Shown: one piece after another, positions 1-61,553 of the stretch | Layout: the number at the start of each line of letters is the position of its first letter | Numbering within the stretch: position 1 is the first letter of the stretch | Assembly (NCBI GenBank): GCA_949358305.1 | Contig: CASHSZ010000021.1 | Location: 1 to 61,553, forward strand | Direction of reading: 5' to 3' | Length of the DNA stretch: 61,553 nt | Source of the DNA: Strigamia acuminata | Lineage: Eukaryota > Arthropoda > Chilopoda > Geophilomorpha > Linotaeniidae | The notes under the pieces: model-generated | The model's input: only the letters and a program-made list of their open reading frames with translations | Told to the model about the DNA's origin: nothing | The model's database searches: none | Position numbers and translations under genes: made by a program

Positions 1-441
1 ACTCGAGAACCGTGACAGATAGAGAGAAAAAGTGAATTAGAAAGTTGTAGAGCACCATCTAATTAGCCTAGAACTGTTCTTAAAAAAATTATTTCTTCCC
101 GAAAAGTTTTGAGAAAAAAAGGTTTGAAATGTTAGTCTGCTCAGCTTAGTAACCTAAAACTATTGAGGCAATCAAGCTAATCCTCAATTAGAACACTTTA
201 TTGGGTCATACTTGTAAGTGGAAGAGAGGAAACACAAAAAAAGGAAATAATTTATTTTGGAAATACATTCCAACATGATAGTTTTAGGTTACAAAGCTGA
301 GTAGACTAACATTTAACACCTTTTTTTCTCAAAACTTTGCGGAAAGAAATAATTTTTTTAAGAACAGTTCTAAAGTAATTAGATGGTTCTCCATAACTTT
401 CTAATTCACCTTTTCTCTCTATCTATCACGTTTCTCGAGTT
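1..441. mobile_element. Foldback/MITE-like inverted repeat
   Basis: Bases 1 to about 165 are the imperfect inverse of about 277-441. The outer ends read actcgagaa and ttctcgagt, and both arms carry the same sequence inward through a run of A and a gttagtct stretch. The middle (about 170-275) is unpaired and AT-rich. No coding sequence is visible. The left boundary coincides with the window start, so the target duplication cannot be checked and the element may extend further left. Confidence 0.7.
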
Positions 442-518
442 ACAATATGGATAACCTTGAAGATGACCTCTGATGTCAAGTTGGATGTCATAATTGGATT
501 TCCCCCGACACAGTGTTG

Positions 519-1832
519 TATCTCGTTCACTAAATCGCGAACTAGTTCTAGTTCTCGTTCATCACTGTTTTCAATTTTCTGAACTAGTTCTAGTTCCCGT
601 TCACCCCAAAAATCTCAAAGTGAACTAAGTTCTAGTTCAGTTCTAGTTCAGTTCTAGTTCAGTTTACATTACCAACATTTTTTTTAAATTCAAATTTTGT
701 TTTTCGTCCTCAATCTCAAGTTACTAAATTAAATCTCGAGTTATAAACAAAATTCCAAGTCGACTTTATGAACTCGCAAAGTCTTCCAATCTAAGCCGTT
801 GATTTATTTATTTATTGGATCTGATTTCACATGCAGTTTTGAACCCATGCCAATTACAAAGCGAAGCAGAGCGCTTTCTGCAAAATTACAAACGCAATTT
901 GCTCTTCAAAATCACTCCGATTAAGACAAAAAAAAAAGAAAAAAACGGAAACATCGCAAACAAAGGTATAATCAAGCGTAAATCAACAACAAACGAGTGT
1001 CGCAAGCAGTGCATTTGTATGATAAAATCTCCCACACCAGCAGAAAGAAGATTAAAACACTGATGGGAAACGAAAGGAGTTCGCACGAGTGTTTCGGTTT
1101 AATCAACTTGTAGCAACAAGCAAAGTTTGTCGCCTGTCACCAATTTATTCTGTGTAAAACGTCTCAGGCAAAACCACTGATGAGGAAAACGTGCCAATGC
1201 TCTAAAGCTCTTTGAACATTCCTGACCTCAACACTTCACCACACTCATTCGCAAGAATTACCCACTGGACGCGCGCGCGTGTGTGTGGGGCTTGTATTTA
1301 CACAACTCCTCAGTTGTCAACAAAAGGAAACTTGAAATGTCAGTCTCGTTGATCGCGTGTTTTCGCAATAGACCAATAACTTCTCCAGTGTGCTCACACG
1401 ACGATTCTACAACTGTCAAATTCTTTTCAAGTCGTCATTTGGAAGCGCCAGAAACACTATTAAACATTTCGTCATCGTATCGCTACTTATTCGCTCGTTT
1501 GTACCTTGAGACGCATCGGAGTATGCGCGCAGAGATAAGACATAAAAAATCTTTTTTATGTCTTATCTCTGCGCGCATACTCCGCATGATTATGAAACGA
1601 ATGACAAATTACAATCCTTTAATACTACAGTAATTCGCCATGATTGGTTATGACATGAAACGTCCGGTGAACGCACTAATTAACGAACTAGAACGTAGTT
1701 CGCGTCAAAAAAACGAACTTCGTTCGTTTTTTTCGTTCTTCAAAAAAGCGAACTAGTTCGCGTTATAAGTTCGCGAACTACGAACTAAGTTCGCGAACGC
1801 GAACTATTAGTTCTAGTTCGATACAACACTGT
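519..1832. mobile_element. Non-autonomous hAT-like element
   Basis: Both ends carry the inverted 12-mer CAGTGTTGTATC (about 519-530, complement about 1821-1832). Just inside are subterminal arrays of the motif gaactagttc/agttctagtt (about 535-665 and 1680-1818), an arrangement common in hAT transposons. I see no transposase; short ORFs inside show no recognisable domain. No matching 8-bp target duplication is evident, so the superfamily call rests on the termini only. The element lies upstream of the visible gene A exons, perhaps in an intron. Confidence 0.5.
1517..1584. repeat. Perfect 33-bp-arm hairpin
   Basis: Arms 1517-1549 and 1552-1584 are exact reverse complements separated by two bases. 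The stem begins cggagtatgcgcgc and ends at an A6/T6 tract. It lies inside the hAT-like element, near its right subterminal array. Confidence 0.85.
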
Positions 1833-1836
1833 ACCT

Positions 1837-2298
1837 TATCCTCAACAGCCTAGAATCCAAAGTACTTGATTCCTGTAAATCAGGATTTAAATTGATCAGT
1901 AATGGGGTTAGCACTGTGACTGCTTGGCCACCCAAGGGTGACCAGCGTCACTGCTACACGCCGCCCAATGGCCCTAAGGTCATTCCTCCTCACGGAGTGG
2001 TATGACCCAGTACAGGGAAGGTGAAAACTGAGTGGTGTAAGGAGTAGGAGGAAGAGGCAGAGACAGAAGAGCGCTGGGTCTGAACCGAGACGGGTGTGTG
2101 ATGTAAGGTCCTGAAGCCGCATTGTTAAATTTTTATTTTGCACATAGAATCGCAGATCAAATACCGGCTGGCCCATATAAAATCAACCAGCCGGACATGT
2201 ATGAGGAGGGTTACTATTGTCGGGCCAGTTATATTTGGGCCACCTGCAACCGGTACAATAGGTGTACTCAAATGAATTGTGACTGATTTGTCTGAAAT
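1837..2298. other. Unassigned intergenic or intronic sequence
   Basis: No exon, terminal repeat or recognisable domain can be supported here. A 98-codon minus-strand ORF (1880-2176) has no recognisable motif. A small hairpin, ggctgg...ccagcc, occurs at about 2167-2193. It may be the remnant of another repeat or intronic sequence of gene A, whose next visible exon starts at 2696. Confidence 0.4.
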
Positions 2299-2300
2299 TA

Positions 2301-2641
2301 CCGTATATCTTCCATTTGACTAAGGGTCTCTATTTGCCCGCAGACCTCGATTAACGCGCTGGGAAAAAAATTGGCGGTGTAAATAGCGCGCGGACCCCAA
2401 ACAACGCGCGGGGGCGAAACGTTTTGCATACGTTTCAGCAGAAAAGTACCGAAACGTATGAAAACGTTTCATTTGTCACCCTTTTTTGCTGTTTTTCTCA
2501 GCATCGGCCAACTGGCCAATGCTGGGTTTTTTGAACGTGTAAATAACCCGCCCCCTCGATTAACGCGCGGGCCTCAATTAGCGCGCAGAGTAATTTTTTT
2601 TTTGCAAATAGCGCACGGGGGCGCTATTGGAAGATATACGG
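2301..2641. mobile_element. TA-flanked palindromic MITE
   Basis: The element starts ccgtatatcttcc and ends with the inverse ggaagatatacgg, flanked by TA on both sides (2299-2300 and 2642-2643), as expected for Tc1/mariner-type insertion. An internal inverted pair built on gaaacgtttt/aaaacgtttc lies near 2415-2470, and several gcgcgc tracts occur. There is no ORF of significance. It lies about 50 bp upstream of a gene A splice acceptor. Confidence 0.7.
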
Positions 2642-2695
2642 TACTTGTTAGTTACAGGAAGTGATCCAATTTTTTAATTATTTTATATTATTCAG

Positions 2696-2791
2696 TTATT
2701 CCTAAATAATCTAGCAGAGAAAGTTAACATCCTGGAACCAGGGGCGTTAATCTATGGATGGACAAATAATATTATACTACGAGAATTTTTA
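2696..2791 (+). CDS. DEG/ENaC gene A, partial: exon equivalent to gene B exon 8
   Basis: A 96-nt exon (32 codons, phase 0 at both ends) begins after a T-rich tract ending ttcag and ends at a donor gtaata. It encodes a peptide starting LFLNN and containing the LEPxxLxYGW pattern. This aligns without gaps with gene B exon 8 (57609-57704), which has the same length and phase. In DEG/ENaC proteins this region belongs to the extracellular domain just before the Cys-rich segment. The 5' exons of gene A are not visible and probably lie left of the window. Spliced to the exon at 2864 it keeps frame. Whether the gene is still expressed with the 51-kb insertion downstream is unknown. Confidence 0.7.
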
Positions 2792-2796
2792 GTAAT

Positions 2797-2985
2797 AAAT
2801 TAAACAATATATACAAAAAAATTCATACATCCTGTTTATAATGAACTTGATTTTATAAAATAGACTGTACAAAGAAATACAAAGCGCAATCCATGTGAAG
2901 ACAACAAAACGACATATTTGATGTGTAAAAATGTTTGTGTACAAAACAATTTATTTAGAAGCATTAACTGCAGGTATGCTAGGCA
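2797..2985 (+). repeat. Left copy of duplicated gene A segment
   Basis: This stretch of intron, exon 9 equivalent and the first 12 bases of the next intron is repeated at about 54161-54344 on the other side of the Copia-1 stack. The two copies look identical by eye except for small indels at their left edge. This copy ends exactly at the terminal TG of the 3' LTR (2986). Confidence 0.85.
2864..2973 (+). CDS. DEG/ENaC gene A, exon 9 equivalent (left copy)
   Basis: The 110-nt exon follows an acceptor ataaaatag and precedes the donor gtatgc. It encodes 36 residues plus two bases, with the pattern C-x6-Y-x2-C-x3-C-x10-C of the DEG/ENaC Cys-rich extracellular domain. Gene B exon 9 (57426-57535) has the same length and phase. 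The same exon recurs at 54223-54332. Because 110 is not a multiple of three, including both copies in one transcript would shift the frame, so only one can contribute to a normal product. Using this copy requires a 51.5-kb intron to the last exon at 54458. Confidence 0.75.
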
Positions 2986-3452
2986 TGTAGGCCATTAAAT
3001 CAATAAAGTGAGTCCAATCCTGATTTTAGTCTTTTGCATTACAAGCACAAATTGTGCCGCCATCTTTATTGCAGTGGAAAAACATAACATGTGGTTTGAG
3101 GTTATTTGACCTCACAAACTATAGGGAGAACAAATCAATACTTCATTTGGTTGATTTGTCCTGTACACTATTAAAATATAAACACAACTTAGAACAGAAC
3201 AAATTCCTATAATACACAATGCTCATTTGAGCAGACGACGATTAAATAAGTCATTATATGGAGGGAAATCAGTTGTGGTACATACACACGCAATTTATAA
3301 AAACAATAGCAACTGATTTACAATTCCGGGACATGATACAATGAAATACTAATCGCGTAACAATCGCGCTAATTCGGAAACGCACGAGGTAATCTCTCCA
3401 TCGTAAATCGGAACTGACTGTGACAACACTTGTCCCTAAACTTTACATATCA
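2986..3452 (-). repeat. Copia-1 3' LTR
   Basis: On the plus strand it runs from TGTAGGCC to ACATATCA. Bases 2986 to about 3342 match the other LTR (52779-54163 minus its insertion). The remaining ~110 bp up to 3452 have no partner in the truncated 5' LTR. I placed the inner boundary at 3452 because a polypurine tract (minus strand ccagaggggg) lies immediately beside it. Confidence 0.75.
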
Positions 3453-3465
3453 ATACCCCCTCTGG
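3453..3465 (-). promoter_or_regulatory. Copia-1 polypurine tract
   Basis: The minus strand reads ccagagggggtat directly before the proposed 3' LTR start, the expected place for the plus-strand DNA primer of an LTR retrotransposon. Confidence 0.6.
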
Positions 3466-3474
3466 ACAACTTTG

Positions 3475-4188
3475 TCACAGATCAAAGATGTGCTCACATA
3501 GTTCGGTCAAACGTGGTCGGGCTAACCACTTGGTTAACAAATCGGCCACGTTCAGTTTTCCAGGAACGTGTCGTATGTCGAAGACTTTGCTCTCATACAA
3601 ATCGCGTAAATAATGGAAGCGAACCTCGATGTGTTTGTTCGCTTTATTTTCTACGCGGTTCTTACTATATTGTATTGCCGCTGTGCTATCAGCTAAGACA
3701 CAGGGCTGCAAATTCCCAAAGTAGTCGAACATCACCGACATGTTGAAAAGCCTCTTAAGCCATATCAGTTCCCTGACGCCATCAACAATGGCCACAAATT
3801 CCGACTCCATCACGGATAACGTGGTCATCTTCTGCTTTCTACACGACCACGAAACCGGAACACCGCCCAGGAAAACTACATGACCTCCGAAACTCCTTCG
3901 TTGGTCTACATCAGTAGCGTATGACGCATCGGTAAATACCGTCAGCAAAGCGCTTTTGCATCTCGAGAGATCAATACAATAATCCTCAGTGTTCTTCAAG
4001 TACCTGAGTACTTGCAATAACATATTAATATGTCTCTGAGAATGTCGCTCGTTGTATTGGGAGAGCACAATAGTGGAAAATAGTATGTCTGGTCTGGTTC
4101 GCGACGCCAAAAACAGAAGACTACCAACCAGCGATCTGTAGGGGAACACGGTGTCAATTTGTTCGTCCTTCTTCACCCCCATTATCAT
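3475..4188 (-). pseudogene. Copia-1 RNase H and C-terminal end of RT
   Basis: This encodes the end of copia pol. It opens with the conserved block ending in SRTRPDI typical of the copia RT/RNase H connection. RNase H follows, with TDASYATD (first catalytic Asp), an SVMESEF block (catalytic Glu), the DSTAAIQ block, a NKHIEVRFHYLRD block and the final ADLLTK motif. RNase H would degrade the RNA strand during reverse transcription. The reading frame is separated from the upstream RT frame by a one-base shift near 4190-4200, with stops in the intervening codons, so no continuous pol can be made. Minus strand, immediately followed by PPT and LTR. Confidence 0.9.
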
Positions 4189-4193
4189 AGTAC

Positions 4194-6043
4194 CTACGGT
4201 AAATTAACTTTATGCGACCCATCGATTTTGAAATGAGCACACAATCTCTCGATATACTTGCGCTGATGGATTAAGATCTTACCATTCACACGCGTAAATT
4301 CTATGCCTAGCAAAAGGGTCACTGGCCCAAGGTTTACCATTTGGAAATGGTCTGTTATCCAGGACAGGACATCTTTTTCGATCTTCTCGTTGCGTGAAAA
4401 GATGACTAAGTCATCGACATAGACGACTAACACTACATCTCTGTCCATACAATAAACGCAGTTAAAACCAGGGACCGGTTTAAATCCTATGTGCAACAGT
4501 CTGTCGTGCAACCTTTCGAACCACATACGGCCCGACTGGTGCAGGCCGTATAAAGCTTTATAAAGCTTCCAACACTTTCCAACATTCTGCTGCGTTTGGA
4601 ACCCCTTTGGAATGCTCATATATTGGACCTCGTCCAAGTCTCCATAGAGATATGCGGATTTTATATCCGCATGTGTGTCTCTCCAGTTCATGAGGACAAC
4701 CAACATGCAAAATAACACCAAGATAACAACAAAATTCACCACAGGTGAAAACACCTCGGTGAAATCTATACCTGGTCGCTGTTTGAAACCTTGGGCGACC
4801 AGTCTCGCTCGATGACGTCTTATAACCCCGGTATTATCTCTCTTGATCTTATAGATCCATTTGCTGCCTAGCAATTGTTGGTCTTTCTCACAATCAACTT
4901 CCTCGTAGACTTTCCTTTCGTTAAATATGTCAATTTCCTCTTGCATTGCGTCAACCCATTCTGTCTTTCGTTCGCCTTTAATTGCCTCCTCGTAAGTGTT
5001 GGGCTCAAGCGCACAACAACCAGCAAATGGGTTCGGAAGATCTTCATTTTGAGTTTTCCCCGAAAAATCAAACAAGTCCGCCTCAAACTCGTATCCGTTT
5101 GCTTGACACCAATGCAATGCCTCAATTCTGCTGCGGAGCCTTTTCTTGTCTGGCGCTACATAATGCGCATAGGTCGTCCCAGCATCTCTTCCCGTTTGTC
5201 TAACATATGGTCTCACATCCCAGTCATTCATGTTCAATTTCAATAAAGGAACACCCCCAATTGTTACATCCCCTTGACCCCCTCTGACGTTAGGAGAAGC
5301 CAACAATGCTTCCTGAAAAACCTCTTCATCATCACTGGTTTCGTCAGTTGGTTCTCCAGTAAATTCGATTAACCGTGGTTTTTGAAAAACCGTGTGTTTT
5401 GGGGTCTGGGGTAATGGCAGTTTCGTGACTGGCAATGCTGTTGATGTAGTGGGCACCGTTGGGGCAGGTAATCCGGCACCTGGAACAGGGGGAACCTGAA
5501 CCGGGGGAACCAAACCCGGTGGAGGTTGGCTTGGTATAGGACCAGGAACATGAACCGGTGCCAATCTCACTGGAGTTGGTGTTTCATCGTCCGATTCGAG
5601 TCCCAAGTCACTCACATTAAAGTATTCAAAACTCTGTGACTGTTCCTTTCCTCTCCCATTAATGTTATTCCCCTTTTCATACCAGTATTCATTCTCATTA
5701 ACGGTAACATGTTTCGACCCAAAAATCTTGTTACGCGATGGGTCCCAGATGCGATATCCCTTTGTGTCAGTACAATAACCTACAAAGGCTCCAACCCAAG
5801 CTCTTGGCTCTAATTTGCTATGTCGTTGTTGGGCAGGGATATGTGTATAACACTTTGACCCAATGCATCTTAGATGCCTAACTGAAGCCCTTTTATTATA
5901 AAATACATTATAGGGGGAACGATTGTTCAATTTCGGATGTGGGTATAAGTTTTTATTATAAACAAGAGTTACCGCTAACTCTCCCCACAACCTCTTGGGA
6001 AGACCCGTTTCGATTAACATTGCTCTCACCCCCTCTAAGATTA
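4194..6043 (-). pseudogene. Copia-1 integrase C-terminus plus reverse transcriptase
   Basis: This is the long continuous remnant of pol. It begins with the end of the integrase core (a GLPKRLWGE block) and the GAFVGYCTDTKGYRIWDP block of the integrase C-terminal domain. A Pro-rich linker follows, then reverse transcriptase with the HRARLVAQGFKQ and HADIKSAYLYGDL blocks and the catalytic YVDD (about 4410-4425). The frame runs a few codons into the foreign DNA beyond 6043; those residues come from the terminus of the inserted foldback. The missing upstream integrase is at 16394-16999. A frameshift near 4195 separates it from RNase H. Confidence 0.9.
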
Positions 6044-6059
6044 GGGGTACCCGTTCCAA

Positions 6060-6615
6060 CGGCGAATCGCGTAAGGGCGAATTTCTAAAATTCGCCGTTG
6101 GAAACCTATTTTGACGTTTCCAATGGCGAATTTAATAAAATTCGCCATTGGAAACGTTTTTTGAGTGCCATTTCTGCTATTTGCCATTGGAAACATATTT
6201 TCCTGTTCCAAGGGCGAATGTGGAAAATTTGTTTGAAATATAAAATTCGCCATTGGAAACGCAAAAACGTTTCCAATGGCGAATACGTGTAGGTTGAAAT
6301 TCGCCGTTGGAAACGCAAAAACGTTCCCAATGGCGAATACGTGTAGGTTGAAATTCGCCGTTGGAAACGCAAAAACGTTCCCAATGGCGAATACGTGTAG
6401 GTTGAAATTCGCCGTTGGAAACGCAAAAACGTTTCCAATGGCGAATACGTGTAGGTTGAAATTCGCCGTTGGAAACGCAAAAACGTTTCCAATGGCGAAT
6501 ACGTGTAGGTTGAAATTCGCCGTTGGAAACGCAAAAACGTTTCCAATGGCGAATATGTTTAGGTTGAAATTTGCCATTGGAAAGGGTTTTGCGTTTCCAA
6601 CGGCGAATTGAAATT
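6060..6615. repeat. Left subterminal array of 57-bp palindromic repeats
   Basis: About six direct copies of a 57-bp unit lie here, preceded by degenerate ones. Each unit contains ttccaatggcgaat and its near-inverse attcgccgttggaa around a cgtgtaggttgaa spacer, so every unit can itself form a stem. Because 57 is divisible by three and the unit lacks stops, ORFs of repeated peptide appear on both strands; I do not regard them as genes. Confidence 0.9.
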
Positions 6616-8415
6616 GAACGCGCCTAGTGTGTATTTAAAGTGCTTGTGAGTCTCGAGCGAACGATTTGGTTTGTTTAATTCAAAGTGATCTTTATTTGTA
6701 ACTCTAACTGGACGGAATTTCGTTGAAATTTAGCAAATTCCGATGAGATTTTGCAATTTTTTTGTAAATTTTGGTGATTTCCGATGAACTTACAGATTTT
6801 CGATGAAATTTCGTGATTTTTTCAAAGATTAAACGTTTTCATCATGTTTTTAAGAAAAGAACAAATAAACAAATCAATCAATCAATCAATATCAAAATAA
6901 TTCCGCCAATTCCTGTAACCAATCATTTCATTTTATTCTATCTAACAACATTGATAAAATTAACGCCATATTGGAAGAGTTATTCTGATTTTGATCAATT
7001 GATTGATCGTGTTGTTATTAGGAGGGAAAAATAAGGCACGAGTAGCTGCATTCAAAAATTAAAATATTTTGTGGTTTACTTCAATTAAAAAAAAAGTGAC
7101 ATCATCTCCAGTCCTATTTATTAAATTAAACTATATTAATAATTTATTCAAAACTGTAAGTATATATTTATTATAATTATTTAAAAAAATCAAAATTTAA
7201 ACTTAAAATACACTTAAACTAAAATTGTATTTTTAGTTTTGAATGCAGCTACTGAATCTCATGTGCAGTGTGTTTTTATTTATATCACTTTTTACTACAA
7301 AGGGGTGGCCAACAACGGCTTGGGGCATTTTCCACATGTCCACTAACGAGGTCACAGAAGCAAGGTTTGATTTAGCAACAACAATTATATTTTAACTGAT
7401 TGTTGATTTGTTTATTCATTTTTGTTGTTTTTTTCTTATTAATATTCCGAAAACATTTAACACTTCCAAGAAACAATTAAAACATTAATTATTCTTTTTT
7501 TTGAAAACTTATATTTTAAAGTCTAAAAATATATCTTTTTGTTTCATTTCTTCTGGTAGAACTTACTGATGCTATCTAATGTGTCCCTTCGGTGGTTTTG
7601 TGATGTGTTATATGCATTTGTTGAAGTGTCAAAAGATGGCAGCCATTGAGTTGGTGAGGAACAACTAAGAACAACTAGAGTCTTTTATTACTCTCTTAAA
7701 ACAAGGAGGGTCAAGTCACCCAGAGGGGGGGTGACTACTTCATACACAGATGTGGAGGAATAAAAATGAGCGGAACACTCCACTATCCTCTTGGTTATCC
7801 CTCCCCACCCCAACCTAGGGTCAATTTTGACCTCCAAAAGTGTTTTTATTTTTTTTTCTCAAAAACTATTGGATTTTTTATTCTGAAATTTCATGTATTT
7901 TCATTTAACATCATAACAAACAATAAAAAAATTAATAGATTTAAAAATCGCAATAATGGAAGCAGAAATGCAAACCAAAAACGCTCTTTTCTATCTCGAA
8001 ATGAAATTTGTAAATTTTTAAACCAGTCTCATTCGACTGGAAATCAAAATCTCCACCTGCCCACGTATTTTACTTTTCGATTTGGTCAAGAAAAAGTACC
8101 ATTACGAATTACGATCCACCAAAGTCGGTGACCACATGGCAAATTTGGTGGGAAATTTGAAAAAGACTGATTTTTAAAACTCAACAATTTTAATGTTTAA
8201 ATAAGATTTCCTAAGTGTAATTTGGCGCTAAAAACGATGGCGTCGTTAGTTTTTTAATTAAATGTAGTTAAAAGGGAGAAAACAGCAAATTACGGCAAAA
8301 TAATAAGTAAACCGGAGCGCCACCTGGCGGAAGCCGTAACCGAAACGTAATGTAATGTAATGAAAATGGACAACTGGGTGGAAAATTTTAAAAAAAAATA
8401 TTTTAAAAAAATAAC
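6616..8415. repeat. Left arm of the 10.3-kb foldback
   Basis: AT-rich non-coding sequence whose inverse occurs at about 13680-15660, recognisable from end to end with scattered differences. It contains a MITE (7046-7249) and a T-rich stretch with an ORF of 121 codons (7766-8131) that mirrors a shorter one in the other arm. The ORFs are low-complexity and carry no recognised domain. Confidence 0.8.
7046..7249. mobile_element. TA-flanked MITE in left arm
   Basis: Inverted ends gctgcattcaaaa / ttttgaatgcagc are flanked by TA (7044-7045 and 7250-7251). About 204 bp, AT-rich, no ORF. Its mirror copy is at 14636-14838. Confidence 0.7.
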
Positions 8416-9068
8416 CGAAATGATCGAAGAAAAGTGTAGAAGGGGTTTTGAAACCTAATATGTAATGCTTCCCTGCATTACAAATGTTTACTTGTTTACT
8501 GCCAACTTATCACCGCCAAAATAATACACTAAATCCTAAAACCGTCAATTTTTTTTCTATTATTTGCTGTTCTTTCCTATTTTTTTTGGTAATTTTTGAT
8601 GATTTTCTGTTATTTTCTGTTATTTTCGGTAATTTTTTGTTGTTATTTGGTGTTACTTTAGGTTATTTTGATAATTTTCAGCTATTTTTTTTTTTTAATT
8701 TTTTTTTAATTTTTGGTTGCTGGTATTTTGGATTATTTGCTGTGATTTTCTATTTTTCGGGTATTTTTTTTTAAATTTTGGTTGCTGGTATTTTGGATTA
8801 TTTGCTGTGATTTTCTATTTTTCGGGTAATTTTCACTAAAAACCATGATGAAATCGCAAATCGGTGTTGGAATTTCTGTTCTTGTTTGTCGTTGATGACG
8901 TAAAAATAATGTCACATAGTGGCGGTATCTATAAACTTTGGAAAATCGTAATGGCGGAACAATTACTGCTCGGTTCGAATTTCAACAGTGGTTTTAAACA
9001 ATATCACGTAAGTTATTCATTTAAAACGGGTACATAACCGTTTTTAAGGCTATTTCAAAGCTATGAGA
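8416..9068. other. Unpaired loop segment of the foldback
   Basis: T-rich sequence not repeated in the right arm. It contains a 65-bp-period tandem duplication (8711-8763 and 8776-8828; core ttttggttgctggtatttt). The ORFs here are T-run artefacts. Copia-2 is inserted at its right edge. Confidence 0.6.
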
Positions 9069-9073
9069 GAAAT

Positions 9074-9194
9074 TGAAGAGTCAGATATACAGTGGAGCTT
9101 TCATATGTTCATACACTCATCTTGAATTTTTAATAATACACGTTTCATACATAGTTACCAAAATACATTGTTAATTTAAAGTATTGTTCCAACA
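9074..9194 (-). repeat. Copia-2 3' LTR (121 bp)
   Basis: Starts TGAAGAG and ends TTCCAACA on the plus strand, matching 13549-13669. This is very short for a copia LTR. Confidence 0.95.
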
Positions 9195-9206
9195 TTCTCG
9201 CCCTTC
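9195..9206 (-). promoter_or_regulatory. Copia-2 polypurine tract
   Basis: The minus strand reads gaagggcgagaa immediately before the 3' LTR, the expected primer for plus-strand DNA synthesis. Confidence 0.65.
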
Positions 9207-12200
9207 ATCGTAACGGTGAATCACATAGTCGCAAATTAATAAAATCCTTTGTGGTGATCAATTTCAAACCACCTGTTGCCTTAGTCATAATATCTGCAGG
9301 CATCTCTTCTGTAGACATATAGTTGATGTCATAAGTTCCGTCTTGAACATCTTCACGTAAGAATAATACTCTCCTGTGAAAGTGTTTTGTGCGCCCATGG
9401 TACTGGGGGTTCTTAGTGAGGGCGATGGCGGCTTGATTATCAGAAAAGATTTGAATCGGTCTTTGAATTAAATTGGTCATTTCAAGCTGTTCCAGCAATG
9501 ATGTTATCCATTTCAGTTCTTTTGCTAACTCTACCATTGCTACAAATTCCGATTCACATGTTGATAAGGCAATTAGCTTTTGCTTCTTTGATTGCCAAGT
9601 GATGGTTGAATTTCCCAGCATGGTGATAAATCCTGCATAACTCTTTGCATCAACCGAGGCACTGTTCCAAGATGCATCGGCATATCCTCGCAATAATCCA
9701 AATCCCTGAGAATAAATTAACGACAAATCAGCCGTTCCTTTTAAATAGCGAAGGATCTTCTTTGCTGCTGTCCAGTGAGCGTCATGCGGATTCTGCAACC
9801 ACTGCGATAGATAGGATACCGCATAAGCGATATCTGGTCGAGTAGCTTGAGCTAAGTAGGATAAAGAGCCAATTAATTCTCGATAGGGCTCGTTAGTTAA
9901 TGGTGATCCGAGCGGATAATTAGGGTCCTCCAGCTTCTGGGATGGGTCCATGGGTGCTCTACTTGTCTTTGCATTCATCATGTTGAATTTAAGCAAGACC
10001 TCAAATATATACTTGGATTGGTCCAACAAAAGTGCATACGGATGGGTCTGTCGCCTAATCCTGATGCCCAAAATCTCTGTGACTTCTCCAAGGTCGATCA
10101 GATTAACTTGCTTCATCACTTTCCCCATTATCTGATCGAGCATCCGTGTGGCGTTAGTTGCCGGCATCAAATCGTCGACATAAGTGCCCATTATTATGAT
10201 GTCGGTACCATTTTTCCACAGATGAACGCATGGATCAACCACCAACTTCTTAAATCCCGCTTGTGCAAGTACCTTGTTCAGGGCTTCATGCCAAGCGCGG
10301 CCTGCCTGAGGTAAACCATAAACTGCTTTATTTAGGAGCCAAACATCGTTTTCTCGCCCAGGTTGAATAAAACCTTGAGGTTGCTCCATGTAGACTACCT
10401 CCTTCAATTTCGCATGAAGGTATGCTGATTTGACATCGTAGTGCTTGACTATAAAGCCAAACATTGCAGCAATGGCTAAGATAATTCTGATGGTAGCCAA
10501 TCGAGCCACAGGGGAAAAGGACTCTGAATAGTCAATGCCCTTGTGGACATTGTAGCCTTGAACAACTAGACGGGCTTTATATTTCTTCTTGAACTTGTAT
10601 ACCCAGCGAGAGCCAATTACTTTTGCATCCTGTGGTCTTGGAACCAAAGTCCAAGTATTTTGTTGGGTGTGGGAGGCTAATTCCTCTTCCATAGCCTTTA
10701 CCCATTGGCTTGCCTGGTCAGATGTCACTGCCTCAGCAAATGTCTTTGGTTCATGTATTGGGACTTCAACCTGTGGGTTGGTGTTCACCACATGTGCTCG
10801 CTGGTTCTCCCAACGTTGTGTGCGATGCTGTCGCCAATCGATTGCCTGATAAGGCTGGACCTGACGTCGTATCCTTGAAGGATATCTCCGTTCTGGACCC
10901 GGTGTCGGTCTGGTGGGTTGTTGAAAAACAACTGGGGGTTGGGAGCTTACATCTCCCTCAGGTATGTACACCATTTCTGGTTCATGATCAGGTTTTACAT
11001 TCTGTCCTGATAATAATTCCATTTCCAATCTGGACTCATTGAACTTAACATCTCGTGCCACAATGATATTATTAGTATCTTGGTCATAAAACTTCCAGCC
11101 CGGCTTCAACAAGGGATAGCCCATGAAAATGACCGGTTTAGCACGAGAATCCAACTTATTCCTATGTTGCTTTGGGACCCATGCGTAAGCAATAGTGCCA
11201 AAAATCCTCATATTAGATATATCTGGTTTTCTTCCAGTAAGTCTTTCATAGGGTGTCTCGCCCGGAAACCTACGTGTTGGTGAGCGATTCATTGCATATG
11301 CGGCACATGCCGCAGCTTCAGCCCAAAACTTGTATGGCAACTTGGAATCATTCAATAGTGTCCTTGTCTTGTCAAGGAGGGATCTATTTGCCCTTTCAGA
11401 GACTCTATTTTGGGATGGACTATAGATGACGGTAGTTTGATGTTGAATTCCTCTTGTGTCCAAGATTGCCCTGAAGTGTTGATTTAAAAATTCAGTCCCG
11501 TTGTCTGAACGGACCATCTTGACTTTAGCTTCGAACTTATTTTGATGTGTGTCTATAAATTGTTCAAAAACACTCGAAGTCTCAGCCTTTGAGACCAAAA
11601 AACGAGGAAACAAACACCTTGAATAGTCATCTACAATCATGAAGATATACTCTGATCTTCCAATTGAAGGGTGTGGCATGGGACCACACAGGTCTACGTG
11701 AAGCATCTGTAGCGGTCCACTGGCTCTAATTGATGGTGCAGGCAAAAATGGGCTTCTGGTGTGCTTTGCTGTCACACATTCCTCACACAATGTCCATTTA
11801 TGAACTTTATCAATTGTCATCCCTGTCACCATATTTTTCTTTACTAAATCCTTTAAGGCACGATTGTTTATGTGTGCCAACCTGCGGTGCCACAACTCTG
11901 ATCCCGCCAATGAAGGTTGTGATTGAATAGCCATCACTACTGCTTTGTCTTCCATTGTGGGTGCATTGGGGCTTCTTGCTTGTAATCTGAACAATCCCCG
12001 ATGGGATGAAGCTTGGAACACTTGTACATTGTCAATTGTAGAAACTGTACAGCCACGGGCTGTAAATGCCACTTTATAGCCCAAATTAGTCATTCTGCTT
12101 ATTGATAACAGGTTACCACTCAATTCAGGCACATAATAGGTGTCTTCCAACTTGAGTACTCTGGCTTGGTCACCAAACCAAATATTTAGCATGATTACAC

Positions 12201-13341
12201 CAGTTCCTGATGCTTTAATCTCTCTGCCATCAGCCAATGAAACCATCTTGGCAAATGAGTCATCTAATGTTGTGAATAAACTCCTGTCTCCACTCATATG
12301 TGAAGTTGCACCCGAATCCAGGTACCATATGTAAGGGTCAAATTGTTCTTGGTCTATTAAAAGTTCGTTCTCCCTGTCCACATGAGCAGGGTCACTGTCC
12401 GTTGCAACAAGAGCGAACTGTGGTGTTTGATCTTCCACATCTGTCACTCGCTTGGATGTGGACGGTCCAGATGATCCTCGTCCTCGGGGAACCCAAGGTC
12501 TTGACCGGGGAGGAAAACCACGATTGGCAGATGTAGATGGCTGAGTGTCTTGGTTCTGCTGGGGTGGGCGGCGACAATCCACTTGTCTATGGCCTGGAAT
12601 CCCACAATTCCAACATTTGAGTTGGGTTCGACCTCTGGCTGGTCTGCCACCTCTGCCTCGTTGATAAGAGGTTACACCTCGTACCCAATTGGCACTCTCC
12701 AACTTTGGAGTTGTCTGTTGTGGCTTTCTTGCTTCCTCAGCCAATAAGGCACGTTGCAAAACTTGAATTGTCATTGCTGCCACTCCCAGTACATCACAGC
12801 TGCGTACAACATTAATATAATCAGCAGTTAATCCTTTCAAGATGTGTGAGCAAAGTTCTGGTTCTTCAGTCACTATTCCCAATGATTGGAGTTCCTGAGC
12901 TACTGCTGTGGCACGCCCAATGTATTCCAGAATTGTCTCTCTAGGTTTCATCTGAATTCTTCCCAAGTCAGTTTTTAATTGAACTTTTAATTCTGCTAAG
13001 ACACCTTGGTTCTGGACTTGCAATTTCTCCCATGCTTCTGCTGCAGTAACAACATTCATCACATATTTCATTTGAGTAGCATCTATTGTGGATAAAATTG
13101 TATTCAGCACTTCCACATCTTTAACCTGCCATTCATCCAATCTGGTATTGAAAGTTTTCTCATCTTCAGTTATCAATTTAATAGGCATCACAGGTGCTGC
13201 AGTTGGATCCCACTTGTGTTTGGATCTCAGTAGAATTGCCACTCTAAATTTCCATGCACCATAGTTTCTGCCATTCAACTTCTCAACTGGAATTACAAAT
13301 TGATCTGCCATCATTTCCTCAGAAATAGCACTTAAAATCAA
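9205..13341 (-). CDS. Copia-2 Gag-Pol polyprotein (1,378 aa)
   Basis: Complete copia-type polyprotein in one frame. Approximate positions: Gag with an LNGRNYGAWKF block near residue 25 and a CCHC zinc knuckle (CWNCGIPGHRQVDC, ~242-255); aspartic protease LDSGATSHMSG (~342); integrase with an H-H-C-C zinc finger (HRRLAH ~484, CEEC ~519) and DDE residues in LHVDLCGP (~547), SDNGTEF (~611) and SERAN (~647); RT with VKSAYLHA (~971) and catalytic YVDD (~1054); RNase H with YADASWN (~1220) and CESEF, ending near PADIMTK. It would package, copy and integrate the element. The first ATG is listed; the gag-like start may be Met10 or Met11 (MMADQF). Unusually, the RT block between WVYKFKK and KYKARLV is shorter than usual by several residues. 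Confidence 0.95.
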   Translation of the reverse strand: MILSAISEEMMADQFVIPVEKLNGRNYGAWKFRVAILLRSKHKWDPTAAPVMPIKLITEDEKTFNTRLDEWQVKDVEVLNTILSTIDATQMKYVMNVVTAAEAWEKLQVQNQGVLAELKVQLKTDLGRIQMKPRETILEYIGRATAVAQELQSLGIVTEEPELCSHILKGLTADYINVVRSCDVLGVAAMTIQVLQRALLAEEARKPQQTTPKLESANWVRGVTSYQRGRGGRPARGRTQLKCWNCGIPGHRQVDCRRPPQQNQDTQPSTSANRGFPPRSRPWVPRGRGSSGPSTSKRVTDVEDQTPQFALVATDSDPAHVDRENELLIDQEQFDPYIWYLDSGATSHMSGDRSLFTTLDDSFAKMVSLADGREIKASGTGVIMLNIWFGDQARVLKLEDTYYVPELSGNLLSISRMTNLGYKVAFTARGCTVSTIDNVQVFQASSHRGLFRLQARSPNAPTMEDKAVVMAIQSQPSLAGSELWHRRLAHINNRALKDLVKKNMVTGMTIDKVHKWTLCEECVTAKHTRSPFLPAPSIRASGPLQMLHVDLCGPMPHPSIGRSEYIFMIVDDYSRCLFPRFLVSKAETSSVFEQFIDTHQNKFEAKVKMVRSDNGTEFLNQHFRAILDTRGIQHQTTVIYSPSQNRVSERANRSLLDKTRTLLNDSKLPYKFWAEAAACAAYAMNRSPTRRFPGETPYERLTGRKPDISNMRIFGTIAYAWVPKQHRNKLDSRAKPVIFMGYPLLKPGWKFYDQDTNNIIVARDVKFNESRLEMELLSGQNVKPDHEPEMVYIPEGDVSSQPPVVFQQPTRPTPGPERRYPSRIRRQVQPYQAIDWRQHRTQRWENQRAHVVNTNPQVEVPIHEPKTFAEAVTSDQASQWVKAMEEELASHTQQNTWTLVPRPQDAKVIGSRWVYKFKKKYKARLVVQGYNVHKGIDYSESFSPVARLATIRIILAIAAMFGFIVKHYDVKSAYLHAKLKEVVYMEQPQGFIQPGRENDVWLLNKAVYGLPQAGRAWHEALNKVLAQAGFKKLVVDPCVHLWKNGTDIIIMGTYVDDLMPATNATRMLDQIMGKVMKQVNLIDLGEVTEILGIRIRRQTHPYALLLDQSKYIFEVLLKFNMMNAKTSRAPMDPSQKLEDPNYPLGSPLTNEPYRELIGSLSYLAQATRPDIAYAVSYLSQWLQNPHDAHWTAAKKILRYLKGTADLSLIYSQGFGLLRGYADASWNSASVDAKSYAGFITMLGNSTITWQSKKQKLIALSTCESEFVAMVELAKELKWITSLLEQLEMTNLIQRPIQIFSDNQAAIALTKNPQYHGRTKHFHRRVLFLREDVQDGTYDINYMSTEEMPADIMTKATGGLKLITTKDFINLRLCDSPLR

Positions 13342-13519
13342 CTAATCAGTCCAGGGCTTAATGTTGCACAGGCTTATCACTCAGGCAATTCTGGGCCTAA
13401 TTCTCATGGAACATTTAAAACTGCATTAAAACTTCAGATTTCCAACCTTTCTTCACAATATGCAATTGTTCAGCCAAAAAAACAGTCCATATTTCACATA
13501 ATAAATTTGTGTCTGGGCT

Positions 13520-13548
13520 CAGTGGAAGCGTGCTGGGCCCATAACCCA
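13520..13548 (-). promoter_or_regulatory. Copia-2 primer binding site: internal (half) initiator tRNA-Met
   Basis: Directly abutting the 5' LTR, the plus strand carries a 25-29 base stretch (13520/13524-13548) that reads as the D-stem to anticodon-loop part of eukaryotic initiator tRNA-Met, including gctgggcccataaccc with the CAT anticodon. The element strand is therefore complementary to the interior of the tRNA, not to its 3' CCA end. Drosophila copia and yeast Ty5 are known to prime with such a half-tRNA. The comparison tRNA sequence is from memory. Confidence 0.85.
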
Positions 13549-13669
13549 TGAAGAGTCAGATATACAGTGGAGCTTTCATATGTTCATACACTCATCTTGA
13601 ATTTTTAATAATACACGTTTCATACATAGTTACCAAAATACATTGTTAATTTAAAGTATTGTTCCAACA
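13549..13669 (-). repeat. Copia-2 5' LTR (121 bp)
   Basis: Matches 9074-9194. Followed by the second GAAAT target copy. Confidence 0.95.
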
Positions 13670-13674
13670 GAAAT

Positions 13675-15668
13675 TTTTTATTTCGGTTAGTTTTTTAAAA
13701 TATATTTTTTTTAAATTTTCCACCCAGTTGTCCATTTTCATTACATCACATTACGTTTCGGTCACGGCTTCCGCCAGATGGCGCTCCGGTTTACTTATTA
13801 TTGTGCCGTAATTTGCTGTTTTTTCCCTTTTAACTACATTTAATTAAAAAAACTAACGACGCCATCGTTTTCAGCAGCAAATTACACTTAGGAAATCTTA
13901 TTTAAACATTAAAATTGTTGAGTTTTAAAAATCAGTCTTTTTCAAATTTCCCACCAAATTTGTCATGTGGTCACCGACTTTGGTGGATCGTAATGGTACT
14001 TTTTCTTGACCAAATCGAAAAGTAAAATACGCAGGCAGGTGGAGATTTTGATTTCCAGTCGAATGAGACTGGTTTAAAAATTTACAAATCTCATTTCGAG
14101 ATAGAAAAGAGCATTTTTTGGTTTGCATTTCTGCTTCCATTATTGCGATTTTTAAATCTATTAATTTTTTTATTGTTTGTTATGATGTTAAATGAAAATA
14201 CATGAAATTTCAGAATAAAAATTCCAATAGTTTTTGAGAAAAAAAAATAAAAATACTTTTGGAGGTCAAAATTGATCCTAGGTTGGGGTGGGGAGGGATA
14301 ACCAAGAGGATAGCACCAGTAACTTCTACCAGAAGAAATGAAACAAAAAGATATATTTTTAGACTTTAAAATATAAGTTTTCAAAAAAAAGAATAATTAA
14401 TGTTTTAATTGTTTCTTGGAAGTGTTAAATGTTTTCGTAATATTAATAAGAAAAAAACAACAAAAATGAATAAACAAATCAACAATCAGTTAAAATATAA
14501 TTTTTGTTGCTAAATCAAACCTTGGTTCTGTGACCTCGTTAGTGGACATGTGGAAAATGCCCCAAGCCGTTGTTGGCCACCCCTTTGTAGTAAAAAGTAA
14601 TATAAATAAAAACACACTGCACATGAGATTCAGTAGCTGCATTCAAAACTAAAAATACAATTTTAGTTTAAGTGTATTTTAAGTTTAAATTTTGATTTTT
14701 TTAAATAATTATAATAAATATATACTTACAGTTATGAATAAATTATTAATATAGTTTAATTTAATAAATAGGACTGGAGATGATGTCACTTTTTTTAATT
14801 GAAGTAAACCACAAAATATTTTAATTTTTGAATGCAGCTACTCGTGCCTTATTTTTCCCTCCTAATAACAACACAATCAATCAATTGATCAAAATCAGAA
14901 TAACTCTTCCAATATGGCGTTAATTTTATCAATGTTGTTAGATAGAATAAAATGAAATGATTGGTTACAAGAATTGGCGGAATTATTTTGATATTGATTG
15001 ATTGATTGATTTGTTTATTTGTTCTTTTCTTAAAAACATGATGAAAACGTTTAATCTTTGAAAAAATCACGAAATTTTATTGAAAATCGGTAAAGTTCAT
15101 CGGAAATCACCAAAATTTTCAAAAATTGCAAAATCTCATCGGAATTTGCTAAATTTCAACGAAATTCCGTCCAAAACTTTTCTCAATAACTTCAATATTT
15201 GTGGTCCTGTTTTAACTATAAAAACATCATGTGTATATTAACCAATCGATTTCACCTGAGTTTATATACAATTTGACATAGAAATGAACCAAATACACTT
15301 GAAATTGGTCATTTTCATCCAATGAACCCACCTATTTTAGTGATCCTTCACCTTGCAAGTTCACAAACATTTAAAACACTTAAAAAACAGCATTCTTTAA
15401 ATAGTTTTCGATGAAATTTAGTGATTTTTGAATGAATTTGTATAAAAATTCGCGTTTTCCGAATAGTTTTCGATGAAAATCACAAAATTTCATCGAAAAT
15501 CGGTAAAGTTCATCGGAAATCACCAAAATTTTCAAAAATTGCAAAATCTCATCGGAATTTGCTAAATTTCAACGAAATTCCGTCCAGTTAGAGTTACAAA
15601 TAAAGGTCACTTTGAATTAAACAAACCAAATCGTTCGCTCGAGACTCACAAGCACTTTAAATACACAC
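13675..15668. repeat. Right arm of the 10.3-kb foldback
   Basis: Inverse of about 6616-8415. It is longer than the left arm because a ~110-bp block (tcatcggaaatcacc... at about 15066-15175) recurs at about 15483-15590 with unique sequence between. AT-rich, no supported gene. Confidence 0.75.
14636..14838. mobile_element. TA-flanked MITE in right arm (mirror of 7046-7249)
   Basis: Same inverted ends gctgcattcaaaa / ttgaatgcagc, flanked by TA (14634-14635 and 14839-14840). Its presence in both arms shows it was there before the arms were duplicated, or was copied by gene conversion. Confidence 0.7.
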
Positions 15669-15670
15669 TA

Positions 15671-15843
15671 AACTCTATTCCAAAAAGTATTACAAATACT
15701 CCCATTGGTTGGTTGGTTGAGACACATTAAAAATCTTCGCACAAGTCTACTGGAATCTGAAAACAGCATCATATTCAAGACACAACTGAACTGTGAATCT
15801 CCCAACCAATGGGAGTATTTGTAATACTTTTTGGAATAGAGTT
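15671..15843. mobile_element. 173-bp TA-flanked MITE, right arm only
   Basis: About 42-bp nearly perfect inverted ends beginning aactctattccaaaaag, flanked by TA (15669-15670 and 15844-15845). The left arm at about 6623-6636 carries the empty site (cgcgcctagtgtgt in inverse), which shows the exact insertion point. Confidence 0.85.
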
Positions 15844-15849
15844 TAGGCG

Positions 15850-16240
15850 CGTTCAATTTCAATTCGCCGTTGGAAACGCAAAACCCTTTCCAATGGCAAA
15901 TTTCAACCAACACATATTCGTCATTGGAAACGTTTTTGCGTTTCCAAAGGCGAATTTCAACCTACACGTATTCGCCATTGGGAACGTTTTTGCGTTTCCA
16001 ACGGCGAATTTCAACCTACACGTATTCACCATTGGAAACGTTTTTGCGTTTCCAACGGCGAATTTCAACCTACACGTATTCGCCATTGGGAACGTTTTTG
16101 CGTTTCCAACGGCGAATTTCAATCTACACCTATTCGCCATTAGACACGTTTTTGCGTTTCCAACGGCGAATTTCAACACGCACATATTCGCCATTGGAAA
16201 CGTTTCTGCGTTTCCAATGGCGAATCGGTTACCAATTCGC
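15850..16240. repeat. Right subterminal array of 57-bp palindromic repeats
   Basis: Mirror of the array at 6060-6615, with somewhat more divergent units. It is followed to 16386 by degenerate repeats and the terminal inverted repeat. Confidence 0.9.
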
Positions 16241-16393
16241 CATTAGAAAGGTCCAAAAGCAGTCCCAATGGCGAATTGGGAGAAATTTGCCATTGGGACT
16301 GCTTTGGACAGAATAAAGTCAAAATTCGCCTTTCGTCCGAATGGCCAGATTCGCCCTTGGACGATTCGCCGTTGGAACGGCACCCCAAGATTA

Positions 16394-16999
16394 GGCGGTT
16401 GGCCCGCTCGGCCACAGAATTCATTTCGGGCGAATATGCATTCGTCCGCTCGCATTTAATTCCTTCTTGTTGAGCATAGTCTTCCCATTCCTTGGATACA
16501 AATTCACCCCCTCTGTCAGTTCGTACCGCTTTGACCTTTTTAGATGTAGAGCGTTCGATCTCTCTTTGCCAAATCTTAAAAATCCCTAATACATCACTTT
16601 TCTTCTTCATGATGTATATCCACATAAAACGTGAAAAATCGTCCACTAAAAGTAGGAAATAATTCCCACCCCCAAGGGTTTTAGTTTGGCTCGCTCCCCA
16701 GACGTCCATATGAACAAGGTCTAATATGCCTTTGGTCAAAATTTGTCCGATCGGAGGAAACCCCGCACGCGTCTTTTTCGCTCTGATGCACGCGTCACAC
16801 GGGTCCATGTCTTTATTAGACAATTTCACTCCAAAAATATCTGTTGACTTTTCCATGTCAACAATACCCTTCGTGTGTAAATGTGCCATCCGGCCGTGCC
16901 AATAACTAATATCTAATGCTTTATCCGCTTTTACATTAGGTTGAACCCCTTTAACTCTGTCGGCCGGAAGCGCACTCACGTCAGTTCCGCCGGAAACAG
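16394..16999 (-). pseudogene. Copia-1 integrase core
   Basis: Internal segment of pol cut off at both ends by insertions. It has the H-H-C-C zinc finger (YWHGRMAHL, then DPCDACIRAKKTR) and the DDE catalytic core: Asp in LVHMDVWG, Asp in VRTDRGGEF and Glu in NSVAERAN. Integrase inserts the cDNA into the genome. At 16394 the frame is interrupted by the 10.3-kb foldback and resumes at 6043. At 16999 it is interrupted by the TTAA element and the upstream protease resumes at 50095. ORF residues upstream of 16999 are foreign DNA. Confidence 0.92.
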
Positions 17000-17324
17000 T
17001 TAACCTTATGGCGCGCATGCGGATTTTGCGGAGTGCGAAAGGGACCCCATTTTTAACATTACGGCTGCCTATATGCTGATCCCCTGTTCGCAATTTTGCG
17101 GCGGATTTTGCGGATTTTGATCAATCCGCAGAAATTGCACTTTACAAGTTTATTTTATGATTTTGTACCATTTTGTAACTTAAAAACACAAATGAACAAT
17201 GTAATCACTCTATAATGCTGTTGGTTTAATCAGCACATTGTACTGCACAAAAACGCGCGCGCTCGCGATAGTACATCACCAAATGTACTTGCACTCACTC
17301 AAGTGGCATTTTTAGCCATTTTTC

Positions 17325-17455
17325 GTAGTAAAAATGGCCGTTTTTCGTCAAAATGGTCATTTTCAGCCATTTTTCATAGTGAAAATGGCTTTCTTCGTCG
17401 TTTTTTCTATAAAAAATGGCTGTTTTTCATCAAAAATGGCCGTTTTCATCATTGA
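17325..17455. repeat. Short degenerate repeats of atggc(c/t)gtttttcgt
   Basis: A run of related 15-35 bp units alternating between ccatttttc and aaaatggc, able to form small stems. The same is present in copy 2 (29712-29842). Confidence 0.6.
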
Positions 17456-17593
17456 AACGTTATAAAAATGTAACTTTTCAATGGCGTTTTGACGGAACCG
17501 ATAAATTTTGAAATTTCACACATTGAAACCCTAATACAGGTGAATTAGTGACGCCTAATTTGTTTTAACAAATAAAGCAAACTACATCTCGCA

Positions 17594-18641
17594 ATTTTGC
17601 ATCGTACTGCATCACCTCGCCTCATTTCCGGTCTGGAAAATTAATGAAAATTAATAAACGCCCCGGCGTTTATTTGAGGCAATACGGCAATACGGCAATT
17701 GGAACCCGAAAATAACGTGGGGCTGTGTGAAAACCTGGATTTGAATTTCGTCAACGCGCGCGTTGACGCATGGGGAATGTGGGGGTCCCTTCCCAGTCAA
17801 TTTCACCCCTAAAATATCCCGAAATTGACGATACATGCATTTCCAGTTAGAAAAATTGAGCTTCATGTAAATTTTGATTGTTTAGCTTTTTTTTGAAATT
17901 TCACCAATTTTCCTTATCTCCAGCCTTCCTCGCTCATTTGACACCAAAATGACCTGCATTGAGGATTTTTCCCATAATCCTTTTCGCATGTATGGAGCGC
18001 AAACAGTCGCAATAAATGAATTCAGCGGAATTCGACCTTGAGTTTGCGACGCCATCTTGAATATCAGTAAAAGCACAGTATGGTGTCAATTATTCGAACT
18101 GATCGCGGAGCATGGGACAAAAATTGAATAAAAACGAAGAAATATGATTAAAATTCAACAGAAATCTACACAAAATGATAAGAAATGTATAAACATTGAT
18201 CAGAAATCGACAAAAATCGACTGAAACCTGACAATAATCAATTCAGAATGACAAATAACGATTACAATTGGCAAAAATTGATCAAAAATACAGAAAAATC
18301 GATTAAAAACCAGCAAAAAACGAACAGAAATCGATAAAATCAATTAAAAATCAACAAATAGCCATTTTGTTTGTTTTTGAACAAATTAAGAACTTTGAAA
18401 ACACACGACAATTTGAAAGAATAAAAACCGGGGTCAAATACGCGCAGCTACTCGTTTGAACGCCGGGGAGGTGTGGGTGATGTGCCTCGAATAAACGCCG
18501 GGGCGTTTATTTATTACCAAGGCGGGATGTGAGGCGCGAATGAAAGCCCAAGTTGGACATTGCCTCGAATAAACGCCGGGGCGTTTATTTATTTCCAAGA
18601 CGAGAAGTGAGGCGAGATGATGCGGTGCGACGTATTCAAGG
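17594..18641. mobile_element. Nested TIR element in head of copy 1
   Basis: The left end (gtactgcatcacctcgcctc...) and right end (inverse gtcgcaccgcatcatctcg...) form long imperfect inverted repeats. Both contain the palindrome aataaacgccccggcgttta; the right side has two copies (about 18488 and 18572). No coding capacity is recognised and no clear target duplication was found. Its homologue in copy 2 is at 29981-31028. Confidence 0.5.
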
Positions 18642-19088
18642 GGGTATTCAAGGCAGTACGCCATGTTTTCCACTATTATTCAAGGCCATGTTTTCCAGTA
18701 TTTTATTTTTACCATTTTGTAAGTTTATTGCAATATGTATAAAGTTTATTGCTTTTTGTATGAAGAGTAGTATTCTTTGTGTAATGTGTCTTTATAAACA
18801 TCACACACAACGATTTTTTCTGTTTTCTTCATGTTTATGTTTCGCGTATGCACGTGAAGCCCTGGCACATCTGTCGAACACCTGTACGCATTTGGACGCG
18901 CTCAGGGCGCTACATCGCGTGCTGAAACGCGCTGACGGCGCTACATCACGCATAGTAGCATATATATCACACACATTTCGCGCCCACGACAAAGTACGAA
19001 CTCATGGCGATCACCAAAGAACATTTACTCTTCCACACACGTTTTATTTTCTCACAGTCCTGTACACATTTAACTTGCGCGCGCACTT
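18642..19088. other. Unassigned head sequence before the array
   Basis: Non-coding by eye; a 284-codon plus-strand ORF crosses it (18553-19407) but has no recognisable domain and mixes nested-TIR and array sequence. Repeated in copy 2 at 31029-31475. Confidence 0.4.
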
Positions 19089-22000
19089 GCTAATGCTACG
19101 GTCGACGGCGATTCGCATGCGCTATCCGCTGCATCAAACCCCAAATACCGATAAAAAATCGCAGAAAACACTAATCCCGACCCAAAAACCGCCAAAATTA
19201 CCCTCAACACACGCCAACAACCTTCCACCACTTAAATTACACCGGAAAAAAACAATTTCAAACCGAAAAATCAACAAAAAAGGCCAAAAAAATATTGCAA
19301 ACAAAGAGAAAAGATCAATTATCGAGGCAAATCCCCACCACAAAACAACGCATCGCCGGTATACACTTAAGCGTACAGTGCACAACACTACTGTTTATTT
19401 TCAATGATCCAATAAATAAAATTTGAAACAAAGTTGAGTGGAATTGTACGTTTCTTGTATATTAAAGTTTTTATTTTGTTTGTTTACACTTAATTTTTTT
19501 TTTCCATCATAGAATGGCGACTCGATACTTTTGTAGCTCGAATTCACTTCGTAAACGTGGTCGGTGTTCATCACGCGTCAATGCGCTCGTGCAATAGTAT
19601 AGGCGCGCATACGATTTGATGCGCGCAAAACTTGCAAAACTTGCACGGAATTTGGGCAATTTTTGACAAATTTCAGCAGATTTTTGCCTGTATTTGACAA
19701 ATTTCAGAAGATTTTTGCCTATATTTGACAAATTTCAGAAGATTTCCTCAATCCTCAAACATTTGCTGAAATTTCTCATAAAATTTCTAAAATTAATTGA
19801 AATTTGTCTGAAATTTGTCTGGAATTTGTCAAATATTGTCAAAAATCCGTGGAAATTTGTCAAATACTGGCAAAAATCCATGTAAATTTGTCAAAAATTG
19901 CCATAATTCGGTGCAAATTGTGTTAGATATTGGAAAAATTTATTTTAACGCTTCCAACGCGCCAGTAAATCGCGCGTGCACACGCATGGATTTTTCGTCA
20001 TAGTTGGATGCGCGCAAACCTCACGTAACTTGCGCCAAAATTTGGCAATTTTGGACAAATTTCAGCAGATTTTTGCCAGTATTTGACAAATTTCCACTGA
20101 TTTTTGACAATATTTGACCCAACAACTGCGCCACGTTCCAGGCGCCGGTTTAGGCATTTTAGACCCGTTTTAGACCGTTTTAGATGGCGAAAACGTTCTC
20201 TCCATCATTTTCTACCCCTGGGTGAGGTTTTCAGCGTTCATGATTGATGAAAAAGCTGTTTTCTAACTAGCTGTCCCATTGCTAGTTTTGGCGTCAGGTT
20301 TTAGCAACCTTCCGATCCGTTCTCTGTCGTCTGCACGACCTCCAAGACCGTTTTAGGGTTAATTTGAGTCAAATAATTCATTCTGGGGGTTGTTTTGGGT
20401 TTTTTACAAGTGTGTTTTTGTAGTTTTTATTGGTTTCAAACATTGTCAATTCTTTATACAAGTGTAACTTTCATTTCTCTGTATTTTGAGAACTTTGCAT
20501 TGCAGCAAAGTTCATTTCTTGCCCCTTAATTATTGTGTAATTGTTGGTTTTCAAGCCCGTTTTTTAACAATAACTTTATTTGAAGTGCCTATTGTTTCAG
20601 GCACGTGCTTCCACGTGCCTTTTATTGTTGAGCAATTTCTTGGGCAGTTGCGCTCCTGTTGCTAGCATTGCCGCGCGTTCTCCGCGCGCGTACTCGCGTT
20701 TCGCATCACACACATTCGGATTCGATGGCCTATCGCGGCGGCACATTGTGTGGCATAGCGCGGCACGTTGCAATTGCTAATGCTACGGTCGACGGCGATT
20801 CGCATGCGCTATCCGCTGCATCAAACCCCAAATCCCGACCCAAAAACCGCCAAAATTACCCTCAACACACGCCAACAACCTTCCACCACTTAAATTACAC
20901 CGGAAAAAAACAATTTCAAACCGAAAAATCAACAAAAAAGGCCAAAAAAATATTGCAAACAAAGAGAAAAGATCAATTATCGAGGCAAATCCCCACCACA
21001 AAACAACGCATCGCCAGTATACACTTAAGCGTACAGTGCACAACACTACTGTTTATTTTCAATGATCCAATAAATAAAATTTGAAACAAAGTTGAGTGGA
21101 ATTGTACGTTTCTTGTATATTAAAGTTTTTATTTTGTTTGTTTACACTTAATTTTTTTTTTCCATCATAGAATGGCGACTCGATACTTTTGTAGCTCGAA
21201 TTCACTTCGTAAACGTGGTCGGTGTTCATCACGCGTCAATGCGCTCGTGCAATAGTATAGGCGCGCGTACGATTTGATGCGCGCAAAACTTGCAAAACTT
21301 GCACGGAATTTGGGCAATTTTTGACAAATTTCAGCAGATTTTTGCCTGTATTTGACAAATTTCAGAAGATTTTTGCCTATATTTGACAAATTTCAGAAGA
21401 TTTCCTCAATCCTCAAACATTTGCTGAAATTTCTCATAAAATTTCTAAAATTAATTGAAATTTGTCTGAAATTTGTCTGGAATTTGTCAAATATTGTCAA
21501 AAATCCGTGGAAATTTGTCAAATACTGGCAAAAATCCATGTAAATTTGTCAAAAATTGCCATAATTCGGTGCAAATTGTGTTAGATATTGGAAAAATTTA
21601 TTTTAACGCTTCCAACGCGCCAGTAAATCGCGCGTGCACACGCATGGATTTTTCGTCATAGTTGGATGCGCGCAAACCTCACGTAACTTGCGCCAAAATT
21701 TGGCAATTTTGGACAAATTTCAGCAGATTTTTGCCAGTATTTGACAAATTTCCACTGATTTTTGACAATATTTGACCCAACAACTGCGCCACGTTCCAGG
21801 CGCCGGTTTAGGCATTTTAGACCCGTTTTAGACCGTTTTAGATGGCGAAAACGTTCTCTCCATCATTTTCTACCCCTGGGTGAGGTTTTCAGCGTTCATG
21901 ATTGATGAAAAAGCTGTTTTCTAACTAGCTGTCCCATTGCTAGTTTTGGCGTCAGGTTTTAGCAACCTTCCGATCCGTTCTCTGTCGTCTGCACGACCTC

Positions 22001-24093
22001 CAAGACCGTTTTAGGGTTAATTTGAGTCAAATAATTCATTCTGGGGGTTGTTTTGGGTTTTTTACAAGTGTGTTTTTGTAGTTTTTATTGGTTTCAAACA
22101 TTGTCAATTCTTTATACAAGTGTAACTTTCATTTCTCTGTATTTTGAGAACTTTGCATTGCAGCAAAGTTCATTTCTTGCCCCTTAATTATTGTGTAATT
22201 GTTGGTTTTCAAGCCCGTTTTTTAACAATAACTTTATTTGAAGTGCCTATTGTTTCAGGCACGTGCTTCCACGTGCCTTTTATTGTTGAGCAATTTCTTG
22301 GGCAGTTGCGCTCCTGTTGCTAGCATTGCCGCGCGTTCTCCGCGCGCGTACTCGCGTTTCGCATCACACACATTCGGATTCGATGGCCTATCGCGGCGGC
22401 ACATTGTGTGGCATAGCGCGGCACGTTGCAATTGCTAATGCTACGGTCGACGGCGATTCGCATGCGCTATCCGCTGCATCAAACCCCAAATCCCGACCCA
22501 AAAACCGCCAAAATTACCCTCAACACACGCCAACAACCTTCCACCACTTAAATTACACCGGAAAAAAACAATTTCAAACCGAAAAATCAACAAAAAAGGC
22601 CAAAAAAATATTGCAAACAAAGAGAAAAGATCAATTATCGAGGCAAATCCCCACCACAAAACAACGCATCGCCAGTATACACTTAAGCGTACAGTGCACA
22701 ACACTACTGTTTATTTTCAATGATCCAATAAATAAAATTTGAAACAAAGTTGAGTGGAATTGTACGTTTCTTGTATATTAAAGTTTTTATTTTGTTTGTT
22801 TACACTTAATTTTTTTTTTCCATCATAGAATGGCGACTCGATACTTTTGTAGCTCGAATTCACTTCGTAAACGTGGTCGGTGTTCATCACGCGTCAATGC
22901 GCTCGTGCAATAGTATAGGCGCGCGTACGATTTGATGCGCGCAAAACTTGCAAAACTTGCACGGAATTTGGGCAATTTTTGACAAATTTCAGCAGATTTT
23001 TGCCTGTATTTGACAAATTTCAGAAGATTTTTGCCTATATTTGACAAATTTCAGAAGATTTCCTCAATCCTCAAACATTTGCTGAAATTTCTCATAAAAT
23101 TTCTAAAATTAATTGAAATTTGTCTGAAATTTGTCTGGAATTTGTCAAATATTGTCAAAAATCCGTGGAAATTTGTCAAATACTGGCAAAAATCCATGTA
23201 AATTTGTCAAAAATTGCCATAATTCGGTGCAAATTGTGTTAGATATTGGAAAAATTTATTTTAACGCTTCCAACGCGCCAGTAAATCGCGCGTGCACACG
23301 CATGGATTTTTCGTCATAGTTGGATGCGCGCAAACCTCACGTAACTTGCGCCAAAATTTGGCAATTTTGGACAAATTTCAGCAGATTTTTGCCAGTATTT
23401 GACAAATTTCCACTGATTTTTGACAATATTTGACCCAACAACTGCGCCACGTTCCAGGCGCCGGTTTAGGCATTTTAGACCCGTTTTAGACCGTTTTAGA
23501 TGGCGAAAACGTTCTCTCCATCATTTTCTACCCCTGGGTGAGGTTTTCAGCGTTCATGATTGATGAAAAAGCTGTTTTCTAACTAGCTGTCCCATTGCTA
23601 GTTTTGGCGTCAGGTTTTAGCAACCTTCCGATCCGTTCTCTGTCGTCTGCACGACCTCCAAGACCGTTTTAGGGTTAATTTGAGTCAAATAATTCATTCT
23701 GGGGGTTGTTTTGGGTTTTTTACAAGTGTGTTTTTGTAGTTTTTATTGGTTTCAAACATTGTCAATTCTTTATACAAGTGTAACTTTCATTTCTCTGTAT
23801 TTTGAGAACTTTGCATTGCAGCAAAGTTCATTTCTTGCCCCTTAATTATTGTGTAATTGTTGGTTTTCAAGCCCGTTTTTTAACAATAACTTTATTTGAA
23901 GTGCCTATTGTTTCAGGCACGTGCTTCCACGTGCCTTTTATTGTTGAGCAATTTCTTGGGCAGTTGCGCTCCTGTTGCTAGCATTGCCGCGCGTTCTCCG
24001 CGCGCGTACTCGCGCGTTTCGCATCACACACATTCGGGTTCAATGGCCTATCGCGGCGGCACATTGTGTGGCATAGCGCGGCACGTTGCAATT
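19089..24093. repeat. 1,658-bp tandem array, 3 units
   Basis: Units start at gctaatgctacggtcgacgg: 19089 (1,687 bp, with a 29-bp extra near 19147-19175), 20776 (1,658 bp) and 22434 (1,660 bp). Units 2 and 3 look identical by eye apart from the end of unit 3. Each unit contains a minisatellite-like stretch of tttgacaaatttcagcagattt variants and a hairpin with a 9-bp stem (ggcacgtg cttc cacgtgcc, e.g. 20599-20620). Short ORFs recur once per unit but have no recognised domain. Confidence 0.95.
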
Positions 24094-27000
24094 ACGTGAC
24101 GTGGCACGTTGCTGTTACGTGACGCGATAGCCAGTATTTAAGCAGGGGATTCCATCATCGTTTACACAAATGCGCATTGCAACGTGGAGGCGCATTCGAG
24201 TCCTTTTCCCAAGCGTTGAAAAAGGACAAAACTCGTATTCGATTCGAAAGCGAATCGAATACGATTTTTGTCCTTTTTCAACGCAAAATTGTATTCGATT
24301 CGCTTTCGAATCGAATACGAGTTTTGCCCTTCTTCAACGCGAAATCGTATTCGACTCGCTTTCGAGTCGAATGCGAATTTTTTCCTTCTTCAACGCGAAA
24401 TCGTATTCGACTCGCTTTCGAGTCGAATGCGAATTTTGCCCTTCTTCAACGCGAAATCGTATTCGACTCGTTTTCGAGTCGAGTACGAATTTTGCCCTTC
24501 TTCAACGCGAAATCGTATTCGACTCGTTTTCGAGTCGAATGCGAATTCGTATTCGACTCGTTTTCGAGTCGAGTACGAATTTTGCCCTTCTTCAACGCGA
24601 AATCGTATTCGACTCGTTTTCGAGTCGAATGCGAATTTTGCCCTTCTTCAACGCGAAATCGTATTCGACTCGTTTTCGAGTCGAATGCGAATTTTGCCCT
24701 TCTTCAACGCGAAATCGTATTCGACTCGTTTTCGAGTCGAGTACGAATTTTGCCCTTCTTCAACGCGAAATCGTATTCGACTCGTTTTCGAGTCGAATGC
24801 GAATTTTGCCCTTCTTCAACGCAAAATCGTATTCGCCTCGTTTTCGAGTCGAATGCGAATTCGTATTCGACTCGTTTTCGAGTCGAGTACGAGATAGTCG
24901 ATGACCCGTTCCCGGACTTTGACTCGTACGACTCGTATTCGAGATGTATTCGAGATGTATTCGAATCGTATTCGAGTCGCATTCGAGATGGTCGATGATT
25001 TCCACTCGCTCGTATACGCGTTGTATACGAGCTCGTATTTTGATCGTAATCGTAAACGAATCGTTTACAAGTCGTATACAAGTCGTATACGACGTGTATA
25101 CACCTCGTATACGAACGAAGTTTGTGAAAACACAATTTCCAAATAAGACGTATGTGACTACTATGTGTTTTCATGTCGTAGTAAGTATCCGGTGGATTTT
25201 CCAAACTTCGTTCGTATACGAGGTGTATACACGTCGTATACGACTTGTATACGACTTGTAAACGATTCGTTTACGATTACGATCAAAATACGAGCTCGTA
25301 TACAACGCGTATACGAGCGAGTGGAAATCATCGACCATCTCGAATGCGACTCGAATACGATTCGAATACATCTCGAATACATCTCGAATACATCTCGAAT
25401 ACGAGTCGTACGAGTCAAAGTCCGGGAACGGGTCATCGACTATCTCGTATTCGAGTTGTTACGAGTTCGTATTTTGATCGTATTCGTATTCGAATCGAAT
25501 TCGAATCGTATTCGAATCGAATTCGAGTCGTATTCGAGATGGTCGATGATTTCCACTCGCTCGTATACGCGTTGTATACGAGCTCGTATTTTGATCGTAA
25601 TCGTAAACGAATCGTTTACAAGTCGTATACAAGTCGTATACGACGTGTATACACCTCGTATACGAACGAAGTTTGTGAAAACACAATTTCCAAATAAGAC
25701 GTATGTGACTACTATGTGTTTTCATGTCGTAGTAAGTATCCGGTGGATTTTCCAAACTTCGTTCGTATACGAGGTGTATACACGTCGTATACAACTTGTA
25801 TACGACTTGTAAACGATTCGTTTACGATTACGATCAAAATACGAGCTCGTATACAACGCGTATACGAGCGAGTGGAAATCATCGACCATCTCGAATGCGA
25901 CTCGAATACGATTCGAATACATCTCGAATACATCTCGAATACGAGTCGTACGAGTCAAAGTCCGGGAACGGGTCATCGACTATCTCGTATTCGACTCGAA
26001 AACGAGTCGAATACGATTTCGCGTTGAAGAAGGGCAAAATTCGCATTCGACTCGAAAACGAGTCGAATACGATTTCGCGTTGAAGAAGGGCAAAATTCGC
26101 ATTCGACTCGAAAACGAGTCGAATACGATTTCGCGTTGAAGAAGGGCAAAATTCGCATTCGACTCGAAAACGAGTCGAATACGATTTCGCGTTGAAGAAG
26201 GGCAAAATTCGTACTCGACTCGAAAACGAGTCGAATACGAATTCGCATTCGACTCGAAAACGAGTCGAATACGATTTCGCTTTGAAGAAGGGCAAAATTC
26301 GTACTCGACTCGAAAACGAGTCGAATACGATTTCGCGTTGAAGAAGGGCAAAATTCGCATTCGACTCGAAAGCGAGTCGAATACGATTTCGCGTTGAAGA
26401 AGGGAAAAATTCGCATTCGACTCGAAAGCGAGTCGAATACGATTTCGCGTTGAAGAAGGGCAAAATTCGCATCCGACTCGAAAGCGAGTCGAATACGATT
26501 TCGCGTTGAAGAAGGGCAAAATTCGCATTCGATTCGAAAGCGAATCGCATACGATTTCGCGTTGAAAAAGGACAAAACTCGTATTCGATTCGAAAGCGAA
26601 TCGCATACGATTTCGCGTTGAAAAAGGACAAATTTCGCTTGGGAAAAGGACTCGAATGCGCCTCCACGTTGCAATGCGCATTTGTGTAAACGATGATGGA
26701 ATCCCCTGCTTAAATACTGGCTATCGCGTCACGTAACAGCAACGTGCCACGTCACGTAATTGCAACGTGCCGCGCTATGCCACACAATGTGCCGCCGCGA
26801 TAGGCCATTGAACCCGAATGTGTGTGATGCGAAACGCGCGAGTACACGCGCGGAGAACGCGCGGCAATGCTAGCAACAGGAGCGCAACTGCCCAAGAAAT
26901 TGCTCAACAATAAAAGGCACGTGGAAGCACGTGACTGAAACAATAGGCACTTCAAATAAAGTTATTGTTAAAAAACGGGCTTGAAAACCAACAATTACAC

Positions 27001-27880
27001 AATAATTAAGGGGCAAGAAATGAACTTTGCTGCAATGCAAAGTTCTCAAAATACAGAGAAATGAAAGTTACACTTGTATAAAGAATTGACAATGTTTGAA
27101 ACCAATAAAAACTACAAAAACACACTTGTAAAAAACCCAAAACAACCCCCAGAATGAATTATTTGACTCAAATTAACCCTAAAACGGTCTTGGAGGTCGT
27201 GCAGACGACAGAGTCGGATTGGAAAGTTGCTAAAACCTGACGCCAAAACTAGCAATGGGACAGCTAGTTAGAAAACAGCTTTTTCATCAATCATGAACGC
27301 TGAAAACCTCACCCAGGGGTAGAAAATGATGGAGAGAACGTTTTCGCCATCTAAAACGGTCTAAAACGGGTCTAAAATGCCTAAACCGGCGCCTGGAACG
27401 TGGCGCAGTTGTTGGGTCAAATATTGTCAAAAATCAGTGGAAATTTGTCAAATACTGGCAAAAATCTGCTGAAATTTGTCAAAAATTGCCAAATTTTGGC
27501 GCAAGTTACGTGAGGTTTGCGCGCATCCAACTATGACGAAAAATCCACGCGTGTGCACGCGCGATTTACTGGCGCGTTGGAAGCGTTAAAATAAATTTTT
27601 CCAATATCTAACACAATTTGCACCAAATTATGGCAATTTTTGACAAATTTACATGGATTTTTGCCAGTATTTGACAAATTTCCACGGATTTTTGACAATA
27701 TTTGACACATTCAAGACAAATTTCAGACAGATTTCAATTAATTTTAGAAAATGTTTGAGAAATATCAGCAAATGTTTGAGGATTGAGGAAATCTGCTGAA
27801 ATTTGTCAAATATAGACAAAAATCTGCTGAAATTTGTAAAAAATTGCCCAAATTCGGTGCAAGTTTTGCAAGTTTGCAAA
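22940..27880. repeat. Giant palindrome of copy 1
   Basis: The right side from about 26640 to 27880 is the inverse of the last array unit (about 22940-24190). Inside it are facing 56-bp satellite blocks (about 24225-24895 and 25983-26640). The centre is double: a forward block (24895-25128), its inverse (25207-25445), a short unique piece, forward again (25536-25675) and inverse again (25758-26000). A TATA-like tatttaag lies in each arm (about 24134 and 26712). Confidence 0.85.
24225..24895. repeat. 56-bp palindromic satellite, left block of copy 1
   Basis: Tandem units of about 56 bp, each with a hairpin attcgactcg-tttt-cgagtcgaat followed by gcgaattttgcccttcttcaacgcgaaatc or variants. Stop codons are absent in all frames because the unit has none, giving long Arg/Ser/Phe-rich ORFs that I do not call genes. 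The inverse block is at 25983-26640. Confidence 0.9.
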
Positions 27881-29336
27881 CAGCAACAAGAATGATGTAT
27901 TTAATAATTGTTTTTGCATTAGATATGTGTTTAATTCGTTTTACCTCGGTTTGTACGGTTCTTGCGCGTAGTGCGCACGTTCAACACGCGGCCACGCGCG
28001 TACATCGCGCGTGTTGCGAGCAGGACGCAACAAAAGTTTGAGAGACTCGCATTTTACCAAGTCCCCAACTTATTTTACAGTTTTAGTTTAGCTTACCAAC
28101 TCGCTTGGTAATTTCTGGATCCTGTTTAAGTGTTTCGTCGGGTTTTGAGCCCATAAACCCGTCTTTTTCCTTGGTAAGCGATTGCGTCGTCTGCTCAGAG
28201 CAACTGGCTTTAAGCGGAGATCGCTTACACGAGTCTGGAATGAGCGCTTATCACCGCATTCGGCTCCAGTCTTCGTTTCTCGTTGAAAGTTAGCTTGTTG
28301 ATTCGGGTTTTGGGCGACATTGACTAAAAAGACCTCGGGGAATCGTTCCCACCACTCGGTTTAGTCGTTTTCGAGACCCACGACCTCGAAAACGAAGTTA
28401 GAAGTGGCTCAAGGCCACTAGCGTGTCTGGCAGATAGCCATTTTGGTGATTTACGGGCGTCGGGCCCTTGTTCTTTGTTTCCCGTCTTTGCTCCTTTGTT
28501 TTTATTTGGTATTCAAGGTTCCTAAGCCTACAGTAGATTGGGATTAAATTCCCATGAAGATTTATTAAGTATTCATTGGTAAAAACGAATATTTCCGCCG
28601 GCGCGTTTCTCTCATAGGTTTCGGTTCGCTCGAATCTCATTTTCGAGCGACCCAGCGAATGCGCCAAGTTACAGGCGCCAGCTTAGCAGTTTTAGACTCG
28701 TTTTCGACCGTTCTAGTGTCAAAAAACGCGTAGAGCACGTTTTGCGACCTTTGGAAGGGCTTTTCCGACACCTAAGTGGTCGGAAAAGTGCTCTTCTGAG
28801 TTAAGACTCCTTTTGGCATTTTAGCGTCAGCATAAGAAATTCCTCAAACTTTTATTGAAATCTCTCAAAAATTTCTAAAATTAATTGAAATTTGTCTGAA
28901 AATTGTCAAATATTGGCAAAAATCTGCAGAAATTTGTCAAATACGCGATCGCATTGCGACAGAAAGTCGTTTACGACTCCAATACGCACCCGTGCGTGTT
29001 TGTATCGCAACACGAAACTCAAACGCGCCACCGCGTTGCAAGACAACCAAATTTACAAACGCAAACGCGCATTTGAGACAAAAACGAGTTTATTTTATTC
29101 ACTCTCGCTTGATCCCCCTTCATCGCGCCTCGTTGCTCCTGTGAAAAAAATATATGAGAATGCACAGAAATGAACCTTCCAATACTTAAATGAAAATTGG
29201 CAACCTTGACACAAAACAGTCTATCGACACTCCCAACACCACCCCGGACATTTTTCGGAAGAGTATGGTCCACCCGGAATCCCCAGAATAGTCGCCCCCG
29301 AAATGCGGATTTCGCGGAAGCCAATCCGCGAAAAGG
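27881..29336. other. Tail of the giant element, copy 1
   Basis: Unique non-coding sequence ending in the terminal GCGAAAAGG. It includes fragments related to the array (tttgtcaaatattggcaaaaat; gttttagactcgttttcgaccg), suggesting derivation from it. No domain is recognisable in ORFs of 60-93 codons. The copy 2 version (48635-50090) is nearly identical. Confidence 0.5.
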
Positions 29337-29390
29337 ATATGTTTTTAGCGGCGCGCCGACGCGTGCGACACACGCTTCTGGAGTGCTTAA
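29337..29390. other. Spacer between the two giant copies, with TTAA
   Basis: 50 bp (atatgttttta...ggagtgc) followed by TTAA (29387-29390). It matches neither Copia-1 nor the element. Copy 1 does not end at TTAA on this side, so the pair is not two simple adjacent insertions. Confidence 0.8.
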
Positions 29391-29980
29391 CCTTATGGCG
29401 CGCATGCGGATTTTGCGGAGTGCGAAAGGGACCCCATTTTTAACATTACGGCTGCCTATATGCTGATCCCCTGTTCGCAATTTTGCGGCGGATTTTGCGG
29501 ATTTTGATCAATCCGCAGAAATTGCACTTTACAAGTTTATTTTATGATTTTGTACCATTTTGTAACTTAAAAACACAAATGAACAATGTAATCACTCTAT
29601 AATGCTGTTGGTTTAATCAGCACATTGTACTGCACAAAAACGCGCGCGCTCGCGATAGTACATCACCAAATGTACTTGCACTCACTCAAGTGGCATTTTT
29701 AGCCATTTTTCGTAGTAAAAATGGCCGTTTTTCGTCAAAATGGTCATTTTCAGCCATTTTTCATAGTGAAAATGGCTTTCTTCGTCGTTTTTTCTATAAA
29801 AAATGGCTGTTTTTCATCAAAAATGGCCGTTTTCATCATTGAAACGTTATAAAAATGTAACTTTTCAATGGCGTTTTGACGGAACCGATAAATTTTGAAA
29901 TTTCACACATTGAAACCCTAATACAGGTGAATTAGTGACGCCTAATTTGTTTTAACAAATAAAGCAAACTACATCTCGCA

Positions 29981-31028
29981 ATTTTGCATCGTACTGCATC
30001 ACCTCGCCTCATTTCCGGTCTGGAAAATTAATGAAAATTAATAAACGCCCCGGCGTTTATTTGAGGCAATACGGCAATACGGCAATTGGAACCCGAAAAT
30101 AACGTGGGGCTGTGTGAAAACCTGGATTTGAATTTCGTCAACGCGCGCGTTGACGCATGGGGAATGTGGGGGTCCCTTCCCAGTCAATTTCACCCCTAAA
30201 ATATCCCGAAATTGACGATACATGCATTTCCAGTTAGAAAAATTGAGCTTCATGTAAATTTTGATTGTTTAGCTTTTTTTTGAAATTTCACCAATTTTCC
30301 TTATCTCCAGCCTTCCTCGCTCATTTGACACCAAAATGACCTGCATTGAGGATTTTTCCCATAATCCTTTTCGCATGTATGGAGCGCAAACAGTCGCAAT
30401 AAATGAATTCAGCGGAATTCGACCTTGAGTTTGCGACGCCATCTTGAATATGAGTAAAAGCACAGTATGGTGTCAATTATTCGAACTGATCGCGGAGCAT
30501 GGGACAAAAATTGAATAAAAACGAAGAAATATGATTAAAATTCAACAGAAATCTACACAAAATGATAAGAAATGTATAAACATTGATCAGAAATCGACAA
30601 AAATCGACTGAAACCTGACAATAATCAATTCAGAATGACAAATAACGATTACAATTGGCAAAAATTGATCAAAAATACAGAAAAATCGATTAAAAACCAG
30701 CAAAAAACGAACAGAAATCGATAAAATCAATTAAAAATCAACAAATAGCCATTTTGTTTGTTTTTGAACAAATTAAGAACTTTGAAAACACACGACAATT
30801 TGAAAGAATAAAAACCGGGGTCAAATACGCGCAGCTACTCGTTTGAACGCCGGGGAGGTGTGGGTGATGTGCCTCGAATAAACGCCGGGGCGTTTATTTA
30901 TTACCAAGGCGGGATGTGAGGCGCGAATGAAAGCCCAAGTTGGACATTGCCTCGAATAAACGCCGGGGCGTTTATTTATTTCCAAGACGAGAAGTGAGGC
31001 GAGATGATGCGGTGCGACGTATTCAAGG
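29981..31028. mobile_element. Nested TIR element in head of copy 2
   Basis: Homologue of 17594-18641 with the same inverted ends and aataaacgccccggcg palindromes. Confidence 0.5.
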
Positions 31029-31475
31029 GGGTATTCAAGGCAGTACGCCATGTTTTCCACTATTATTCAAGGCCATGTTTTCCAGTATTTTATTTTTACC
31101 ATTTTGTAAGTTTATTGCAATATGTATAAAGTTTATTGCTTTTTGTATGAAGAGTAGTATTCTTTGTGTAATGTGTCTTTATAAACATCACACACAACGA
31201 TTTTTTCTGTTTTCTTCATGTTTATGTTTCGCGTATGCACGTGAAGCCCTGGCACATCTGTCGAACACCTGTACGCATTTGGACGCGCTCAGGGCGCTAC
31301 ATCGCGTGCTGAAACGCGCTGACGGCGCTACATCACGCATAGTAGCATATATATCACACACATTTCGCGCCCACGACAAAGTACGAACTCATGGCGATCA
31401 CCAAAGAACATTTACTCTTCCACACACGTTTTATTTTCTCACAGTCCTGTACACATTTAACTTGCGCGCGCACTT

Positions 31476-34400
31476 GCTAATGCTACGGTCGACGGCGATT
31501 CGCATGCGCTATCCGCTGCATCAAACCCCAAATACCGATAAAAAATCGCAGAAAACACTAATCCCGACCCAAAAACCGCCAAAATTACCCTCAACACACG
31601 CCAACAACCTTCCACCACTTAAATTACACCGGAAAAAAACAATTTCAAACCGAAAAATCAACAAAAAAGGCCAAAAAAATATTGCAAACAAAGAGAAAAG
31701 ATCAATTATCGAGGCAAATCCCCACCACAAAACAACGCATCGCCGGTATACACTTAAGCGTACAGTGCACAACACTACTGTTTATTTTCAATGATCCAAT
31801 AAATAAAATTTGAAACAAAGTTGAGTGGAATTGTACGTTTCTTGTATATTAAAGTTTTTATTTTGTTTGTTTACACTTAATTTTTTTTTTCCATCATAGA
31901 ATGGCGACTCGATACTTTTGTAGCTCGAATTCACTTCGTAAACGTGGTCGGTGTTCATCACGCGTCAATGCGCTCGTGCAATAGTATAGGCGCGCATACG
32001 ATTTGATGCGCGCAAAACTTGCAAAACTTGCACGGAATTTGGGCAATTTTTGACAAATTTCAGCAGATTTTTGCCTGTATTTGACAAATTTCAGAAGATT
32101 TTTGCCTATATTTGACAAATTTCAGAAGATTTCCTCAATCCTCAAACATTTGCTGAAATTTCTCATAAAATTTCTAAAATTAATTGAAATTTGTCTGAAA
32201 TTTGTCTGGAATTTGTCAAATATTGTCAAAAATCCGTGGAAATTTGTCAAATACTGGCAAAAATCCATGTAAATTTGTCAAAAATTGCCATAATTCGGTG
32301 CAAATTGTGTTAGATATTGGAAAAATTTATTTTAACGCTTCCAACGCGCCAGTAAATCGCGCGTGCACACGCATGGATTTTTCGTCATAGTTGGATGCGC
32401 GCAAACCTCACGTAACTTGCGCCAAAATTTGGCAATTTTGGACAAATTTCAGCAGATTTTTGCCAGTATTTGACAAATTTCCACTGATTTTTGACAATAT
32501 TTGACCCAACAACTGCGCCACGTTCCAGGCGCCGGTTTAGGCATTTTAGACCCGTTTTAGACCGTTTTAGATGGCGAAAACGTTCTCTCCATCATTTTCT
32601 ACCCCTGGGTGAGGTTTTCAGCGTTCATGATTGATGAAAAAGCTGTTTTCTAACTAGCTGTCCCATTGCTAGTTTTGGCGTCAGGTTTTAGCAACCTTCC
32701 GATCCGTTCTCTGTCGTCTGCACGACCTCCAAGACCGTTTTAGGGTTAATTTGAGTCAAATAATTCATTCTGGGGGTTGTTTTGGGTTTTTTACAAGTGT
32801 GTTTTTGTAGTTTTTATTGGTTTCAAACATTGTCAATTCTTTATACAAGTGTAACTTTCATTTCTCTGTATTTTGAGAACTTTGCATTGCAGCAAAGTTC
32901 ATTTCTTGCCCCTTAATTATTGTGTAATTGTTGGTTTTCAAGCCCGTTTTTTAACAATAACTTTATTTGAAGTGCCTATTGTTTCAGGCACGTGCTTCCA
33001 CGTGCCTTTTATTGTTGAGCAATTTCTTGGGCAGTTGCGCTCCTGTTGCTAGCATTGCCGCGCGTTCTCCGCGCGCGTACTCGCGTTTCGCATCACACAC
33101 ATTCGGATTCGATGGCCTATCGCGGCGGCACATTGTGTGGCATAGCGCGGCACGTTGCAATTGCTAATGCTACGGTCGACGGCGATTCGCATGCGCTATC
33201 CGCTGCATCAAACCCCAAATCCCGACCCAAAAACCGCCAAAATTACCCTCAACACACGCCAACAACCTTCCACCACTTAAATTACACCGGAAAAAAACAA
33301 TTTCAAACCGAAAAATCAACAAAAAAGGCCAAAAAAATATTGCAAACAAAGAGAAAAGATCAATTATCGAGGCAAATCCCCACCACAAAACAACGCATCG
33401 CCAGTATACACTTAAGCGTACAGTGCACAACACTACTGTTTATTTTCAATGATCCAATAAATAAAATTTGAAACAAAGTTGAGTGGAATTGTACGTTTCT
33501 TGTATATTAAAGTTTTTATTTTGTTTGTTTACACTTAATTTTTTTTTTCCATCATAGAATGGCGACTCGATACTTTTGTAGCTCGAATTCACTTCGTAAA
33601 CGTGGTCGGTGTTCATCACGCGTCAATGCGCTCGTGCAATAGTATAGGCGCGCGTACGATTTGATGCGCGCAAAACTTGCAAAACTTGCACGGAATTTGG
33701 GCAATTTTTGACAAATTTCAGCAGATTTTTGCCTGTATTTGACAAATTTCAGAAGATTTTTGCCTATATTTGACAAATTTCAGAAGATTTCCTCAATCCT
33801 CAAACATTTGCTGAAATTTCTCATAAAATTTCTAAAATTAATTGAAATTTGTCTGAAATTTGTCTGGAATTTGTCAAATATTGTCAAAAATCCGTGGAAA
33901 TTTGTCAAATACTGGCAAAAATCCATGTAAATTTGTCAAAAATTGCCATAATTCGGTGCAAATTGTGTTAGATATTGGAAAAATTTATTTTAACGCTTCC
34001 AACGCGCCAGTAAATCGCGCGTGCACACGCATGGATTTTTCGTCATAGTTGGATGCGCGCAAACCTCACGTAACTTGCGCCAAAATTTGGCAATTTTGGA
34101 CAAATTTCAGCAGATTTTTGCCAGTATTTGACAAATTTCCACTGATTTTTGACAATATTTGACCCAACAACTGCGCCACGTTCCAGGCGCCGGTTTAGGC
34201 ATTTTAGACCCGTTTTAGACCGTTTTAGATGGCGAAAACGTTCTCTCCATCATTTTCTACCCCTGGGTGAGGTTTTCAGCGTTCATGATTGATGAAAAAG
34301 CTGTTTTCTAACTAGCTGTCCCATTGCTAGTTTTGGCGTCAGGTTTTAGCAACCTTCCGATCCGTTCTCTGTCGTCTGCACGACCTCCAAGACCGTTTTA

Positions 34401-37400
34401 GGGTTAATTTGAGTCAAATAATTCATTCTGGGGGTTGTTTTGGGTTTTTTACAAGTGTGTTTTTGTAGTTTTTATTGGTTTCAAACATTGTCAATTCTTT
34501 ATACAAGTGTAACTTTCATTTCTCTGTATTTTGAGAACTTTGCATTGCAGCAAAGTTCATTTCTTGCCCCTTAATTATTGTGTAATTGTTGGTTTTCAAG
34601 CCCGTTTTTTAACAATAACTTTATTTGAAGTGCCTATTGTTTCAGGCACGTGCTTCCACGTGCCTTTTATTGTTGAGCAATTTCTTGGGCAGTTGCGCTC
34701 CTGTTGCTAGCATTGCCGCGCGTTCTCCGCGCGCGTACTCGCGTTTCGCATCACACACATTCGGATTCGATGGCCTATCGCGGCGGCACATTGTGTGGCA
34801 TAGCGCGGCACGTTGCAATTGCTAATGCTACGGTCGACGGCGATTCGCATGCGCTATCCGCTGCATCAAACCCCAAATCCCGACCCAAAAACCGCCAAAA
34901 TTACCCTCAACACACGCCAACAACCTTCCACCACTTAAATTACACCGGAAAAAAACAATTTCAAACCGAAAAATCAACAAAAAAGGCCAAAAAAATATTG
35001 CAAACAAAGAGAAAAGATCAATTATCGAGGCAAATCCCCACCACAAAACAACGCATCGCCAGTATACACTTAAGCGTACAGTGCACAACACTACTGTTTA
35101 TTTTCAATGATCCAATAAATAAAATTTGAAACAAAGTTGAGTGGAATTGTACGTTTCTTGTATATTAAAGTTTTTATTTTGTTTGTTTACACTTAATTTT
35201 TTTTTTCCATCATAGAATGGCGACTCGATACTTTTGTAGCTCGAATTCACTTCGTAAACGTGGTCGGTGTTCATCACGCGTCAATGCGCTCGTGCAATAG
35301 TATAGGCGCGCGTACGATTTGATGCGCGCAAAACTTGCAAAACTTGCACGGAATTTGGGCAATTTTTGACAAATTTCAGCAGATTTTTGCCTGTATTTGA
35401 CAAATTTCAGAAGATTTTTGCCTATATTTGACAAATTTCAGAAGATTTCCTCAATCCTCAAACATTTGCTGAAATTTCTCATAAAATTTCTAAAATTAAT
35501 TGAAATTTGTCTGAAATTTGTCTGGAATTTGTCAAATATTGTCAAAAATCCGTGGAAATTTGTCAAATACTGGCAAAAATCCATGTAAATTTGTCAAAAA
35601 TTGCCATAATTCGGTGCAAATTGTGTTAGATATTGGAAAAATTTATTTTAACGCTTCCAACGCGCCAGTAAATCGCGCGTGCACACGCATGGATTTTTCG
35701 TCATAGTTGGATGCGCGCAAACCTCACGTAACTTGCGCCAAAATTTGGCAATTTTGGACAAATTTCAGCAGATTTTTGCCAGTATTTGACAAATTTCCAC
35801 TGATTTTTGACAATATTTGACCCAACAACTGCGCCACGTTCCAGGCGCCGGTTTAGGCATTTTAGACCCGTTTTAGACCGTTTTAGATGGCGAAAACGTT
35901 CTCTCCATCATTTTCTACCCCTGGGTGAGGTTTTCAGCGTTCATGATTGATGAAAAAGCTGTTTTCTAACTAGCTGTCCCATTGCTAGTTTTGGCGTCAG
36001 GTTTTAGCAACCTTCCGATCCGTTCTCTGTCGTCTGCACGACCTCCAAGACCGTTTTAGGGTTAATTTGAGTCAAATAATTCATTCTGGGGGTTGTTTTG
36101 GGTTTTTTACAAGTGTGTTTTTGTAGTTTTTATTGGTTTCAAACATTGTCAATTCTTTATACAAGTGTAACTTTCATTTCTCTGTATTTTGAGAACTTTG
36201 CATTGCAGCAAAGTTCATTTCTTGCCCCTTAATTATTGTGTAATTGTTGGTTTTCAAGCCCGTTTTTTAACAATAACTTTATTTGAAGTGCCTATTGTTT
36301 CAGGCACGTGCTTCCACGTGCCTTTTATTGTTGAGCAATTTCTTGGGCAGTTGCGCTCCTGTTGCTAGCATTGCCGCGCGTTCTCCGCGCGCGTACTCGC
36401 GTTTCGCATCACACACATTCGGATTCGATGGCCTATCGCGGCGGCACATTGTGTGGCATAGCGCGGCACGTTGCAATTGCTAATGCTACGGTCGACGGCG
36501 ATTCGCATGCGCTATCCGCTGCATCAAACCCCAAATCCCGACCCAAAAACCGCCAAAATTACCCTCAACACACGCCAACAACCTTCCACCACTTAAATTA
36601 CACCGGAAAAAAACAATTTCAAACCGAAAAATCAACAAAAAAGGCCAAAAAAATATTGCAAACAAAGAGAAAAGATCAATTATCGAGGCAAATCCCCACC
36701 ACAAAACAACGCATCGCCAGTATACACTTAAGCGTACAGTGCACAACACTACTGTTTATTTTCAATGATCCAATAAATAAAATTTGAAACAAAGTTGAGT
36801 GGAATTGTACGTTTCTTGTATATTAAAGTTTTTATTTTGTTTGTTTACACTTAATTTTTTTTTTCCATCATAGAATGGCGACTCGATACTTTTGTAGCTC
36901 GAATTCACTTCGTAAACGTGGTCGGTGTTCATCACGCGTCAATGCGCTCGTGCAATAGTATAGGCGCGCGTACGATTTGATGCGCGCAAAACTTGCAAAA
37001 CTTGCACGGAATTTGGGCAATTTTTGACAAATTTCAGCAGATTTTTGCCTGTATTTGACAAATTTCAGAAGATTTTTGCCTATATTTGACAAATTTCAGA
37101 AGATTTCCTCAATCCTCAAACATTTGCTGAAATTTCTCATAAAATTTCTAAAATTAATTGAAATTTGTCTGAAATTTGTCTGGAATTTGTCAAATATTGT
37201 CAAAAATCCGTGGAAATTTGTCAAATACTGGCAAAAATCCATGTAAATTTGTCAAAAATTGCCATAATTCGGTGCAAATTGTGTTAGATATTGGAAAAAT
37301 TTATTTTAACGCTTCCAACGCGCCAGTAAATCGCGCGTGCACACGCATGGATTTTTCGTCATAGTTGGATGCGCGCAAACCTCACGTAACTTGCGCCAAA

Positions 37401-40400
37401 ATTTGGCAATTTTGGACAAATTTCAGCAGATTTTTGCCAGTATTTGACAAATTTCCACTGATTTTTGACAATATTTGACCCAACAACTGCGCCACGTTCC
37501 AGGCGCCGGTTTAGGCATTTTAGACCCGTTTTAGACCGTTTTAGATGGCGAAAACGTTCTCTCCATCATTTTCTACCCCTGGGTGAGGTTTTCAGCGTTC
37601 ATGATTGATGAAAAAGCTGTTTTCTAACTAGCTGTCCCATTGCTAGTTTTGGCGTCAGGTTTTAGCAACCTTCCGATCCGTTCTCTGTCGTCTGCACGAC
37701 CTCCAAGACCGTTTTAGGGTTAATTTGAGTCAAATAATTCATTCTGGGGGTTGTTTTGGGTTTTTTACAAGTGTGTTTTTGTAGTTTTTATTGGTTTCAA
37801 ACATTGTCAATTCTTTATACAAGTGTAACTTTCATTTCTCTGTATTTTGAGAACTTTGCATTGCAGCAAAGTTCATTTCTTGCCCCTTAATTATTGTGTA
37901 ATTGTTGGTTTTCAAGCCCGTTTTTTAACAATAACTTTATTTGAAGTGCCTATTGTTTCAGGCACGTGCTTCCACGTGCCTTTTATTGTTGAGCAATTTC
38001 TTGGGCAGTTGCGCTCCTGTTGCTAGCATTGCCGCGCGTTCTCCGCGCGCGTACTCGCGTTTCGCATCACACACATTCGGATTCGATGGCCTATCGCGGC
38101 GGCACATTGTGTGGCATAGCGCGGCACGTTGCAATTGCTAATGCTACGGTCGACGGCGATTCGCATGCGCTATCCGCTGCATCAAACCCCAAATCCCGAC
38201 CCAAAAACCGCCAAAATTACCCTCAACACACGCCAACAACCTTCCACCACTTAAATTACACCGGAAAAAAACAATTTCAAACCGAAAAATCAACAAAAAA
38301 GGCCAAAAAAATATTGCAAACAAAGAGAAAAGATCAATTATCGAGGCAAATCCCCACCACAAAACAACGCATCGCCAGTATACACTTAAGCGTACAGTGC
38401 ACAACACTACTGTTTATTTTCAATGATCCAATAAATAAAATTTGAAACAAAGTTGAGTGGAATTGTACGTTTCTTGTATATTAAAGTTTTTATTTTGTTT
38501 GTTTACACTTAATTTTTTTTTTCCATCATAGAATGGCGACTCGATACTTTTGTAGCTCGAATTCACTTCGTAAACGTGGTCGGTGTTCATCACGCGTCAA
38601 TGCGCTCGTGCAATAGTATAGGCGCGCGTACGATTTGATGCGCGCAAAACTTGCAAAACTTGCACGGAATTTGGGCAATTTTTGACAAATTTCAGCAGAT
38701 TTTTGCCTGTATTTGACAAATTTCAGAAGATTTTTGCCTATATTTGACAAATTTCAGAAGATTTCCTCAATCCTCAAACATTTGCTGAAATTTCTCATAA
38801 AATTTCTAAAATTAATTGAAATTTGTCTGAAATTTGTCTGGAATTTGTCAAATATTGTCAAAAATCCGTGGAAATTTGTCAAATACTGGCAAAAATCCAT
38901 GTAAATTTGTCAAAAATTGCCATAATTCGGTGCAAATTGTGTTAGATATTGGAAAAATTTATTTTAACGCTTCCAACGCGCCAGTAAATCGCGCGTGCAC
39001 ACGCATGGATTTTTCGTCATAGTTGGATGCGCGCAAACCTCACGTAACTTGCGCCAAAATTTGGCAATTTTGGACAAATTTCAGCAGATTTTTGCCAGTA
39101 TTTGACAAATTTCCACTGATTTTTGACAATATTTGACCCAACAACTGCGCCACGTTCCAGGCGCCGGTTTAGGCATTTTAGACCCGTTTTAGACCGTTTT
39201 AGATGGCGAAAACGTTCTCTCCATCATTTTCTACCCCTGGGTGAGGTTTTCAGCGTTCATGATTGATGAAAAAGCTGTTTTCTAACTAGCTGTCCCATTG
39301 CTAGTTTTGGCGTCAGGTTTTAGCAACCTTCCGATCCGTTCTCTGTCGTCTGCACGACCTCCAAGACCGTTTTAGGGTTAATTTGAGTCAAATAATTCAT
39401 TCTGGGGGTTGTTTTGGGTTTTTTACAAGTGTGTTTTTGTAGTTTTTATTGGTTTCAAACATTGTCAATTCTTTATACAAGTGTAACTTTCATTTCTCTG
39501 TATTTTGAGAACTTTGCATTGCAGCAAAGTTCATTTCTTGCCCCTTAATTATTGTGTAATTGTTGGTTTTCAAGCCCGTTTTTTAACAATAACTTTATTT
39601 GAAGTGCCTATTGTTTCAGGCACGTGCTTCCACGTGCCTTTTATTGTTGAGCAATTTCTTGGGCAGTTGCGCTCCTGTTGCTAGCATTGCCGCGCGTTCT
39701 CCGCGCGCGTACTCGCGTTTCGCATCACACACATTCGGATTCGATGGCCTATCGCGGCGGCACATTGTGTGGCATAGCGCGGCACGTTGCAATTGCTAAT
39801 GCTACGGTCGACGGCGATTCGCATGCGCTATCCGCTGCATCAAACCCCAAATCCCGACCCAAAAACCGCCAAAATTACCCTCAACACACGCCAACAACCT
39901 TCCACCACTTAAATTACACCGGAAAAAAACAATTTCAAACCGAAAAATCAACAAAAAAGGCCAAAAAAATATTGCAAACAAAGAGAAAAGATCAATTATC
40001 GAGGCAAATCCCCACCACAAAACAACGCATCGCCAGTATACACTTAAGCGTACAGTGCACAACACTACTGTTTATTTTCAATGATCCAATAAATAAAATT
40101 TGAAACAAAGTTGAGTGGAATTGTACGTTTCTTGTATATTAAAGTTTTTATTTTGTTTGTTTACACTTAATTTTTTTTTTCCATCATAGAATGGCGACTC
40201 GATACTTTTGTAGCTCGAATTCACTTCGTAAACGTGGTCGGTGTTCATCACGCGTCAATGCGCTCGTGCAATAGTATAGGCGCGCGTACGATTTGATGCG
40301 CGCAAAACTTGCAAAACTTGCACGGAATTTGGGCAATTTTTGACAAATTTCAGCAGATTTTTGCCTGTATTTGACAAATTTCAGAAGATTTTTGCCTATA

Positions 40401-43400
40401 TTTGACAAATTTCAGAAGATTTCCTCAATCCTCAAACATTTGCTGAAATTTCTCATAAAATTTCTAAAATTAATTGAAATTTGTCTGAAATTTGTCTGGA
40501 ATTTGTCAAATATTGTCAAAAATCCGTGGAAATTTGTCAAATACTGGCAAAAATCCATGTAAATTTGTCAAAAATTGCCATAATTCGGTGCAAATTGTGT
40601 TAGATATTGGAAAAATTTATTTTAACGCTTCCAACGCGCCAGTAAATCGCGCGTGCACACGCATGGATTTTTCGTCATAGTTGGATGCGCGCAAACCTCA
40701 CGTAACTTGCGCCAAAATTTGGCAATTTTGGACAAATTTCAGCAGATTTTTGCCAGTATTTGACAAATTTCCACTGATTTTTGACAATATTTGACCCAAC
40801 AACTGCGCCACGTTCCAGGCGCCGGTTTAGGCATTTTAGACCCGTTTTAGACCGTTTTAGATGGCGAAAACGTTCTCTCCATCATTTTCTACCCCTGGGT
40901 GAGGTTTTCAGCGTTCATGATTGATGAAAAAGCTGTTTTCTAACTAGCTGTCCCATTGCTAGTTTTGGCGTCAGGTTTTAGCAACCTTCCGATCCGTTCT
41001 CTGTCGTCTGCACGACCTCCAAGACCGTTTTAGGGTTAATTTGAGTCAAATAATTCATTCTGGGGGTTGTTTTGGGTTTTTTACAAGTGTGTTTTTGTAG
41101 TTTTTATTGGTTTCAAACATTGTCAATTCTTTATACAAGTGTAACTTTCATTTCTCTGTATTTTGAGAACTTTGCATTGCAGCAAAGTTCATTTCTTGCC
41201 CCTTAATTATTGTGTAATTGTTGGTTTTCAAGCCCGTTTTTTAACAATAACTTTATTTGAAGTGCCTATTGTTTCAGGCACGTGCTTCCACGTGCCTTTT
41301 ATTGTTGAGCAATTTCTTGGGCAGTTGCGCTCCTGTTGCTAGCATTGCCGCGCGTTCTCCGCGCGCGTACTCGCGTTTCGCATCACACACATTCGGATTC
41401 GATGGCCTATCGCGGCGGCACATTGTGTGGCATAGCGCGGCACGTTGCAATTGCTAATGCTACGGTCGACGGCGATTCGCATGCGCTATCCGCTGCATCA
41501 AACCCCAAATCCCGACCCAAAAACCGCCAAAATTACCCTCAACACACGCCAACAACCTTCCACCACTTAAATTACACCGGAAAAAAACAATTTCAAACCG
41601 AAAAATCAACAAAAAAGGCCAAAAAAATATTGCAAACAAAGAGAAAAGATCAATTATCGAGGCAAATCCCCACCACAAAACAACGCATCGCCAGTATACA
41701 CTTAAGCGTACAGTGCACAACACTACTGTTTATTTTCAATGATCCAATAAATAAAATTTGAAACAAAGTTGAGTGGAATTGTACGTTTCTTGTATATTAA
41801 AGTTTTTATTTTGTTTGTTTACACTTAATTTTTTTTTTCCATCATAGAATGGCGACTCGATACTTTTGTAGCTCGAATTCACTTCGTAAACGTGGTCGGT
41901 GTTCATCACGCGTCAATGCGCTCGTGCAATAGTATAGGCGCGCGTACGATTTGATGCGCGCAAAACTTGCAAAACTTGCACGGAATTTGGGCAATTTTTG
42001 ACAAATTTCAGCAGATTTTTGCCTGTATTTGACAAATTTCAGAAGATTTTTGCCTATATTTGACAAATTTCAGAAGATTTCCTCAATCCTCAAACATTTG
42101 CTGAAATTTCTCATAAAATTTCTAAAATTAATTGAAATTTGTCTGAAATTTGTCTGGAATTTGTCAAATATTGTCAAAAATCCGTGGAAATTTGTCAAAT
42201 ACTGGCAAAAATCCATGTAAATTTGTCAAAAATTGCCATAATTCGGTGCAAATTGTGTTAGATATTGGAAAAATTTATTTTAACGCTTCCAACGCGCCAG
42301 TAAATCGCGCGTGCACACGCATGGATTTTTCGTCATAGTTGGATGCGCGCAAACCTCACGTAACTTGCGCCAAAATTTGGCAATTTTGGACAAATTTCAG
42401 CAGATTTTTGCCAGTATTTGACAAATTTCCACTGATTTTTGACAATATTTGACCCAACAACTGCGCCACGTTCCAGGCGCCGGTTTAGGCATTTTAGACC
42501 CGTTTTAGACCGTTTTAGATGGCGAAAACGTTCTCTCCATCATTTTCTACCCCTGGGTGAGGTTTTCAGCGTTCATGATTGATGAAAAAGCTGTTTTCTA
42601 ACTAGCTGTCCCATTGCTAGTTTTGGCGTCAGGTTTTAGCAACCTTCCGATCCGTTCTCTGTCGTCTGCACGACCTCCAAGACCGTTTTAGGGTTAATTT
42701 GAGTCAAATAATTCATTCTGGGGGTTGTTTTGGGTTTTTTACAAGTGTGTTTTTGTAGTTTTTATTGGTTTCAAACATTGTCAATTCTTTATACAAGTGT
42801 AACTTTCATTTCTCTGTATTTTGAGAACTTTGCATTGCAGCAAAGTTCATTTCTTGCCCCTTAATTATTGTGTAATTGTTGGTTTTCAAGCCCGTTTTTT
42901 AACAATAACTTTATTTGAAGTGCCTATTGTTTCAGGCACGTGCTTCCACGTGCCTTTTATTGTTGAGCAATTTCTTGGGCAGTTGCGCTCCTGTTGCTAG
43001 CATTGCCGCGCGTTCTCCGCGCGCGTACTCGCGTTTCGCATCACACACATTCGGATTCGATGGCCTATCGCGGCGGCACATTGTGTGGCATAGCGCGGCA
43101 CGTTGCAATTGCTAATGCTACGGTCGACGGCGATTCGCATGCGCTATCCGCTGCATCAAACCCCAAATCCCGACCCAAAAACCGCCAAAATTACCCTCAA
43201 CACACGCCAACAACCTTCCACCACTTAAATTACACCGGAAAAAAACAATTTCAAACCGAAAAATCAACAAAAAAGGCCAAAAAAATATTGCAAACAAAGA
43301 GAAAAGATCAATTATCGAGGCAAATCCCCACCACAAAACAACGCATCGCCAGTATACACTTAAGCGTACAGTGCACAACACTACTGTTTATTTTCAATGA

Positions 43401-44770
43401 TCCAATAAATAAAATTTGAAACAAAGTTGAGTGGAATTGTACGTTTCTTGTATATTAAAGTTTTTATTTTGTTTGTTTACACTTAATTTTTTTTTTCCAT
43501 CATAGAATGGCGACTCGATACTTTTGTAGCTCGAATTCACTTCGTAAACGTGGTCGGTGTTCATCACGCGTCAATGCGCTCGTGCAATAGTATAGGCGCG
43601 CGTACGATTTGATGCGCGCAAAACTTGCAAAACTTGCACGGAATTTGGGCAATTTTTGACAAATTTCAGCAGATTTTTGCCTGTATTTGACAAATTTCAG
43701 AAGATTTTTGCCTATATTTGACAAATTTCAGAAGATTTCCTCAATCCTCAAACATTTGCTGAAATTTCTCATAAAATTTCTAAAATTAATTGAAATTTGT
43801 CTGAAATTTGTCTGGAATTTGTCAAATATTGTCAAAAATCCGTGGAAATTTGTCAAATACTGGCAAAAATCCATGTAAATTTGTCAAAAATTGCCATAAT
43901 TCGGTGCAAATTGTGTTAGATATTGGAAAAATTTATTTTAACGCTTCCAACGCGCCAGTAAATCGCGCGTGCACACGCATGGATTTTTCGTCATAGTTGG
44001 ATGCGCGCAAACCTCACGTAACTTGCGCCAAAATTTGGCAATTTTGGACAAATTTCAGCAGATTTTTGCCAGTATTTGACAAATTTCCACTGATTTTTGA
44101 CAATATTTGACCCAACAACTGCGCCACGTTCCAGGCGCCGGTTTAGGCATTTTAGACCCGTTTTAGACCGTTTTAGATGGCGAAAACGTTCTCTCCATCA
44201 TTTTCTACCCCTGGGTGAGGTTTTCAGCGTTCATGATTGATGAAAAAGCTGTTTTCTAACTAGCTGTCCCATTGCTAGTTTTGGCGTCAGGTTTTAGCAA
44301 CCTTCCGATCCGTTCTCTGTCGTCTGCACGACCTCCAAGACCGTTTTAGGGTTAATTTGAGTCAAATAATTCATTCTGGGGGTTGTTTTGGGTTTTTTAC
44401 AAGTGTGTTTTTGTAGTTTTTATTGGTTTCAAACATTGTCAATTCTTTATACAAGTGTAACTTTCATTTCTCTGTATTTTGAGAACTTTGCATTGCAGCA
44501 AAGTTCATTTCTTGCCCCTTAATTATTGTGTAATTGTTGGTTTTCAAGCCCGTTTTTTAACAATAACTTTATTTGAAGTGCCTATTGTTTCAGGCACGTG
44601 CTTCCACGTGCCTTTTATTGTTGAGCAATTTCTTGGGCAGTTGCGCTCCTGTTGCTAGCATTGCCGCGCGTTCTCCGCGCGCGTACTCGCGCGTTTCGCA
44701 TCACACACATTCGGGTTCAATGGCCTATCGCGGCGGCACATTGTGTGGCATAGCGCGGCACGTTGCAATT
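31476..44770. repeat. 1,658-bp tandem array, 8 units
   Basis: Units begin at 31476 (1,687-bp variant), then every 1,658 bp from 33163; the last ends at 44770. The first and last units carry the same private differences as the first and last units of copy 1. The interior units appear identical to each other by eye. The array therefore expanded or shrank by whole units after the two copies separated. Confidence 0.95.
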
Positions 44771-47700
44771 ACGTGACGTGGCACGTTGCTGTTACGTGAC
44801 GCGATAGCCAGTATTTAAGCAGGGGATTCCATCATCGTTTACACAAATGCGCATTGCAACGTGGAGGCGCATTCGAGTCCTTTTCCCAAGCGTTGAAAAA
44901 GGACAAAACTCGTATTCGATTCGAAAGCGAATCGAATACGATTTTTGTCCTTTTTCAACGCAAAATTGTATTCGATTCGCTTTCGAATCGAATACGAGTT
45001 TTGCCCTTCTTCAACGCGAAATCGTATTCGACTCGCTTTCGAGTCGAATGCGAATTTTTTCCTTCTTCAACGCGAAATCGTATTCGACTCGCTTTCGAGT
45101 CGAATGCGAATTTTGCCCTTCTTCAACGCGAAATCGTATTCGACTCGTTTTCGAGTCGAGTACGAATTTTGCCCTTCTTCAACGCGAAATCGTATTCGAC
45201 TCGTTTTCGAGTCGAATGCGAATTCGTATTCGACTCGTTTTCGAGTCGAGTACGAATTTTGCCCTTCTTCAACGCGAAATCGTATTCGACTCGTTTTCGA
45301 GTCGAATGCGAATTTTGCCCTTCTTCAACGCGAAATCGTATTCGACTCGTTTTCGAGTCGAATGCGAATTTTGCCCTTCTTCAACGCGAAATCGTATTCG
45401 ACTCGTTTTCGAGTCGAGTACGAATTTTGCCCTTCTTCAACGCGAAATCGTATTCGACTCGTTTTCGAGTCGAATGCGAATTTTGCCCTTCTTCAACGCA
45501 AAATCGTATTCGCCTCGTTTTCGAGTCGAATGCGAATTTTGCCCTTCTTCAACGCGAAATCGTATTCGACTCGTTTTCGAGTCGAATGCGAATTCGTATT
45601 CGACTCGTTTTCGAGTCGAGTACGAATTTTGCCCTTCTTCAACGCGAAATCGTATTCGACTCGTTTTCGAGTCGAATGCGAATTTTGCCCTTCTTCAACG
45701 CGAAATCGTATTCGACTCGTTTTCGAGTCGAATGCGAATTTTGCCCTTCTTCAACGCGAAATCGTATTCGACTCGTTTTCGAGTCGAATGCGAATTTTGC
45801 CCTTCTTCAACGCGAAATCGTATTCGACTCGTTTTCGAGTCGAATGCGAATTCGTATTCGACTCGTTTTCGAGTCGAGTACGAATTTTGCCCTTCTTCAA
45901 CGCGAAATCGTATTCGACTCGTTTTCGAGTCGAATGCGAATTTTGCCCTTCTTCAACGCGAAATCGTATTCGACTCGTTTTCGAGTCGAATGCGAATTTT
46001 GCCCTTCTTCAACGCGAAATCGTATTCGACTCGTTTTCGAGTCGAGTACGAATTTTGCCCTTCTTCAACGCGAAATCGTATTCGACTCGTTTTCGAGTCG
46101 AATGCGAATTTTGCCCTTCTTCAACGCAAAATCGTATTCGCCTCGTTTTCGAGTCGAATGCGAATTCGTATTCGACTCGTTTTCGAGTCGAGTACGAGAT
46201 AGTCGATGACCCGTTCCCGGACTTTGACTCGTACGACTCGTATTCGAGATGTATTCGAGATGTATTCGAATCGTATTCGAGTCGCATTCGAGATGGTCGA
46301 TGATTTCCACTCGCTCGTATACGCGTTGTATACGAGCTCGTATTTTGATCGTAATCGTAAACGAATCGTTTACAAGTCGTATACAAGTCGTATACGACGT
46401 GTATACACCTCGTATACGAACGAAGTTTGTGAAAACACAATTTCCAAATAAGACGTATGTGACTACTATGTGTTTTCATGTCGTAGTAAGTATCCGGTGG
46501 ATTTTCCAAACTTCGTTCGTATACGAGGTGTATACACGTCGTATACAACTTGTATACGACTTGTAAACGATTCGTTTACGATTACGATCAAAATACGAGC
46601 TCGTATACAACGCGTATACGAGCGAGTGGAAATCATCGACCATCTCGAATGCGACTCGAATACGATTCGAATACATCTCGAATACATCTCGAATACGAGT
46701 CGTACGAGTCAAAGTCCGGGAACGGGTCATCGACTATCTCGTATTCGACTCGAAAACGAGTCGAATACGATTTCGCGTTGAAGAAGGGCAAAATTCGCAT
46801 TCGACTCGAAAACGAGTCGAATACGATTTCGCGTTGAAGAAGGGCAAGATTCGCATTCGACTCGAAAACGAGTCGAATACGATTTCGCGTTGAAGAAGGG
46901 CAAAATTCGCATTCGACTCGAAAACGAGTCGAATACGATTTCGCGTTGAAGAAGGGCAAAATTCGTACTCGACTCGAAAACGAGTCGAATACGAATTCGC
47001 ATTCGACTCGAAAACGAGTCGAATACGATTTCGCTTTGAAGAAGGGCAAAATTCGTACTCGACTCGAAAACGAGTCGAATACGATTTCGCGTTGAAGAAG
47101 GGCAAAATTCGCATTCGACTCGAAAGCGAGTCGAATACGATTTCGCGTTGAAGAAGGGAAAAATTCGCATTCGACTCGAAAGCGAGTCGAATACGATTTC
47201 GCGTTGAAGAAGGGCAAAATTCGCATCCGACTCGAAAGCGAGTCGAATACGATTTCGCGTTGAAGAAGGGCAAAATTCGCATTCGATTCGAAAGCGAATC
47301 GCATACGATTTCGCGTTGAAAAAGGACAAAACTCGTATTCGATTCGAAAGCGAATCGCATACGATTTCGCGTTGAAAAAGGACAAATTTCGCTTGGGAAA
47401 AGGACTCGAATGCGCCTCCACGTTGCAATGCGCATTTGTGTAAACGATGATGGAATCCCCTGCTTAAATACTGGCTATCGCGTCACGTAACAGCAACGTG
47501 CCACGTCACGTAATTGCAACGTGCCGCGCTATGCCACACAATGTGCCGCCGCGATAGGCCATTGAACCCGAATGTGTGTGATGCGAAACGCGCGAGTACA
47601 CGCGCGGAGAACGCGCGGCAATGCTAGCAACAGGAGCGCAACTGCCCAAGAAATTGCTCAACAATAAAAGGCACGTGGAAGCACGTGACTGAAACAATAG

Positions 47701-48640
47701 GCACTTCAAATAAAGTTATTGTTAAAAAACGGGCTTGAAAACCAACAATTACACAATAATTAAGGGGCAAGAAATGAACTTTGCTGCAATGCAAAGTTCT
47801 CAAAATACAGAGAAATGAAAGTTACACTTGTATAAAGAATTGACAATGTTTGAAACCAATAAAAACTACAAAAACACACTTGTAAAAAACCCAAAACAAC
47901 CCCCAGAATGAATTATTTGACTCAAATTAACCCTAAAACGGTCTTGGAGGTCGTGCAGACGACAGAGTCGGATTGGAAAGTTGCTAAAACCTGACGCCAA
48001 AACTAGCAATGGGACAGCTAGTTAGAAAACAGCTTTTTCATCAATCATGAACGCTGAAAACCTCACCCAGGGGTAGAAAATGATGGAGAGAACGTTTTCG
48101 CCATCTAAAACGGTCTAAAACGGGTCTAAAATGCCTAAACCGGCGCCTGGAACGTGGCGCAGTTGTTGGGTCAAATATTGTCAAAAATCAGTGGAAATTT
48201 GTCAAATACTGGCAAAAATCTGCTGAAATTTGTCAAAAATTGCCAAATTTTGGCGCAAGTTACGTGAGGTTTGCGCGCATCCAACTATGACGAAAAATCC
48301 ACGCGTGTGCACGCGCGATTTACTGGCGCGTTGGAAGCGTTAAAATAAATTTTTCCAATATCTAACACAATTTGCACCAAATTATGGCAATTTTTGACAA
48401 ATTTACATGGATTTTTGCCAGTATTTGACAAATTTCCACGGATTTTTGACAATATTTGACACATTCAAGACAAATTTCAGACAGATTTCAATTAATTTTA
48501 GAAAATGTTTGAGAAATATCAGCAAATGTTTGAGGATTGAGGAAATCTGCTGAAATTTGTCAAATATAGACAAAAATCTGCTGAAATTTGTAAAAAATTG
48601 CCCAAATTCGGTGCAAGTTTTGCAAGTTTGCAAACAGCAA
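43620..48640. repeat. Giant palindrome of copy 2
   Basis: Its single centre lies near 46470 in a ~75-bp spacer (about 46431-46507). The left arm has about 1.3 kb of 56-bp satellite (44902-46198) and the right about 0.66 kb (46737-47395). The outer parts are the last array unit and its inverse (47400-48640). Confidence 0.85.
44902..46198. repeat. 56-bp palindromic satellite, left block of copy 2
   Basis: Same unit as 24225-24895, with about 11 more units. It includes an internal higher-order duplication in which the junction tcgaatgcgaattcgtattcgactcg recurs. Three overlapping ORFs of about 450 codons, one per plus-strand frame, are by-products of the repeat. Confidence 0.9.
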
Positions 48641-50090
48641 CAAGAATGATGTATTTAATAATTGTTTTTGCATTAGATATGTGTTTAATTCGTTTTACCT
48701 CGGTTTGTACGGTTCTTGCGCGTAGTGCGCACGTTCAACACGCGGCCACGCGCGTACATCGCGCGTGTTGCGAGCAGGACGCAACAAAAGTTTGAGAGAC
48801 TCGCATTTTACCAAGTCCCCAACTTATTTTACAGTTTTAGTTTAGCTTACCAACTCGCTTGGTAATTTCTGGATCCTGTTTAAGTGTTTCGTCGGGTTTT
48901 GAGCCCATAAACCCGTCTTTTTCCTTGGTAAGCGATTGCGTCGTCTGCTCAGAGCAACTGGCTTTAAGCGGAGATCGCTTACACGAGTCTGGAATGAGCG
49001 CTTATCACCGCATTCGGCTCCAGTCTTCGTTTCTCGTTGAAAGTTAGCTTGTTGATTCGGGTTTTGGGCGACATTGACTAAAAAGACCTCGGGGAATCGT
49101 TCCCACCACTCGGTTTAGTCGTTTTCGAGACCCACGACCTCGAAAACGAAGTTAGAAGTGGCTCAAGGCCACTAGCGTGTCTGGCAGATAGCCATTTTGG
49201 TGATTTACGGGCGTCGGGCCCTTGTTCTTTGTTTCCCGTCTTTGCTCCTTTGTTTTTATTTGGTATTCAAGGTTCCTAAGCCTACAGTAGATTGGGATTA
49301 AATTCCCATGAAGATTTATTAAGTATTCATTGGTAAAAACGAATATTTCCGCCGGCGCGTTTCTCTCATAGGTTTCGGTTCGCTCGAATCTCATTTTCGA
49401 GCGACCCAGCGAATGCGCCAAGTTACAGGCGCCAGCTTAGCAGTTTTAGACTCGTTTTCGACCGTTCTAGTGTCAAAAAACGCGTAGAGCACGTTTTGCG
49501 ACCTTTGGAAGGGCTTTTCCGACACCTAAGTGGTCGGAAAAGTGCTCTTCTGAGTTAAGACTCCTTTTGGCATTTTAGCGTCAGCATAAGAAATTCCTCA
49601 AACTTTTATTGAAATCTCTCAAAAATTTCTAAAATTAATTGAAATTTGTCTGAAAATTGTCAAATATTGGCAAAAATCTGCAGAAATTTGTCAAATACGC
49701 GATCGCATTGCGACAGAAAGTCGTTTACGACTCCAATACGCACCCGTGCGTGTTTGTATCGCAACACGAAACTCAAACGCGCCACCGCGTTGCAAGACAA
49801 CCAAATTTACAAACGCAAACGCGCATTTGAGACAAAAACGAGTTTATTTTATTCACTCTCGCTTGATCCCCCTTCATCGCGCCTCGTTGCTCCTGTGAAA
49901 AAAATATATGAGAATGCACAGAAATGAACCTTCCAATACTTAAATGAAAATTGGCAACCTTGACACAAAACAGTCTATCGACACTCCCAACACCACCCCG
50001 GACATTTTTCGGAAGAGTATGGTCCACCCGGAATTCCCAGAATAGTCACCCCCGAAATGCGGATTTCGCGGAAGCCAATCCGCGAAAAGG
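48641..50090. other. Tail of the giant element, copy 2
   Basis: Near-identical to 27881-29336 and ending at TTAA 50091-50094. No gene is supported. Confidence 0.5.
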
Positions 50091-50094
50091 TTAA

Positions 50095-50720
50095 AGTCTT
50101 TGTAGTTTTACTGCCCTTCATGCTTTTTGATGTGTTCAACACGTCACTGTAAGACGGCTTCGTAATTTCGCTCGCCTGCGTTACGCATTCACTCGAGTTA
50201 GAATTAGATAAAACGCTATTGTTAACAATATCAACATTTTCAGTAACACTTAATTGGTTAGTAACCGGATTACTTATGTCAGGTGCTTCCGCATGCGTCG
50301 GAATTGCACTTGCATTTACAGAAGGAACCGCAATCTGACAAGAACTCTTGTACATTCTATCCGACTGACGCATGGCTGTCAGTATTGGTTCCGTAATCCG
50401 TTGTTTGAAAATGACCATTTTCCCTTCACCAACTCGGGTTATATACCCAGCCTCATCAGTGCGACCGAGGGAAATCAAATTTTTAGTAAAATTTGGTGCG
50501 TAAAACACATTCTTTAATATGAATGGGTGCCCTTGAGATTTATCCCTTGATTCGAGCTTTATATCTCCTACCCCATCAATTTTGGATGAACCCTCACCCA
50601 ATCGCACTGAATAATTCGAAAGAGGCTTATAATTCACAAAACCATGTTTAGTGAAGGTAAAATGGTCCGTGGCACCAGTGTCCACGTACCACGCCATGTC
50701 TTGCACCCAGATGATGTTAC
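50095..50720 (-). pseudogene. Copia-1 protease region
   Basis: Copia aspartic protease with the active-site block WYVDTGATDHFTF, a following FILKNVFYAPNFTKNLISLGR block typical of copia protease/pre-integrase, and a Ser/Thr-rich connector. Protease would cleave Gag-Pol. Downstream the frame runs into the giant TTAA element at 50091; the integrase that should follow is at 16999. Upstream, a frameshift near 50705-50720 separates it from Gag. Confidence 0.9.
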
Positions 50721-50789
50721 AAATGAAGACACGGTTGTCGTTGATTGTCCAATAGTCTGCTGAAGGGATGTGTAGAATCCTTCCAGTTC

Positions 50790-51643
50790 CTCAGAAGAGC
50801 TCAGGTTAGCTTTCCTTCCCCGTGCACGGCCACGGCCTTTGCCGCGCCCACGAGACTGAGAAATGTTCGATGCAGATTTGGTCGGCACAATCGTAAAGCC
50901 CTGTTTCGATGAAGGGCAATCGCGTGAAAAGTGTCCTTTTCAGCCGCAGTTGTAGCAAACAATTCCTTTTTGCTGTGACCGTTGTGGGTTCGTCGCATAA
51001 GCTCCAGTTGCAGATGCAGTCGCATCCCCGGCGCAGTCCCACCATGGGTCCTGTTATACTCAGCAAGGAGCCTTTCTTTGACTTTCGCGACCGTGAAGTC
51101 GGCTTTGTCCCAGTGGTACACGATGGATTTTAGAGCCTCGTATTCAGGCCCGAGGAAATCCAAATATTGGAACGCGATTTCCTTTTCCGTTAAAGTAATA
51201 TCCACGTCCTTTAACTCTATCGCCTTCCTGTCCACCCTAGAGGTGAACACGACCATGTCGTCCCCTGGAAGCATTTGGAGCTGTAAAAACTCCCGGCGTA
51301 GCCTGGCTTGTCGCGCCATCGTGGTCGGCTGGTACGCCGTTTTTAACGCGTCCCACGCTCCCTTTGCTGTTTTATGTGCAACAGCAACTCCTTTTTGCGC
51401 TTCTGTGCAGCCGAGACAAATGGAGGAACGTGCACGGGATTCACGCGCCTGGAAATCGCGTTTCTCCTTCGGAGAGGCCGTTACGGCCAATGCTGGCTCA
51501 GTTCCAACAACGTGGCTCCAGACTCCTTGGTGCTCTAAATAGAGCTGCATATCTACTGCCCATGAGTCATAATTGTTGCCATCAAGTTTGCGAATGTTTA
51601 CATTGAATGGCTTGGAAAAATCTTCCATATTTTCACTAGCCAT
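50790..51643 (-). pseudogene. Copia-1 Gag, broken
   Basis: The copia-type Gag start is taken at the ATG of MASENMEDF (51643), not at the upstream codon of the longer ORF. It contains an LDGNNYDSWAVDMQLYL block, the AKGAWDALKTAY block and a FTSRVDRKAIEL helix typical of the UBN2/gag_pre family. A frameshift around 51000-51040 separates it from the CCHC zinc knuckle (CYNCG...GHFSRDC, about 50957-50916), which itself has a TGA stop at 50942-50940. A basic RGRGKGRGRARGR tail follows. Gag would form the particle; this copy cannot. Confidence 0.88.
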
Positions 51644-52760
51644 GATGCGATGCGGAGCACAATACACAAAATCACTTAGAATCACAACACTTGCAAAATA
51701 TAACACTTAACCCACCAAAAATTAGGCGAAAAATAATGCAATTCCACCCGGGGTACAGCTCAATAAGTGAGCACAACTTCTCCGACTAGTCGCTACAAGG
51801 ACCTCCGACCGACACACCTGGGGTCGCGGGAAAATCCCCTTGCTTCGAGCAAGCCTAGCCGAAAATAAGACGACACTAGGCGAATGCCTAAAGGGTGCCG
51901 AATATATTAAAGGGCCCAAACAAAACCTTAATAATATTCACAAATAATTTCGAACCCAAATATATACACTAAAATGATGTGAAGATGGCAAGTTGTGATG
52001 TTTTCAGTGCTGGAAATCGTTGGCTTTCACTTGTGCACCTGGCACAAGGCTTAACCGGTCCCAGCGATGCGCAGATACACTTCACGTGCAAATCCGCGAT
52101 GCGTTTCGGCTCGTCGCACGAAACGCGTCCAAAAATGGAAAATATCGGTCAAAACTGACCCGTACCGATGCTCTGCTCGTTGTACGAACGTCGTACGTTC
52201 GTATCCTGCTCGATATTGGCGAGCGACGTCGCCAAAATGTTGCGGAAATCAATCCCGATCGCCGCCGACGAAAATCGCTTCGTTTTCGCCGAAATCTTAT
52301 TCAAATCGTCCCGAAACCAGTCCCAATCAATTCCTTGGGTCCTCTTATGGTTCCTCGTCGTTAATTCCAGCGTCGGGATCCACACGTTGACTCGATGACA
52401 GCCCGAATCCGTCCTCAAACACAAGCCGCACTGGGCGCCGCCATTTTGAAATGACGTGTCATCGTACGGATGAAAACAAGAAAAATGGCTTATTATACGC
52501 CGAAATAAATGCAAAAAGTACTTCACTGTGTTCCTGCTGTTTATACAGCTGATTCTACGGTGATTCAACACCGTTTGTGGTCGAAATTCGTCCGAAACGA
52601 TCAATCCTGCTTCGGGTCGCAATTCGCGGACTTCACTGCTCGGCGACGTGCGGGAAACGTTTCGTATCGCCCGCCCCTCGTTTTCCGTGCGTCGTGGCCG
52701 CTCCAGACGTGGAAAATCGCCGAGAAAGTATGAATTTCGACAGGAACTCACCCACGCAAA
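51644..52760 (-). other. Copia-1 5' leader
   Basis: About 1.1 kb lies between PBS and gag, long for a copia leader. It contains a 200-codon minus-strand ORF (52149-52751) without any domain I recognise. Probably untranslated leader; no other feature seen. Confidence 0.5.
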
Positions 52761-52776
52761 CCACCCTCTGCTACCA
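52761..52776 (-). promoter_or_regulatory. Copia-1 primer binding site: 3' end of initiator tRNA-Met
   Basis: On the minus strand, two bases after the LTR, the sequence reads TGGTAGCAGAGGGTGG. This is complementary to the 3' terminal CTCTGCTACCA of eukaryotic initiator tRNA-Met (from memory), the canonical full-length tRNA primer arrangement. Copia-2 uses a different part of the same tRNA. Confidence 0.8.
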
Positions 52777-53339
52777 CTTGTAGGCCATTAAATCAATAAA
52801 GTGAGTCCAATCCTGATTTTAGTCTTTTGCATTACAAGCACAAATTGTGCCGCCATCTTTATTGCAGTGGAAAAACATAACATGTGGTTTGAGGTTATTT
52901 GACCTCACAAACTATAGGGAGAACAAATCAATACTTCATTTGGTTGATTTGTCCTGTACACTATTAAAATATAAACACAACTTACAAGGGGAGGGCACCA
53001 ATAAGCTATCACAGATTGTTGTAATATTAAACAAGAAGGATTGTTATATCATGCTGAATGAGACCCTAAAATAATTTCATTCCATAAACAGCCAACAATG
53101 CAAACAATGAGCTGAAAGTTGGCACTATTTTGTCTGTGTATACATCAAATCTGAGCAATCAGGCCTAGTGTATGAATACTGTAAACAACAGTTGCTAGGT
53201 AAAAAATAGTTCCAAGATCCAAGTTCAATTTTATCATTTGAGATTCAATGATGTCATTTTCTCTTTTGATATCACATGACATATGACATCAGAACTTTGT
53301 TCAACAACATGACTGTCTTCATGAAGACAATAATAGTTT

Positions 53340-53411
53340 GTAGTGGTGGTCCAGTGGTTAAGGCAATGGACTAGCTATCTTTCCACACAGGTTCAAATCC
53401 TGTTGTGTGTG
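53340..53411 (+). repeat. tRNA-Ser-like SINE head, left arm
   Basis: Contains a box A (tggtccagtgg) and box B (ggttcaaatcc) at tRNA spacing, and a gtagtggtgg start resembling tRNA-Ser. The acceptor 3' side and long variable arm are not intact, so this is a tRNA-derived pol III promoter of a SINE rather than a tRNA gene. Confidence 0.7.
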
Positions 53412-53584
53412 AAAATTTTTACATTCATTTTTTGTTAAATTTTAGCAGTTATTTTAATGTTTGTAATTTTATATTTGTTAAAAAATTAAAATTAATCAAA
53501 TTAAAATTTTCTGAAAACAAATATAAAATTACAAACATTAAAATAACTGCTAAAATTTAACAAAAATAAATGTAAAAATTTTCA

Positions 53585-53655
53585 CATTCAACAGGATTTG
53601 AACCTGTGTGGAAAGATACCTAGTCCATTGCTTTAACCACTGGACCACCACTACA
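53585..53655 (-). repeat. tRNA-Ser-like SINE head, right arm
   Basis: Inverse copy of 53340-53411 with a few substitutions: box A complement at about 53638-53648, box B complement at about 53594-53604. The two heads point toward each other. Confidence 0.7.
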
Positions 53656-54160
53656 AACTATTATTGTCTTCATGAAGACAGTCATGTTGTTGAACAAAGT
53701 TCTGATGTCATATGTCATGTGATATCAAAAGAGGAAATGACATCATTGAATCTCAAATGATAAAATTGAACTTAGATCTTGGAACTATTTTTTACCTAGC
53801 AACTGTTGTTTACAGTATTCATACACTAGGCCTGATTGCTCAGATTTGATGTATACACAGACAAAATAGTGCCAACTTTCAGCTCATTGTTTGCATTGTT
53901 GGCTGTTTATGGAATGAAATTATTTTAGGGTCTTATTCAGCATGATATAACAATCCTTCTTGTTTAATATTACAACAATCTGTGATAGCTTATTGGTGCC
54001 CTCCCCTTGTTAGAACAGAACAAATTCCTATAATACACAATGCTCATTTGAGCAGACGACGATTAAATAAGTCATTATATGGAGGGAAATCAGTTGTGGT
54101 ACATACACACGCAATTTATAAAAACAATAGCAACTGATTTACAATTCCGGGACATGATAC

Positions 54161-54344
54161 AATAAACATATACAAAAAAATTCATACATCCTGTTTATAA
54201 TGAACTTGATTTTATAAAATAGACTGTACAAAGAAATACAAAGCGCAATCCATGTGAAGACAACAAAACGACATATTTGATGTGTAAAAATGTTTGTGTA
54301 CAAAACAATTTATTTAGAAGCATTAACTGCAGGTATGCTAGGCA
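54161..54344 (+). repeat. Right copy of duplicated gene A segment
   Basis: Repeats 2797-2985 (intron end, exon, 12 bases of intron), then continues into gene A intron sequence (atggacac). The junction with the truncated LTR shares a few bases (aat), as in microhomology joining. Confidence 0.85.
54223..54332 (+). CDS. DEG/ENaC gene A, exon 9 equivalent (right copy)
   Basis: Same 110-nt exon as 2864-2973, with intact acceptor (ataaaatag) and donor (gtatgc). It is 125 bp from the last exon, the spacing expected of the original gene (gene B intron 9 is 98 bp). Splicing 2791 to 54223 gives the normal frame through a 51.4-kb intron that would remove all transposons and the left exon copy. Confidence 0.75.
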
Positions 54345-54457
54345 ATGGACACATTTTATTTTATTCACATCTCAGTGCTTGTTTCACATTTATTTTTATT
54401 TATTGTCACATTTTATTGTCATCTATTTGTGAATTACTTGTTATAATCGCTTTTCAG

Positions 54458-54836
54458 ATTACCTTATATGACAGCATCAAATTTATCAGATTGCAACACT
54501 ACAAAAGATGTTACTACCACTCATCTGATGTACTTCAATAACTACGCTTCGAATCAAGAACAGTGCAAATGTAAACGACCTTGCGAAAATAAGTTTTACC
54601 AAACTATTGTGCATGGGAGTAAGTTACCAGTCAATTTTTACACGTTTGCGACTTTTCAATTAGTTGATAGTTTGATCGAGACCATAGAAGAGAAACAGAA
54701 ATATCCAATGTCTCAATTCTTAAGCGATATCGGCAGCATTCTAGGATTAGGTTTGGGAATGTCAATACTATCTTTCTACATTTGCATTCTAAACAGTTTG
54801 AATTGGTTCAGAGTCTGCTTGAGTAATCGTGTGTAA
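54458..54836 (+). CDS. DEG/ENaC gene A, last exon with pore-forming TM2
   Basis: The acceptor tcgcttttcag is followed by codon completion from exon 9 and the final 126 residues to a TAA stop. It carries an NQEQCKCKRPCEN Cys-rich block (end of the extracellular domain), an ETIEEKQKYPMSQ pre-TM2 segment and the TM2/selectivity region LSDIGSILGLGLGMSILSFY, in which GMS matches the family G/S-x-S filter. A short cytosolic tail follows. DEG/ENaC subunits form trimeric sodium channels in the plasma membrane. The frame is intact and close to gene B exon 10, so the gene was functional recently or still is; the 5' part is outside the window. Confidence 0.85.
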
Positions 54837-55114
54837 TTTGTGGGATTGTTTAAAACACCGCACAACTCATTTTCAACATTCATCCTGCTGTCAATAATCG
54901 AATTTGCAATCGCAAATCATCACAAAAAATTCTTTTGTGATAAGTCAAATGCCTTTTGTAAACAGCACATCTCATGGCATCTGCAGCAGGGGCCACAATT
55001 ATACTAGAAGTAGGAATTAGTGGGTAGAACCTTAACCAGTGTGGTATTTCTACGTGTAACATATATAAAGCCGGCACAACGTCGATCAGCACATATTGAA
55101 ATTGTTTATGGCTT
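54837..55114 (+). other. 3' flank of gene A
   Basis: No ORF of note on the plus strand. A ~100-bp stretch (ttttgtgataagtcaaatgcc..., about 54930-55000) recurs after the pseudogene exon at about 55555-55620, so the last exon and its 3' flank were duplicated in tandem. Confidence 0.5.
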
Positions 55115-55440
55115 GCAGTTGACTTTATCACGTTTATGAACGTTCGATTAGCTGATAGTTTCATCGAGGTTATCGAAGAGAAGGAAAAATATCCAATATC
55201 AGGGCTGGACTGGGTAAAAATTTAGTACCGGGAAATCTGGATGGATCAGGCCATCGGGACAAGCTATGGTGGGCCAGGGACGGGCCACCTGAAATTTCCC
55301 GGCAGCCCGCCGGGCCAGTCCAGCACCGTCCAATATCTCAATTGTTAAGCGATATCGGCAGCATTCTAGAATTAACGTCGTGAACGTCATTATTATCGTT
55401 CGACATTTGCATTCTAAACACTTTCAGAATCTGTTTGGTT
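55115..55440 (+). pseudogene. DEG/ENaC last-exon pseudogene
   Basis: A decayed copy of the gene A last exon. Residues equivalent to the RLxDSFIEVIEEKEKYPIS stretch are readable, then interrupted by a MITE (55200-55328), after which QLLSDIGSILEL is followed by a TGA in the middle of TM2, at the position of the GxS filter. Further homologous but disrupted sequence continues to the end of TM2. Earlier parts of the exon are missing or diverged. Confidence 0.85.
55200..55328. mobile_element. 129-bp hAT-type MITE
   Basis: It starts CAGGGCTGGACTGG and ends CCAGTCCAGCACCG, flanked by the 8-bp direct repeat tccaatat (55192-55199 and 55329-55336). The 8-bp target duplication and CAG start are typical of hAT elements. 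No ORF. Confidence 0.9.
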
Positions 55441-56942
55441 TAATTTGTGACATTGTTTAGAATTTTCAAATCACAATTTCACAATTACACAATTTCAGAC
55501 AATGTTTCCAAATATTTCCAGTTGCCATTATATTTCGATTTGTGATGTTGCAAAAACTATTTAGTGATGAGTCAAATGCCTTTTGAACCTCCAGCACATC
55601 TCACAATCTAAACTCTACAGCAAAGGCACTAATAATTGAAAAAGTAGAAATTCGTGTAAAATATTTCATTGTACGATGTAATTGTAAGTTTAAGCATTAA
55701 TAAATCAGCTTCGTTTTCGTGTTGTTTCATTGTGGTGTCAGCATTCGTTCTTTATCAGTAATAAAATACTACAAACGCATGTTTTCTGTCAAGGACAAGA
55801 CATCTAAATCAGCTACCCCAGGTAAGCAGTCGTCGAGTCGTTTCTGCCACGCTGTTGACAATTTTATATCGCCCACCGGACGTTGTAAAAATAATTTAAA
55901 GAGTTGTAAAATTTATCTAACCTGCTTGTTGGGTGTATTTTGTACCAAGGAATTGATTGCCATTGATGGTTTGGTGGTCCTAAATGATCTTGAAGGTTTC
56001 TGAGACCACATCTGGAGGGAGATTTTTCGCACTTTTGATGACGTCAGATATCCAGAATTTGGGGTTTAACTCAAGTTTGAAGTGACTTTAAGATCTGCAA
56101 GATAATAATTAAATGTTTATATTAATTATAGTATTATTTGATGTTTTGAAATAATGAATACGTTACGTGATTGGAATGTATTTAGGATTAATATGCCGGG
56201 CTTGAGATTTCCGAGATGCCTGATTGGTTGAAACATGTTCTACGCCTTTTCGTTCAGAACATCTCGTCGAAATCGGTCTACAGAGTTTGTAGGGGTTTTT
56301 GAAGTATTCTATTATTTTCTACGAGTTGTTATTTTCGACCTGACAGGTCGTTTTCTTGTGATTAAAGGATTGATTGCTAATTTAGTTAGTTTCAAAGTGT
56401 TTCCACGGAATCTCTGGAGGTACATATTGTTTTAAATTATCTTTTTCTGATTATATAAAGTAATGTGTTTATTTTCTCATTTCTATGTCGTTTTATTGTT
56501 TCAGGCATGATTTGTGATTATAGTTACTATTTTAAAGATGTTAGATTTAACTAATAAAACATCCTTAAAAACAATAAAACTACTAAAAACACCAAAATAA
56601 CGACAAAATTAACAAAAATAAAAATTTCAAGTCACATTTCTGTAATTGGCAAGCCTAAAATTACACCTGCTTTAGTAAGGCTTAAGCTCGAAATTGAATT
56701 TGAATTAAAACTTGTTTACTTTGCACCGACCTCATTGTTTGACACACAAATATTCCAACGAGTACACCATGGAAACGAAGCTAATTTATTAATACTTAAA
56801 ATTGCTATTACATGTCGTATAATCAATTAATAGTGAATATTAGTGCGCAATAGTGTTTCAATTTCAAAACATCGTTTTCATAACACCTGTGCTCCCCTAC
56901 CCGTTCCAGGCTGGAGAAAGTTAAAAATTTTCATGTGAGCTT
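55441..56942. other. Intergenic region between convergent genes A and B
   Basis: Holds the duplicated 3' flank of gene A (to about 55640). A 94-codon ORF at 55719-56003 (its interior ATG at about 55780 precedes a possible donor ggtaagc) and a 66-codon ORF at 56235-56435 have no recognisable domain. I see no supported gene. Gene B transcription should end near 56780. Confidence 0.4.
56785..56790 (-). terminator. Candidate polyadenylation signal of gene B
   Basis: The minus strand reads AATAAA about 155 bp after the gene B stop codon. Position is plausible; the motif alone is weak evidence in AT-rich DNA. Confidence 0.35.
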
Positions 56943-59900
56943 TTAATTTTCAAATCGATTACCCAAGCAGACTCTGAACCAATTAAAACTGTTTAAAATG
57001 CAAATGTAGAACGATAATATTGACATTCCCAAAGTTAATCCTAGAATGCTGCCAATATCGCTTAACAATTGAGACATTGGATATTTCTGCTGCTCTTCCA
57101 TGGTCTCGATGAAATTATCAACTAATCGAAGGGTAATAAATGTGTAGAAATTAACTGGCAGCTTATTCCCACGAAAAATAGTTTTGTAAAAAAAATTTTC
57201 ACAAGGTTGTTTACATTTGCACTGTTTTTGATTAGAGTCGTAGTTATTTAAGTACATTAGATGAGCAGTAGTAACATCGCTTGTAGTGTTGCAATTTGGC
57301 AAATTTGATGCTGACATATAGGGTAATCTGAAAAGAAAAAATAAAACATTAACGGAAAGATCACAACAAAATATGAAAATCTAAATGTATGCGAAATCAG
57401 CAAATGTGTCAACTATCTGCCGTACCTGCAGTAAATACTTTGAAATAAATTGGTTTGCATGCAAGCATTTTTACACTTGAGATAAGCAGTTTTGACTTCT
57501 TCACATGGATTGCGCTTCGTATTTCTTCGTACAGTCTATTTGATAAAATCAAGGTCAGCATAACATGATTTACCGTATTCGTACACAGAATATTGTTTAT
57601 TTTGTTACCTTAAATATTTGAAGTTTTGCCTCATTCAACCATCCATACATTAATTTTAACGGTTCCAGTTGGTTAACTTCCTCTTCTGGGTTATTTAGAA
57701 ATAACTGAACAATAAAATAAATTCAAAAATATGTAGCCTTATTTTAGGTTAAATAAAATTTTTTCATTCCACCCAGTGCAACATTGCAACATTGCGACAG
57801 AAATCCAATTGATTTTAGCTTACCTTTATATGCTGGCAACATACTTCAGGAGGATTTAAGAATTCAAACGCAACATGGAGGACTACCATTAAGTTGGTTG
57901 ATTTTTCTAGAAGAAAAGGAGATTGAATCCCAAGAGTGTTTATGAAATTACCAGCTTTACGTATACTGTACATACCTGAATTTATTTGTGTACAATGGCC
58001 AAAGGGAAGGGGAATGAGAATTTTTGAAGTGTTAAGTATTGTTTTATATCCAAGAAAATACTATAAATATCAAATAATTCAGTCTAATTTTCATGTCATG
58101 ATTATATTTAGGAATATACCGTATTAGTTATTTCATTATTAAAGGAGACTGTGTCGTGGACATTGAGTTTTTCCCAGATATCATCCAATGATAAATTGTC
58201 GTTGAACAATTGCCACGGTGATACATTATTGCAGGTTTTCTTAGTTTGTTTCATCCAATTCAATCTGGCTTCATCAATATCATCATCTTGTGTTTCGCCA
58301 CAGACTGTGACGGTTGGATATTGGGTAAAGCGTCGTGGAACTATTCTCACAATTTTTGTTACTGGTTCTTCAATGTAGTAGTTTACACGAATTTGCAAAC
58401 AATACAAAGTGATTCCCGAGCAAATTATAACCAGTATTTTCTTAAAATCAAATGAAATTATATTTCTTTTAATTTGCTCTTGACTCGCAATTATATTCTT
58501 TGTGCATTTGTCGTAAACACGGTGGATCTTATTAATCGGTTTTTTTCTCCGAATGTTTGCTAGATACCAAGCGATTTCAAGCAACGAGGTTATCGATAGA
58601 CCGAGAAATAGGCCCAGATTTCCTCCTAAATCTGATAGTAAAGCAATAACATCGTATGTGAACCGTTCTTCATACACGTTGATTTTATCATTAGTTATCG
58701 CTAGTGACACAGATATAATATTTTTATCATCTGCTATGCCCGCATCAGTGTATGGTATAAATATAAAATGTTTGCATGGACGTCGACAGAGACAATCAGT
58801 AATTGGATCTGTTGTATCAATTAAACGATTTGCAATACCATACAGCTCGTGTGTCTTATCTGAACATTTACAAAGTGGTAAATCGGTCTTTGTAAAGGGA
58901 AAGCTTACAAAGGAAATGTTTTCTTATTTTTCTGATTGCTGTTACTATAAATCACGTATTCTCACCTGCACGTCAATTGTTCTTTAAATTTTTTCATCAA
59001 ACATCCACGATAGCATTCTTTGTATTCATTTTCACTGGAGCATGAACTCTTAGATGAATTCAAAAAAATGAACTATAATTTAATAAGTAATTAATATAAA
59101 TATTCCTTGCTAGTTTTATCAGACAATTTAAAAGTTTACTTTGTTAAAACTCAAATCTATTTTTAATGTGGCCCCAAGGTTTGGTGTTGCTACATGAATG
59201 TTTCTTCCAAAATCATAAAACGACATGTATACCTAAGCGAAAATAGAAAGAAAAAATAACAAAAACTGTATTTTCTGATACATTATACTGGGTACTGTAC
59301 TACGTACTAGATACGGAGCTATTGGGCATACGTAATCATATGTTTTTTCGATATTTGCTGTCAATACTTTCCGGACAAATGATTTGCTAGTAGTTTGAGC
59401 TGTACCAATGAATGATATTTGTGTTATCAAGTGGATTATGTTTTTGAAGTTAAACTTCTTTTGGCACAGGTGAATCCAAACGAGATATCACACGAGACGT
59501 GTCACATCACGAGATGTCACGAAAAGCACTGCTGTCTCTGGGGAAACTGGAATAAAACATGATCACGTCGGGCCTCAATAATACACGCGATATTCTTAGC
59601 TACGACGTCGCGATTATGCATACTGTTTGCCTGCATAATCGCGTTTTTGGTAACACATCTCGTTTGATATCTCGTGATCTATAACGTGGTTAGTTTTTGG
59701 ACCAAAAATTAGCTGTTGTGTGTTGGTAAAAAACAAAATGATTTTTGGTAAAAAACAAAATGATTTTTGGTAAAAAACAAAATGATTTTTGGTAAAAAAC
59801 AAAATAATTTTTGGTAAAAAACAAAATGATTTTTGGTAAAAAAGAAAATAATTTTTGGTAAAAAACAAAATAATTTTTGATAAAAAACAAAATGATTTTT

Positions 59901-60784
59901 GGTAAAAAACAAAATGATTTTTAGGAAAAAACAAAATGATTTTTGGGAAAAAACAAAATAATTTTTGGAAAAAAACAAAATGATTTTTGGGAAAAAACAA
60001 TAATTTTGGCCCAAAAATAAAATTATTTTGGTCTCAGAGTACTGAAATTTACAAATTAAGATTACAAAATTACAATTTACATGTCAAGAAGTTTAACGTC
60101 TACCGTGTGGTCTTAAGCACACATTCTTTTTTTTTTGTTTATAGTTACAAAATTGAAATGTTGAGCATATTCCATATGAAGTGTCAGTTTCCGTCAGAAC
60201 AGCTGTTTTGTTTGTAAATCCCTAAACGAATTAAATTAAGACTAATTATTTATAAAAATATTTTTTATTTTTTCTACCTTCATTTTAATGCCGACTATCT
60301 CTTTGGTCAAATTAGTCGCTCTCCAAAGTTCATCCATATCATAATTTGAATTTACCATCAGATTTTTGACCATGTTTGTACATTCATATGGGACTGAACC
60401 GTAATCAATAGGTCCAGTAGTCTTGATGTTCTCATAAGTTTTATTCCAAAGCCTGGCCAATTCTTTTGTGTTGCCACTGCAGATCATCAAATCTGGTAGC
60501 ACAAACTCTTCCGATTTGGTCGTCACATCAACAGCCGTAGGATAACATAAGTAATGCATTACTCTATCGTATGCCTGATAAGTGAGCATGCATGTACAAA
60601 ATAGAAGCAAAAACAACCAAGATGTGTGACGCCTGCTCCAATGATTTCTACTGTTTACGAAATCTTCCAGACCTATTAAACCGCAGTTTGGTTTATTGGC
60701 ATCATCTTTCATCATAAGTTGAATTGCAGAGCGTAGTTTGGTTAATCTTAGCATATTTCTTCTCAACAAGTGATTTCCCTGCAT
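56943..60784 (-). CDS. Double-module DEG/ENaC channel (two subunit modules in one chain), gene B
   Basis: Ten exons on the minus strand with GT-AG introns and matching phases: 60784-60278, 60221-60149, 59399-59332, 59232-59140, 59048-58966, 58903-58120, 58060-57824, 57704-57609, 57535-57426, 57327-56943 (811 aa). Module 1: TM1 ~54-76, an LPDLMICSGN block (~96), Cys-rich ECYRGC and LCRRPC, TM2 ~360-391 with filter GLS (376-378). A ~38-residue cytosolic linker leads to module 2: TM1 ~430-450, YPTVTVCGE (470-478, the family FPxVTxC), Cys-rich CEEVKTAYLKCKNAC and CKCKQPCEN, TM2 ~758-797 with filter GMS (784-786). Each ectodomain is short for the family. The N-terminal HG gating motif is not preserved (CGLIGLE). 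The start is Met at 60784; an in-frame stop lies upstream, but a further 5' exon is possible. Convergent with gene A. Confidence 0.8.
58120..58903 (-). other. Gene B exon 6: TM2 of module 1 continuous with TM1 of module 2
   Basis: A 784-nt exon without stop codons. It runs from the Cys-rich PLCKCSD/DCLCRRPC region of module 1 through TM2 (LLSDLGGNLGLFLGLSITSL), a basic linker (ANIRRKKPINK) and TM1 of module 2 (KKILVIICSGITLYCLQIR) to its YPTVTVCGE block. Because no intron or stop separates the two modules, they must be translated together if the exon is used. Confidence 0.88.
59461..59700. repeat. Inverted-repeat-rich patch in gene B intron 2
   Basis: Contains a hairpin with 12-bp arms cgcgattatgca/tgcataatcgcg (about 59610-59644), and cacgagatatca-type motifs facing each other near both edges (about 59475 and 59660). 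It may be a small MITE; boundaries and target duplication are not clear. Confidence 0.35.
59705..60015. repeat. 22-bp minisatellite in gene B intron 2
   Basis: About 13 tandem units with core aacaaaatgatttttgg. They explain why intron 2 (749 bp) is far longer than the other introns of the gene (56-119 bp). ORFs of repeated F/K-rich peptide here are artefacts. Confidence 0.9.
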
Positions 60785-61290
60785 TATATTTCTGCAGTTC
60801 CGGTATTTGGGGCCAAACCTGAGCTGAGTTAAGCCTTTCAATCAACAATCGTCATCTGATGCTTTGACAAATTGTTTTTCAAAACTATGTGAGAGCTTGC
60901 CTGTTTGGTGTTGTATCCTTAAGCAAACAAGGCAACTATGCTCTTTATTTACCGTTAAATACAGAATTGATCCGTGTTTTTATTCCCTAGTAACACCGCA
61001 TGTAAAACTCATAAAATTATCCAAGCAGCAAGAATATTGATATAACATTCCATCGATTTAGAAAGTAGCAGTTTACAGTAAGTGTTGGATCTAACTTCAT
61101 TAAAAGCTTATATGTCCTTCCTCTAGTGTATAGAAACCCAACTATAAGAACAGGACCCAAATGAAGCTACCATGACATGTTTTGAATTGAAGGAATGGGC
61201 GCTGAAACCGTGTGGTGATCTTGATGTATTTATGTAAATAAATGTTTCACCACTTAAGAATATTATTTTTATTTTTATTATTTCTTAATT
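60785..61290. other. Upstream flank of gene B
   Basis: Presumed 5' region of gene B. I see no TATA box at a convincing place, no other exon and no repeat. Confidence 0.35.
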
Positions 61291-61480
61291 TACTTGGTTT
61301 GGCACACCAAGTCATGTGACTAGGGAATGCAAACTCCCTAGGCACAACTCACCCCAAATTGGCTGGGGTGAGCCCCTAATTAACCGTTTTGGTGCAACTA
61401 TTAAGCTAATTGCGCAGGTCTGCTGCGCAGACCCGAAGTGTGCCAAGCTGGAATTATCAAAATTAGCACACTCTTGAATT
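61291..61480. repeat. Cluster of short inverted repeats
   Basis: Several perfect small stems in a row: cttggtttggcacac facing gtgtgccaag (about 61291 and 61439), ctagggaatgc...ctccctag, ctcacccc...ggggtgag, and ggtctgctgcgcagacc. The outer pair suggests a MITE of about 160 bp. No gene seen to the end of the window. Confidence 0.45.
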
Positions 61481-61553
61481 GATATCTAAACCTTGTCACT
61501 GCTCTGGAAAAACCGAGTATTGACTGTGTTAAGTTGATTCAATTCGAGACATT

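Follow-up and report, generated by a model that had tools for sequence, protein, structure and literature searches.

A centipede family of DEG/ENaC genes predicted to encode two subunit modules in one chain

Introduction

ASIC and ENaC subunits follow a common plan, with two transmembrane (TM) segments, a G-x-S pore filter and a match to the Pfam family ASC; each chain holds one such module, and three separate chains make up the channel. Two described relatives come from centipedes. BRTNaC1 is a centipede DEG/ENaC channel, and PDPNaC1, likewise from a centipede, is reported to contain three homologous subunits, each of which has two TM helices (PMC12714832). Both are single modules, with chains of 431 and 421 residues, whereas the gene described here is double.

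Lineage-specific growth of the DEG/ENaC family is familiar from arthropods, as in the pickpocket genes and the mite ENaCs, and the family described here resembles these expansions in that respect. Tetranychus has 136 ENaC-family members. Drosophila melanogaster has 31 DEG/ENaC members (PMC3583452), and chemoreceptor roles have been shown or suggested for the arthropod expansions (PMC7738191). The sections of these two papers available to us mention no double-module member in the pickpocket or mite ENaC expansions, and we found no natural double-module DEG/ENaC in the literature searched, which covered few subscription papers.

Here we analyse a gene in a 61,553-nucleotide stretch of Strigamia acuminata DNA (the window), which is all of contig C32 of its assembly. 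The layout of the predicted chain departs from the DEG/ENaC norm of one module with two TM segments: it has two modules and, by homology, four TM segments.

Results

The gene lies on the minus strand between 60784 and 56943. As the first-pass annotation of this DNA had proposed, it comprises ten exons whose phases are consistent and which together encode one protein; the exon borders follow the GT-AG rule. E1 (60278..60784, minus strand, as are all exons below) provides the start Met, the N terminus and TM1 of module 1; its open frame matches Pfam ASC at E = 5.5e-9, and paralogous exons are present elsewhere in the genome. The rest of module 1 is carried by E1b (60149..60221; splice signals, phases 0/1), which encodes the GICSTF strand and is present in paralogues, E1c (59308..59399), E2 (59140..59232; splice signals, phases 0/0), E3 (58966..59048; splice signals, phases 0/2), which encodes a Cys-rich part, and the fused exon E4 (58120..58903). 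E4 encodes Cys-rich sequence and TM2 of module 1, then a linker, and lastly TM1 of module 2 with the start of its ectodomain. Module 2 continues through E5 (57824..58060; splice signals, phases 0/0) with the FGHC strand, E6 (57609..57704; splice signals, phases 0/0) and E7 (57426..57535; Cys-rich part; splice signals, phases 0/2), and ends in E8 (56943..57327), which holds a Cys-rich part, TM2 with its GMS filter, the C terminus and the stop, and whose frame matches Pfam ASC at E = 1.3e-11. Several splice sites are weak on a rough matrix, the weakest being the E1b donor. The intron between E1b and E1c contains a 22-bp tandem repeat array of 12.6 copies (59723..60000, Tandem Repeats Finder).

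Exon E1c, the third exon, is present in paralogues and resembles them up to the GT donor after ..PYL. We ruled out a module 1 with a missing piece, because this exon fills the gap. The spliced product is probably 819 residues long. We prefer this length, and the E1c donor at 59308 on which it depends, because paralogue similarity runs to ..C..PYL and is followed there by GT, a pattern that holds in most of the paralogues read. The earlier estimate of ~811 residues could be reproduced only with a donor at 59332, which yields exactly 811 and which we rejected because paralogue similarity reaches the 59308 border. The intron phases are 0,0,0,2 in module 2 and 0,1,0,0,2 in module 1, that is, the same set plus one extra; the phase-2 introns of both modules share one alignment column, and the remaining introns sit in poorly aligned parts. 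The shared phase pattern is compatible with both modules having descended from one similar gene.

The first-pass annotation placed the junction of the modules inside the uninterrupted exon 58120-58903, and the frame bears this out. The stop-to-stop frame at 58108-58923 (minus strand, 271 codons) contains two ASC stretches (Pfam, E = 3.4e-13) and reads, in order, CLCRRPC, GGNLGLFLGLS (58594..58626, minus strand; TM2 of module 1 with the GLS filter), a Lys/Arg-rich linker of ~42 residues that is predicted to be cytosolic (58438..58560, minus strand), TM1 of module 2 and YPTVTVC. Between TM2 and TM1 there is neither a stop nor an in-frame Met. None of 5000 order-1 Markov resamplings left E4 open, and 3% did so for the TM2-to-TM1 stretch; since that stretch is open by chance this often, the linker frame says little by itself, and the weight rests on the paralogues. 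An AlphaFold model of E4 alone gave no usable fold (pLDDT 33).

A 788-residue draft of the protein, made without E1c, matched Pfam ASC at E = 1.1e-35 in three stretches, the best at 408-767, in agreement with the family named in the first-pass annotation. Of the four TM segments that it had described, three pass a hydropathy cut-off of 1.5 in the draft protein; TM1 of module 1 fails, and we assigned it by homology, from the Pfam match starting at profile position 4. The two FPxVTxC-type blocks are present in loose form only (LPDLMIC in module 1 and YPTVTVC in module 2), and the two G-x-S filters were found as described (GLS in module 1, GMS in module 2). These data support two DEG/ENaC modules within one predicted polypeptide, joined inside a single exon, a reading that we base on 237 fused-exon places in the genome, a dN/dS below 1 on either side of the linker and a frame kept in all 35 aligned loci, as detailed below.

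Both modules match the DEG/ENaC profile (ASC, PF00858) significantly, and both carry the conserved cysteines before TM2 in an alignment with BRTNaC1. The N-terminal His-Gly motif known from DEG/ENaC channels, which precedes TM1, was absent by eye before either TM1 of the spliced protein. BRTNaC1 is the best solved relative of both modules (E = 4.1e-16 for module 1, queried without E1c, and 4.8e-15 for module 2), with strong similarity in the Cys-rich and TM2 part and weak similarity in the TM1 part (8.5 and 9.1 bits), while PDPNaC1 is a solved relative of module 1 only (1.7e-13). Searches outside the animal's own genome, in contig collections of viruses, bacteria and archaea, returned no relatives.

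We searched the assembly to which the window belongs (237,517,015 bases, 157 contigs) with the window's fused exon, which gave at least 146 matches, and with two divergent members, which gave at least 135 each; the tally took in 133, 128 and 60 rows, with partial pieces omitted and, in the third search, places already listed omitted as well. Among the matches listed, an exon with TM2, linker and TM1 in one frame occurs at 237 distinct places, the window's included, a count that contains decayed copies and likely assembly duplicates and beyond which further places may exist. No in-frame stop interrupts 211 of the 237. The listed places fall on ten contigs in all, with 117 on C1, 61 on C6, 15 on C8, 12 on C4, 11 on C3, 10 on C9, 8 on C11 and one each on C32, C5 and C50; the C32 place duplicates one of those on C1, and some of the rows from C3, C4 and C6 score identically.

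In the nearest subfamily (at least 50% identity), 81 of the 88 listed fused exons are full length, and 56 of these 81 are flanked within 8 kb, on the same strand, by exons resembling both E1 (upstream) and E8 (downstream) (the E1 and E8 searches gave at least 150 matches each). Read exon by exon, L034, L041 and L043 have the two-module layout, with E5 not found in L034, and L044 has most exons and a last exon that looks broken. By eye, L002 has a single-module layout, with a TM1 exon, a TM2 exon with a stop and then the TM1 of the next gene. No three-module gene appeared among the listed matches, in which the closest fused exons are at least 3.5 kb apart. The two-module gene is thus real, but the 237 listed places form a very large family, so the view of it as one odd gene does not hold: the window gene appears to be one member of a DEG/ENaC double-chain family of some 200 loci or more.

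The first-pass annotation also named a gene A as a single subunit that might complete a trimer, and this was not borne out. Within the window, on the plus strand, gene A is represented only by exons that match E6-E8 of module 2: E6 at 2696..2788 (58% identical to E6 over 31 residues), E7 in two identical copies (54223..54332 and 2864-2973) and an E8-like last exon at 54459..54836 (79.8% identical to E8 over 124 residues). Over E7-E8, dN/dS between gene A and the two-module gene at 60784-56943 is ~0.34 (NG86) or 0.50 (YN00). Window positions 2000-3000 match C1:5419424-5420424 at 100%, and upstream on C1 lies L074, with E1, E1b, E1c, E2, E3, a fused E4 and the beginning of E5 (30 residues), followed by repeats. 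Because E1-E3 and a fused E4 stand upstream on C1, we read gene A as the 3' portion of another two-module gene, one that is interrupted by inserted repeats and perhaps damaged. A role as the single-subunit partner was rejected, since the C1 counterpart carries the fused exon.

For a tree of TM2 domains we sampled 61, including 36 module-1 rows, which hold one gene twice (L009, L045), and 16 module-2 rows, in which gene A's last exon appears twice, once from C32 and once from C1. All 16 module-2 domains form one group (support 100/97), as do 35 of the 36 module-1 domains (support 96/81). The exception, module 1 of L041, has a long branch and groups with other terminal exons, and because it falls elsewhere, all 36 module-1 rows are united in 0% of 200 bootstrap trees; their forced union was not rejected (p-AU 0.28). 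These data favour a single old fusion with massive duplication after it, though they do not prove it, because long branches meet in the TM2 tree.

The same rows differ in their pore residues. A G-x-S or G-x-C filter is kept in both modules. The acidic residue of the lower pore, which we located by its spacing from the filter and by reference to the ASIC1 sequence, and which we take to be E18' of ASIC1a, is present in 33 of 36 module-1 rows (29 Glu, 4 Asp) and, at the same spacing, in 1 of 16 module-2 rows. Likewise, GG precedes the filter in 34 of 36 module-1 rows versus 0 of 16 module-2 rows. In ASIC1a, every E18' is reported to add to selectivity, with a drastic drop once two of the three are lost, and E18'A homomers are non-functional (PMC5449180). 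These data argue against pores with several module 2s. By analogy with ASIC1a, we would expect a pore of module 2 alone to be poor or silent, while a pore that includes a single module 2 could function.

We measured selection on the fused exon in 14 paralogues. Upstream of the linker, dN/dS had a median of 0.27 and stayed below 1 in all 91 pairs; downstream, the median was 0.36, with 90 of 91 pairs below 1. The linker itself gave a median of 1.12, and 37 of its 89 pairs fell below 1. The regions flanking the linker are under purifying selection and the linker is not; its value is as expected of either a free tether or non-coding DNA. In all 35 aligned loci the linker is 39-54 residues long with a net charge of +2 to +14, and none of the 35 has a linker stop or a frame break. 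A neutral simulation on a star tree without indels gave 14 independent stop-free copies with a probability of 0.0015 or less, and this result, together with the frame kept in 35 of 35 loci, disfavours a non-coding linker. At least one Met occurs in 14 of the 35 aligned linkers, so internal starts are conceivable at those loci.

Discussion

We propose that these genes form a large double-chain family that likely arose by one fusion, in which module 2 has a partner role, no trimeric pore holds more than one module 2 and the function is probably sensory; we give this joint reading a probability of about 0.6. A fusion, most likely a single event, would have linked two adjacent single-module genes of similar exon structure by merging the terminal exon of the upstream gene, in frame, with the initial exon of the downstream one; duplication would then have spread the fused gene to some 200 loci or more. 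Each chain would make four membrane passes, and a basic cytosolic tether of ~40-55 residues would connect the modules. Module 1 would keep a canonical pore, and module 2, without the lower-pore acid and the GG before the filter, would act mainly as a partner subunit. Because DEG/ENaC channels are trimers, no number of whole two-module chains fits one pore exactly. The working form would be a trimeric pore, for which at most one module 2 is the likeliest composition; it could consist of one double chain and one single-module subunit, or of two double chains, of whose four modules one stays outside the pore. A double chain that works without a separate partner is conceivable, as pH and amiloride values have been given for a dimeric ASIC construct (PMC4529235). 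The role of the family is probably the detection of ligands or chemosensory cues.

A more specific version, which we advance only tentatively, is a receptor family of ~200 or more loci built on natural concatemers, whose pores are completed by a shared single-module subunit, like the insect odorant co-receptor. With such a shared subunit, the double chain would give a fixed pair of one conducting and one pore-degenerate module.

Other assemblies have to be weighed against a pore with at most one module 2. In a double trimer, three module 1s would form the pore, next to which the three module 2s would assemble into a second trimer, with three cytosolic linkers connecting the two. Linkers of 39-54 residues in 35 of 35 loci are long enough in principle for such an arrangement, and both modules retain the G-x-S or G-x-C filter and the cysteines, but module 2 is without the presumed lower-pore acid in 15 of 16 rows and without the GG in all 16, and the ASIC1a E18'A homomers do not function (PMC5449180). 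We therefore consider a double trimer unlikely, with a non-conducting second trimer as a possible variant. Less likely again is a tetramer of modules, in which two double chains would make a four-module channel. Cell-surface cross-linking yielded a predominant ASIC1a tetramer in one study (PMC4529235), but the three homologous subunits of the centipede PDPNaC1 (PMC12714832) speak against a count of four. So do the solved ASIC structures, which are trimers, and we regard a four-module channel as very improbable.

The remaining alternatives dispense with the double chain itself. If the linker of a single precursor were cut after translation, two ordinary subunits would result in a 1:1 ratio, and the scant constraint on the linker sequence (median dN/dS 1.12) is what such a cut would allow; however, linker length stays within 39-54 residues, no NPGP motif was seen by eye in the 35 linkers, and the linker is predicted to be cytosolic, away from furin-type proteases. 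Cleavage therefore seems improbable to us, more so than the double trimer. Two proteins could also come from separate promoters, from splice or poly(A) sites in E4 or from an internal start, with the open frame incidental. An ATTAAA at 58473, three splice-like sites in E4 (scored on a rough matrix, on which some accepted sites do no better) and the Met residues in 14 of 35 linkers are compatible with this, but in the window gene the interval from TM2 to TM1 offers neither a stop to end module 1 nor an in-frame Met to begin module 2, no linker stop or frame break occurs in the 35 aligned loci, and the neutral simulation (star tree, no indels) puts 14 stop-free copies at 0.0015 or less. We give two separate proteins scarcely any credence.

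A man-made parallel to the double chain exists. Trimeric and tetrameric ASIC concatemers have been reported as functional (PMC4529235), as have trimeric ones in other studies (PMC10329638; PMC5449180), and they likewise link whole subunits in one chain. These constructs are products of the laboratory, whereas the double chains here are natural and genome-encoded, with two diverged modules. Subunit stoichiometry and order, which are usually probed with artificial concatemers, thus become testable in natural proteins, and the apparent loss of the lower-pore acid from module 2 makes a direct prediction for pore composition. Should the family prove sensory, it would be a receptor class of unusual architecture. 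Pore modules fused into one chain are known from K2P, two-pore and four-domain cation channels, in which two or four modules split a tetrameric pore evenly. Unlike in those channels, two modules do not divide a trimer, and a family of some 200 double-chain loci suggests that evolution has solved this mismatch.

The window contig resembles an alternative copy of a region on contig C1

The window (positions 1–61553, the whole of contig C32) repeats the region at about 5.396–5.422 Mb of C1, another contig of the same genome. In both stretches that we compared (3783 and 3024 bases), the two contigs were 100% identical. Matching coordinates are offset by approximately 33 kb, which is near the length of twenty 1658-bp tandem units, and the window contig therefore looks like an alternative copy of the C1 region with a longer tandem array. 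Within the window, a 150-codon frame recurs with the 1658-bp period twice at 20632–22742 and seven times at 33019–43419; it is one and the same frame in both arrays. Elsewhere we named by eye a Ty1/copia-like long frame of 1378 codons (9205–13341, minus strand) and copia-like pieces at 3475–6131, 16173–17120, and 49975–51706, and two satellite-like blocks (24123–26728 and 44800–47482) hold several open frames on both strands.

Exon copies in and between the two-module genes

The module-2 Cys-rich exon (E7) of gene A, the second two-module gene, sits within a duplicated stretch of roughly 540 bp (2806–3345); in its second copy, an inserted segment approximately 1 kb long separates two parts (52779–52987 and 54010–54344). 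Between gene A and gene B, the main two-module gene, lies a broken third copy of the module-2 last exon (55112–55437).

ASC domains elsewhere

Among 14 control genomes, PF00858 (ASC) exceeded its cut-off in one, Thermotoga maritima, an unexpected match for an animal family. Contig C4 of the window's own genome carries an array of ASC TM2 exons spaced 2.1–3.7 kb apart (7358317–7376957). The two exons read there (L007 and L008) reach a stop shortly after TM2, which is how single-module genes, the ordinary DEG/ENaC layout, would end.
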